The translations under genes were made by a program, and so were the position numbers. A stretch of 64,000 nt of DNA, from the NCBI GenBank assembly GCA_964019135.1, contig OZ025250.1, positions 46,841,174 to 46,905,173 on the forward strand, read 5' to 3'. The notes under the pieces were generated by a model, which saw nothing but the letters and a program-made list of their open reading frames with translations, had not been told where the DNA came from and did no database searches. Below, piece by piece: positions 1-64,000 of this stretch. Within the stretch, counting starts at the first letter, position 1, and each line of letters begins with the position of its first letter. Source of the DNA: Arenicola marina. Its lineage: Eukaryota; Annelida; Polychaeta; Arenicolidae.

Positions 1-1050
1 GGGATCCGCTACACCCCCTCCCTCCTCTCCCCTCCCCAGAGCCGGGGATCCGCTACACCCCCTCCCACCTCTCCCCTCCCCAGAGCCGGAGATCCGCTAC
101 ACCCCCTCCCTCCTCTCCACTCCCCAGAGCCGGGGATCCGCTACACCCCCTCCCTCCTCTCCCCTCCCCAGAGCCGGGGATCCGCTACACCCCCTCCCTC
201 CTCTCCACTCCCCAGAGCCGGGGATCCGCTGCACCCCCTCCCTTCTCTCCGCTCCCCAGAGCCGGGGATCCACTACACCCCCTCCCTCCTCTCCCCTCCC
301 CAGAGCCGGGGATCCGCTACACCCCCTCCCTCCTCTCCACTCCCCAGAGCCGGGGATCCGCTGCACCCCCTCCCTTCTCTCCGCTCCCCAGAGCCGGGGA
401 TCCACCACACCCCGCTCCCTCCTCTCACCTCCCCAGAAGCGGGGATCCGCTACACCCCCTCCCTCCTCTCACCTCCCCAGAAGCGGGGATCCGCTACACC
501 CTCTCCCTCCTCTCCCCTCCCCAGAGCCGGGGATCCGCTACACCCCCTCCCTCCTCTCCCCTCCCCAGAGCCGGGGATCCACCACACCCCCTCTCTCTTC
601 TCCCCTCCCCAGAGCCGGCGATCCACTACACCCCCTCCCTCCTCTCCCCTCCCCAGAGCCGGCGATCAGGCTGCACCCCCTCCCTCCTCTCCCCTCCCCA
701 GAGCCGGGGATCCGCTACACCCCCTCCCTCCTCTCCCCTCCCCAGAGCCGGGGATCCGCTACACCCCCTCCCTCCTCTCCCCTCCCCAGAGCCGGGGATC
801 CACTACACCCCCTCCCTCCTCTCCCCTCCCCAGAGCCGGCGATCAGGCTACACCCCCTCCCTCCTCTCCCCTCCCCAGAGCCGGGGATCCGCTACAACCC
901 CTCCCTCCTCTCCCCTCCCCAGAGCCCGGGATCCACTACACCCCCTCCCTCCTCTCCCCTCCCCAGAGCCGGCGATCAGGCTACACCCCCTCCCTCCTCT
1001 CCCCTCCCCAGAGCCGGGGATCCACTACACCCCCCTCCCTCCTCTCCCCA
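1..1050. repeat. Minisatellite, 44-bp unit, about 23 copies
   Basis: Head-to-tail copies of a 44-bp unit that starts GGGATCCGCTACACCCC (a BamHI site) and continues through a long C/T tract to CCCCTCCCCAGAGCCG. Variants such as GATCAGGCT and AGAAGCGG recur. The array continues past the left edge of the window. The plus strand of every unit looks like a 3' splice site (pyrimidine tract followed by CAG). Open frames on the minus strand come from the repeat and are not a gene. Confidence 0.95.
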
Positions 1051-1068
1051 CTGGGCCTGTTTATCGCA

Positions 1069-1764
1069 GTGTTCCCCTCCCTGTTTCCAGCACCCTTGAC
1101 TATGGCACAGAAAACCCTCGCTCTTCAAGCAAATAGGATAGTTGCCTTGATATTGCAAGTTGCAAGGCAGGTAAATTTGTTTGGTATTGAGACCTATTGG
1201 AGGCTTTTTGATAAAATGGTTATTCCTGTATTAACATATGGTAGTGAAATATGGGGAAATTTTACTCATGATTGTATTCAACAGGTTCAAACCAGATTTT
1301 GCAAGCACATCCTGCCGTTACCCAGTCAAACTGTCAATGTAGCTGCCATGGGGGAATGTGGAAGAAGGCCCATCAAAGTATTGTGGTGTAAATTGTTAAG
1401 AATGGATGACTCCAGATTACCGAAAGCTTGTTATGAGATGTTGTATAACCTTAATAAGGCTGGAAGAATTACATGGGGAACCGGCGTTAAAACACTCTCT
1501 ATAGACAAGGCTTTGGTATTAGTTGGGTAACTCAGGAGGTGGGATCTGTTGAAAAGAGAAAACAGGTGTTGCAAATATTGTGCTAAAATCGGTGAAATTG
1601 CTGTTGAAGATGAATACCATTTTGTTATGATTTGTCCCCTATATTCGGTGCCTAGAAGAAAATTACTTGCACAAAATCTCATCAAATATCCCACGAGTAC
1701 CAACTTTATTAATATTATGTGTAACCTGGATCAAATTGTAATTAAAATTAAAGTACCTCAATAA
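1069..1764 (+). pseudogene. Non-LTR retrotransposon (LINE) remnant, RT C-terminal part
   Basis: One reading frame, broken only by a TAA at 1528, encodes the end of a LINE reverse-transcriptase polyprotein. The RT thumb/connection motif reads LFDKMVIPVLTYGSEIWG. It is followed by RFCKHILPLP, a GECGRRPIKVLW segment and, after the stop, a zinc-finger-like tail CKYC...EDEYHFVMICPLY (Cys-x2-Cys then His and Cys). Catalytic RT motifs are absent, so it is 5' truncated as LINEs usually are. It resembles the C-terminal part of the second LINE at 5.56-7.5 kb but is a different copy. AT-rich composition contrasts sharply with the GC-rich arrays on both sides. Confidence 0.8.
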
Positions 1765-1770
1765 ACTATT

Positions 1771-1790
1771 ATACAGTAAACTATTATACA
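1771..1790. repeat. Short direct duplication at the end of the LINE remnant
   Basis: The segment TAAACTATTATACAG is present twice in tandem, just before the 26-bp array begins. It may be a relic of LINE 3'-end insertion or of array seeding. Confidence 0.6.
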
Positions 1791-3724
1791 GTCTGTCAGA
1801 CGCGGCCGCTCCCGGCGTCTGTCAGACGCGGCCGCTCTCGCTGTCTGTCAGACGCGGCCGCTCTCGGTGTCTGTCAGACACGGCCGCTCTCGGTGTCTGT
1901 CAGACACGGCCGCCCTCGCTGTCTGTAAGATTCGGCCGCTCCCTGCGTCTGTCAGACGCGGCCGCCCTCGGTGTCTGTCAGACTTGGCCGCCCTCGGTGT
2001 CTGTCAGACGCGGCCGCCCTCGCTGTCTGTCAGACGCGGCCGCTCCCGGCGTCTGTCAGACGCGGCCGCTCTCGGCGTCTGTCAGACGCGGCCGCTGTCG
2101 GTGCCTGTCAGACACGGCCGCCCTCGCTGTCTGTCAGACGCGGCCGCTCCCTGCGTTTGTCAGACGCGGTCGCCCCCTGCGTCTGTCAGACGTGGCCACC
2201 CTCGCTGTATGTCAGACGCGGTCGCCCTCGCTGTCTGTCAGACGTGGCCGCCCTCGCTCTCTGTCAGAGGCGGCCGCTCCCGGCGTCTGTCAGACGCGGC
2301 CGCTCTCGCTGTCTGTCAGACGCGGCTGCCCTCGCTGTCTGTCAGACGCGGCCGCACTCACTGTCTGTCAGACGCGGCCGCTCACGGAGTCTGTCAGACT
2401 TGGCCGCTCCCGGCGTCTGTCAGACGCGGCCGCTCACGGAGTCTGTCAGACTTGGCCGCTCCCGGCGTCTGTCAGACGCGGCCGCTTTCGGTGTCTGTCA
2501 GACACGGCCGCTCTCGCTGTCTGTCAGACGTGGCCGCTCTCGGCGTCTCTCAGACGCGGCCGCTCGCGGCGTCTGTCAGACGTGGCCGCCCTCGATGTCT
2601 GTCAGACGCGGCCGCTCTCGCTGTCTGTCAGACGCGGCCGCCCTTGCTGTCTGTCAGACTTGGCCGCACTCGATGTCTGTCAGACACGGCCGCTTCCGGC
2701 GTCTGTCAGACTTGGCCGCCCTCGCTGTCTGTCAGACTTGGTCGCCCTGGCTGTCTGTCAGACGTGGCCCCTATCGGTGTCTGTCAGACGTGGCCGCTAT
2801 CGGTGTCTGTCAGACGCGGCCGCTCTCGGCGTCTGTCAGACGTGGCCGCTCTCGGTGTCTGTCACACGCGGCCGCTCTCGGTGTCTGTCAGACGCGGCCG
2901 CTCTCGGCGTCTGTCAGACGTGGCCGCTCTCGGTGTCTGTCAGACGCGGCCGCTCTCGGCGTCTGTCAGACGCCGCCGCCCTCGCTGTCTGTCAGACGTG
3001 GCCGCTCTCGGTGTCTGTCAGACGCGGCCGCTCTCGGCGTCTGTCAGACGCCGCCGCCCTCGCTGTCTGTCAGACGCGGCCGCTCTCGGTGTCTGTCAGA
3101 CGCGGCCGCTCTCGGCGTCTGTCAGACGCGGCCACTCTCGGCGTCTGTCAAACGCGGCCGCTCTCGCTGTCGGTCAGACGCGGCCGCCCTTGTGACGCGG
3201 CCGCTCACGGCGTCTGTCAGACGTGGCCGCTCTCGCTGTCGGTCAGACGCGGCCGCTCACGGCGTCTGTCAGACGCGGCCGCTCTCGGCGTCTGTCAGAC
3301 GCGGCCGCTCTCGCTGTCGGTCAGACGCGGCCGCTCTAGGTGTATGTCAGACGTGGCCGCTCTCGGTGTCTGTCAGACGCGGCCGCCCTCTGTGTCTGTC
3401 AGACTTGGCCACTCCCGGTGTCTGTCAGACGCGGTCGCTCTCGGTGTCTGTCAGACGCGGCCGCTCACGGCGTCTGTCAGACGCGGCCGCTCACGGCGTC
3501 TGTTAGACGCGACCGCTCACGGCGTCTATCCGACGCGGCCGCTCCCGGCGTCTGCCAGACGTGGCCGCTCTCGCTGTCGGTCAGACGCGGCCGCCCCCGG
3601 TGTCTGTCAGACGCCGCCGCTCTCGGTGTCTGTCAGACGCGGCCGCCCTCTGTGTCTGTCAGACTTGGCCGCTCTCGGTGTCTGTCAGACGCCGTCGCTC
3701 TCGGTGTCTGTCAGACGCAGCCAG
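1791..3724. repeat. Minisatellite, 26-bp unit, about 74 copies, NotI-rich
   Basis: The unit is built from GTCTGTCAGACGCGGCCGC plus a short variable stretch (CTCTCGGT, CCCTCGCT, TCCCGGC). It contains two palindromes: GCGTCTGtCAGACGC around one central base, and the NotI site GCGGCCGC. The unit has no stop in several frames, so long plus-strand frames (up to 586 codons, a 26-residue Arg/Ser/Cys repeat) appear in all three phases. Simultaneous openness in all phases shows they are by-products. The array is very rich in CpG. Confidence 0.95.
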
Positions 3725-4320
3725 CATTACGAGTTAACGTCGACCGGACGCGCATAGGCTATGACCGGCACTTGAACAAACTGAAAGAAAACGTTGAGGT
3801 ATGTGTCATTGTAGTCCGGTCATTCTAACACCACGTGGGGTGGATCTGGGACTGATTGCTACAAACAAAATTGTAGGGATAGTATCTATACACGACCTAG
3901 TACAACAGGAAAGAAATCTAAAGAAATCTAGAGGGGAGAACTTTTTTTTATTTTATTTGAAAACCACCTATTTCGTGAAGATTTGTACTCTAAATTTTAG
4001 TGCACGTATATTATATAATAATTACACTGCTACTACTATTTAAAATGCTCATTGTAATAGTTTACTCGTAGTACACAATAGCTGCGGCAATGCAGTATTA
4101 ATATTGTCACAATCGAATTTCATGTGACTTAACTTGAATAGTTCTATGCATAACTTGCACCGCGCATGTAGTTATATAACGTCGTGAAGGAGACTACCAA
4201 CAACCCATTTTGTCATGGCCTGTTCTCTCATCTGTTGTGTTAATCTTGTAGGCTACCCTCCCTGGGCTTGGCAAGTTGAACGGTACTTGTCGTCGGCGCC
4301 TCCAGTTAGGACGTGTCATG
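3725..4320. other. Unique intergenic sequence, no gene seen
   Basis: Mostly AT-rich sequence with T-rich and TA-rich stretches (for example 3940-4040). No long or motif-bearing reading frame, repeat or RNA gene was recognised. Confidence 0.6.
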
Positions 4321-5310
4321 TATACGTCATGCCAGGCTGACATGTATACCTACAGCCTGGGACCTGTGACCTGCGTACCTACAGCCTGGGACCTGTGACC
4401 TGTGTACCTAAAGGCTGGGGCATGTGACCCGTGTACCTACAGCCTGGGACATGTGACCCATGTACCTACAGCCTGGGACATGTGACCTGTGTACCTACAG
4501 CCTGGGACCTGGGACCTGTGTACCTACAGCCTGGGACCTGTGACCTGTGTACCTACAGCCTGGGACCTGTGACCTGTGTACCTACACCCTGGAACCTGTG
4601 ACATGTGTACCTACAGCCTGTGACCTGTGTACCTACAGTCTGTGACCTGTGTACCTACAGCTTGGGACCTGTGACCTGTGTACCTACAGCCTGGGACCTG
4701 TGCCCTGTGTACCTACAGCCTGGGACCTGTGACCTGTGTACCTACAACCTGGGACCTGTGATCTGTGTACCTATAGCCTGGGACCTGTGTCCTGTGTACC
4801 TACAGCCTGGGACCTGTGACCTGTGTACCTACATCCTGGGACCTGTGACCTGTGTACCTACAGCCTGGGGCCTGTGACTTGTTTACCTACAGCCTGTGAC
4901 CTGTTTACCTACAACCTGTGACCTGTGGACGTACAGCCTGGGACCTGTGACCTGTGTACCTACAGTCTGGGACCTGTGACCTGTGTACCTACAGCCTGGG
5001 ACCTGTGACCTGTGTACCTACAGCCTGGGACCTGTGACCTGTGTACCTACAGCCTGGGACCTGTGTACCTACAGCCTGGGGCCTGTGACCTGTGTACCTA
5101 CAGCCTGGGACCTGTGACCTGTGTACCTACAGCCTGTGACCTGTGTACCTACAGCCTGGGACCTGTGACCTGTGTACCTACAGCCTGGGACCTGTGTACC
5201 TACAGCCTGGGACCTGTGACCTGTGTACCTACAGCCTGGGACCTGTGTACCTACAGCCTGTGACCTGTGTACCTGGAGCTTGGGACCTGTGAACTGTATT
5301 CCTGCAGTCT
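4321..5310. repeat. Minisatellite, about 27-bp unit with shorter variants
   Basis: Repeats of GTGTACCTACAGCCTGG followed by GACCTGTGACCT. Full units are 27 bp; some copies lack one CTGTGACCT-type block, giving shorter units. Because 27 is divisible by three, the array reads as a 9-residue Cys/Tyr repeat. That frame lacks a plausible gene context and is rejected as coding. Confidence 0.95.
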
Positions 5311-5560
5311 GGGATGGGACAATGTCATGACCAACCACCAGGCCGAGGAAACAGTTTGATGATGTTAGCCGTGGCGTATGCTGTCCACCAGAGCGCCTAC
5401 CTTTCAGCTGGACGATATGGTCACAGTCCCAGCGGTGGACCTCCCTGTTTCAGCTGTTCTCACCACACACGGTGACTTCCACCGAAGGCGACAGCGCCGT
5501 GTCGCTCTCGTGGAGCGGATCCTTGTGTCACATCTGACGTTTGTGCGGGATTTGACGAAG
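5311..5560. other. Unique spacer before the second LINE remnant
   Basis: Non-repetitive sequence. Several overlapping short frames on both strands occur but none shows a recognisable domain. It may include more 5' LINE sequence too decayed to recognise. Confidence 0.4.
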
Positions 5561-7520
5561 ATGGCATTGGCGACGAAATGACGCGCAAGACTGCAGGTAA
5601 CGATGGAAAACCGAACGACATGATGAAAGCGGTTGCCCAACTGTCATTACCATATCTTGCGCGATTTTTTCCGATGCTGGAAAGGAGAAGCTTCCGAAAG
5701 ACTGGCGTAAAGCCGTCATATTGCCGGTACATAAGACAGGATCTTTCTCAGATATGGGTAATTATAGAGGTATCTCCTTATTGCCTGCCCTCAGTAAACT
5801 ATTACTGGAACTAGTTACAGACGTCAGAAGAGGTGGCGGGATATGCAATAGCCATTCAACTTGTGATGAGATATTTTGAACTTCAGTCTATAATTTAAAA
5901 GTGTTCTGGCTTAGTCTATTTGGTAAAGGTATTCATGAGGATGCAATGACGGTTATTCGCGATATGTACGCAAACGTTCAACCGCGTATCTTGTATTTTA
6001 TCAAGCACATACTATTTTCAGTGTAAAATCGAAACAGGATTGGGGTGTATGTTAAGTCCATTGCTGTTTGCTTTATATATAAAGGACTATTTATCACTGT
6101 TATCGCATTCAAACTGCCCATGTATCTACGTAAGTTATGACGCCCCGAACATAATAGCACTCATGTTTGTTGGCCGAGGACTCAGCAAACTGCGCGGATA
6201 CCGTAGGACATTTCTAACAAACGATAAAGATCTTAATATCTAAATATCTAATATCTAAAGGCTTTTTCTAAAAAGTGGAGTTTAAAAGCTAATATGAACA
6301 AAACGCAAGCAATTGTATTTCGGAGAGGAGGAATAGCTAAAGCGACTGAGCGATTGTTTTTAGATGGTCAAAGCGTCAAAGTGGTATCGTTGTGTAAATG
6401 CTTAGGGTTGGTATTAACTACCACTCTTAGATGGTCTAAAGCGGTTTCTACGCTAACTGGTCAAGCCAACAGGGCATTGGCCTTTATCTACAAGCTAGAT
6501 AATAAACTTATAAACGGTCTGCCCATAGAAGCACTATTTGCCTTATTTGATCCAATCATTGTGCCAATTCTCACGTATGCGGCCGAAATCCGGGGTCATC
6601 AAGAGTATAATCCAATCGAGAAATTCCAAGTTAGGTTTTATAAGAGATTGTTGGGAGTCAACACAGACCGCCGCATGAGGTGAATGTGGCACGCTACCTT
6701 TAGCAAAAATGTATAATGTTAATTTGATAGTACTGGTTAAATATATTGCAAATAGTAGGCATGTCAAAAGCTGTTATAATATGCTCAAAGCATATGATAA
6801 TCAAAATAGACGATCCTGGGCTGGCTCAGTGAAGGCTCTTTTGACCAAATGTGATTTTAATGGTGCATGGTTAAACCAATCAGTTTATAATGATAGTTTT
6901 TGTATTGCCGAGCTAAATCAAAGATAATAAACCGGTTTTATTAAAGAGTGACATAAAAAAGTTCGCAATCAAAGTCGCCTTGTGTGTTTTGTACATTTAA
7001 AGACCAACTCTCGTTTGCAGTACATTTTTTAGGAGTAAATAATGCCAAAATTAGAAAGCCTCATTCGCGTTTTCAGACGCTCAGCCGATAAACTTTCTAT
7101 TGAATTAGGTCGTCGTGATGGAACGTTTCTCGAATTCAGATTTTGTAAATACTGTGTTGTAAGATATGTTGTGGTTATAGAGGATGAAGACCACGTGTTA
7201 TTGTATTGTAGGACATGCCGTGGTTATAGAGGATGAAGACCACGTGTTATTGTGTTGTAGGACATGTCGTGGTTATAGAGGATGAACACCACGTGTTATT
7301 GTGTTGTAAGACATGTCGTGGTTATAGAGGATGAACACCACGTGTTGTTGGGTTGCCTGAAGTTTATGGATATTAGACCTTTGTATATAGACACTACTTT
7401 TAGTAATCCTCCAACATACGAAAACTGTGTTACGTTGGTGTCAAGTAAAAACATGTTGACACTGAGAAAATGTTTATGTACAAAAAACGCCTCCGCACGC
7501 AGCCTGAAATAAAAGAACGC
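5560..7520 (+). pseudogene. Decayed non-LTR retrotransposon (LINE), RT domain to C-terminal tail
   Basis: Pieces of one polyprotein are found in order but in shifting frames. 5577-5640 reads GNDGKPNDMMKAVAQLSLPY. 5700-5815 gives an RT start, WRKAVILPVHKTG then NYRGISLLPALSKLL. About 6037-6110 gives GCMLSPLLFALYIKDYL. 6294-6683 is the RT thumb (LFDPIIVPILTYAAEIRG, RFYKRLLGV). 6709-6927 and 7042-7512 hold the C-terminal CKYC and EDEHHVLLGC motif and tail. The YxDD box was not found: the region between 5820 and 6040 is deleted or scrambled. Frameshifts and stops throughout make it inactive. A 49-bp tandem expansion lies in its tail. Confidence 0.8.
7153..7350. repeat. 49-bp tandem repeat, 4 copies, inside the LINE tail
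   Basis: The phrase GTTATAGAGGATGAA recurs at 7174, 7223, 7272 and 7321, exactly 49 bp apart. The unit contains the codons for the EDEHHVLL motif of the LINE zinc-finger tail. Since 49 is not a multiple of three, each copy shifts the frame, so the expansion happened after the element had lost its function or destroyed it. Confidence 0.9.
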
Positions 7521-7690
7521 CGATAATTGTATTGTTTTGTGAAAAATGTATTTATGTTCACTGTTATGTCCTATGTGCCTAAAGGCCTTCTTTGACAATT
7601 AAATAATTTTTCACGTTCTGCCCCTACTCTCCTTTTCCGTTTGCTGTGCTAGGTTCCTCCGTTGTTTCCTCCCTGTTTCCGGCCCTGTCA
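7521..7690. other. LINE 3' flank and T/C-rich spacer
   Basis: Non-coding sequence with no recognised feature. It may contain the LINE 3' UTR. Confidence 0.35.
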
Positions 7691-8720
7691 TACAAGTTAT
7701 TCCTGCTTAAAATAAACCAAATGCCCTTAATCGATACCAGTGGTTGCCAGTTACATAGCAATTGCGCAAATAGGATTTTTCTCTTGTATTTTTATTACAT
7801 CCAAATACAATGAAGAATAAGAAATGAACTTTATAATTTTAGTAAAAATCATCCACCATCATATGATCATATACTTGTTGCTGAAATGTCCTCCTGCCCC
7901 CCCCCCCCTAGCCACTACAAACGCCCGCCGCCACTACCAACCCCCGCCATTACCAACCCCCGCCGCCACTACCAGCCCCCGCCACTACCCAAACCCAGCC
8001 ACTACCAACCCCCGCCGCCGGTACCAACCCGCGCCGCCACTACCAAGCCCCGCCACCACTACCAACCCCCGCCGCCACTGCCAGCCTCGCCACTACCAAA
8101 CCCCGCCGCCTATACCAACCCCCACCGCTACTACAAACCCCCACCGTCACTACCAACCCCAACCGCCACTACCGGCCCCCACCACTACCAAACCCCGCCG
8201 CCACTACCAACCCCCGCCGCCACTACCAACCCCAATCGCCACTACCAACCCCCGCCGCCACTACCAGCCACGCCACTACCAAAGCCCGCCGCCACTAGCA
8301 ACTCCCGCCACAACTACCAACCCCACCGCCACTACCAGCCCCCGCCGCCACTACCAGCCACGCCACTACCAAAGCCCGCCGCCACTAGCAACTCCCGCCA
8401 CAACTACCAACCCCACCGCCACTACCAGCGCCCGCCACTACCAATCCCCGCCGCCACTAGCAACCACCGCCGCCACTACCAGCCCCCGCCACTACCAGCG
8501 CCCGCCACTACCAATCCCCGCCGCCACTAGCAACCACCGCCGCCACTACCAGCCCCCGCCACTGCCGACTCCCGCCACTACCAACCCCCACAATCTATGT
8601 AATAATATTTGTCGCAACAATTGAGCGTTTACTGAGTCAATTTCCTTTACTGATTGATTTGGATTCCGGATAATCAATATTCCAATATTCAGTACCAATA
8701 TTCCCGTTGTCTCCTGCTGC
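7690..8720. repeat. Dispersed repeat, copy 1 (related to 25740-26280)
   Basis: Both flanks of the inner array match the region at 25740-26280. Shared phrases are ATCCAAATACAATGAAGAAT (7799 and 25840), CACTACCAACCCCCACAAT (8576 and 25980) and a TTACTGAG...TTTACTG...GAT stretch (8627 and 26199). This is an old, low-identity interspersed family of unknown class. Copy 1 has a large minisatellite where copy 2 has one short motif. Confidence 0.6.
7904..8590. repeat. C-rich minisatellite of CCGCCGCCACTACCAACC type
   Basis: The array starts in a poly-C run and repeats a 15-21 bp motif (CCGCCACTACCAACCCC, CCACTACCAGCC) about 40 times. A block of roughly 100 bp (about 8220-8320) is duplicated next to itself, and a second smaller block near 8425-8560 is also doubled. 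It reads as Pro/Thr/Tyr-rich frames in two phases. It is not treated as a gene. Confidence 0.9.
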
Positions 8721-9481
8721 TGATGTAGACACAATGACATCTGGTTGCTGATGGTCTGTTGGTTGTCAACCTCTCACCCTTCTTGTACGTCAGCTTGACT
8801 GTGATGTCGGGTGTACCGACCCGGCTGAAGGGGGTCGGGCTTAGCAACCCCCCCCCCCCCGCAACCCAGTCCCATCTCCACCACATGCTCCTAACAGCCG
8901 GGCCCCACCGCCAAGTTAACTTCACAGCATCCCCAGTCCCAGCCCCACCCCTTCCCCTGAACAGAACCGCCCCACCGCCAAGGGGCACAGCAGAACAACC
9001 ACACGGCCATCTTACCCCCCTCCCAGAACCCCTCAACGGCCCAGGTCCAGGTCCCCCCTCCCTGCCCCCCCCCCTGACACCCCCCCCCCCCGCCCCCCTC
9101 CGCGCCTTCCCCCCTCGCACCACGCACCACTCAAGAAATATCTCTGTATGGTCGATGGCCTATAGTACACTCGCCCCCCGGCCTCTCCCTACCCTCTCTC
9201 TACCCAATAACACACCACCCAAGAGATGCTCCAGAGGGCTTATCAGCAACCTGTAGATAACGTTGTGCCACAAGATGTAGGACATGGCCCGCTGGATTCT
9301 ATTCCTGCCATCACATCACCACCACATCACGGCCTCTGGAAACTAAATACCGACATTAGCGCTCCGCAAACACCGAAAAAACAACGCTGTGCTAGTTAAC
9401 AACTGACCGACAACTCTCTCACATGCCTTCCCCTTGACTTCATGAGGATGTTCACAATTCACTTTGGGCTACGTACTTGCC
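8720..9481. other. Intergenic, C-rich tracts, no gene supported
   Basis: Contains poly-C tracts near 8849-8860 and 9067-9092 and a proline-rich pseudo-frame on the plus strand at 8759-9256. Opposing frames on the minus strand are equally open, which is the signature of low-complexity sequence. Confidence 0.5.
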
Positions 9482-9763
9482 GGCTACACTCTGACACCTC
9501 CCCCTTGGCCGCATCCATAGCACAGCTGGTCAGGGTTTACATGGGGGGCCAGCTACCCTCTGACATCTCCCCCTTGGCCGCATCTACAGCCCAGCTGGTC
9601 AGGGTTTACATGGGGGGCCAGCTAACCTCTGACACCTCCCCCTTGGCCGCATCCACAGCACAGCTGGTCAGGGTTTACATGGGGGGCCAGCTACCCTCTG
9701 ACACCTCCCCCTTGCTCGCATCCACAGCACAGCTGGTCAGGGTTTACATGGGGGGCCAGCTAC
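9482..9763. repeat. Minisatellite, 69-bp unit, 4 copies
   Basis: Copies begin GGTCAGGGTTTACATGGGG and include CTCTGACACCTCCCCCTTGG and CCGCATCCACAGCACAGCT. The unit is 23 codons long, so a plus-strand frame stays open across all four copies (9442-9813), but nothing beyond the repeat supports a protein. Confidence 0.9.
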
Positions 9764-10010
9764 CTTGGCCGATCCAGGAATTTATGAAAGGGGTGGGGGG
9801 CAGCATTTATTGAAGCATTATCCAGGCGCGGCTCCAGTGAGTGACCGGGGTGGAGGGGGTGTGGGGGGGGGGGGTGTTATCCAGGCGAGGAACGTGCGAC
9901 CGGGGTGGAGGGTGCGGGTGTTGTGCGTAAAGATTCTTTGCTTGTGCCCCTTGTGCCCACTTCTTCAGAGAAAGTGTGTGTGTGTGTGTGGGGGGGGGGG
10001 GGGTACGTAC
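9764..10010. repeat. MITE-end fragment plus G-rich short duplications
   Basis: Begins TTGGCCGATCCAGGAATTTATGAAA, shown here in two parts (TTGGCCGATCC then AGGAATTTATGAAA). This matches the left end of the 121-bp MITE at 35316 (TGGCGAATCCAGGAATTTGT). No right end is visible, so it is a fragment. It is followed by two direct copies of a TATCCAGGCG...GACCGGGGTGGAGGG segment (about 9821 and 9879) and a GT/G run at 9977-10003. Confidence 0.5.
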
Positions 10011-10119
10011 CCTCTGTGCCCCATGTAAACAGTACCACGTTAGTGAAATGGACAAATATGTTACTTTGTCGGTAAGGTCCTGTGTGTGACTGGCGAGGTG
10101 TGTGTGAGGGGGTGGGGCG

Positions 10120-10400
10120 GGGTGTGTGTGCTTCCTGGCTCAAGACAGCTCGGATGAGCTGAGGATCAACAGGTCGAGGGCTCGCACCGTGACATTGTCC
10201 TTTGGGGCAACGTTCATCCAACCCCAATTGCCATTTCATTGCCCGAGAGGTTCCCATGTCAGTGTCCCGGGAGGTTTCTGCTTGCCTTCAATTAGTCCTT
10301 CATGCGCATTGAAATGGCCGAAGGCACCAACGTCCCATTTCCCTCGTGACGATAGTGATGGGTTCGAGCCGCCTGGACCAAAAGGTGCCTCGCCCTGATG
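10120..10400 (+). repeat. Possible old SINE-like sequence
   Basis: Contains GACATTGTCCTTTGGGGCAA, reminiscent of the 'TGTCCTTGGGCAAGGCAC' body common to metazoan tRNA SINEs, and a box-B-like GGTTCGAGCC at about 10361. There is no clear box A or second copy in the window, so this is tentative. Confidence 0.3.
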
Positions 10401-11455
10401 AGCAGATTTGTGAGTTAAACACCGAAGTGCGCCCCCCCCCAAATCTCCCCGCGCCCCAGTGCCCCATGTTACCTGCTTCTCTTGGCGCGGGGTGACGTTC
10501 TGGTTTGTACAACGTGCCACATGCCACGTACCACGCACCTCGCTCTGCCAGAGGTCACATCAGCCTGATCCCTGTGGGTTGTTACTGGTATCATTGGGGA
10601 AATGCGTAGGGGGGCGGGGCATACACACCCGGCTCTCAAGGCCCATCCTGTCGAGTTGAGGTATCCCTCTATGGCGCCGCTCGCCATTGTCACCACCTCT
10701 TGGGAGACACTCGGCATCGTTCTGCGGTTCTCAGGTATCAATATCCAGGTGTGGTGGGTAAGTCAAGCAGATATGTGACTTGTCGAGTGTCTGGAATGAG
10801 ATCATAATCTTGGTCGTATTATGTAATAGCGTTGAATAAGGATGTTTGTGGGAGGCAGCGGCGATCTAGTGCTTAATGAGTTAATTACCACTCCTAATCG
10901 CAATCGCCCAACAGGGGGCGATCCACCAACTCTGTAATCTTGCTGTCTCACGTAACTTTGATCACAGGTCACCTTCTAAATTGTCCTTGATTCATGGCGC
11001 TTTCATAAATTCATGGCAACAAGGCGGAACACCTAAATCGCGCAACATCCAAATGTTACATCTAGCCTTAGACAAAAAAGTGACTTAACCGCTTGGTTCT
11101 GATGTTCAAGGTGACAACCCTGCCCTGCTAAGATAAAGTATTGTGAGGTAATATCTACAACATTACCGTTCAATTTAGCAGGAAGCACGACGTCGATGTG
11201 CCTATATATTGGCCCGCGGGTATTATCAGTGTACATATCAGAGGCTCTCATAAACATTATAGCTTGGATCGGATCTCGTAGGCTACGTAAGGAGGCGATA
11301 CTCAGGGTAAAACACTCTCAACTATGTCTCAGTGTAAACGATGGATCAGTAGCTCATCTCTAGAAAAGCCACAGTTGATTTGCTTACCTCATGTTGGCAC
11401 GCACATTCAGTCTTTATCCCACCTTGGCATTACATGCTTATTCTCTCCTGACACG
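10400..11455. other. Intergenic, no gene seen
   Basis: Mixed-composition unique sequence. A CTCF-like motif lies at 10907-10922 on the plus strand. No recognisable coding exon was found on either strand. Confidence 0.5.
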
Positions 11456-12578
11456 CCTTTTTCTGTTTGGCCCCTCCTGGTACTCCCATTCCATGTTTAG
11501 CCCCACCTGGTACTTCCATTTCCTGCCTGGCACCTCCTGGTACTTCCATTCCCTGCTTAGGCCCACCTGTTACTTCCTTTCCCTGTTTAGCACCGCCTGG
11601 TACTCCCAGTCCCTGTTTGTTCCCACCTGTTACTTTCGTTCCCTGCTTAGGCCCACCTGGTACTTCCATTCCCTGTTTAGCCCCACCTGGTACTCCCATT
11701 CCCTGTTGAGCCCCTCCTGGTACTTCCATTTCCTCTCTGGTCCCTCCTGTTTAGCCCCACCTGGTACTTCTTTTCCCTGTTTAGCCCCACCTGGTACTTC
11801 CATTCCCTGTCTGGTCCCTCCTGGTACTTCCGTTCCCTGCTTAGCCCATCCTGGAACTTTAATTTCCTGTCTGGTCCCTCCTGGTACTCCCATTTCCTGT
11901 CTAGCCCCACCTGGCACTTCCATTTCCTGTCTGGCACCTCCAGGTACTTCCATTCCCTGTTTAGCCCCTCCTGGTACTTCCATTCCCTGTTTAGCCCCTC
12001 CTGGTATTTCCATTCTCTGTTTAGCCCCTCCTGGTACTTCCATTCCCTGTTTAGCCCCTCCTGGTACTTCCATTCCCTGTTTAGCCCCTCCTGGTACTCC
12101 CATTCCCTGTTTAGCCCCACCTGGTACTCCCATTTCCTGTTGAGCCCCTCCTGGTACTTCCATTCCCTGTTTAGCCCCACCTGGTAATTCCATTTCCCGT
12201 CTGGTCCCTCCTGGTACTTCCTTTCCCTGTTTAGCCCCTCCTGGTAATTCCGTTTCCTGTTTAGGCCCACCTGGTACTTCCATTTCCTGTCTGGCACCTC
12301 CTGGTACTTCCATTCCCTCTTTAGCCCGACCTGGTACTTCATTTCCCTGTTTAGCCCCTCCTGGTACTTCCATTCCCTGTTTAGCCCCACCTGGTACTTC
12401 CATTTCCTATCTGGCACCTCCTGGTACTTCCATTCACTGTTTAGCCCCTCCTGGTACTTCATTTCCCTGTTTAGCCCCTCCTGGTAATTCCGTTCCCTGT
12501 TTAGCCCCTCCTGGTACTTCCATTCCCTGTTTAGCCCCTCCTGGTACTTCCGCTCCCTGGTTGGTATCTCCTGGCACT
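11456..12578. repeat. Minisatellite, 30-bp unit, about 37 copies
   Basis: The unit is TACTTCCATTCCCTGTTTAG followed by CCCCTCCTGG. Variants include TTTCCTGTCTGGCACC and GTTCCCACCTG. Because 30 is divisible by three, long frames open on both strands (for example 257 codons on the minus strand reading a 10-residue EVPGGAKQGM repeat). Open frames on both strands together with array structure argue against coding. Confidence 0.95.
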
Positions 12579-12581
12579 CAG

Positions 12582-12841
12582 GGCCGGCCCGGTAGCTCAG
12601 TGGGTTAGAGCGCTCGCATTGAGTGCTCTGGCCACCTCAGAGATTAAAGGCACGTGGATCGATGGTCCGAGCGCCGCTGTGGCCATGTCTGGGTGGTCGC
12701 AGGATAAGCATCCTAATATGTCCTTCTTCGCAAAGAGTAGGGTGTTACCCCTGGGTACATGGCTCCACTCTACTTTCCTTCTCCCATTGACGCGATATGA
12801 CCAAACGTGGTTAAAACGTCCTAAATATACAAATAACCAAT
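12582..12841 (+). mobile_element. tRNA-derived SINE, copy 1
   Basis: The head reads GGTAGCTCAGTGGGTTAGAG, a canonical RNA polymerase III box A. A weak box-B-like GGTCCGAGCGCC follows near 12664. The body (GCTGTGGCCATG, GGTCGCAGGATA, CTTCGCAAAGAGTA, CATGGCTCCAC, CTTTCCTTCTCCCATTGACG, ATATGACCAAACGTGG) is repeated at 32540-32707, so this is an interspersed family. It sits directly after the 30-bp array. It cannot be a functional tRNA gene because the cloverleaf is not completed. Confidence 0.75.
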
Positions 12842-12933
12842 CTCCTGGCAGCAACCCGCTGTCATGACATCGCGCGATTCCTCCCGCCACCCACAGTACG
12901 CTACAGGCGGACAGCTCGTTCACAGTTTACAGG

Positions 12934-13202
12934 AATAGACCGATCCAGGCTGCCAATAATTCAACGAAGAAACTGTTACTGTAACCTATCATGTAGTGAA
13001 AAAAGGTCTTCCACGTGTGTTGTGTCCGACAAGTCGGACAAATAAAGCAGCATGCCATTTTGTTGTCATTTTGTCAGTTTCAGAGATGAGTACTTCTCAC
13101 TTGCACCCACCATCAGCTATGATTGTCAATTTTATATTCATGATTAAGGAAAAGAACTCAAGCGTGGGCGGGGCTTAGTGTCGGAGTGTGAATTGGTCTA
13201 TT
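12934..13202. mobile_element. Candidate MITE with AATAGACC terminal inverted repeats
   Basis: The left end AATAGACCGAT and right end AATTGGTCTATT are near-perfect inverted repeats 269 bp apart, enclosing non-coding sequence. No convincing target-site duplication was found. Size and structure fit a non-autonomous DNA transposon. Chance pairing of an 11-12 bp repeat cannot be ruled out. Confidence 0.45.
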
Positions 13203-14729
13203 ATGAGAGACCCTGTTGCAATGGGCCCCTACCTTATTTTGTGTATTCTCACTGTAGAAAAACCACAGTAGTCAATTTCAATGGTCAGTAGATTTCAAGC
13301 GTCACTTTAACAGAGCGGCGATATCTACTGGTCACCATATTGCAGGATATGCATTGTCAAATAGACCCACAATCGAGCAATCTTATGTCAGCTCTTTCGG
13401 TTGATCTATATGTTCAACTGTCAACTGTTCAACTGGGCTGAGCCGTCCAGACCTCTACCTTAAAAACAACACACCCATAGCCTGCGATCTGATAACGTTC
13501 TATACGAATCCGTGTCAGTGAGGGGTTCTCAAGCTCTTTCTAGTATGCCATTGACACTTGGAGGGGATTATCTGATATATGATTGGATGATGTGCTATGT
13601 GGTGATCTCCAACCAGGTGGCGCTCTATATGTTACACATATGGTATATATGTTACCTGACCTACCCGTGACATTCACCGACTTGCGACAGGGCGCGGAAA
13701 AATTTGTTGGACGCATTAGCATCAAACACAATTCGGACTAGACTAACTCAAGGTAGGTTGGCAAACAGTGATGTGCAAATATGGCCCAAACACACCATTC
13801 GAATGCAAAGAAACTCAACTCTGTCTCCACCGTAAAATTATGTTTTCGTCAGCAAAGCCGACCATCAACCCAGTGCGGCTGTCACACCGACCCGACCGTC
13901 AGGCCAGTCCGGCCGTCACACCAACCGTCAGCCCAGTGCGGTCGTCACACCAATCGTCAGCCCAGTGCGGCTGTCACGCCGACCAGACCGTCAGTTCGGT
14001 GCGGCAGATAATATGTTATGTCCTCATATGTTATGTCCTTATATGTTATGTGATGAATTACGACAGGCCACTTCATCGCTCACAGGCTCGCACTAAAGTG
14101 GCAGCAGACACCAGCCTTTTTGCCGGTGAAACGCACATGATGCCATAAAAAATGCAATTTCATAATAACATCTTTGCTGTTTTCACATTTCTTTAAAACC
14201 AACATAACCACAAATCATTCGACTTTTTATTTGTGGCTTGCGTTTTTGCAAATAAATGTCTGATGTGCGAATCGCTGGGCTTCATAACGAGAGTCCAACG
14301 TCTACGCTGACCGCTTAGGCGCCATGATTGTTTTCAACGGTTGGTCTAATTGCCTTTTATCGTGGGCCTGAAAGCAAGCAATTGAAGACCGCATGTGATA
14401 AGCGGAGTGGGGCAACTAACATTGGACACTTCGGACTTTAGAGAACAACCGAAAACAATCCTTGCGACAGGGTGCTCTGACAAAAATGAGCGCTGAGTCT
14501 TTTACAAGAGTCACTGGGACAGATATTTTTGAATTATAAAAGGTTTTCAATTAGGCATATATAGGTGACAAGCACATGACATAATTGAGCTTTTTGTAAT
14601 TTGTATAAGAACTCTCACGATCGCTGTCTTTCAGCAAGCTGTCGGCTCTGACCTTTAGGCCATCTCTGGTAATGTGATGACATGTTATGGCCTGATATGT
14701 TTCAATGAGTGTTCTTTTCATTGCGCCAG
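13203..14729. other. Region upstream of the kinase exons
   Basis: No further kinase exon was recognised, though earlier exons probably exist because the first visible one begins only about 30 residues before the glycine loop. It contains a short array at 13840-14010 and a CTCF-like motif at 13609-13625. Confidence 0.4.
13840..14010. repeat. Short tandem repeat of about 31 bp, 4-5 degenerate copies
   Basis: Repeats of CAGCCCAGTGCGGCTGTCAC and ACCGACCGTCAG with substitutions and length variation. Confidence 0.7.
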
Positions 14730-16157
14730 ATGCAGACCTTGAGAGACGAGCTCGTAACGTTTGGTGTCAAAATCCTGGCGCGATCAGACGTAAAGGAAGG
14801 TCGGCAGATAGCCAGAGGAGGGTTTGGCAGAGTCCTCAGTGGTACCATGAAAGCTGGTGAGTGTTAGATTAGAGTGTAGAGGATATAAGGCAATTATCTT
14901 ACTCATGTGCACTGTGGATTATATTGGCAATAATCATGTTCCATAACGCGGTAAATGTTGTCAAGAAAGCCTTAACCACGCCGTTAAATATCGCCCGAAT
15001 TCTCAACGGTTCATGCTAAGACCATGTTGCAGCGGTAAGACTCCATTGTTAATGTACAACTCTCCTTAAGGGTTACTAGTCAAAAAATGTCAGAACTTCA
15101 AGTCTACCAGGGCGCACCTGCCCCCGCCCCCCCCCCCCCCCATTCTCTCGCAACCGCATTTACCAAAGATTGTCCATTTTGTTTAATTTCAGGTCTTCAG
15201 TTTAGTAGCTGAGATAAATTATCCCAATGTGGCGCATGTTTTGTGTTGTTCACTTTAATATCAACGATATATTGGCATGACCATTTTCATTATATAAAAC
15301 AAATTTCTGATTTTGTTTTCTATTCAGATAATTCCAGAATCGTCATCAAGCGGATGTTGGATGACGATGCCGTTCAACCGCTTTGCAAAGAAATTAAGCT
15401 CATCAGTAAGACAGCCCACCCCAATATTGTTCGTCTTCGGGGAGTGTGTCTTGAACCTTTCAGTCTTGTTTTGGAATTTCTTGAGTTCAATCTTGACGAA
15501 ATGAAGATTCCTGAGACCGAGGGTTCTCGAGAAGGTAGCACTCTGGCGGAGTTGTTGAGTGTTCTAGCAGAAGCAGACCTTATTGAAGAAGTTGGAGTTA
15601 AGCGAGGGGTGCTGCGTAAGGCAGCATTGGACATTGCCATGGGTTTGGCTTTCCTTCACCACAAAGACATCTGCCACAGAGACCTAAAGCCGGCTAACGT
15701 TTTGGTTAGGAATTCCGGGGAGTTAGTTATTTTCAAGCTCGCAGACTTTGGTGAAGCCAGGGCAAGACACCTCCAAACCGCGTCTCTTCTGCACAGTGTA
15801 ACAGAGCATGTACAACGGGGAACAAGGGTGTTCTTCGCACCAGAACAGCTCCTGGAAACCCTGGCATCGGCAGACATCACAGCTTTAAAGTGCGTGGACA
15901 TTTGGTGTTACGGCATGATCGTATTTTGCCTACTCTCGCCTGATTATGAGTTTCCCTGGAAAAGAGAACTGAAAAGTCAGAATAATCTTGACAATGTGTT
16001 GACGGCAATGACCGCCAATAAATTACCCCGGGGTTCAGACAAGTACAAGCACCTGCCGGAGGACACAGGCCTGGGCGACGTACATACACAGTGCTGCAGG
16101 TTTGATCCGGCAGAAAGGCCTGTGATCGACGTGGTGTTGGAGCTGCTCTCCAAGTAA
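14730..16157 (+). CDS. Protein kinase, two 3' exons (TKL/Ser-Thr type)
   Basis: Exons 14730-14856 and 15328-16157. The intron has GTGAGT and a TATTCAG acceptor, and phase 1 is kept on both sides. The join gives about 319 residues with a complete kinase domain. The glycine loop is ARGGFGRV, the ATP-anchoring Lys is in VIKRM, the alpha-C Glu is in CKEIKLI, the catalytic loop is HRDLKPANVLV, and the metal site is ADFGEAR. The activation segment ends in FFAPEQ, and the C-lobe has VDIWCYGMIVF and RFDPAERP. All key catalytic residues are present, so it should be active. HRDLKPAN points to a Ser/Thr or dual-specificity enzyme, and HPNIVRLRGVC resembles TKL kinases. An acidic insert, about residues 90-125, lies between the hinge and alpha-E. 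ATG at 14730 directly follows an acceptor AG (GCGCCAG), so the true start may be in an upstream exon. The stop is at 16155. Confidence 0.85.
15118..15141. repeat. Poly-C run in the kinase intron
   Basis: A long C homopolymer interrupted once by G lies inside the intron between the two kinase exons. Similar C runs occur elsewhere in the window, for example near 8850, 21743, 23480, 25670, 32019, 32881, 35404 and 36630. Confidence 0.8.
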
Positions 16158-16282
16158 GCACAACCAATTTCCGTATGGGAGAAGGAGGGGGTGGGGGGGG
16201 GCAAGATTACGTCAGAGTGATCCGGGTCGGAGTAGGTCGGAGTGGTGAGGGTTGCGGTGGTCGGAGTGTTCCGGTGTAGCAT

Positions 16283-16500
16283 GATAACCTGTCCGCCGTG
16301 ATAAAGTGTCCGGCTGGCGTGTGCGCATGCGCAGCGAATGGGGTTGTTATGTAAATAGCCCATGTATGTTAGGTTTAGGGTAGTGATAGGATTAGGTTAG
16401 TGCCAGGGTTAGGATTAGGGTTTGTGTTAGGGTTCTGGTTAGGTTAAGTGGCATGAAAGAAGCGTGGCCGGACAGGTTATCACGGCCGGGACAGGTTATT
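16283..16500. mobile_element. MITE with long terminal inverted repeats inside the 25-bp array
   Basis: The left arm ATAACCTGTCCGCCGTGATA continues into GTGTCCGGCTGGCG. The right arm (CGTGGCCGGACAGG, TTATCACGGCCGGG, ACAGGTTAT) is its inverse complement over roughly 35 bp, with a few mismatches. The element is about 217 bp. Array sequence is found on both sides (16208-16276 and from 16507), so the element inserted into an existing array. Its interior holds degenerate TTAGGG-like repeats. Confidence 0.7.
16367..16450. repeat. Degenerate TTAGGG-like repeats inside the MITE
   Basis: Several TTAGGTTTAGGG, GGTTAGG, TTAGGGTT and GGTTAGGTTAAG segments sit within about 85 bp. They resemble telomeric TTAGGG repeats but are too irregular to be a telomere. 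They are part of the MITE interior. Confidence 0.55.
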
Positions 16501-19500
16501 ATGTTACAGGTCAGGGTAGGTCGAAGTGGTCCGTGTCCGGGTAGATAGGAGTGGTCCCGGTCGGGGTAGGTCGGTGTGGTCCGTTTCCTGATAGGTCGGA
16601 GTGGTCCGTGTCGAATAAGGTCGGAGTGGTCCGGGACGGAGCAGGTCGGAGTGGCTTGTGTCGGGGAAGGTCGGAGTGGTCCTTTTCATGGAAAGTCGGA
16701 GTGGTCCGGGTGGGATTGGGTCGGAGTGGTTCGGGTCGGGGTAGGTCGGAGTGGTTCGTGCCGAGGAAGGTCGGAGTAGTCCGTGTTGTGGTAAGTCGGA
16801 GTGGTCCGGGTGGGATTGGGTCGGTGTGGTCCGTGTCCGAGTAGGTCGGTGTGGTGCGTGTCGGGGAAGGTCGGAGTGGCCCGTTTCGGGAAAGGTTAGA
16901 GTGGTCCGGGTCGGGGAGGGTCGGAGTGGTCCGGGTCGGAGTATGTCGGATTGGTCCGTGTCGGGGAAGGTCGGAGTGGTCCGGGTCGGAGTAGGTCGGA
17001 GTGGTCCTTGTCGGAGTGGTCCGTGCCGGGGTAGGTCGGAGTGATCCGGGTCGGGGAAGGTCGCAGTAGTCCGGGTCGGAGTGGTCCGTGTCGGGGTAGG
17101 TCGGAGTGGTCCGGGTCGGGGAAGGTCGGAGTGGTCCGGGTTGGAGTATGTCGAATTAGTCCGTGACGGGGTAGGTCGGGGTGATCTGGGTCGGGGAAGG
17201 TCGGAGTGGTCCGTGCCCGGGAAGGCCGGCGTGGTCCTTTTCTAGGAAACTTGGAGTGGTCCGTGTCGGGGTAGGTCGGAGTGGTCCCGGTCGGGGAAGG
17301 TCGGAGTGGTACGGGTTGGAGTATGTCGGATTAGTCCGTGTCGGGGTAGGTCGGAGTGGCCCGTTTCGGAGTGCATCGGAGTGGTTCGGGTCGGGGTAGG
17401 TCGGAGTGGTACGTGTCGGGGTAGGTCGGAATGGCCCGTTTCGGGGAGTGTTGGAGTGGGCCGGGTCGGAGTATGGCGGAGTGGTCCGGGTCGGAGTAGG
17501 TCGGAGCAGTCCTTTTCGGGGAAGGTTAAAGCGGTCCGGGTCGGAGTAGGTCGGAGTGGTACGTGTCGGGGTAGGTCGGAGTGGTCCGTGTCGGGGTAGG
17601 TCGGAGTGGTCCGGGTCGGGGAAGGTCGGAGTGGTCCGGGTCGAAGTGGTCCGTGTCGGGGTAGGTCGGAGTGGTTCGGGTCGGGGAAGGTCGGAGTGGT
17701 CCGGGTTGGAGTATGTCGGATTAGTCCGTGTCGGGGTAGGTCGGATTGGTCCGTGTCGGGGAAGCTCGGAGTGGTCTGGGTCGGGGAAGGTCGGAGTTGT
17801 CCTTTTCCAGAAAGGTCGGAGTGGTCCGGGAAGGGTGGGTCGGAGGTGTTCGGGTCGATGTAGGTCGGTGTGATGCGTGTCGGGGAAGGTCGGAGTGGCT
17901 CGTTACAGCGAATGTTGGAGTGGTCCGTGTCGGAGAAAGTCAGAGTGGTCCGGGTTGGGGTAGGTCGGAGTGGTCCTTTTCAAGGAAATTTGGAGTGGTC
18001 CGAGTCCGAGTAGGTCGGAGTGGTCCTTTTCGAGAAAAGTCGGAGTGGTCCGTGTCGGGGTAGGTCGGAGTGGCCCGTTTCGGGGATTGTTGGAGTGGTC
18101 CGGGTCGGAGTATGTCGGAGTGGTCCGGGTCGGAGTAGGTCGGAGTGGCCCGTTTCGGGGATTGTTGGAGTGGTCCGGGTCGGAGTATGTCGGAGTGGTC
18201 CGGGTCGGAGTAGGTCGGAGTGGCCCGTTTCGGGGATTGTTGGAGTGGTCCGGGTCGGAGTATGTCGGAGTGGTCCGGGTCGGAGTATGTCGGAGTGGTC
18301 CGGGTCGGGGAAGGTCGGAGTGGTCCGTGTCGGAGTGGTCCGTGTCGGGGTAGGTCGGAGTGGTCCGGGTCGGGGAAGGTCGGAGTGGTCCGGGTCGGGG
18401 AAGGTCGGAGTGGTCCGGGTTGGAGTATGTCGGATTAGTCCGTGTCGGGGTAGGTCGGATTGGTCCGTGTCGGGGAAGCTCGGAGTGGTCTGGGTCGGGG
18501 AAGGTCGGAGTTGTCCTTTTCGAGGAAGGTCGGAGTGGTCCGGGAAGGGTTGGGTCGGAGGTGTTCGGGTCGATGTAAGTCGGTGTGATGCGTGTCGGGG
18601 AAGGTCGGAGTGGCCTGTTACAGCGAATGTTGGAGTGGTCCGTGTCGGAGAAAGTCGAAGTGGTCCGGGTCCGAGTAGGTCGGAGTGGTCCTTTTCGAGA
18701 AAAGTCGGAGTGCATCGGAGTGGTTCGGGTCGGGCTAGGTCGGAGTGGTCCGGGTCGGGGTAGGTTGGAGCGGTCCGGGTCGGGGTAGGTCGGAGTGGTC
18801 CGGGTTGGAGTGGTCCGGGTCGGGGTGGGTCGGATTTGTCCGGGTCGGGTTGGGTCGGAGTGGTCCGGATCGGGGTAGGTCGGAGTGGTCCGGGTCGGAG
18901 TGGTCCGGGTCGGGGTAGATCGGAGTGGTCCGGGTCGGGGTAGGTCGGTGTGGTCCGGGTCGGGGTAGGTCGGAGTGGTCCGGGTCGGAGTGATCCGGGT
19001 CGGTGTGGTCCGGGTCGGAGTAGGTCGGAGTGGTCCGGGTCGGAGTGGTCCGAGTCGGGGTTGGTCAGAGTGGTTCGGGTCGGAGTGGTCCGGTTCGGGG
19101 TAGGTCGGAGTGGTCCGGGTCGGGGTAGGTCTCAGTGGTCCGGGTCGGAGTGGTCCGGGTCGGGGTAGGTCGGAGTGGTCCGGGTCGGAGTGCTCCGGGT
19201 CGGGGTGGGTCGGATTTTTCCGGATCGGGGTAGGTCGGTGTGGTCCGGGTCGGAGTGGTCCGGGTCGGAGTGGTCCGGGTTGGAGTATGTCGGATTAGTC
19301 CGTGTCGGGGTAGGTCGGATTGGTCCGTGTCAGGGAAGGTCGGAGTGGTCCGGGTTGGAGTATGTCGGATTAGTCCGTGTCGGGGAAGGTCGGAGTGGTC
19401 CGTGTCCGGGAAGGTCGGAGTGGTCCGGGTTGGAGCATGTCGGATTAGTCCGTGTCGGGGAAGGTCGGAGTGGTCCGTGTCCGGGAAGGTCGCCGTGGTC

Positions 19501-21225
19501 CTTTTCTAGGAAAGTTGGAGTGGTCCGGGTCGGGGTTGGTCGGAGTGGTCCGGGTCGGGGTAGGTCGGTGTGGTCCGGGTCGGGGAAGGTCCGAGTGGTC
19601 CGGGTCGGGGAAGGTCGGTGTGGTCCGGGTCGGGGAAGGTCGGAGTGGTCCGGGTCGGGGTAGGTCTGTGTGGTCCGGGTCGGGGAAGGTCGGAGTGGTC
19701 CGGGTCGGGGAAGGTCGGAGTGGTCCGGGTCGGTGTGGTCCGTGTCGGGGTAGGTCGGAGTGGCCCGTTTCGGAGTGCATCGGAGTGGTTCGGGTCGGGG
19801 TAGGTCGGAATGGTACGTGTCGGGGTAGGTCGGAGTGGCCCGTTTCGGGGAGTGTTTGAGTGGTCCGGGTCGGAGTATGTCGGAGTGGTCCGGGTCGGAG
19901 TAGGTCGGAGTGGTCCGTTTCGGGGTAGGTCGGAGCAGTCCTTTTCGGGGAAGGTTAGAGCGGTCCGGGTCGGAGTAGGTCGGAGTGGTACGTGTCGGGG
20001 TAGGTCGGAGTGGTCCGTGTCGGGGTAGGTCGGAGTGGTCCGGGTCGGGAAAGGTCGGAGTGGTCCGGGTCGGAGTGGTCCGTGTTGGGGTAGGTCGGAT
20101 TGGTCCGGGTCGGGGAAGGTCGGAGTGGTCCGGGTTGGAGTATGTCGGATTAGTCCGTGTCGGGGTAGGTCGGATTGGTCCGTGTCGGGGAAGGTCGGAG
20201 TGGTCCGGGTCGGGGAATGTGCGAGTGGTCCGGATCGGAGTGGTCCGTGTCAGAGAAGGTCGGAGTGGTCCGGGTCGGGGAAGGTCGGAGTGGTCCGTGT
20301 CGGGGAAGGTCGGAGTTGTCCTTTTCGAGGAAGGTCGGATTGGTCCGGGAAGGGTTGGGTCGGAGTGGTTCGGGTCGATGTAGGTCGGTGTGATGCGTGT
20401 CGGGGAAGGTCGGAGTGGCCCGTTACAGCGAATGTTGGAGTGGTCCGTGTCGGAGAAAGTCGGAGTGGTCCGGGTTGGGGTAGGTCGGAGTGGTCCTTTT
20501 CAAGGAAAGTTGGAGTGGTCCGGGTCCGAGTAGGTCGGAGTGGTCCTTTTCGAGAAAAGTTGGAGTGGATCGGAGTGGTTCGGGTCGGGGTAGGTCGGAG
20601 TGGTACGTGTCCGGGTAGGTCGGAGTGGTTCGGGTCGGGGTAGGTCGGAGTGGCCCGTTTCGGAGTGCATCGGAGTGGTTCGGGTCGGGGTAGGTCGGAG
20701 TGGTACGTGTCGGGGTAGGTCGGAGTGGCCCGTTTCGGCGATTGTTGGAGTGGTCCGGGTCGGAGTATGTCGGAGTGGTCCGGGTCGGAGTGCATCGGAG
20801 TGGTTCGGGTCGAGGTAAGTCAGAGTGGTACGTGTCGGGGTAGGTCGGAGTGGCCCGTTTTGGAGTGCATCGGAGTGGTTTGGGTCGGGGTAGGTCGGAG
20901 TGGTACGTGTCGGGGTAGGTCGGAGTGGCCCGTTTCGGCGATTGTTGGAGTGGTCCGGGTCGGGGTAGGTCGAAGTGGTTCGGGTCGGGTCGGAGTGGCC
21001 CGTTTCGGAGTGCATCATTTGTGGTCCTTATCGGGGAAGGACAGGGTGGTCCGTTTCGGGGAAGGTTGGAGTGGTACGGGTCGGAGTAGGTCGGAGAGGT
21101 CCGGGTCGGAGTAGGTCGGAGTGGGCCGTTTCGGGAAAGGTTAGAGCGGTCCTGGTCGGAATAGGTCGGAGTGGTGAGGGTTGGGGTAGGTGAGAGTGGT
21201 CCGCGTCGGGGTAGGTCGGACCTGG

Positions 21226-21824
21226 TACCTGGTACATACCTCTCTGACCACGCCCGTAAACGGGAGGGACCGGTGGCTCAAATTGAACGTCCTAACAAAA
21301 TAAATATGCAGTTCCCGTCATGCTGCGCAGTCATTTCTTTGGTCGATAGTGTATTTTCTTGTACTCCGAGCGAGTTGTGTCAATCTCGCTTTCGTTTTCA
21401 ATGCTCCGCAATTCGCCGGAAGTAAACAAACGTAGCGTGATCACTCGCTGCCGGGCGGCGCATGCTGTGCATTTTCATGTATTTGGATACGATATTATTA
21501 AAGAATCATCTTATGCTAATGTGCAACTGTAAAATTCGAGTCGAAGAGTGTTTCGACATGGCAAAGTACTACACAAAGGACAGATGCAGGTGATCAATGA
21601 AATGTAACCTAAATAAACCGGATCCCACGGAATGCACAACTTTACAAATTCACAGCCACTGAACAAGTGGTACATTTCGTGGCTTTAGACCACTAGCATG
21701 TAACTTAAGGAACCCTACAAAACCCAGCAATGTATTAAGTACCCCCCCCCCCCCACCCTCAAGTAGGGGGGCTGGGTCATCAATATTTGTGACATTTATT
21801 TCACGCTGCTGTTGTTGTTCACAG
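21226..21824. other. Spacer upstream of the NHL gene, possible promoter region
   Basis: Non-repetitive sequence containing AATAAATATG, a CpG-rich stretch (21420-21470) and a poly-C run with a C-rich tail near 21742-21762. A promoter here is plausible for the downstream gene, but no TATA or initiator element can be assigned. Confidence 0.35.
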
Positions 21825-21828
21825 CATT

Positions 21829-24387
21829 ATGTTCAGCCGAATGAACACCGGACGTTCTGGGTCGCCCGCCGCCGGGAAACATGGTGAGAAAGAAGCGATG
21901 TCACAATATATAGTGCTTCGTAAAGCGAGACAAATATAGTCCACAGCCGTGTGGGCGGCTCCGTTTTCCTTTACTCGTCCTCAGGGCTGCGGTATTCCGC
22001 TGGGAACTCAAGAGCCCCGCCTCCGGTATCAACATCTTCAATAACCCGATAGAACTGCAGAATAACTGCGGTTTAACATATGGCATACAGTAGGAGGCAA
22101 TATCGGGCCGGAAACTCATGTTTGCTCATAGCGTACATCGATAAAACCTATTTTTACCCGTCAGGCGATGGCGGTGCTCGAGCCAGAGACTTGCAAGAAA
22201 ACTCCAGAGGGCCTCCGATTGACGCGGAGAGGAAGCTCAAAGCTGCGGACAACCGTCGAACCAGGGACGTGCGGGCAAAGGCCAAGCAAGTTCTTCAAGC
22301 TGCGGACCAACCTTGGGTAACCATGGCTCATTATCACTATGGCATGTTTATATATGGATAGTATGACTGCATACCCCTTATTTAATGCACGTAGAAAAAC
22401 CCTTATGACCTAACTGTAAAGCAGTAAACGTTGCGTAGGAAAACAGTTGGTCCGCAGACCCTAGACAGATAGTTCCAGACCGCTAGTCTGGCCACAACTA
22501 TACGCAATAATTCCTCCCACACAACAGGTCAGCCTTCACGCCCGCTCGCACTTCACAGAACGTCCGCCCGCACTTCACGGTACGTCCGCCCACACTGTAC
22601 CTCCGTTCACACTATGCGCCCGCCCACACTGTACGTCCGCCCACACTGTACGTCTGCACACACTTTACGTCCGCCCACACTATATGTCCGCCCACTCTGT
22701 ACATCCGCCCGCACGCTCCGTCCGTCCACACTGTATGTCTGCCCACACTGTACGTCCGCCCCCACTGTACGTCCGCCCACACTGTACGTCCTCCTGCACT
22801 GTACGTCCGCCCACACTTCACGCCCCTTTCCCTATCCCCTCCCCAGTTTCCTGGCGACCTTCACCTTCTGTCTTGCCGACCTGCTCGTATCCCGCACTGT
22901 TTCTCTCCCTTTCCCGCCCTGCGCCCCCTCCCACCCCCTGCTTGTTCCCGCAATGTTTATCACTTTTTACTCCTCCCTGTCTCACCTACTGTTCCTCACA
23001 CTGTTTTCCGCATTGTTTCGCTCCCTATTTCCTGAACTATTACCCTCCGTGTTTCCCTGCCTCTCTTCCCCTCCCTGTTTCCAACGTTCTTGACTTTTTC
23101 TGCTTCCGATCTGTTCCCTTTCCAGCTTACCACTAGGTCGATATTAGACTACCATTTTGTTAGCTCTTCTTCCCTCTCTATTTCCCTCCCGGTTTTCCTC
23201 TCTCTTTACTCTTTCCGGTCCCGCCATATGCCGCTCGCACTTAGGTATCATTTATAACATGTATGACATATTAATAGTTTTTGTTTACATAATTTCCAGA
23301 TGACAGCCATTGAATTTAAACTATTAAGATAAACACCCTTTGTCTTCACAGACTGCAGTCCGCCGTCAGTCGATGTTTATTTCAGTCTCCAAGTCGCCAG
23401 GAAACTCTTCAGACATCGGTGGAAATGTACAACACCAAAGGCGGCACGGGCGGCTTTGACCTTGACATCTGGGTTACACCCCCCCCCCCCCCACGTCAGT
23501 TATATGTTTGGTTGTCACTGAGATGTTTGCCTTTGCAGGATACGGCGGCGTATGGCGGTCTGCGGGTGACGGGAGTGGTGGGGGAGGAGGCCGGACCCGG
23601 GCGGCTGCAGGACCCGAGGGGTGTGGCCGCCCACGGTGACTTGGTGTGGGTGACGGACAGGGTCTGGGTCAGGGGCAGGGGCGGGGGCAGGGTGGTTGTC
23701 TTCCAGCGGACAGCAGAAGGCGGCCACACAGCCCACCGCTACGTGGCGGAGTCCTCCGTCCACTCCCCAAGCTTTATTACCGCTACAGACAGGGAATCTT
23801 GGATCACCCAGGAAAATGGCCAGCTCCAGGGAGTCCGGCTCCAGGATGGACACGTCGTCCTGACGCGCACACTGCCGACCATTGGAAGCCTGACAGATCC
23901 AGAGGGACTGGCCTACAGGGAGTCGAGCCGGACTCTCTATGTCTGCTGTGTGGACGGGGTCCACGTGGTGGATGTGGCGAGGGGCGGAGTGGTGGCCACC
24001 CTCAACACGCCGCCAGAGGCGCAGGAGGCGGGGCGGCGGTCGTGGTTTGTGTCCGTCCTCCAGGACACCATCCTGGTACTGTACACCTCGCTCCTGGTGC
24101 TGTACACCGGGGACGGCGCTCCGGGCCGCGTCCTCCACTTCGCTGGACTCAGGACTCCCAGTGACGTCACCCACACCGGGGAACACTTTGTGGTGGGTGA
24201 CTGGAAGGATAACTCTCTGCACGTCGTGAGCCGGGAGGGGGAGGCGGTCACCAGGGTGGAGCTGGAAGGGGAGAAGGTCAGCAGGGCGGGACTGGGGGAG
24301 GTGACCCCCTGGTCTATATCATGGCCCCCCAACCACCACCTCCTCTACGTCACGGACTTCAACAAATTGCTGGTCGTGAGCCGCTGA
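21829..24387 (+). CDS. NHL-repeat beta-propeller protein, TRIM-NHL-like, four exons predicted
   Basis: Predicted exons are 21825-21883 (ATG at 21829), 22165-22316, 23352-23426 and 23539-24387 (stop TGA). Phases match at every junction (1, 0, 0), and each junction has GT and AG. The product is about 376 residues. Residues 20-70 are charged and helix-prone (ERKLKAADNRRTRDVRAKAK), possibly a short coiled coil. The last exon (282 residues) holds NHL-type blades: GPGRLQDPRGVAAHGDLVWV, LTDPEGLAYRESSRTLYV, LRTPSDVTHTGEHFVVGDW and TPWSISWPPNHHLLYVTD, each a 'P-x-G/S-hydrophobic ... hydrophobic-TD/GD' blade. NHL propellers bind RNA or protein and often end TRIM proteins. No RING or B-box is visible here, so function is open. 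The last exon is well supported; the third exon is the weakest. Confidence 0.65.
22557..22826. repeat. Minisatellite, about 16-17 bp unit, inside an intron of the NHL gene
   Basis: Repeats of ACTGTACGTCCGCCCAC with variants (TATGTCCGCCC, CTTCACG). About 16 copies lie between the second and third predicted exons. C/T-rich unique sequence follows to about 23220. Confidence 0.9.
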
Positions 24388-24612
24388 CGTCAACAACGCG
24401 CCATCAGCGTAAGTAACAGTGACGTCATTACGTCACTCACACTTTGTTAAAATGATTGACAAGTAAAACATACCACATACCCTCTCCCTTATCCACCTTC
24501 TTCCTGGTGATGGGGGTGTAGGGTAGGTGGGGGTGGTGCTATCACAGCTTTAGGTGATATTTGACATGTTGTTTACGTTTAGAAAGGTGTTACAGTAAAC
24601 ATCGCTGTGAGG

Positions 24613-24706
24613 GAGGGACAGGGTGCCCCGCCTACCAGGGACAGGGTGCCCCGCCCACCAGGGACAGGGTGCCCCGCCCATCAGGGACAGGTTGCCCCGC
24701 CCACCC
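24613..24706. repeat. Short tandem repeat, about 24-bp unit, 4 copies
   Basis: Copies of GGGACAGGGTGCCCCGCC plus CACCA or CATCA, 220 bp downstream of the NHL stop codon, probably in the 3' UTR or flank. Confidence 0.85.
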
Positions 24707-24709
24707 CCT

Positions 24710-25740
24710 CCCCCCATCCACCGCAGCCACACTAGGCCCTCCCTAACCTGCCTTACATCTTCCCGCCAATCTCTACTATTACCGGGGCCTTACAGGGTTC
24801 AGCCGGTTAAGCTGCCCTCATAGAGTCAACTGACGTTAGTTGAATTGTTTAGGGCTCAAAGTCTGTAATTTTAATTTTTAGCTGTGGTCGCCTGCTTCAC
24901 TCCCCACCTACCCCACTGCCCCTGCCCCTCCCCCTCCACTTTTCAGTGATTGAAATCCAGTTGATTCCCACGATGTTAACAGCTTTAGAATACACGGCTG
25001 TTATGCTCACTGACACTGTGTCTTTATATATATTTCTGGTCGTGCATGGTCCAACATTGAATACAATGGGGAGGAGAGTTATTTTGTCTGCGCCAGTGAC
25101 ATGTAACGTGTGGTGTAGTGCCTGACTTGTAATTATAATAAGAGTCTAAATAAGGTCTTCAGCACCGGGCTTAAAATGTCTTTATTGTTAGCATGTGAGA
25201 TTGTGATACTTGAAAAGACTAATAATTATAATAGATAGCTAGTCCATGACATAAAAATCAAATCAATATTCACTTTCCTTTAAATATTAACCGAAATGAT
25301 TGAACACATAGATCTATTCGGATCCGGTCCGTAGAACTGCGTTCTTCACACTGCTCACGTGTTACTCTTCCGCGCTTTCTTCCTATTCACATTTTCCTTT
25401 CTGTTTAATATGCCATGTTCCTGCGTTATTCCCTACACGTTTGGCGCTCTGTTTCCGCTCAGTTGTTGTTCTGCTTGCTGTTCTGTTTGCTGTTCTGCTG
25501 CTCATTCCTACCCCACCCCAACACATAGGACTTTGATTATTCACATTATAAGGATGGTATAAACGAACATCAGCAATATTGTAGATTAGCCCATAAGATA
25601 TACCAATTGATACAGTGATGGTGAGGGGAATAAGTTGACACAGACCCATAGAAGTTGATGATGTTTACCCCCCCCCCCCCCACCCCCCTCGCGCCCTTGC
25701 CTCACATCCCTGCATGAAGTCCAAGTGTTCCTCTCGCTTG
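24710..25740. other. Intergenic, no gene seen
   Basis: AT-rich in part, with a C-rich run at about 25668-25688. No conserved frame was recognised. Short frames (25359-25562 plus, 25383-25649 minus) overlap each other and lack motifs. Confidence 0.5.
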
Positions 25741-26003
25741 AATAGACAAGTCATACCCGCTTACAATAAATACAATATTGCTCAATCGGTTTCAATGGTT
25801 GCCACGTATATTCTACTAGCATAAATAAGAATTTTTTTATCCAAATACAATGAAGAATAAAAATGCTTTTTAATTTTTGGGTACAAATCATTCAGTAGGC
25901 GTATTTGCTGACAAGTATTAATCTTTGAAGAAAAAAAAGATGTGACGAATAGAAATTCAATGTACTTGTTACAGAGATACCACTACCAACCCCCACAATT
26001 AGA

Positions 26004-26055
<52 letters not shown>

Positions 26056-26280
26056 CCAATGTATAATACGTTTTACCTCACGACAAATGTAAATTTAATT
26101 TAATCTGTAAATTTAATTTAATCCTACGATCATATTTGACGCTTTTCTTAGACATACAAAATGACAGAAACTGTAATATTTGTCGTAATTGCACGCTTAC
26201 TGAGCTAATTTGTTTTACTGCTTGATATTTTTTCCGAATAGTTAATATATCAATGTGTAGTGGGCTTTATGCTATGGATT
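25740..26280. repeat. Dispersed repeat, copy 2 (related to 7690-8720)
   Basis: Shares ATCCAAATACAATGAAGAAT, CACTACCAACCCCCACAAT and the TTACTGAG...TTTACTG tract with copy 1, in the same order and orientation. Here the CCACTACCAACCCC motif occurs once instead of about 40 times, and an AT microsatellite follows it. Confidence 0.6.
26006..26053. repeat. (AT)n microsatellite
   Basis: An uninterrupted TA/AT dinucleotide run of about 48 bp. Confidence 0.98.
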
Positions 26281-26379
26281 GTAATGACAATATATTAATT
26301 TAGTTTTTTACGTCGTTTCAGCTGGACACATTGCCTACAGATCCTCACTGGAAGTTTGGATTAATGAATGAACACCCAC

Positions 26380-27130
26380 CATGATGCTGGTCATAACGGT
26401 TCCTTGCTATTGTGTAGAGTTTTAGCTCGAAATGATGATGATCACTAAAAATGGTCTGCCTCACCGAGAGCTCTTGCTATTGTTATGAGTTCACGCTCTG
26501 TTTATGCTAATGGTGTAGTAAGCCAGTGTCCTTATATCAAGGTTATGCTGATATAGCATATCGCGTTACTTTACTTGCTGGCAGTGATGCTGGACTTGAT
26601 CATGTCGTCGATGCATTAAAGATGCAATGTGTGCCAATCGAGCTTTTTAACGTGTCCAGTTATTAACATGCGATACAATGAATCGTGTGTAATTGTAAGC
26701 AAATGTCGTTTTCTGTTCAATATCTGTCTTCTTAATTAGGTATATATCCCGTTGATACATGCGAGATCACCTTAATTGTTGTCCCCGGGAGGTTGTCACA
26801 GGGAGGCGTCTTAAGTCTAACAATTAAATGATAGATAGAAGTATCTTTGGCCGATGCTGTATCTATGTAGTGTAGTAGACGTGGCAGCGCAGAGAAAAAG
26901 AACTTCTAGGAAAGGTATGTCCTGTGTGTACTCGGTTTTGCATTAAAAAATCAGCCCTTTCGGATACCTTACACTTTTTTCGGCTCGGCCCCGCCATTTT
27001 TGTCTGGATGAAGCAGCCTAGCTTTAGGTAGATAGGCAACCCTGATGTCTTTCCTGGAGGCATCGGATTGAAGTCCAAGCGTACTACACAGAATTCCATC
27101 ACCGGCCATGGTCATTAGACGGCATAGTAG
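26380..27130. repeat. Dispersed repeat family A/B/C, copy A
   Basis: Matches copy C at 28900-29575 along its length. Shared phrases include GTAGTAAGCCAGTGTC, CTTTTTAACGTGT, GTATCTTTGGCCGATGC, GTGTAGTAGACGTGGCAG and CATTAGACGGCATAGTAGGC. A minus-strand frame at 26863-27102 (79 codons) is matched by a 78-codon frame in copy C. Element class is unknown. Confidence 0.65.
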
Positions 27131-27214
27131 GCGGTATTTAGTAGATGATACGTCTAGATCAGGCTATATGTACATATCCGTGTGCATGTTATATCATGTC
27201 GCTAATGCATTGTA

Positions 27215-27840
27215 TCCTCACCACCTTGATGATGGTCATAAGGGTTCCTTGCTTTTGTAAAGTGTTAGCTCATCATGATGTGGATCACACAAATGTATCC
27301 CGTGCACTGAACATTCTTGCTGTTGTCGTGGCGATTGCCTAGTGGCAAGTTAGTGTAACTGGCGACATCAACGTTATATCAAAGTCGCCAATGTATTGTA
27401 TCCTCACCAACATTGATTTTGGTCATAACGGTTCCTTGCTGTTGTAAAGAGTTTGAGTCCATCAGGACGACTGAAGTTCACCCCCCGTTTATGCTAATGA
27501 TGTGGTAAGCCAGATTGCTTATGTCGAGGTTATGCTGATATAAATATATCGCGTCACTTTACTTGTTGACACTCTATATATGCACAATGATACTGGACCT
27601 TATCATAATATCGATACAATAAGGATGTAATACAATGTGTGCCAGTCGTGCTTTTTACCCTTTTCAGGCATTAACAGACAACATGCGATACAATAAACCA
27701 CGTTTAACCGAATCCACATTCTGGTATCTGTTCAACATTGGCGCGTTTCTGTCTTCCTAATTATGGATGCCATTGATACATGTGAGGTCATCTTTAAAGG
27801 TTGAACCCGGGAGGATTAGATAAGAAACGCGTTAGAAGAT
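27215..27840. repeat. Dispersed repeat family A/B/C, copy B (more diverged)
   Basis: Shares the start of the family (TGATGATGGTCATAAGGGTT; again at 27413 as TTTTGGTCATAACGGTTCC) and the middle (TTTATGCTAATGATGTGGTA, GTGTGCCAGTCGTGCTTTTT). It lacks the right-hand third with the minus-strand frame. The first 200 bp of the unit appear twice inside this copy. Confidence 0.55.
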
Positions 27841-28100
27841 AATAGCCAGACAACAAAGGCTATTACAGAAATATTATGCTAAGACATAAGTAAGAATCTT
27901 CGCCACCAACCCAGCACATAAACATAAAGTCATGTGAGGCAATGCAGACAACAGTTGGTGCCACGCCCAAGGGCGTAGCCAGGGACTTTAGCAAGTGGAC
28001 GCACCTGCTGTACATGAAATGAAAGCAAATACTCCCGAACAACAGGATTGCACGTACCGGCACAACCCAATGTGTACTCACATGCGTAAGTGCGTACGTC
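27841..28100. other. Spacer, no feature recognised
   Basis: Unique sequence between copy B and the minus-strand LINE end. A short minus-strand frame (27863-28081) has no recognisable motif. Confidence 0.4.
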
Positions 28101-28139
28101 TGTCTACGCCCCTGACGCCGAATGAACTTTAGCTTATAT

Positions 28140-28880
28140 TATTCTTCTGTGTTTACTCTTTTTTACTAAATCACCAAAAATGGGTAGACGAATGCCCAAT
28201 AAAAGCGTTTTCTCTGTTATTAATGTGTCAGCTGTGAAGCCAGTCGCTTTAGCCAGTACCCGCCCCAGTTCATTCCATATGGGATTAACAATTGGACAAT
28301 GGTAAAAAAGATGGACGAGAGATTCTGTTTCACATTTACAAAAAGAGCATCACAATTTGTCAGCCTACACATTCGGAGATACTTATTCGTGACACAAATT
28401 CTATGTAAAATCCTATACTGAAAGCTTCTCAGTCGTTCATTAACACACATTAACAGATAGCTGGTATAAAGCTCGCCATTCCTTCTCATCTATGGTTACT
28501 CCAAGAACTCTCGACCACTTTTCCTAATTTTTGCGATTTATAGGTAACAAAGTAATCAAACTCTTATAAACATCATTGCACACTCGCTTCGATCTATGCA
28601 GATAGTCTAAATAGGGATATACTAGAACGGTATCCTGACTACTTCTCTCTATAACGTCCCTCCTTCACTCTCTCAGAATGGCGTGCATCATGCTATAAAA
28701 ATCTGCAACGTTCATACTAACTATCATATTTTCTAATGAATTCTTCCCATCCGAGTGGCTCACCGTAAATATTGAAAAGATCCTTGACATATATAATACC
28801 CTTCTCGATAAACTTCTTTTTCCTCCTAGTGAGATTTCCGTTTGTCATAAAATAATAATTAATGTCATAATACACCCGAA
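28140..28880 (-). pseudogene. LINE 3' fragment (RT C-terminal zinc-finger-like domain), minus strand
   Basis: Read on the minus strand, about 28870-28740 gives MTNGNLTRRKKEFIEKGIIY then VKDLFNIYGEPLGWEEF, a C-terminal LINE motif. 28489-28220 gives FQYRILHRICVTNKYLRMCR followed by a decayed NWGGYWLKR, matching the 'RILHRI..TNKYL...C..C' zf-RVT region of CR1/L1-like elements. Stops and frameshifts in between make it a pseudogene. A piece of its 5' part is repeated at 29568-29665. Confidence 0.7.
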
Positions 28881-28899
28881 ACACACGCCGAAAGCTCTG

Positions 28900-29575
28900 G
28901 CTATAGTTAGTTATGAGTTCACGCTCTGTGTATGCTAATAATGTAGTAAGCCAGTGTCGTTATATCGGGGTATGCTGATATAACATATCGCGTCACGTTA
29001 CTTGTTGGCAGTGATGCTGGACCTTTATCATGTCATCGATGCATTAAGGATATAATGCAATATGTGCCAATCGAGCTTTTTAACGTGTTCGGTCACTAAC
29101 GTGCGATACAATAAATCTTGTTTAATTGTAACCAAATGCTGTTTTCTGTTTTAATATCTGCGCGCGTTTCTGTCTTCCTAATTAGGTATATATCCCATTG
29201 ATACATGCGATATCATCTTTAATTGTTGTCCCCGAGAGGTTGGCACAGGGAGGCGTCTTAAGTCTAAGAATGAAATGATAGATAGAAGTATCTTTGGCCG
29301 ATGCCGTATCTATGTAGTGTAGTAGACGTGGCAGTTCAGTGAAGGATAACACATAGGAAGGGTATATCCTGTCTGTACTCGGTTTTGTATTAGAAAAGTA
29401 GCCCTGTCGGATAATTTATACTTTTTTCGGCTCGACCCCGCTATTTTTCTCTGGATGAAGCAATCTGGCTTGATGTAGATGTCTTGTCTGGAGACATCGG
29501 ATTTGAAGTCCAATGGTACTATACATCCATCCCCAGCCCTGGCCATTAGACGGCATAGTAGGCGGTATCCTTGAC
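28900..29575. repeat. Dispersed repeat family A/B/C, copy C
   Basis: Aligns with 26460-27130 from TGAGTTCACGCTCTGT to GACGGCATAGTAGGCGGTAT. It is bracketed by two copies of the same LINE segment (28781-28873 and 29568-29663). Confidence 0.65.
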
Positions 29576-29663
29576 ATATATAATACCCTTCTCGATAAAC
29601 TCCTTTTTCCTCCTAGTCAGATTTCCGTTTGTCATAAAATAATAATTAATGTCATAATACACC
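29568..29663 (-). pseudogene. Second copy of the LINE C-terminal segment
   Basis: TCCTTGACATATATAATACC and the following 95 bp match 28781-28873 with few changes, in the same orientation and offset by 787 bp. The 34-bp array begins exactly where the match ends. Confidence 0.8.
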
Positions 29664-31575
29664 CCACACCCCACATCCCCAGACCAAGTCAAGCATAATT
29701 CACCCCACACCCCCAAGCTAAGCCCAGTATAATCCACCCCACACCCTCAATCCAAGTGCAGTATAATCCACTCCCCCCCCCAAGCCAAGTCCAGTATAAT
29801 CCACCCCACACACCCAAACCAAGTCAAGTATGATCCACCCCACTTCCCCAAGTCTAGTCCAGTAAAATCCACCCCACACCCCCAAGCCAAGTCCAGTAAA
29901 ATCCACCCCACACACCCAAGCCAAGTCAAGTGTACAGTCCACCCCACACCCCCAAACCAAGTCAAGTATAATCCACCCCACACCCCCAAGCCAAGTCCAG
30001 TATAATCCACCCCACACCCCCAAGCCAAGTCCAGTAAAATCCACCCCACACACCCAAGCCAAGTCAAGTATACAGTCCACCCCACACCCCCAAACCAAGT
30101 CAAGTATAATCCACCCCACACCCCCAAGCCAAGTCAAGTATAATCCATCCCACACCCCCCAAGCCAAGTCCAGTAAAATCCACCCCACACCCCCAAGCCA
30201 AGTCCAGTATAATCCACCCCACACCCCCAAGCCAAGTCCGGTATAATCCACCCCAAGCCAAGTCCAGTATAATCCACCCCATACCCCCAAGCCAAGTCCG
30301 GTATAATCCACCCCACACCCCCAAGCCAAGTCCAGTAAAATCCACCCCACTCCCCACACCCCAAGCCAAGTCCAATATAATCCACCCCTCACCCCAAGCC
30401 AAGTCCAGTATAATCCACCCCACACCCCCAAGCCAAGTCCAGTATAGTCCACCCCACACCCCCAAGCCAAGTCCAGTATAATCCACCCCACACCGCACAC
30501 CCCCAAGCCAAGTCCAGTATAATCCACCCCACACCCCACACCCCCAAGCCAAGTCCAGTATAGTCCACCCCACACCCCCAAGCCAAGTCCAGTATAATCC
30601 ACCCCACACCCCCAAGCCAAGTCCAGTAAAATCCACCCCACTCCCCACACCCCAAGCCAAGTCCAGTATAATCCACCCCACACCCCCAAGCCAAGTCCAG
30701 TAAAATCCACCCCACACCCCACACCCCCAAGCCAAGTCCAGTATAACCCACCCCACACCCACAAGCCAAGTCCAGTATAATCCACCCCACACCCCCAAGC
30801 CAAGTCCAGTAAAATCCACCCCACACCCCACACCCCCAAGCCAAGTCCAGTATAACCCACCCCACACCCACAAGCCAAGTCCAGTATAATCCACCCCACA
30901 CCCCCAAGCCAAGTCCAGTATAACCCACCCCACACCCACAAGCCAAGTCCAGTATAATCCACCCCACACCCCCAAGCCAAGTCCAGTAAAATCCACCCCA
31001 CACCCCACACCCCCAAGCCAAGTCCAGTATAACCCACCCCACACCCACAAGCCAATTCCAGTATAGTCCACCCCACACCCCACATCTCCAAGCCAAGTCC
31101 AGTATAATCCACCCCACACCCCCAAGCCAAGTCCAGTAAAATCCACCCCACACCCCACACCCCCAAGCCAAGTCCAGTATAACCCACCCCACACCCACAA
31201 GCCAATTCCAGTATAATCCACCCCACACCCCCAAGCCAAGTCCAGTAAAATCCACCCCACACCCCACACCCCCAAGCCAAGTCCAGTATAACCCACCCCA
31301 CACCCACAAGCCAATTCCAGTATAGTCCACCCCACACCCCACATCTCCAAGCCAAGTCCAGTATAACCCACCCCACACCCACAAGCCAAGTCCAGTATAA
31401 CCCACCCCACACCCACAAGCCAATTCCAGTATAGTCCACCCCACACCCCACATCTCCAAGCCAAGTCCAGTATAACCCACCCCACACCCACAAGCCAATT
31501 CCAGTATAGTCCACCCCACACCCCACATCTCCAAGCCAAGTCCAGTATAACCCACCCCACACCCACATCCATGGT
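29660..31575. repeat. Minisatellite, 34-bp unit with 46-bp variants
   Basis: The unit is AAGCCAAGTCCAGTATAATC plus CACCCCACACCCCC. Longer units carry an extra CACCCCACA block. Alternative types (AGTATAACCCACC with ACCCACAAGCC) dominate the right half in alternating higher-order blocks. Very long minus-strand frames (616 and 493 codons, Trp/Gly/Leu-rich) occur in several phases at once and are by-products. Confidence 0.95.
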
Positions 31576-32535
31576 TGGCATGGCTGCCTCTTCTATTTCC
31601 TTTCAAAAGAAAATTAGCTAGTCTGTATTAAGTGGTCTCCGCTAAATAATGGAGTGTGGAGGGTGGATGGGTGGGGGGGGGGGGATGACTTGGGCTTGGT
31701 TGGTTTGATTCGATCAGGACCAACCGTTGATTTCATATTGTATTCCACCCAGCAATGTCTGGTTCAGGGAGTTTAGCTAGTATTCACCATTCTGTCATAA
31801 TTTGGGTGCGGACATCGTTTCTTTCGTCACAACCTCTCCATATCGGTAATGACGGTACTAATAACTGTAATAATGACGGTAATAATTGCGGTAATAATGC
31901 CTGCAATAATTCCAACGTTTACTAGTTTATTAGTTTGAGACGTGTTTGCGAACACGCGCCCTGGCTTCTGATATTATATGGAAAACCACTTCCCAGTAAC
32001 TGTGTGTTCAGTTGCCAGCGCCCCCCCCCCCCGCCCACACAATAATTCTTCGTAAACTGGGAATAAGATATTAGCCGACCGTCGTGATCAATGTTTTTTT
32101 ATTAATCGTGAACTGATCATTTTCATGCTAAATAATTGGGAATCATGTATCCGCCCCTTACATTGTATGCGAGGTGTGCTCCGTTTAATTCATCGTGACC
32201 TCGGAATAAAGAAATTGTTTCTACCTGATCTAGGAAACGACCCCGCCCTACCTTGCCCCCCCCCCCTCCCCCCCACTGATTATGTGTTCCACGCCATTGA
32301 TGAAATAGGACATATTTTCCTTGTCTCGTTACATCAAATAGTTACCTTTCACATATTTAATATTTGAAGAAGGTCAAATTAATTACCATAATTCTTAAAT
32401 TACTCAAAGGTCAGATTAATTAATTGATGGCTAATTAATTAGAAGGTCAGGTTAAGTAACTAATTCGTAATGCATTCTAAGGTCCTGTGTCCTGTTAATG
32501 AAACTTTGTTTTGTTTTGCCCCAGTCGTCAATGTT
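31576..32535. other. Intergenic, no gene seen
   Basis: Contains a poly-G run (31672-31684) and C runs (32019-32030, 32255-32273). Repeated AATTAATTA-type words occur near 32370-32450. No coding evidence. Confidence 0.5.
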
Positions 32536-32539
32536 TACT

Positions 32540-32707
32540 GGTTCGCGCCCCGCTGTGGCCATGCCTGTAAGGTCGCAGGATAGATATCTCATGCCTTTCT
32601 TCGCAAAGAGTAAGGGGTTATCCCGGGGACATGGCTCCACACTCCTTTCCTTCTCCCATTGACGCAATATGACTAAAAGTGGTTAGAGCGTACTGAATAT
32701 ACAACCA
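32540..32707 (+). mobile_element. SINE, copy 2 (5' truncated)
   Basis: Shares GCTGTGGCCATG, GGTCGCAGGATA, CTTCGCAAAGAGTA, ACATGGCTCCACAC and CTTTCCTTCTCCCATTGACG with the SINE at 12582-12841. The tRNA-like head with box A is missing; only a box-B-like GGTTCGCGCCC at 32540 remains. Confidence 0.75.
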
Positions 32708-33204
32708 ACCGAGCATTGGCCCTGGTGACCCCTGATTCTGGTTAGGTGGTGGGGGGGGGGGGGGGGTGGACATGTCATAACAGGAGACACAGATCACAAG
32801 GAGCCCCCTCTACGAGGAGAATTCTATTCTGTGGAATCAGTGTTAATCACAATGTTATCTCGTCCTTCCGGGTGAATGTGCACCCCCCCCCCCCCTATCC
32901 CTCTCTCCCCTCTCCCCTCTCTCCCATACGCACACTCACCCCTTCCCCTGCCGAAAGCTCCTCCCCAATTGATCTGACCCACCTCTCTAATCTCCCACTG
33001 TATCGGTGTCACCAAGCTATCCAAATCGGTGAGCCCCTCCCCCCCCCCCCCAGCGACCGCCCACCATTTCCCCACCAGGTCTACCTAAGTCCCTCTCCCT
33101 CCCCGTCCTTACGCCCCCCCCCCCCCTAGCCAGCCTCCTCCCCCCCCCCGCCCCCGCTAAGCATGAACTTCAGCCAGGTCTGCACACACATAACAGTCCG
33201 GACA
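32708..33204. other. Homopolymer- and pyrimidine-rich spacer
   Basis: Contains a G run (32748-32766), several C runs of 9-13 (32881, 33040, 33115, 33142) and CT-rich sequence. No gene. Frames through it are proline/serine low complexity. Confidence 0.6.
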
Positions 33205-34110
33205 GGTGGCTACTGTGCGGCGGTTTGAGGTTTATGTCTCTGGTGGCTACTGTGTGACTGTTTGAGGTTTATGTCTCTGGTGGCTACTGTGTGGCTGTTT
33301 GAGGTGTGTGTCTCTGGTGGCTACTGTGTGGCTGTTTGAGGTTTATGTCTCTGGTGGCTACTGTGTGACTGTTTGAGGTGTGTGTCTCTGGTGGCTACTG
33401 TGTGACTGTTTGAGGTTTATGTCTCTGGTAGCTACTGTGTGACTGAGGTTTATGTCTCTGATGGCTACTGTGTGACTGAGGTTTATGTCTCTGATGGCTA
33501 CTGTGTGACTGAGGTTTATGTCTCTGATGGCTACTGTGTGACTGAGGTTTATGCCTCTGGTGGCTACTGTGTGGCTGTTTGAGATTTATGTCTCTGGTGG
33601 CTATTGTGTGGCTGTTTGAGGTTTGTGTCTCTGGTGGCTACTGTGTGACTGTTTGAGATTTATGTCTCTGATGGCTACTGTGTGACTGAGGTTTATGCCT
33701 CTGGTGGCTACTGTGTGGCTGTTTGAGATTTATGTCTCTGGTGGCTATTGTGTGGCTGTTTGAGGTTTGTGTCTCTGGTGGCTACTGTGCGACTGTTTGA
33801 GATTTATGTCTCTGGTGGCTGCTGTGTGACTGTTTCAGGTTTATGTCTCTGGTAGCTACTATGTGGATGTTTGTGGTTTATATATCTAGTGGCTACTGTG
33901 TGGCTGTTTGATGTTTATGTCTCTGGCGGCTACTGTCTGGCTGTTTGAGGTTTATGTCTCTAGTGGCGTCAGTGTGACTGTTTGAGTTTTATGTCTCTGG
34001 TGGCTACTGTGTGGCTGTTTGAGGTTTATGTCTCAGGTGGCTACTGTGTGGCTGTTTTAGGTTTATGTCTCTGGTGGCTACTGTATGGCTGTTCATGGTG
34101 GCTGCTCTTT
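33205..34110. repeat. Minisatellite, 37-bp unit with 33-bp variants, about 24 copies
   Basis: The unit is GTTTGAGGTTTATGTCTCTG plus GTGGCTACTGTGTGACT. A 33-bp version lacks GTTT and is clustered at about 33440-33550. A block of about 160 bp around 33545-33700 recurs at 33685-33840. Confidence 0.95.
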
Positions 34111-34299
34111 GGCTGTTTAGTGACTGTTCTTGGTGGCTGCTCTGTTCCTGGCGGATGCTTTGTGGCTGCTCTGTGGCGGTTCCCGGTGGCTACTGTGGCC
34201 ACTCCAATGAACTCGTGTCCTGTGTGGCTGACGATGAATGTCCCTTACCACCCACCGTTTGTAGGGAGGGGCATGTCCACCCTTCCCTCCCCTCCCCAC

Positions 34300-34760
34300 A
34301 CAGGATCGTAGGGTTGTGGGTCGTGGAGGTGGGGGTGGGGCGTAGGTCGTAGGCGTCGTGGTGGGGGTCTTGGGGTTATGGCTCGTAGGGTTGTGGGTCG
34401 TGGGGGTGAGGGCTGGCATGTAGGTCGTGGCGGGGGTCTTGGGGTTGTGGGTCGTGGGGGTGAGGGCTGGCGTGTAGGTCGTGGCGGTGGGCGCCGTGGT
34501 GGGGCTCTTCGGGTTGTGGGTCTTAAGGGTTGTGGATGGTGGATCGTAGGGTTGTGGGTCGTGGAGGTTGGGGTGGGGTGTAGGTCGTGGGCGTCGTAGT
34601 GGGGACTTGGGGTTGTGGGTCGCAGGGTTGTGGGTCGTGAGGGTGGGGGTGGGGGTGTGGGTCGTGGGGTTGTAGGTCGTGGGGGTTAGGGTGTGGGTGT
34701 GGGTCGTGGGGATGGGCGCCGTGGTGGGGTTCTTGGATTTGTGGGTCATGGGGGGGGGGG
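34300..34760. repeat. Degenerate GT-rich tandem repeats (GTGGGTCGTGGGGGT type)
   Basis: Irregular repeats of GGGTTGTGGGTCGTGGGGGT and GTAGGTCGTGGCGG in units of about 30-75 bp. The minus-strand frames are Pro/Thr/His low complexity. Confidence 0.85.
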
Positions 34761-35308
34761 GTGCGAATGACGGTGTTGGCAATGAGCCCAGGGAGTGAGT
34801 TTAATATTAGTACGTTGAAAAAGAAACGATATACCCAGAACATTAGCCAATAATTGACAGCCACGCACTCGTTTTTCACTCTCCGTACACACACTTGGAG
34901 AACAACATTTCTGACGGCAGCACAAGATCCTGGCATTAAGTTGATCTTTACGCCACAGGGGGGCGCCACCGAATGTTCCCTACACACTCTCCACGCTTAA
35001 TCAGCAGTATCCACACAGCGACGTGAACGCCCTCTGACCACCTGAGAGTGTGTTTGTTTACCTTCCTCTGCCGTGCCTTAATCGTTCTGTCATCCACAGT
35101 TTGTTTCTGATGCAGGGGATGAGGATAGAAAGTCTTTCCCATGAACACCTAGCAGTAGTTACCCATAGTCCCGCCAGATGGAGCCCCAATCAACCTGGTG
35201 GGAGAAGCCACAACATTTAGCACGCGCCTTCAGACAGGCGTGGCGAGGGAAACACTCGGTACCTGAGGATCGTCTAACAGTGTAACCCGCTGAAGGCGCC
35301 GTGACTGA
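34761..35308. other. Unique spacer with two CTCF-like motifs
   Basis: No gene recognised. CTCF-like sites (family consensus roughly CCASYAGRKGGCRS) lie at 34952-34970 and 35171-35185 on the plus strand. Confidence 0.4.
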
Positions 35309-35315
35309 GGGCTGC

Positions 35316-35436
35316 AGTGGCGAATCCAGGAATTTGTGAAAAGGCCAGACCCCGCATGAGAATATTTTACATAGAAAACTCATACAAATAAACGCCCCCG
35401 GCGCCCCCCCCCCCCCCCATCCCTGGATCCGCCACT
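35316..35436. mobile_element. 121-bp MITE with terminal inverted repeats and 7-bp target duplication
   Basis: The left end AGTGGCGAATCCAGG and right end CCTGGATCCGCCACT are inverted repeats with one mismatch. The element is flanked by perfect direct repeats GGGCTGC at 35309-35315 and 35437-35443. It contains an AT-rich middle and a poly-C run and has no coding capacity. A fragment of the same family is at 9768. The TIR and short duplication suggest a cut-and-paste DNA transposon family; the superfamily is not assignable by eye. Confidence 0.75.
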
Positions 35437-35754
35437 GGGCTGCACCCCTCAGGCCTCGATAACTGAACAGCCTCACAGGCGGCTTGTAAGGGACGATGGT
35501 GGCTCCGTACCCCGCTAGATGGCACCACTCACTACTCATGTGTAGTAAAATCGAAAAGACTGTTTTTGTTTGCTAAATGGGTGCGACTTTCTCGGCGATG
35601 GAAGAACCGTGTTTTTGAAAATTCCCGACGCTAGCTTTGGTGTTTTAAGGGTTTTATCGATATACCACTTATCTACACGAGACTCGTGGAGATGATGACG
35701 AGAACACTTTGCGGAGGTGGTAATTGACAGTGCAATGCGTATGCTAGCTAGGCA

Positions 35755-35900
35755 GCGGACGGGGGTGAGGGGGGTGAGGGGTGAGGGAGGTAGAGGGGGG
35801 TGAGGGGTGAGGGAGGTGAGGGGGTTGTGAGGGGGGCAGGGGGGGGGAGGTCGGGGGGGGGGGGTGAGCGGGGGCGGGGGGGTGGGGGTCTCAAGCGAGT
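35755..35900. repeat. G-rich repeat tract, quadruplex-prone
   Basis: Short repeats GGGGTGAGGGGTGAGGGAGG and runs of G (for example near 35840 and 35856). A second such tract is at 36055-36100. Many closely spaced G-runs of three or more allow G-quadruplex formation on the plus strand. Confidence 0.75.
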
Positions 35901-36330
35901 AGCCGTGGGGTTGTGGCGTGGCTTCACACAAACGGTTGTTAGCGATATGATGAAGACCACAAAACCCAACCTCGTGCCCTGGCAGCGGGACACCCGGACA
36001 GAAGACAAGCTCGTTACTACTAGACAGGGCTGTATCCGACTACTAGTCGTGGGGCGAGGGGGGGGGGGGCAGTGTGGCGGGGGGGGGGGGGGCGAGGCGA
36101 GGCAGTCATTCCTACCAAGTCTACCGTAGTCGCTAAATGATGGCAATTTTTGCCGTTGGGAATGTCACATATCTGTGAATTGCTTCGTTATTGCAGTTGT
36201 ATTCTCAGCTGATAGACGACGCGCAGAGAATCGTTTTATTGTATGCGAGGAGCGAGTCAAAGGGTCCAGTATATCATGGCTTAATACATGACAGCGTTAT
36301 CTGAGGCCGCGCGTTACAACAGTATATTAG
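35901..36330. other. Unique spacer with a second G-rich tract
   Basis: Includes the G-rich run at 36055-36100 and otherwise ordinary sequence. No gene. Confidence 0.4.
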
Positions 36331-36475
36331 ACTACGTTAGAACGGTATATCATACTGTACGTTAGAACGGTATGTTAGACTGTACGTTAGAACGGTATGT
36401 TAGACTGTACGTTAGAACGGTATGTTAGACTGTATGTTAGAACGGTATGTTAGACTGTACGTTAGAACGGTATAT
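36331..36475. repeat. Minisatellite, 25-bp unit, about 6 copies
   Basis: Copies of GTACGTTAGAACGGTATGTT plus AGACT, nearly perfect in the middle and diverged at the ends. Confidence 0.95.
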
Positions 36476-36624
36476 CCTTCAGACTTTCCATTACACCGTT
36501 GGACTGTGCATTCCGGTCGTTGTAAAACTATACAAAATGACACTTACAAGAAAATCGCTTGTCCACCAATTACAACGTATTTATTTGTTGACGTTTTTCC
36601 GATGCATGAGGTAAGAGGTTCCTA

Positions 36625-36700
36625 CTACCCCCCCCCCCCCCACCGCCGCCCCCAGCCCCACCTCCACCCGCCGCCCCCACCCCCACCACCACCCGGCTCC
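36625..36700. repeat. C-rich low-complexity tract
   Basis: A poly-C run followed by CCGCCGCCCCCAGCCCCACC and similar sequence. No gene. Confidence 0.8.
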
Positions 36701-36782
36701 CTCTGTTGCATTCCTGCTTTGTCGTAAATTGTCTCACATCCGGGGCTCTCCATCCTCAGCGCCACCTGTTGGACAGTTGTGT

Positions 36783-36960
36783 TCATGATCGATCCGTGTC
36801 CGGAATTTTGGGGTCAAGGTCACGGCTTTCTAGAGCCGAGTCCGGAATAGTGGGGTCAACGTCACGGCCTTCTAGAGACGAGTCCGGAATGTTGGGGTCA
36901 AGGTCACGGCGTTCTAGAGCCCAGTCCGGAATGTTGGGGTCAAGGCCGCGGTCACCGTGA
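36783..36960. repeat. Minisatellite, about 42-bp unit, 4-5 copies
   Basis: Copies of GTCCGGAATGTTGGGGTCAA plus GGTCACGGCNTTCTAGAGCC. The last copy diverges (GGCCGCGGTCACCGTGATG). Confidence 0.9.
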
Positions 36961-37215
36961 TGTATGGTCGGAGTGCCGGGATCAAGACTTCCGGATTACT
37001 GGCGCGGCTGCCCAGCGGCTCCAGGCCTCACGAACCCCCGCAGAGGGGGACAGGGCTACCCGGTCACCGGCGTCAAGGGCACAATAGTTGTGAGGCCATC
37101 AATGAGAAGCAGTCAAGGACGCCCGCCATGGTCCGCCGATCACGTGGCCCCGTCACGTGACCAATGCGCCCAGGAACGTTCGCCAGATGTTCGGAGGATA
37201 GCACTAGGAGGGGTT

Positions 37216-37495
37216 GAGTGTGTTTGTGAGTGGGGGGAGGTGGGGGGAGATGGGGAGGTGAGGTGAGTGGGTGTGGGTGTGTGGGTGGGGGTGTTGGGTG
37301 AGAGGGGGAATGGGGGGTGTGTGTGGGTGGGTGTGGGGTGTGGGGTGACAGGGGGGAGGTAGGTATGTTTGTGAGTGGCGAGAGGTGGGGTGAGATGGGG
37401 AGGTGAGGTGGGTGCGTGTGGGTGTGCGGGTGGGGTGTGGGGTGAGAGGGGGGAGGTGTGTGTGGGTGTGTGGGGTGAGAGGTTGGGGGGAGGGA
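37216..37495. repeat. GT/GA-rich degenerate tandem repeats
   Basis: Repeats of GTGAGTGG, GGGGAGATGGGGAGGTGAGG and GTGTGGGTGTG, with a larger unit of about 150 bp present roughly twice (37225 and 37370). Confidence 0.8.
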
Positions 37496-37955
37496 GTCCA
37501 CTGGGTCTTCACTTCAAAGTTGGTCTTCTCCAAGCCACTCAGGCTCCATTGCGGCGTCTCATTTTTAACAATGAAGCAATTCCTTTGGGTGGAAGACAAA
37601 ATGTAACCAAAAAGGCCATCACCTGTTCATGTGGTATTAAGCCGGCCCAGCCGGGTATGTCTCTATCAGACAGCCACCTCTCCACCCCCTTCCTCCCCAA
37701 CCCCCAGAACATAATCCTATTACGCCATATTTCACAGGGCTGGCCTTTCGAAGAGACTGCCGTTCATTTGTTCTCGCAACTCATCTAAATAACTGCTGAG
37801 GACGACAGAGAGGGAGCCACCGGCCGCCGTGGTAATAACTCGCACGGCTCGTTTATACTGATATGATGCAGCCACATTATGCCGCCCCTCCATTAGCTGA
37901 TGATCCCAGGCCCCAGATACCCTTTGATGACAACGCACTTTTTTTATCGCCGCAG
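37496..37955. other. Upstream region of the nAChR-like gene
   Basis: Expected to lie in the intron or promoter region before the first recognised receptor exon. No signal-peptide exon could be assigned. An ATG-led frame at 37863 runs into the exon but in the wrong phase. Confidence 0.4.
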
Positions 37956-40900
37956 CGGGCACCCAACTCACTCCGCGTCTGCCGTCGGACGAAGAACGCC
38001 TGCTGGAACTACTTTTGGACGGTTACAATCCCTCCGCGCGTCCCGTGATCAACTCTTCACGAACCGTTGAAGTCTACATGCAGTTCTCCCTGCTGCAGAT
38101 ACAGGAACTGGTGAGCGATCTGGTTTCAACGGCGCTTTTAATGAACAAAAACCCGACTTCCCCGAGTTTATGCATCAAGTATATCTGCAGCGGCGGCCGC
38201 GACAGCCGTGGCCGTCATACCATAGAAAAAACAAAGTTCCTGGTGGATTATTTGTTATGAAAACAAGTTGCGTTTCTTTTCTCGACTAGTATATCGTCTA
38301 CAGCGAGACAAGGCAAAGGGGAAGTCATGCAAAACTAGCTCTGGTAATTACTGTCCTGGCCTCACTCTGACTGAAGTATGATCGATCTTGGCATATCGGA
38401 CATGCCTTTAGCAATAGCACGAATAAAAACTATATGATATGGAGTGCTTTTCGTCATCAGCAGAAGTTATTATGTTGATTATGTGTCGTATGTGAAGTGT
38501 GTTATGGAAGACCTTTCGTTCCAGAATCTACGGAATCAGGTTCTGACGACCACAGGACTCTTGATATTGGTCAGTAGCTCGACAATTTACCACTGCTGTT
38601 CCATATGTGTGCAGCGTCTTGCATCGCATATGTATTATATATATATGTATATATATATGAATGTATACGAATATATGTATATAATTATATTGATATATCG
38701 ATTATTGCTATTAATTATTCTAGTTTTTTCATCTGGTTATTAGACATAAAATCAGTATCATTCATGACAGCAATAATTTAGGATAGGGACAAACAGGTGT
38801 ATAACAATGCGGGTAGGCACGCCCCATTATAAGATTCATTGGCTTGGGCTACCATTCGATAACATATCCCACCATGACCGAGAAATGATGATTCCTGTTA
38901 GATATACCGTCTAAAGATTTTCAGATTGCAACGGCCCCCCCCCTTATAAAGTCTCATGCTCAACATAAAGATATCCCAACCGCTTCTCTTCCAATTTTCG
39001 TTTTTCTTCATTATATAACATGCGACCTCCTCCCCCCGTCCACCACATACTAACCCTTGCCTATCATCTCCTCGATCATTGCCTTTCCTAACATTGCCCC
39101 CTCCCCCACCTCCCCCCTGCCCCCTCCACCACATACTAACCCTTGCCCATCTTCTCCTTGATCGATGCCTCTCCTAACATGGCCCCCTCCCCCAGCCCTC
39201 CCCGATTAACCAGTATTGACTGAAGATGTCTTCACCCTGTGTGTGAGGGCTCCACTTGGCGCCCATTCAGTCCCCGCTGTTACACGTATCAGGGAGGATG
39301 TACGGGGCGATAGGGGCCCCGCGGTCACCATGGTGACGGGTGGGGCACAGATATCTGGTGAGCACCCGGTGCAGGCGCCCCCCCACCCCCCCGGCCTGTC
39401 GTTGGTGGCCGCCCCACAAACAATAAAGACGCGATGACAGAGGCCAGAGACATCTAGACAACTCCCAGACTGCATCACTAAATCTTCAAATCTGTGACTT
39501 GCCCTCTCCTCCCCCAACCCCTGCACCTCCCACCCCAGTCTGGGCGGGGTAACGGGGCGCCACCTAGCGATTGAAGCCACTTGGGGTCTCCATAACGGCG
39601 ACTCAGTTGATTTAAAGGGCGACAATGAGTTTGTGACTCGAGTCAAGAAGAAGAAACCCAGTTAAATTTAGACTGAACATTAGACTGATATGAGTGGGGT
39701 TGTCTGTTTGTACCTCTGAAGGAACCAGTGACTTCCTGTATGGTTGGGTAAAACAATGAGACTTTACTTCATTAAACGTGGACATCAAATCAAGAGATTG
39801 GCCTCAATTATGTCTGTGCAAGGCACTACATGTCCATGAGAGTCGTGTAACAACCGTTGAAAGGCCCAGACAACCGCTTGTGACAGCCGTGTAGACAGCT
39901 ATGTGACAGTCCTTGACACATTGCCAGCCGGGTTGACACTGACAGCCGGGTGACAATCGTTGATAGGCATTGACATCCGTAAACAGTCACGCACAGCCAC
40001 TGTTGGCCACCGTCTTGTATGACAGTCGTATTGACAGCCTTGTTAACACATCAGCTGACATTACTGGTGCGACGGCCCCTGACAGCCACTCATGTTACGC
40101 TGACAGTCATTTATACTCGCGTGACATCCGCTGACAGTCCTTGGCATCCGCTGACAGCAACTCCTACTCGCGTGAGAGACCCTGACAGCCAATGACAGCT
40201 GCTGACAACCGCTGACAGCCCTTGACGGCCGCTGACAGCCCCTGATGGCCGCTGACAGCCCATGACAGCCGCTGACAGCCCATGACAGCCGCTGACAGCC
40301 GTGTGCTTGTTTCCAGGAGTGGTACGACGAGCGGTTACAGTGGGACACCCGTCAGATCCCGCTCCACGACGTCGTCATCGAGGCCAGGAAACTATGGCGA
40401 CCCGAGTTCGCCTCCATCAACGGGTGAGTGTGCCCCCCCTGCTCTCCCCACCCACCCCCTGCCCTTCCCTACCACCCCTTCTCTACCAACCCTTCAAATA
40501 TTCGAGTCAGATACCGCTGCACGTTGCTCCTCCACAGCATCGCTGCCCAACCATAATTCGCGGAGAGTGGGTGATAATGTGGCCATCTAACGGCTGCATT
40601 TGCAAATCACACCCCATCCTCCCTCTCTCAACCCCCAACTCAGATATTGTGAACCCGATGTTAATTTGTATAATAGTCGTGTATTAGAGTGGTTCCCATA
40701 GCGACCTGCCAAGTCCTTATGGAGTCCCCCGGCCAAGCCGTATTGTGTGGTGTCTTGTGATGATCGGTTTACTGGGTCAAATCAACGGCATCTGAATCTA
40801 ACTCTTTGACAAAATTACCCCCGGCAAAAGCATGGCCACCGCCCCCTAACTATCTCCGCCACTGATCCAGGGCGGACGGTGACCATGATGACCTCCCTTT

Positions 40901-43513
40901 AACTGTCACCGCCACTGATCCAGGGCGGACGGTGACCATGGTGACCTCCCCTTAACTGTCTCCGCCACTGATCCAGGGCGGACGGTGACCATGGTGACCT
41001 CCCCTTAACTGTCTCCGCCACTGATCCAGGGCGGACGGTGACCATGGTGACCTCCCCATAACTGTCTCCGCCACTGACCCAGGGCGGACGGTGACCATGG
41101 TGACCTCCTCTTAACTGTCACCGCCACTGACCCGGGACGGACGGTAACCATGGTGACCTCCCCTTAACTGTCTCCGCCACTGACCCAGGACGGACGGTAA
41201 CCATGGTGACCGCCCCCCTGTCTCCCTCACTGCTCCAGAGCGGACGGTAACCATGGTGACCTCCCCCTAACTGTCTCGCCCACTGCTCCAGGGCGGACGG
41301 TGACCATGGTGACCTCCCCTAAACTGTCACCGCCACTGATCCATGGCGGACGGTGACCATGGTGGCCTCCCCTTAACTGTCTCCGCCACTGATCCAGGGC
41401 GGACGGTAACCATGGTGACCGCATCTTAACTGTCTCCGCCACTGACCCAGGGCGGACGGTGACCATGGTGACCTCCTCTTAACTGTCACCGCCACTGATC
41501 CAGGGCGGACGGTGACCATGGTGACATCACCCTAACTGTCTCCCCCACTGCTGCAGGGCTGATGGTATCTATGGCGACTACGGCCAGTTCCGTGCCATCA
41601 TCCAGCACACGGGTCTGATCCACTGGGAGCCGGGCGGCGTCTTCAAGACGGTCTGCGAGATCGACATCACCTACTACCCGTTCGACGAGCAGAGCTGCCG
41701 CCTCATCTTCGGCGCCTGGAGCTACCACACGACCAAGATGAACCTGACCAACATCGCCGACATCGTCAACCTCGACTCGTTCGAGGGTAACGGCGAGTGG
41801 GAGATCTTCAAGACGACCTCCATACGCGGGGAGTTCTTCTTCGAGTCCTCGCCCAGCGAGAAGTTCTCCAACGTCGAGTTCACTCTCTACCTCAAGCGGC
41901 GCTACACCTTCTACGTCATGAACGTCATCCTGCCCTCCCTCATGACGTCAGTCCTATTGTTGTCCATCTTCTTCTGCACGCCCGCCCAGAAGGTCCAGAT
42001 CGGTGTCGTCGTCCTGCTCTTCTTCAGGATTTTCCTGCTCAACGTCACCGACAGTATCCCGAAGACGTCCGATCACATCCCGCTCCTCGGTGAGTCACAC
42101 TGCATCCTCGCTCGGCGCTACCTGACTTGTACGATGGCCATCACCACGCTGTCCCCGCTCTGTGTTACAGGTATCTACCTGGCGTGTACGATGGCCATCA
42201 CCACGCTGTCCCCGCTCTGTGTTACAGGTATTTAGCTGCCATGTAGGATGGCCATCACCACGCTGTCCCCGCTCTGTGTTACAGGTATCTACCTGACGTG
42301 TACGATGGCCATCACCACGCTGTCCCCGCTCTGTGTTACAGGTATCTACCTGACGTGTACGATGGCCATCACCACGCTGTCGTCCCCGCTCTGTGTTACA
42401 GGTATCTACCTGACGTGTAGGATGGCCATCACCACGCTGTCCCCGCTCTGTGTTACAGGTATCTACCTGACGTGTACGATGGCCATCACCACGCTGTCCC
42501 CGCTCTGTGTTACAGGTATCTACCTGACGTGTACGATGGCCATCACCACGCTGTCCCCGCTCTGTGTTACAGGTATCTACCTGACGTGTACGATGGCCAT
42601 CACCTCGCTGTCGTCCCCGCTCTGTGTTACAGGTATCTACCTGACGTGTAGGATGGCTATCACCACGCTGTCCCCGCTCTGTGTTACAGGTATTTAGCTG
42701 CCATGTAGGATGGCCATCACCACGCTGTCCCCGCTCTGTGTTACAGGTATCTACCTGACGTGTACGATGGCCATCATCACGCTGTCCTCGCTCTGTGTTA
42801 CAGGTATCTACCTGACGTGTACGATGGCCATCACCACGCTGTCCATGGTGCTCACGGTCTTCGTCCTGAACCTGCACCACGTGTCCGACCGCCCGGTGCC
42901 GCGCTGGGCCAAGCGCCTCGTTCTGGTGTACGTCGCCCGCCTGCTGTGTATGTGCCAGTTCCAGAGCAAGATTCGCCAAGAGGAGGAGGAGCTACAGGAG
43001 CGGAAGAACCGCTACCGCGTCACCCCGCACAGCCTGGGCAAGGCCATCGGCAACCAGATCGGCCTGCTCGCCAACCTCAACGGGACCCTGGGCACCCCCG
43101 GGGGTGGTGGCGGCGCCGGGGGTGGTGGTGCCGGGGGCGGGGGCGGGGATGACAGCCCGCGGGAGGGGCGGGGGATGCGCGGGGTGGGGCGGGGGTACGG
43201 CGGAGGGTTCAACCGGCCGGGCACGCACTTCGCGAGCCACTACCAGTTCTCGTACGAGCAGCAGCAGGAGGAGGCGGCCGAGGCCATAGACCTGAAGCTC
43301 CAGGAGGAGGAGTGGTCGCGCGACTGGCGCCACCTGGCGGAGGTCATGGACCGCCTCTTCTTCTGGCTCTTCCTGTCCGCCATCGTCATCACCACGCTGC
43401 TGCTCTTCCACCCGCTCACCAAGGCCTACTTCTCCATCCTGGGCGACGAGGGCATCCTCAAGGGGGAGGAGCAGCCCCTCGCCCCCTCCTCGGCCCAGGG
43501 CGCCCTCACGTGA
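37956..43513 (+). CDS. Nicotinic acetylcholine receptor-like (Cys-loop) subunit, signal-peptide exon not found
   Basis: Exons are 37956-38110, 38525-38569 (45 bp), 40317-40423, 41557-42089 and 42804-43513. All have GT/AG and phases agree; about 516 residues. The 45-bp and about 110-bp exons match classic nAChR exons 3 and 4. Visible features are: DEERLLELLLDGYNPSARPV and SLLQIQEL; NLRNQVLTTTGLLIL; EWYDERLQWD; the Cys-loop C-EIDITYYPFDEQS-C with 13 residues between Cys; TM1 NVILPSLMTSVLLLSIFF; TM2 QKVQIGVVVLLFFRIFLLNV; the signature IPKTSDHIPLLG; TM3 IYLTCTMAITTLSMVLTVFV; a Gly-rich cytoplasmic loop; and TM4 DRLFFWLFLSAIVITTLLLF. The product is a plasma-membrane pentameric channel subunit. Oddities: the loop D Trp is Leu, the loop A Tyr is Ile, the loop C Cys pair is Ser-Ser, TM2 -1' Glu is Gln, and there is Arg at 12'. 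It is therefore a non-alpha or orphan subunit. Exon 1 must lie upstream. Confidence 0.9.
38625..38690. repeat. TA/TATG-rich microsatellite in a receptor intron
   Basis: An imperfect run of TATATATG and ATATATGTATAT words in the intron between the 45-bp exon and the next exon. Confidence 0.85.
39020..39200. repeat. Duplication of about 95 bp in a receptor intron
   Basis: CACCACATACTAACCCTTGCC followed by CATCNTCTCC and CCTAACATNGCCCCCTCC is present twice (about 39039 and 39126), with a few differences. (The first motif is CACCACATACTAACCCTTGC plus C.). Confidence 0.8.
39840..40310. repeat. CTGACAGCC-type array upstream of the 40317 exon
   Basis: An irregular short repeat of GCTGACAGCC and variants (TTGACAGCC, CATGACAGCC), most regular in the last 120 bp, ends six bases before a short T-rich acceptor (GTGTGCTTGTTTCCAG). 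Each CTGAC also matches the animal branch-point consensus. Confidence 0.85.
40424..40831. other. 5' part of the fourth visible receptor intron
   Basis: Begins with a strong GTGAGTG donor followed by C-rich sequence. No other feature was recognised before the 53-bp array. Confidence 0.6.
40832..41556. repeat. 53-bp minisatellite copying the acceptor and start of the 41557 exon
   Basis: About 13 copies of a unit reading CCTTAACTGTCTCCGCC, ACTGATCCAG, then GGCGGACGGTGACCATGGTG. The unit contains a branch-point-like TTAAC, a pyrimidine tract and CAG. The bases after CAG resemble the true exon start GGCTGATGGTATCTATGGCG (about 20 of 31 aligned bases agree around the junction). The true acceptor (CCTAACTGTCTCCCCCACTG then CTGCAG) is the last, diverged member of the series. 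Confidence 0.9.
42110..42803. repeat. 57-bp minisatellite copying the acceptor and start of the 42804 exon
   Basis: About 13 copies (57 bp, two of 60 bp) of the true exon start GTATCTACCTGACGTGTACG, then ATGGCCATCACCACGCTGTC, then CCCGCTCTGTGTTACAG. Every copy carries an AG acceptor followed by codons for GIYLTCTMAITTLS, the beginning of TM3. The whole 714-bp intron from the donor at 42090 is essentially this array, and its length is a multiple of three. Two copies (starting about 42228 and 42690) have GTATTTAG, which puts a stop codon in the receptor frame. Confidence 0.95.
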
Positions 43514-44339
43514 TAGTCACGTGAACCTTATCCTCGTCGTCCGCGACAGATCACGTGACGAAACACGTGTGCCATCTGTAGTCATGCCAACGCATTTCGG
43601 GGGCCGGTCACGTGAAGCCCGAGGGACGCACGCATGCGCACTAGGCCACGTAATCGTATGTGAACTGTGAACGCAGCAGTCACCACGCCGCCGACGCCCA
43701 GATCTCGTGGTTTCTCGCCAGGGGAAGCGCGTGTCTGAATGGGTCTCGGACGATGCATGGACGGCCGATGGAGTGCTTCTGGGACGGTTTGCACCGCCGC
43801 CATCTTAAAACGACGTGGTCCGTGTATACCAAGCGATGGCTGTGTGTGCCGCAGGGTGGCGCCACGTGGCCTACAACAGACAAGGTCCCACACCACATAA
43901 GGCAATATCATGCACTAAGCGCCCGCTTGAATAAGCGTCGGGGCCATTCCTTGCCCTAAGACAATACGCGCCGTGCGCTTAATGGAACAAATACGGTAAA
44001 TACTAGGAGCCGGCCTGGCGGGTGGCAGGCTGCTGGTAATTCCTCTGTATATCAATAAGGCGGCAGTTTGCTTCAATAACTGTATCGACTGAATTATCAA
44101 TCACACTGTTGCCTTGTATAATGGTCTCTAACGCTACTATTCCGGTAAGTACCATCTCAAGACATGTTGTGCGTAATACTGTAACATTTCAACCAATAAC
44201 CCCCGCACCCCCTCCCGTCTACTCTCACGTGTAACAAGCAATTCACTGTGTTCCTGTCGCAATATATGACCCTTGCCTTAAAGAGAAGTCAACGGGAACA
44301 GCCAGGGACCAGTCACGTGACAACGGTTGCACGTGACAT

Positions 44340-44575
44340 GCGCCATGGTAACGGTGCCTGTCATGGTCGTGCATAACACTGTAATCGTCACCATAGTAAC
44401 GGGTGACGCTGTGACGGACACCACGGTAACGCCTGTTGGTGACACGCAAACCATGGTAACGTGTTTACCTTGCGGGGCACTGTCGTGAGTGTACGGGGTA
44501 CCATGGTAACACGCGTTGCGTACTGTCTCGGACACCATGGTTACGCGTGCCGCGTTAACGGATACCATAACAACC
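44340..44575. promoter_or_regulatory. Cluster of RFX X-box-like words (CCATGGTAAC)
   Basis: GCCATGGTAACG, ACCATAGTAACG, ACCACGGTAACG, ACCATGGTAACG, ACCATGGTAACA, ACCATGGTTACG and ACCATAACAACC occur at roughly 30-60 bp intervals. The RFX X-box consensus is about GTNRCC(0-3N)RGYAAC. The best match is GGTACCATGGTAAC near 44497. It may instead be a decayed tandem repeat. Confidence 0.35.
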
Positions 44576-44662
44576 CATGCCACCACAAGCCCGACATGCC
44601 GAATTATGGGCAAAGCGTTGTAATTCGTCTCTCTCTTCTTGTAATGTTGTCCAGTTAATAGT

Positions 44663-44668
44663 AATAAA
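44663..44668 (+). terminator. Possible polyadenylation signal AATAAA
   Basis: An AATAAA hexamer 1.15 kb downstream of the receptor stop codon. No nearer canonical hexamer was noticed. Distance and AT-rich context make this only a candidate. Confidence 0.25.
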
Positions 44669-44767
44669 CAACGTATCCGTCAAGTTGTCATGGTTACATG
44701 GTTGTCAATATCACGTGTTGTCTTACATATATATATTATATATCTTGTCTCGATGAGTAAACGAACT

Positions 44768-47700
44768 TCAAGACTGTCCGTGTAACACTGATCCACGACT
44801 GTCCGTGTAACACTGATCCACGACTGTCCGTGTAACACTGATCCACGACTGTCCGTGTAACACTGATCCACGACTGTCCGTGTAACACTGATCCACGACT
44901 GTCTGTGTAACGCTGATCCACGGCTGTCCGTGTAACACTGATCCACGACTGTCCGTGTAACACTGATCCACGACTGTCCGTGTAACACTGATCCACGACT
45001 GTCCGTGTAACACTGATCCACGACTGTCCGTGTAACACTGATCCACGACTGTCCGTGTAACACTGATCCACGACTGTCCGTGTAACACTGATCCACGACT
45101 GTCCGTGTAACACTGATCCACGGCTGTTCGTGTAACACTGATCCACGACTGTCCGTGTAACACTGATCCACGACTCTCCGTGTAACACTGATCCACGACT
45201 GTCCGTGTAACACTGATCCACGACTGTCAGTGTAACACTGATCCACGGCTGTCCGTGTAACACTGATCCACGACTGTCCGTGTAACACTGATCCACGACT
45301 GTCCGTGTAACACTGATCCACGACTGTCCGTGTAACACTGATCCACGACTGTCCGTGTAACACTGATCCACGACTGTCCGTGTAACACTGATCCACGACT
45401 GTCCGTGTAACACTGATCCACGACTGTCCGTGTAACACTGATCCACGGCTGTCCGTGTAACACTGATCCACAACTGTCCGTGTAACACTGATCCACGACC
45501 GTCCGTGTAACACTGATCCACGACTGTCCGTGTAACACTGATCCACGACTGTCCGTGTAACACTGATCCACGACTGTCCGTGTAACACTGATCCACGACT
45601 GTCCGTGTAACACTGATCCACGACTGTCAGTGTAACACTGATCCACGACTGTCAGTGTAACACTGATCCACGACTGTCCGTGTAACACTGATCCACGACT
45701 GTCCGTGTAACACTGATCCACGACTGTCCGTGTAACACTGATCCTCGACTGTCCGTGTAACACTGATCCACGACTGTCCGTGTAACACTGATCCACGGCT
45801 GTCCGTGTAACACTGATCCACGACTGTCCGTGTAACACTGATCCACGACTGTCCGTGTGACACTGATCCACGGCTGTCCGTGTAACACTGATCCACGACT
45901 GTCCGTGTAACACTGATCCACGACTGTCCGTGTAACACTGATCCACGGCTGTCCGTGTAACACTGATCCACGACTGTCCGTGTAACACTGATCCACGACT
46001 GTCCGTGTAACACTGATCCACGACTGTCCGTGTGACACTGATCCACGGCTGTCCGTGTAACACTGATCCACGACTGTCCGTGTAACACTGATCCACGACT
46101 GTCCGTGTAACACTGATCCACGGCTGTCCGTGTAACACTGATCCACGACTGTCCGTGTAACACTGATCCACGACTGTCCGTGTGACACTGATCCACGGCT
46201 GTCGGCGTAACACTGATCCACGACTGTTCGTGTAACACTGATCCACGACTGTCCGTGTAACACTGATCCACGACTGTCCGTGTAACACTGATCCACGACT
46301 GTCAGTGTAACACTGATCCACGACTGTCCGTGTAACACTGATCCACGACTGTCCGTGTAACACTGATCCACGACTGTCCGTGTAACACTGATCCACGACT
46401 GTCCGTGTAACACTGATCCACGACTGTCCGTGTAACACTGATCCGCGATTGTCCGTGTAACACTGATCCGCGACTGTCAGTGTAACACGGATCCACGACT
46501 GTCCGTGTAACGCTGATCCACGACTGTCCGTGTATCGCTGATCCACGACTGTCCGTGTAACACTGATCCACGACTGTCCGTGTGACACTGATCCACGACT
46601 GTCCGTGTAACGCTGATCCACGACTGTCCGTGTATCGCTGATCCACTACTGTCCGTGTAACACTGATCCACGACTGTCCGTGTAACACTGATCCACGACT
46701 GTCCGTGTAACACTGATCCACGACTGTCCGTGTAACACTGATCCACGACTGTCCGTGTAACACTGATCCACGACTGTCCGTGTGACACTGATCCACGACT
46801 GTCAGTGTAACACTGATCCACGGCTGTCCGTGTAACACTGATCCACGACTGTCCGTGTAACACTGATCCACGAATGTCCGTGTAACACTGATCCACGACT
46901 GTCCGTGTAACACTGATCCACGACTGTCCGTGTAACACTGATCCACGACTGTCCGTGTAACACTGATCCACGACTGTCCGTGTAACACTGATCCACGACT
47001 GTCCGTGTAACACTGATCCACGGCTGTCCGTGTAACACTGATCCACAACTGTCCGTGTAACACTGATCCACGACCGTCCGTGTAACACTGATCCACGACT
47101 GTCCGTGTAACACTGATCCACGACTGTCCGTGTAACACTGATCCACGACTGTCCGTGTAACACTGATCCACGACTGTCCGTGTAACACTGATCCACGACT
47201 GTCAGTGTAACACTGATCCACGACTGTCAGTGTAACACTGATCCACGACTGTCCGTGTAACACTGATCCACGACTGTCCGTGTAACACTGATCCACGACT
47301 GTCCGTGTAACACTGATCCACGACTGTCCGTGTAACACTGATCCACGACTGTCCGTGTAACACTGATCCACGGCTGTCCGTGTAACACTGATCCACGACT
47401 GTCCGTGTAACACTGATCCACGACTGTCCGTGTGACACTGATCCACGGCTGTCCGTGTAACACTGATCCACGACTGTCCGTGTAACACTGATCCACGACT
47501 GTCCGTGTAACACTGATCCACGGCTGTCCGTGTAACACTGATCCACGACTGTCCGTGTAACACTGATCCACGACTGTCCGTGTAACACTGATCCACGACT
47601 GTCCGTGTGACACTGATCCACGGCTGTCCGTGTAACACTGATCCACGACTGTCCGTGTAACACTGATCCACGACTGTCCGTGTAACACTGATCCACGGCT

Positions 47701-49352
47701 GTCCGTGTAACACTGATCCACGACTGTCCGTGTAACACTGATCCACGACTGTCCGTGTGACACTGATCCACGGCTGTCGGCGTAACACTGATCCACGACT
47801 GTTCGTGTAACACTGATCCACGACTGTCCGTGTAACACTGATCCACGACTGTCCGTGTAACACTGATCCACGACTGTCAGTGTAACACTGATCCACGACT
47901 GTCCGTGTAACACTGATCCACGACTGTCCGTGTAACACTGATCCACGACTGTCCGTGTAACACTGATCCACGACTGTCCGTGTAACACTGATCCACGACT
48001 GTCCGTGTAACACTGATCCGCGATTGTCCGTGTAACACTGATCCGCGACTGTCAGTGTAACACGGATCCACGACTGTCCGTGTAACGCTGATCCACGACT
48101 GTCCGTGTATCGCTGATCCACGACTGTCCGTGTAACACTGATCCACGACTGTCCGTGTAACACTGATCCACGACTGTCCGTGTAACACTGATCCACGACT
48201 GTCCGTGTAACACTGATCCACGACTGTCCGTGTGACACTGATCCACGGCTGTCCGTGTAACACTGATCCACGACTGTCCGTGTAACACTGATCCACGACT
48301 GTCCGTGTAACACTGATCCACGACTGTCCGTGTAACACTGATCCACGACTGTCAGTGTAACACTGATCCACGACTGTCCGTGTAACACTGATCCACGACT
48401 GTCCGTGTAACACTGATCCACGACTGTCCGTGTAACACTGATCTACGACTGTCCGTGTAACACTGATCCACGACTGTCCGTGTAACACTGATCCACGACT
48501 GTCCGTGTAACACTGATCCACGACTGTCAGTGTAACACTGATCCACGACTGTCCGTGTAACACTGATCCACGGCTGTCCGTGTAACACTGATCCACGACT
48601 GTCCGTGTAACACTGATCCACGACTGTCCGTGTAACACTGATCCACGACTGTCCGTGTAACACTGATCCACGACTGTCCGTGTAACACTGATCCACGACT
48701 GTCAGTGTAACACTGATCCACGACTGTCCGTGTAACACTGATCCACGGCTGTCCGTGTAACACTGATCCACGACTGTCCGTGTAACACTGATCCACGACT
48801 GTCCGTGTAACACTGATCCACGACTGTCCGTGTAACACTGATCCACGACTGTCCGTGTAACACTGATCCACGACTGTCCGTGTAACACTGATCCACGACT
48901 GTCGGTGTAACACTGATCCACGACTGTCGGTGTAACACTGATCCACGGTGGTCCGTGTAACACTGATCCACGACTGTCCGTGTAACACTGATCCACGACT
49001 GTCCGTGTAACACTGATCCACGACTGTCCGTGTAACACTGATCCACGACTGTCCGTGTAACACTGATCCACGACTGTCTGTGTAACACTGATCCACGACT
49101 GTCAGTGTAACACTGATCCACGACTGTCTGTGTAACACTGATCCACGACTGTCCGTGTAACACTGATCCACGACTGTCCGTGTAACACTGATCCACGACT
49201 GTCCGTGTAACACTGATCCACGACTGTCCGTGTAACACTGATCCACGACTGTCCGTGTAACACTGATCCACGACTGTCCGTGTAACACTGATCCACGACT
49301 GTCCGTGTAACACTGATCCACGACTGTCCGTGTAACACTGATCCACGACTTT
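44768..49352. repeat. 4.6-kb minisatellite, 25-bp unit, about 183 copies
   Basis: The unit is GACTGTCCGTGTAACACTGA plus TCCAC, exceptionally homogeneous. Marker variants (GTCGGCGTAAC, GTTCGTG, GATCCGCGATTG, TGTATCGCTG) recur with a 1575-bp period, for example GTCGGCG at 46201 and 47776. Minus-strand frames of up to 539 codons occur because three units make 75 bp; they overlap in all phases and are not genes. Confidence 0.97.
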
Positions 49353-49454
49353 GGAGCGGGGTGTCATTGTGGCGGTCCCGGGGTTAATGGTGTCGCTGTG
49401 GAATATCTCCGACAGAATGGATGACCACTAATACGGGGCTCTCAACAGGGTGCA
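49353..49454. other. Short unique spacer between arrays
   Basis: About 100 bp of non-repetitive sequence separates the 25-bp and 18-bp arrays. Confidence 0.8.
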
Positions 49455-50460
49455 AGACAACGACAGATAGAGACAACGACAGTTAGAGACAACGGCAGAT
49501 AGAGACAACGGCAGATAGAGACAACAACAGATAGAGACAACGCCATATAGAAACAACGGCAGATGGAGACAGCGACAGATAGAGACAACGCCATATAGAA
49601 ACAACAGCAGATGGAGACAGCGACAGATAGAAACAACGGCAGATGGAGACAGTGACAGATAGAAACAACGGCAGATAGAGACAACAACAGATAGAGACAA
49701 CGCTATATAGAAACAACAGCAGATGGAGACAGCGACAGATCGAAACAACGGCAGATGGGGACAGCGACAAATAGAGACAACGACAGATAGAGACAGAGAC
49801 AGATAGAAACAACGGCAGATAGAGACAACGCTATATAGAAACAACGGCAGATGAAGACAGCGACAGATAGAGACAACGCCATATAGAAACAACAGCAGAT
49901 GGAGACAGCGACAGATAGAAACAACGGCAGATGGAGACAGCGACAGATAGAGACAGCGCCATATAGAAACAACAGCAGATGGAGACAGCGACAGATAGAG
50001 ACAACGCCATATAGAAACAACAACAGATGGAGACAGCGACAGATGGAAACAACGGCAGATAGAGACAACAACAGATAGAGACAACGCCATATAGAAACAA
50101 CGGCAGATGGAGACAGCGACAGATAGAGACAACGCCATATAGAAACAACAGCAGATGGAGACAGCGACAGATAGAAACAACGGCAGATGGAGACAGCGAC
50201 AGATGGGGACAACGCCATATAGAAACAACAACAGATGGAGACAGCGACAGATAGACAACAACAGATGGAGACAACGACAGATAGAGACAACGGTAGATAA
50301 AGACAACGACAGATAGAGACAACGGCAGATAGAGACAACGGCAGATACAGACGACAGATAGAGACAACAGATGGAGACAACGACAGATAGAGACACCGAC
50401 AGATAGAGACAACGACAAATAGACAACGGCAGCTAGAGACAACGACAGATAGAGACTGAT
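49455..50460. repeat. Minisatellite, 18-bp unit, about 55 copies
   Basis: The unit is ACAGATAGAGACAACGAC with GGCAGATGGAGACAGC and GCCATATAGAAACAAC variants in recurring higher-order blocks. It is purine-rich on the plus strand and reads as a six-residue Cys/Leu/Ser/Val repeat on the minus strand, open in several phases. Confidence 0.95.
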
Positions 50461-50695
50461 TGATGGAGAGACGAGTAGAGAGACAGAGGGCCGCGAAGAG
50501 AGAACACAGACGCGAGGTGGTTTTCTTTTGCGCCAATGTAGTGGCACCGCAGAACATCGCGTCGAAAACTAGTCGCAGTGTAACATTGTGTCCCTCGCTA
50601 ACAATTATTGTCACTGAACTTATTCGACAAGAAATGCCTTGATGAAGACAACGCCTCTTTATTTGCCCGCAATCTACTGGGACGTTAACACCTGT
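50461..50695. other. Unique spacer
   Basis: No feature recognised between the 18-bp and 19-bp arrays. Confidence 0.6.
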
Positions 50696-51225
50696 CTCTG
50701 GCATGACACGTGGCTAGGGCAAATCACGTGGCTAGGCCATGACACGTCAATATGCCATGACACGTGGCTAGGTCATGACACGTGGCTGGGCGACGACAGG
50801 TGGCTAGGCCAAGACACATGGATAGGCCATAACACGTGGCTAGGCCATGACGTGTGGCTAGGCCATGGCAGATAGCTAGGCCATGACGTGTGGCTAGGCC
50901 ATGAGAGATAGCTAGGCCTTGACGTGTGGCTAGGCAATGACACGTGGCTAGGCCATGACTTGTATCCAGGCTATGACAGATAGCTAGGCCATGACAGGTG
51001 GTTAGGCCATGACAGATAGCTAGGCCATGACGCGTAGCTAGGCTATGACACGTGGCTAGGCTATGACACGTGGCTAGGCCATGACTTGTATCCAGGCTAT
51101 GACAGATAGCTAGGCCATGACAGGTGGTTAGGCCATGCCACGGGGCCAGCCCACGACAGGTGGTTAGGCCATGACAGATAGCTAGGCTATGACAGGTGGT
51201 TAGGCTATGACACGGGGCCATGGCA
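50696..51225. repeat. Minisatellite, about 19-bp unit, about 27 copies, CACGTG-rich
   Basis: Unit GGCTAGGCCATGACACGTG with variants (GATAGCTAGGCCATGAC, GTGGTTAGGCCATGAC). Many copies contain the palindromic E-box CACGTG. A block of about 110 bp is repeated (50950-51020 and 51070-51140). Confidence 0.95.
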
Positions 51226-51982
51226 AGGGTCCATCTTCCATGGTAGAGCCCATGAAATGGATTAATGTATTAAATGGTAGGCGTGAGGCGTACGTGAGCT
51301 ATGCTGAAACAAGAGTTCACCATAATATGGAATAACGATCAGGTTATTCGAGGCTACTGCATGACACCGGCCTAAATACACGTGACTAAGGTGTGACACG
51401 TGACTAGAGCACGTGGTTGCTCCTGTCCAGTACCAACACTGTGTCGATTGTGTCTCGCCGTTTAGTGATAAGCCCATTGCGACCATGCAGTCAATGTCAT
51501 CCAAGGTGACATTGAGGCAGTAATGGAGGTGACCTTGTGAAATGGAGAGCACGGCGGTTAGGTTTTGCTGAGCGGGAAAGGTTAGGCAATCCGGGGTTGT
51601 ACCCAGATATAGCGTGGGTCTGATCCAAGGGGCATCCGGACAAATCCCTGGCATCCCCGGGTGATCGATGTCACGTGATCAATCCAGGAACGGGTCGGCC
51701 GGGATAAGTGAGGTCAGGGTGAGCCCGGGGTGACACCAGGGGTGGAGGGTGGGTGGGGGTGCGGGACGGAGTTGGGGGGGGGGGGGGGTGGGGGCTGCAT
51801 GGTCTAGCTGACACTTTGCTGGTGCTGGTGCATTGTGGCTTGCGCTGTCTCCTGTGCAATGACAATGATTCGCCCTCAAAGACTGTCCCCCACCATATCA
51901 AGGCGGCGTGTCATGTAGTTTATAGTTACACACTGTCACCCAGCCTTGGCCTGTGACCGGCCCCAGCTTCCTCATCACACGA
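51226..51982. other. Spacer before the terminal array, no gene seen
   Basis: Includes a G run (51774-51789) and otherwise unique sequence. A minus-strand frame of 130 codons (51262-51654) has no recognisable domain or codon signature and is not called. Confidence 0.5.
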
Positions 51983-54900
51983 CATGATGCGGTATTGGCA
52001 GACAGGGACAGCATCATCAGCCCCATCGATGGCACTGTAGGTGTCCTCAGCATGATGCAGTGTTGGCAGACAGGGACAGCATCATCAGCCCCATCGATGG
52101 CACTGTAGGTGTCCTCAGCATGATGCAGTGTTGGTAGACAGGGACAGCATCATCAGCCCCATCGATGGCACTGTAGGTGTCCTCAGCATGATGCAGTGTT
52201 GGCGGACAGGGACAGCATCATCAGCCCCATCGATGTCACTGTAGGTGTCCTCAGCATGATGCAGTGTTGGCAGACAGGGACAGCATCATCAGCCCCATTG
52301 ATGGCACTGTAGGTGTCCTCAGCATGATGCAGTGTTAACAGACAGGGACAGCATCATCAGCCCCATTGATGGCACTGTAGGTGTCCTCAGCATGATGCAG
52401 TGTTGGTAGACAGGGACAGCATCATCAGCCCCATCGATGGCACTGTAGGTGTCCTCAGCATGATGCAGTGTTGGCAGACAGGGACAGCATCATCAGCCCC
52501 ATCGATGGCACTGTAGGTGTCCTCAGCATGATGCAGTGTTGGCAGACAGTGACAGCATCATCAGACCCATCGATGGCACTGTAGGTGTCCTCAGCATGAT
52601 GCAGTGTTGGCAGACAGGGACAACATCATCAGCCCCATCGATGGCACTGTAGGTGTCCTCAGCATGATGCAGTGTTGGCAGACAGGGACAGCATCATCAG
52701 CCCCATCGATGGCACTGTAGGTGTCCTCAGCATGATGCAGTGTTGGCAGACAGTGACAGCATCATCAGACCCATCGATGGCACTGTAGGTGTCCTCAGCA
52801 TGATGCAGTGTTGGCAGACAGGGACAGCATCATCAGCCCCATTGATGGCACTGTAGGTGTCCTCAGCATGATGCAGTGTTGGTAGACAGGGACAGCATCA
52901 TCAGCCCCATCGATGGCACTGTAGGTGTCCTCAGCATGATGCAGTGTTGGCAGACAGGGACAGCATCATCAGCCCCATCGATGGCACTGTAGGTGTCCTC
53001 AGCATGATGCAGTGTTGGCAGACAGTGACAGCATCATCAGACCCATCGATGGCACTGTAGGTGTCCTCAGCATGATGCAGTGTTGGCAGACAGGGACAAC
53101 ATCATCAGCCCCATCGATGGCACTGTAGGTGTCCTCAGCATGATGCAGTGTTGGCAGACAGGGACAGCATCATCAGCCCCATCGATGGCACTGTAGGTGT
53201 CCTCAGCATGATGCAGTGTTGGCAGACAGTGACAGCATCATCAGACCCATCGATGGCACTGTAGGTGTCCTCAGCATGATGCAGTGTTGGCAGACAGGGA
53301 CAACATCATCAGCCCCATCGATGGCACTGTAGGTGTCCTCAGCATGATGCAGTGTTGGCAGACAGGGACAGCATCATCAGCCCCATCGATGGCACTGTAG
53401 GTGTCCTCAGCATGATGCAGTGTTGGCAGACAGGGACAGCATCATCAGCCCCATCGATGGCACTGTAGGTGTCCTCAGCATGATGCAGTGTTGGTAGACA
53501 GGGACAGTATCATCAGCCCCATTGATGGCACTGTAGGTGTCCTCAGCATGATGCAGTGTTGGTAGACAGGGACAGCATCATCAGCCCCATCGATGGCACT
53601 GTAGGTGTCCTCAGCATGTTGCAGTGTTGGTAGACAGGGACAGCATCATCAGCCCCATTGATGGCACTGTAGGTGTCCTCAGCATGATGCAGTGTTGGCA
53701 GACAGGGACACCATCATCAGCCCCATCGATGGCACTGTAGGTGTCCTCAGCATGATGCAGTGTTGGCAGACAGGGACAGCATCATCAGCCCCATCGATGG
53801 CACTGTAGGTGTCCTCAGCATGATGCAGTGTTGGTAGACAGGGACAGCATCATTAGCCCCATTGATGGCACTGTAGGTGTCCTCAGCATGATGCAGTGTT
53901 GGCAGACAGGGACAGCATCATCAGCCCCATCGATGGCTCTGTAGGTGTCCTCAGCATGATGCAGTGTTGGCAGACAGGGACAGCATCATCAGCCCCATCG
54001 ATGGCACTGTAGGTGTCCTCAGCATGATGCAGTGTTGGTAGACAGGGACAGCATCATCAGCCCCATCGATGGCACTGTAGGTGTCCTCAGCATGATGCAG
54101 TGTTGGCAGACAGGGACAGCATCATCAGCCCCACCGATGGCACTGTACGCGTCCTCAGCATGATGCAGTGTTGGTAGACAGGGACAGCATCATCAGCCCC
54201 ATCGATGGCACTGTAGGTGTCCTCAGCATGATGCAGTGTTGGTAGACAGGGACAGCATCATCAGCCCCATCGATGGCACTGTAGGTGTCCTCAGCATGAT
54301 GCAGTGTTGGCAGACAGGGACAGCATCATCAGCCCCATCGATGGCACTGTAGGTGTCCTCAGCATGATGCAGTGTTGGCAGACAGGGACAGCATCATCAG
54401 CCCCATCGATGGCACTGTAGGTGTCCTCAGCATGATGCAGTGTTGGCAGACAGGGACAGCATCATCAGCCCCATCGATGGCACTGTAGGTGTGCTCAGCG
54501 TGATGCAGTGTTGGCAGACAGGGACAGCATCATCAGCCCCATCGATGGCACTGTAGGTGTCCTCAGCATGATGCAGTGTTGCAGAGAGGGACAGCATCAT
54601 CAGCCCCATCGACGGCACTGTAGGTGTCCTCAGCATGATGCAGTGTTGGCAGACAGGGACAGCATCATCAGCCCCGTCGATGGCACTGTAGGTGTCCTCA
54701 GCATGATGCGGTGTTGGTAGACAGGGACAGCATCATCAGCCCCATCGATGGCACTGTAGGTGTCCTCAGCATGATGCAGTGTTGGCAGACAGGGACAGCA
54801 TCATCAGCCCCATCGATGGCACTGTAGGTGTCCTCAGCATGATGCAGTGTTGGCAGACAGGGACAGTATCATCAGCCCCATCGATGGCACTGTAGGTGTC

Positions 54901-57900
54901 CTCAGCATGATGCAGTGTTGGCAGACAGGGACAGCATCATCAGCCCCATCGATGGCACTGTAGGTGTCCTCAGCATGATGCAGTGTTGGCAGACAGGGAC
55001 AGCATCATCAGCCCCATCGATGGCACTGTAGGTGTGCTCAGCGTGATGCAGTGTTGGCAGACAGGGACAGCATCATCAGCCCCATCGATGGCACTGTAGG
55101 TGTCCTCAGCATGATGCAGTGTTGGCAGACAGGGACAGCATCATCAGCCCCATCGATGGCACTGTAGGTGTCCTCAGCATGATGCGGTGTTGGTAGACAG
55201 GGACAGCATCATCAGCCCCATCGATGGCACTGTAGGTATCCTCAGCATGATGCAGTGTTGGTAGACAGGGACAGCATCATCAGCCCCATCGATGGCACTG
55301 TAGGCGTCCTCAGCATGATGCAGTGTTGGCAGACAGGGACAGCATCATCAGCCCCATCGATGGCACTGTAGGTGTCCTCAGCATGATGCAGTGTTGGCAG
55401 ACAGGGACAGCATCATCAGCCCCATCGATGGCACTGTAGGTGTGCTCAGCGTGATGCAGTGTTGGCAGACAGGGACAGCATCATCAGCCCCATCGATGGC
55501 ACTGTAGGTGTCCTCAGCATGATGCAGTGTTGGCAGACAGGGACAGCATCATCAGCCCCATCGATGGCACTGTAGGTGTCCTCAGCATGATGCGGTGTTG
55601 GTAGACAGGGACAGCATCATCAGCCCCATCGATGGCACTGTAGGTATCCTCAGCATGATGCAGTGTTGGTAGACAGGGACAGCATCATCAGCCCCATCGA
55701 TGGCACTGTAGGCGTCCTCAGCATGATGCAGTGTTGGCAGACAGGGACAGCATCATCAGCCCCATCGATGGCACTGTAGGCGTCCTCAGCATGATGCAGT
55801 GTTGGCAGACAGGGACAGCATCATCAGCCCCATCGATGGCACTGTAGGTGTCCTCAGCATGATGCAGTGTTGGCAGACAGGGACAGCATCATCAGCCCTA
55901 TCGATGGCACTGTAGGTGTCCTCAGCATGATGCAGTGTTGGCAGACAGGGACACCATCATCAGCCCCATCGATGGCACTGTAGGCGTCCTCAGCATGATG
56001 CAGTGTTGGCAGAGAGGGACACCATCATCAGCCCCATCGATGGCACTGAAGGTGTCCTCAGCATGATGCGGTGTTGGCAGACAGGGACAGCATCATCAGC
56101 CCTATCGATGGCACTGTAGGTGTCCTCAGCATGATGCAGTGTTGGCTGACAGGGACAGCATCATCAGCCCCATCGATGGCTCTGTAGGTGTCCTCAGCAT
56201 GATGCAGTGTTGGCAGACAGGGCCAGCATCATCAGCCCCATCGATGGCACTGTAGGTGTCCTCAGCATGATGCAGTGTTGGCAGACAGGGACAGCATCAT
56301 CAGCCCAATCAATGGCACTGTAGGTGTCCTCAGCATGATGCAGTGTTGGCAGACAGGGACAGCATCATCAGCCCCATCGATGGCACTGTAGGTGTCCTCA
56401 GCATGATGCAGTGTTGGCTGACAGGGACAGCATCATCAGCCCCATCGATGGCACTGTAGGTGTCCTCAGCACGATGCAGTGTTGGCAGACAGGGACAGCA
56501 TCATCAGCCCCATCGATGGCACTGTAGGTGTCCTCAGCACGATGCAGTGTTGGCAGACAGGGACAGCATCATCAGCCCCATCGATGGCACTGTAGGTGTC
56601 CTCAGCATGATGCAGTGTTGGTAGACAGGGACAGTATCATCAGCCCCATCGATGGCACTGTAGGTGTCCTCAGCATGATGCACTGTTGGTAGACAGAGAC
56701 AGCATCATCAGCCCCATCGATGGCACTGTAGGTGTCCTCAGCATGATGCAGTGTTGGCAGACAGGGACAGCATCATCAGCCCCATCGATGGCACTGTAGG
56801 TGTCCTCAGCATGATGCAGTGTTGGTAGACAGGGACAGTATCATCAGCCCCATCGATGGCACTGTAGGTGTCCTCAGCATGATGCAGTGTTGGTAGACAG
56901 GGACAGCATCATCAGCCCCATCGATGGCACTGTAGGTGTCCTCAGCATGATGCAGTGTTGGCAGACAGGGACAGCATCATCAGCCCCATCGATGGCACTG
57001 TAGGTGTCCCCAGCATGATGCAGTGTTGGTAGACAGGGACAGTATCATCAGCCCCATCGATGGCACTGTAGGTGTCCTCAGCATGATGCAGTGTTGGTAG
57101 ACAGGGACAGCATCATCAGCCCCATCGATGGCACTGTAGGTGTCCTCAGCATGATGCAGTGTTGGCAGACAGGGACAGCATCATCAGCCCCATCGATGGC
57201 ACTGTAGGTGTCCTCAGCATGATGTAGTGTTGGTAGACAGGGACAGCATCATCAGCCCCATCGATGGCACTGTAGGTGTCCTCAGCATGATGCAGTGTTG
57301 GCAGACAGGGACAGCATCATCAGCCCCATCGATGGCACTGTAGGTGTCCTCAGCATGATGCAGTGTTGGTAGACAGGGACAGTATCATCAGCCCCATCGA
57401 TGGCACTGTAGGTGTCCTCAGCATGATGCAGTGTTGGTAGACAGGGACAGCGTCATCAGCCCCATCGATGGCACTGTAGGTGTCCTCAGCATGATGCGGT
57501 GTTGGTAGACAGGGACAGCATCATCAGCCCCATCGATGGCACTGTAGGTGTCCTCAGCATGATGCAGTGTTGGCAGACAGGGACAGCATCATCAGCCCCA
57601 TCGATGGCACTGTAGGTGTCCTCAGCATGATGCAGTGTTGGTAGACAGGGACAGTATCATCAGCCCCATCGATGGCACTGTAGGTGTCCTCAGCATGATG
57701 CAGTGTTGGCAGACAGGGACAGCATCATCAGCCCCATCGATGGCACTGTAGGTGTCCTCAGCATGATGCAGTGTTGGCAGACAGGGACAGCATCATCAGC
57801 CCCATCGATGGCACTGTAGGTGTGCTCAGCGTGATGCAGTGTTGGCAGACAGGGACAGCATCATCAGCCCCATCGATGGCACTGTAGGTGTCCTCAGCAT

Positions 57901-60900
57901 GATGCAGTGTTGCAGAGAGGGACAGCATCATCAGCCCCATCGACGGCACTGTAGGTGTCCTCAGCATGATGCAGTGTTGGCAGACAGGGACAGCATCATC
58001 AGCCCCATCGATGGCACTGTAGATGTCCTCAGCATGATGCGGTGTTGGTAGACAGGGACAGCATCATCAGCCCCATCGATGGCACTGTAGGTATCCTCAG
58101 CATGATGCAGTGTTGGTAGACAGGGACAGCATCATCAGCCCCATCGATGGCACTGTAGGCGTCCTCAGCATGATGCAGTGTTGGCAGACAGGGACAGCAT
58201 CATCAGCCCCATCGATGGCACTGTAGGCGTCCTCAGCATGATGCAGTGTTGGCAGACAGGGACAGCATCATCAGCCCCATCGATGGCACTGTAGGCGTCC
58301 TCAGCATAATGCAGTGTTGGCAGACATGGACAGCATCATCAGCCCCATCGATGGCACTGTAGGTGTCCTCAGCATGATGCAGTGTTGGCAGACAGGGACA
58401 CCATCATCAGCCCCGTCGATGGCACTGTAGGCGTCCTCAGCATGATGCAGTGTTGGCAGACAGGGACACCATCATCAGCCCCATCGATGGCACTGTAGGT
58501 GTCCTCAGCATGATGCGGTGTTGGCAGACAGGGACAGCATCATCAGCCCTATCGATGGCACTGTAGGTGTCCTCAGCATGATGCAGTGTTGGCTGACAGG
58601 GACAGCATCATCAGCCCCATCGATGGCTCTGTAGGTGTCCTCAGCATGATGCAGTGTTGGCAGACAGGGCCAGCATCATCAGCCCCATCGATGGCACTGT
58701 AGGTGTCCTCAGCATGATGCAGTGTTGGCAGACAGGGACAGCATCATCAGCCCCATCAATGGCACTGTAGGTGTCCTCAGCATGATGCAGTGTTGGCAGA
58801 CAGGGACAGCATCATCAGCCCCATCGATGGCACTGTAGGTGTCCTCAGCATGATGCAGTGTTGGCTGACAGGGACAGCATCATCAGCCCCATCGATGGCA
58901 CTGTAGGTGTCCTCAGCACGATGCAGTGTTGGCAGACAGGGACAGCATCATCAGCCCCATCGATGGCACTGTAGGTGTCCTCAGCACGATGCAGTGTTGG
59001 CAGACAGGGAGAGCATCATCAGCCCCATCGATGGCACTGTAGGTGTCCTCAGCATGATGCAGTGTTGGTAGACAGGGACAGTATCATCAGCCCCATCGAT
59101 GGCACTGTAGGTGTCCTCAGCATGATGCAGTGTTGGTAGACAGGGACAGCATCATCAGCCCCATCGATGGCACTGTAGGTGTCCTCAGCATGATGCAGTG
59201 TTGGCAGACAGGGACAGCATCATCAGCCCCATCGATGGCACTGTAGGTGTCCTCAGCATGATGCAGTGTTGGTAGACAGGGACAGTATCATCAGCCCCAT
59301 CGATGGCACTGTAGGTGTCCTCAGCATGATGCAGTGTTGGTAGACAGGGACAGCATCATCAGCCCCATCGATGGCACTGTAGGTGTCCTCAGCATGATGC
59401 AGTGTTGGCAGACAGGGACAGCATCATCAGCCCCATCGATGGCACTGTAGGTGTCCTCAGCATGATGCAGTGTTGGTAGACAGGGACAGTATCATCAGCC
59501 CCATCGATGGCACTGTAGGTGTCCTCAGCATGATGCAGTGTTGGTAGACAGGGACAGCATCATCAGCCCCATCGATGGCACTGTAGGTGTCCTCAGCATG
59601 ATGCAGTGTTGGCAGACAGGGACAGCATCATCAGCCCCATCGATGGCACTGTAGGTGTCCTCAGCATGATGTAGTGTTGGTAGACAGGGACAGCATCATC
59701 AGCCCCATCGATGGCACTGTAGGTGTCCTCAGCATGATGCAGTGTTGGCAGACAGGGACAGCATCATCAGCCCCATCGATGGCACTGTAGGTGTCCTCAG
59801 CATGATGCAGTGTTGGTAGACAGGGACAGTATCATCAGCCCCATCGATGGCACTGTAGGTGTCCTCAGCATGATGCAGTGTTGGCAGACAGGGACAGCAT
59901 CATCAGCCCCATCGATGGCACTGTAGGTGTCCTCAGCATGATGCAGTGTTGGTAGACAGGGACAGTATCATCAGCCCCATCGATGGCACTGTAGGTGTCC
60001 TCAGCATGATGCAGTGTTGGCAGACAGGGACAGCATCATCAGCCCCATCGATGGCACTGTAGGTGTCCTCAGCATGATGCAGTGTTGGTAGACACGGACA
60101 GTATCATCAGCCCCATCGATGGCACTGTAGGTGTCCTCAGCATGATGCAGTGTTGGTAGACAGGGACAGCATCATCAGCCCCATCGATGGCACTGTAGGT
60201 GTCCTCAGCATGATGCAGTGTTGGCAGACAGGGACAGCATCATCAGCCCCATCGATGGCACTGTAGGTGTCCTCAGCATGATGCAGTGTTGGCAGACAGT
60301 GACAGCATCATCAGCCCCATCGATGGCACTGTAGGTGTCCTCAGCATGATGCAGTGTTGACAGACAGGGACAGCATCATCAGCCCCATCGATGGCACTGT
60401 AGGTGTCCTCAGCATGATGCAGTGTTGGTAGACAGGGACAGCATCATCAGCCCCATCGATGGCACTGTAGGTGTCCTCAGCATGATGCAGTGTTGGCAGA
60501 CAGGGACAGCATCATCAGCCCCATCGATGGCACTGTAGGTGTCCTCAGCATGATGCAGTGTTGGCAGACAGGGACAGCATCATCAGCCCCATCGATGGCA
60601 CTGTAGGTGTCCTCAGCATGATGCAGTGTTGGTAGACAGGGACAGCATCATCAGCCCCATCGATGGCACTGTAGGTGTCCTCAGCATGATGCAGTGTTGG
60701 TAGACAGGGACAGCATCATCAGCCCCATCGATGGCACTGTAGGTGTCCTCAGCATGATGCAGTGTTGGCAGACAGGGACAGCATCATCAGCCCCATCGAT
60801 GGCACTGTAGGTGTCCTCAGCATGATGCAGTGTTGGCAGACAGGGACAGCATCATCAGCCCCATCGATGGCACTGTAGGTGTCCTCAGCATGATGCAGTG

Positions 60901-63900
60901 TTGGTAGACAGGGAGAGCATCATCAGCCCCATCGATGGCACTGTAGGTGTCCTCAGCATGATGCAGTGTTGGTAGACAGGGACAGCATCATCAGCCCCAT
61001 CGATGGCACTGTAGGTGTCCTCAGCATGATGCAGTGTTGGCAGACAGGGACAGCATCATCAGCCCCATCGATGGCACTGTAGGTGTCCTCAGCATGATGC
61101 AGTGTTGGCAGACAGGGACAGCATCATCAGCCCCATCGATGGCACTGTAGGTGTCCTCAGCATGATGCAGTGTTGGTAGACAGGGACAGCATCATCAGCC
61201 CCATCGATGGCACTGTAGGTGTCCTCAGCATGATGCAGTGTTGGCAGACAGGGACAGCATCATCAGCCCCATCGATGGCACTGTAGGTGTCCTCAGCATG
61301 ATGCAGTGTTGACAGACAGGGACAGCATCATCAGTCCCATCGATGGCACTGTAGGTGTCTTCAGCATGATGCAGTGTTGGCAGACAGGGACAGCATCATC
61401 AGTCCCATCGATGGCACTGTAGGTGTCCTCAGCATGATGCAGTGTTGGCAGACAGGGACAGCATCATCAGCCCCATCGATGGCACTGTAGGTGTCCTCAG
61501 CATGATGCAGTGTTGGTAGACAGGGACAGCATCATCAGCCCCATCGATGGCACTGTAGGTGTCCTCAGCATGATGCAGTGTTGGTAGACAGGGACAGCAT
61601 CATCAGCCCCATCGATGGCACTGTAGGTGTCCTCAGCATGATGCAGTGTTGGCAGACAGGGACAGCATCATCAGCCCCATCGATGGCACTGTAGGTGTCC
61701 TCAGCATGATGCAGTGTTGGTAGACAGGGACAGTATCATCAGCCCCATCGATGGCACTGTAGGTGTCCTCAGCATGATGCAGTGTTGGTAGACAGGGACA
61801 GCATCATCAGCCCCATCGATGGCACTGTAGGTGTCCTCAGCATGATGCAGTGTTGGCAGACAGGGACAGCATCATCAGCCCCATCGATGGCACTGTAGGT
61901 GTCCTCAGCATGATGTAGTGTTGGTAGACAGGGACAGCATCATCAGCCCCATCGATGGCACTGTAGGTGTCCTCAGCATGATGCAGTGTTGGCAGACAGG
62001 GACAGCATCATCAGCCCCATCGATGGCACTGTAGGTGTCCTCAGCATGATGCAGTGTTGGTAGACAGGGACAGTATCATCAGCCCCATCGATGGCACTGT
62101 AGGTGTCCTCAGCATGATGCAGTGTTGGTAGACAGGGACAGCATCATCAGCCCCATCGATGGCACTGTAGGTGTCCTCAGCATGATGCAGTGTTGGCAGA
62201 CAGGGACAGCATCATCAGCCCCATCGATGGCACTGTAGGTGTCCTCAGCATGATGCAGTGTTGGTAGACACGGACAGTATCATCAGCCCCATCGATGGCA
62301 CTGTAGGTGTCCTCAGCATGATGCAGTGTTGGTAGACAGGGACAGCATCATCAGCCCCATCGATGGCACTGTAGGTGTCCTCAGCATGATGCAGTGTTGA
62401 CAGACAGGGACAGCATCATCAGCCCCATCGATGGCACTGTAGGTGTCCTCAGCATGATGCAGTGTTGGTAGACAGGGACAGCATCATCAGCCCCATCGAT
62501 GGCACTGTAGGTGTCCTCAGCATGATGCAGTGTTGGCAGACAGGGACAGCATCATCAGCCCCATCGATGGCACTGTAGGTGTCCTCAGCATGATGCAGTG
62601 TTGGCAGACAGGGACAGCATCATCAGCCCCATCGATGGCACTGTAGGTGTCCTCAGCATGATGCAGTGTTGGTAGACAGGGACAGCATCATCAGCCCCAT
62701 CGATGGCACTGTAGGTGTCCTCAGCATGATGCAGTGTTGGTAGACAGGGACAGCATCATCAGCCCCATCGATGGCACTGTAGGTGTCCTCAGCATGATGC
62801 AGTGTTGGCAGACAGGGACAGCATCATCAGCCCCATCGATGGCACTGTAGGTGTCCTCAGCATGATGCAGTGTTGGCAGACAGGGACAGCATCATCAGCC
62901 CCATCGATGGCACTGTAGGTGTCCTCAGCATGATGCAGTGTTGGTAGACAGGGACAGCATCATCAGCCCCATCGATGGCACTGTAGGTGTCCTCAGCATG
63001 ATGCAGTGTTGGTAGACAGGGACAGCATCATCAGCCCCATCGATGGCACTGTAGGTGTCCTCAGCATGATGCAGTGTTGGCAGACAGGGACAGCATCATC
63101 AGCCCCATCGATGGCACTGTAGGTGTCCTCAGCATGATGCAGTGTTGGCAGACAGGGACAGCATCATCAGCCCCATCGATGGCACTGTAGGTGTCCTCAG
63201 CATGATGCAGTGTTGGTAGACAGGGACAGCATCATCAGCCCCATCGATGGCACTGTAGGTGTCCTCAGCATGATGCAGTGTTGGCAGACAGGGACAGCAT
63301 CATCAGCCCCATCGATGGCACTGTAGGTGTCCTCAGCATGATGCAGTGTTGACAGACAGGGTCAGCATCATCAGTCCCATCGATGGCACTGTAGGTGTCC
63401 TCAGCATGATGCAGTGTTGGCAGACAGGGACAGCATCATCAGTCCCATCGATGGCACTGTAGGTGTCCTCAGCATGATGCAGTGTTGGCAGACAGGGACA
63501 GCATCATCAGTCCCATCGATGGCACTGTAGGTGTCCTCAGCATGATGCAGTGTTGGCAGACAGGGACAGCATCATCAGCCCCATCGATGGCACTGTAGGT
63601 GTCCTCAGCATGATGCAGTGTTGGTAGACAAGCACAGCATCATCAGCCCCATCGATGGCACTGTAGGTGTCCTCAGCATGATGCAGTGTTGACAGACAGT
63701 GACAGCATCATCAGCCCCATCGATGGCACTGTAGGTGTCCTCAGCATGATGCAGTGTTGACAGACAGGGACAGCATCATCAGCCCCATCGATGGCACTGT
63801 AGGCGTCCTCAGCATGATGCAGTGTTGGCAGACAGGGACAGCATCATCAGCCCCATCGATGCCACTGTAGGTGTCCTCAGCATGATGCAGTGTTGGCAGA

Positions 63901-64000
63901 CAGGGACAGCATCATCAGCCCCATCGATGGCACTGTAGGTGTCCTCAGCATGATGCAGTGTTGGTAGACAGGGACAGCATCATCAGCCCCATCGATGGCT
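51983..64000. repeat. 12-kb minisatellite, 68-bp unit, about 177 copies, continues past the window
   Basis: The unit begins TGATGCAGTGTTGGCAGACA and continues GGGACAGCATCATCAGCCCC, ATCGATGGCACTGTAGGTGT and CCTCAGCA. Units are nearly identical, with single-base markers (GGTAGACA, CAGTATCATC, GTGCTCAGCG, CAGTCCCATC). Marker patterns repeat with long periods: 2176 bp (32 units), 2040 bp and 3331 bp (49 units less one base). No frame longer than about 70 codons is open. Confidence 0.97.

Follow-up and report, generated by a model that had tools for sequence, protein, structure and literature searches.

An intron built largely of copies of the splice site that ends it raises two questions: how such a structure comes about, and whether the copies take part in splicing or simply leave with the intron. 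The intron considered here lies at 42090-42803 of the window, as we call the whole 64-kb stretch of DNA that was analysed, which belongs to an 867-Mb, 762-contig assembly of the annelid Arenicola marina. An earlier note on this DNA had described the intron as filled by a minisatellite that copies the next exon's own acceptor, and this description holds for most of its length, where one truncated unit and 11 full units of 57 or 60 bp follow the first 28 nt. We conclude, with a probability of roughly 0.85, that an old intron acquired this array over its 3′ splice site, as a minisatellite of the type called a mirage, and that the array is passive and spliced out.

The receptor gene and its exon boundaries

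The host gene is read from the plus strand. An upstream exon (40317..40424, donor GTGAGT at 40425) matches the ligand-binding domain PF02931 with E 2.3e-4 and 21.1 bits, under the curated cut-off of 26, while the exon at 41557..42089, which covers the end of the ligand-binding domain, TM1 and TM2, matches PF02931 with E 6e-23 and nicotinic receptor chains in the PDB with a best E of 1.7e-34. It is followed by the phase-1 TM2-TM3 intron of 714 nt (42090..42803), with donor GTGAGT at 42090 and the real acceptor, TTACAG, ending at 42803. The real TM3 exon (42804..43513) continues through TM4 to a stop codon at 43511-43513, as its translation indicates, and matches PF02932 with E 1.8e-15; profile search also gave a sub-cut-off PF02932 match (E 4e-4) upstream of the intron. 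Judged by its predicted protein, the gene carrying this intron is thus a nicotinic-type (acetylcholine) receptor gene, and the matches to PF02931, PF02932 and PDB nicotinic chains bear out the neurotransmitter receptor that had been proposed.

The boundary between the TM2 and TM3 exons was set by homology, from the PF02931 and PF02932 matches together with the paralogues L009, L010 and L028, in which a phase-1 intron occupies the same position (L numbers denote other loci of the same genome). With homology on both sides and the intron shared by these paralogues, the boundary stays where it had originally been placed. Across the whole genome, PF02931 gave at least 154 matches, counted per exon rather than per gene and with 150 of 403 candidates scored, which indicates a large expansion of predicted receptors with the Cys-loop ligand-binding domain.

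Elsewhere in the window, 68-bp and 25-bp arrays occupy 51983-63999 and 44772-49350, respectively; 56% of the sampled window positions have local copies, and the 10 kb just upstream of the window (L011) are 99% repeated with 71% G+C. An uninterrupted protein kinase reading frame lies at 15213-16154 (PF00069, E 1.2e-30), with no array over its ends at the positions tested, and the window gave no Rfam match at the gathering threshold.

Anatomy of the 57-bp array

The array starts, on the plus strand, with a truncated unit (42118..42170) that ends in the first decoy acceptor, and continues with 11 full units (42171..42803). Nine of these measure 57 bp and two 60 bp, and they hold ten further decoys and the real acceptor. 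Each full unit joins the opening 41 nt of the TM3 exon to the final 16 nt of the intron, so that two traits of a mirage minisatellite, tandem repetition at minisatellite unit size and units that span an exon/intron boundary, are present. The real TM3 exon is the last member of the series, as had been claimed, since the acceptor at 42803 ends the array. The count of about 13 acceptors before the true one requires correction: TTACAG occurs 12 times in the intron, giving 11 decoys and the real acceptor, and CTCTGTGTTACAG is present in all 12 copies. Each unit had further been said to repeat the exact opening of the exon, which is accurate as to near-identity, with 36-41 of the 41 exonic positions in the 11 full units identical to the real exon, but not as to exactness, the 20-mer GTATCTACCTGACGTGTACG from the exon opening recurring unchanged in only six of the 11 full intronic units.

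Chance is excluded as the source of this likeness, because 300 dinucleotide shuffles of the intron gave a best match to the boundary window of 26 of 40 nt, whereas the real intron contains 11 windows at 34 of 40 or above, the best reaching 39 of 40. When the unit was used to search its own genome at the DNA level, at least 16 matches were returned, 12 in the array and the other four confined to the exon part (query positions 1-41 or 1-39). TRF detected a higher-order period of 231 bp within the array, and the two units that carry the same in-frame TAG (GTATTTAGC), at 42228..42284 and at 42690..42746, the latter with one more intronic unit between it and the real exon, stand 462 bp apart.

Repeats are error-prone in assembly, runs of N occur in five of the 20 loci surveyed below and in L012, and the accessible text of PMC3087553 reports an amphioxus globin mirage that was misassembled in a draft genome, all of which could point to a wrong repeat number or even a spurious array. 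We nonetheless consider such an artefact very unlikely, given that the units show scattered differences with a 231-bp period, that genes on other contigs have similar arrays at exon boundaries of their own, and that the array itself is free of N.

Origin of the array

A phase-1 intron stands at the same place in L009, L010, L022, L028 and L030, and in three of these (L010, L028 and L030) neither edge of the intron has copies, which argues that the array was added to an intron already in existence. It is extremely improbable, by contrast, that the intron was itself born from tandem duplication, by the AGGT route that has been proposed for amphioxus globins (PMC3087553) and the tandem duplication supported for a potato gene (PMC4974935), as far as the accessible text of each goes. 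On that account, relatives without the duplication should also be without the intron, and L010, L028 and L030 keep it free of copies at the same phase-1 place; the real donor of the TM2-TM3 intron, moreover, lies outside the array.

For a minisatellite arising within an old intron, a simple course of events would suffice. A stretch with the intron's last 16 nt and the TM3 exon's first 41 nt would have undergone head-to-tail duplication, with a short intron/exon homology, CTGTCC, as its possible site. The unit joins exon sequence ending in CTGTCC to intron sequence CCGCTCTGTGTTACAG, and the end of the L009 intron likewise contains CTGTCC, which suggests duplication at short homology. Slippage or unequal exchange may then have multiplied and partly homogenised the units, as the 231-bp period suggests, and this period together with the twin TAG units 462 bp apart fits exchange between units. 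Copies on the intron side would leave with the intron if the 3′-most acceptor is used, and the protein would remain unchanged; the array would need no function and would be tolerated because splicing removes it. It would be one case among the minisatellites that crowd the sampled introns, which in some genes run over an exon edge. What we infer here is how the DNA was multiplied, in which direction copying went and that the mRNA uses the last acceptor; the near-identity of units and exon counts in favour of a minisatellite.

At the third positions of the first 14 TM3 codons, the comparison of the window gene with L010 gave 10/11, against 11/21 in the rest, too little data to speak of conservation; the L009 rows for the preceding 40 codons were out of frame and were left out.

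The same gene carries a second boundary array on the plus strand (40831..41566), with 13 units, mostly of 53 bp, whose starts run from 40871 to 41504. It loosely copies the acceptor and the start of the exon at 41557, with AG retained in 11 of the 13 units and ten copies at 30 of 40 nt or more. The 53-bp unit consensus agrees with the exon at 17 of 27 positions, and, being more diverged, this array is probably older than the 57-bp one.

Decoy acceptors, reading frame and donors

All 11 decoys share the TTACAG core and are locally hard to tell from the real acceptor, and with units of 57 or 60 nt their use would keep the frame, the last of them (42747) reading cleanly into the TM3 exon with 19 additional amino acids. 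The array might be a functional set of splice sites, in which the use of decoys at some rate would lengthen the TM2-TM3 loop of the receptor by 19 aa or yield non-productive transcripts that tune expression. However, reading from ten of the 11 decoys runs into an in-frame TAG ahead of the TM3 exon, the TAG in the 42690-42746 unit closing the frame for every acceptor at that unit or farther upstream; the paralogues do without the array; and, in the survey described below, boundaries are not enriched for copies and, of the six other arrays whose unit length is clear, four are out of frame. We regard a function of this kind as unlikely.

The array of L017 is open save for one TAA, which likewise falls in the last intronic unit but one (reverse complement, unit start at oriented position 6813, 0-based). 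Stops placed alike in the two arrays would truncate the products of farther decoys, which could hint at selection and is possibly a coincidence. In an elaborated form, the decoys would make up a tuned ladder, the stop-bearing unit sending farther-decoy products to decay, receptors being made with and without the 19-aa insert, and their ratio following the repeat number; we think this quite unlikely, and if true it would mean that the receptor ratio at the TM2-TM3 gating loop varies between individuals. On motif grounds, each unit may also supply the branch point of the next, as CTGAC, which we take to be a branch-point motif, lies with its A at -46 or -49 before nine of the 12 acceptors, including the real one.

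Another suggestion of the earlier note was recursive removal through GTATCT, each AG|GTAT(C/T)T junction acting as acceptor and then as donor while the intron is removed stepwise. Every one of the 12 unit junctions does read CAG|GTAT, the unit donors reach the 96th percentile when ranked among the window's GT sites and are thus weak rather than absent, and human UBC, in the accessible text of PMC10809524, uses tandem dual-specific AGGT sites. Against this, the unit donors GTAT(C/T)T score 1.52 bits, compared with 4.77 bits for the real donor (human-type matrix), the junctions of the L017 array read AG|GCC and provide no donor, and AG|GT also occurs in paralogues without the array. The AG|GT at the junctions is explained by the phase-1 intron, which splits an old glycine codon after its first G, and an intron of 714 nt at full length would need no stepwise removal. 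Recursive splicing is unsupported at this locus, and we find it very improbable.

Boundary copies across receptor genes

The survey comprised 23 receptor genes, namely 20 loci, the best-scoring 20 of 60 picked by exon coverage with repeats ignored, and three preselected genes, the window gene, L009 and L010, of which L009 and L010 had been found by matching the unit. Homology and splice consensus served to place the boundaries, and a boundary was scored as having copies when the 40 nt round it recurred within 4 kb with at least 30 of 40 matches and 13 of 20 on each side. In total, 52 boundaries were counted; L014 TM2 was left out, as its reading frame runs on and there is hence no boundary, and the donors of L019 and L022 were placed at the first copy after inspection.

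Local copies were found at nine of the 52 boundaries, in eight of the 23 genes and at both acceptors and donors; without the three preselected genes, the figures are five of 40 boundaries and five of 20 genes. Intron positions taken 60-2500 nt upstream of the ligand-domain acceptor had copies in 240 of 1087 cases (210/980 for the 20 loci alone). With the window set aside, random positions in the remaining 22 loci had copies in 288 of 1320 cases, and exon interiors of the full set had them in none of 257 (0/231 for the 20 loci alone). Splice boundaries are thus not enriched over intron positions (p 0.49 for the 52 boundaries, p 0.23 for the 20 loci) and differ from exon interiors (p 6e-8 for 23 genes, p 6e-5 for 20 loci), these p values being rough because positions inside one gene are not independent. 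Such arrays are neither limited to the window gene nor enriched at exon boundaries, which are not special, since minisatellites are dense in the sampled introns and some overrun an exon edge. At TM3 acceptors copies occur in four of 13, a larger share than at other boundaries, with small numbers and two of the four genes preselected.

Acceptor-type copies were seen in L017 (54 bp, 13 copies, junction AG|GCC), L025 (about 37 bp, two copies), L009 (two copies, 327 and 865 nt upstream) and L026 (one weak copy), and donor-type copies in L019 (65/68 bp), L022 (42 bp) and L010 (49 bp); where arrays were inspected by eye, it is the intron side that holds the copies. Six arrays besides that of the TM2-TM3 intron have a clear unit length, which is a multiple of three in two of them (54 and 42) and not in the other four (53, 49, 65/68 and 37), as expected without selection on frame, and selection for such units is unsupported in this set. 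L009 also carries, on the minus strand at 7655-7711 and about 2.8 kb beyond its TM3 exon start, a reverse-oriented copy of the acceptor and TM3 exon start, with CACTCCC-type repeats.

Taken together, boundary copies in eight of 23 genes at a rate not above that of introns count in favour of the array as a by-product. Four observations count against a passive array: the unit length is divisible by three and most of the array is open, which also applies to L017; both arrays carry a stop in the last intronic unit but one; the unit donors, though weak, outrank 96% of the GT sites in the window; and copies occur at four of the 13 TM3 acceptors.

Outside the receptor family, none of six loci (L033-L035, L037, L038 and L043, covering myosin, globin and linker) had copies that overlapped either end of the coding stretch that was matched. 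In L035, a 17-bp array of 88 copies (1708-3210) begins a few bases inside the intron at a myosin exon donor and is just short of a mirage. A muscle-type myosin gene (G000:C4:367768-384767, minus strand) has four matches at profile positions of about 110-154 and four at about 590-640, as if its sequence held sets of alternative exons. For one muscle-myosin exon the best matches are 3i5f and, next, the 1dfk group, presumably squid and scallop, ahead of human myosin-7; the neighbouring exon has human myosin-7 as its top match and does not discriminate. Contig 14 holds extracellular globin exons that match globin 2 of 1x9f, which we take to be Lumbricus (E 5e-23), and globin A of 22jw (E 4e-24), with the erythrocruorin linker family PF16915 near one globin exon (E 1.6e-20); linkers of this sort are characteristic of annelids. 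The extracellular globins, the linker and the first of the two myosin exons point to an annelid and not to amphioxus; a GFP-family search gave no match, which does not show absence. From two further globins the matches were weak and mixed, including a neural haemoglobin, presumably nemertean, at E 2e-4 to 7e-4.

Comparison with known systems

Amphioxus mirage minisatellites, which the earlier note had offered as a precedent, are an apt one according to the accessible text of PMC3087553 and PMC3902484. They occur in Adh3 and in two globin genes, BflGb6 and BflGb9, and reportedly leave regular splicing undisturbed (PMC3087553, in part), while similar repeats are carried by PGBD5, with troponin C also mentioned (PMC3902484, in part). 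The window array resembles them in its tandem units lying over an exon/intron boundary, at acceptor or donor, and in units that contain splice signals (PMC3087553, PMC3902484). Amphioxus mirages differ in length between haplotypes (PMC3087553, PMC3902484), the BflGb6 mirage having six and three units in two haplotypes (PMC3087553), whereas the window array is known from one assembly. Unlike amphioxus, a cephalochordate, the present host is an annelid, and its 11 decoy acceptors fill most of the intron.

Human UBC, as portrayed in the accessible text of PMC10809524, shares with the window array a series of identical AG|GT unit borders and a unit that is a multiple of three; its units are coding, however, and their use is shown by RNA, whereas the window units are intronic and their donors weak. 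Intron gain by AGGT duplication likewise involves tandem duplication round AG|GT in the accessible text of PMC3087553 and PMC4974935, but the window intron predates its array. Among annelids, earthworm metallothionein genes have minisatellites filling their first introns and also contain duplicates of the fourth exon that the transcript lacks, and the accessible text of PMC12783039 describes no splice-site-spanning units there. In C. elegans, a minisatellite lies near alternative splicing (PMC4039745, in part). No boundary-spanning minisatellite outside cephalochordates was found in the literature searched, as far as its text was accessible and with few subscription journals covered.

Since its host is an annelid and not a cephalochordate, the window array is, by analogy, a structure of the mirage kind in another phylum. 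The phenomenon would thus extend from cephalochordates to an annelid, where it appears at a notable frequency among the genes surveyed, in eight of 23 receptor genes and in five of the 20 that were picked regardless of repeats. It also poses a hazard for annotation, as gene finders may mistake a decoy for the true acceptor or donor, so that in-frame repeats end up in ion-channel models. While the origin of the array holds little mystery, its near-identical competing acceptors form a rare natural set: twelve acceptors with the same core and nearly the same exon starts, within one intron, offer a clean natural test of the role of position in 3′ splice-site choice.
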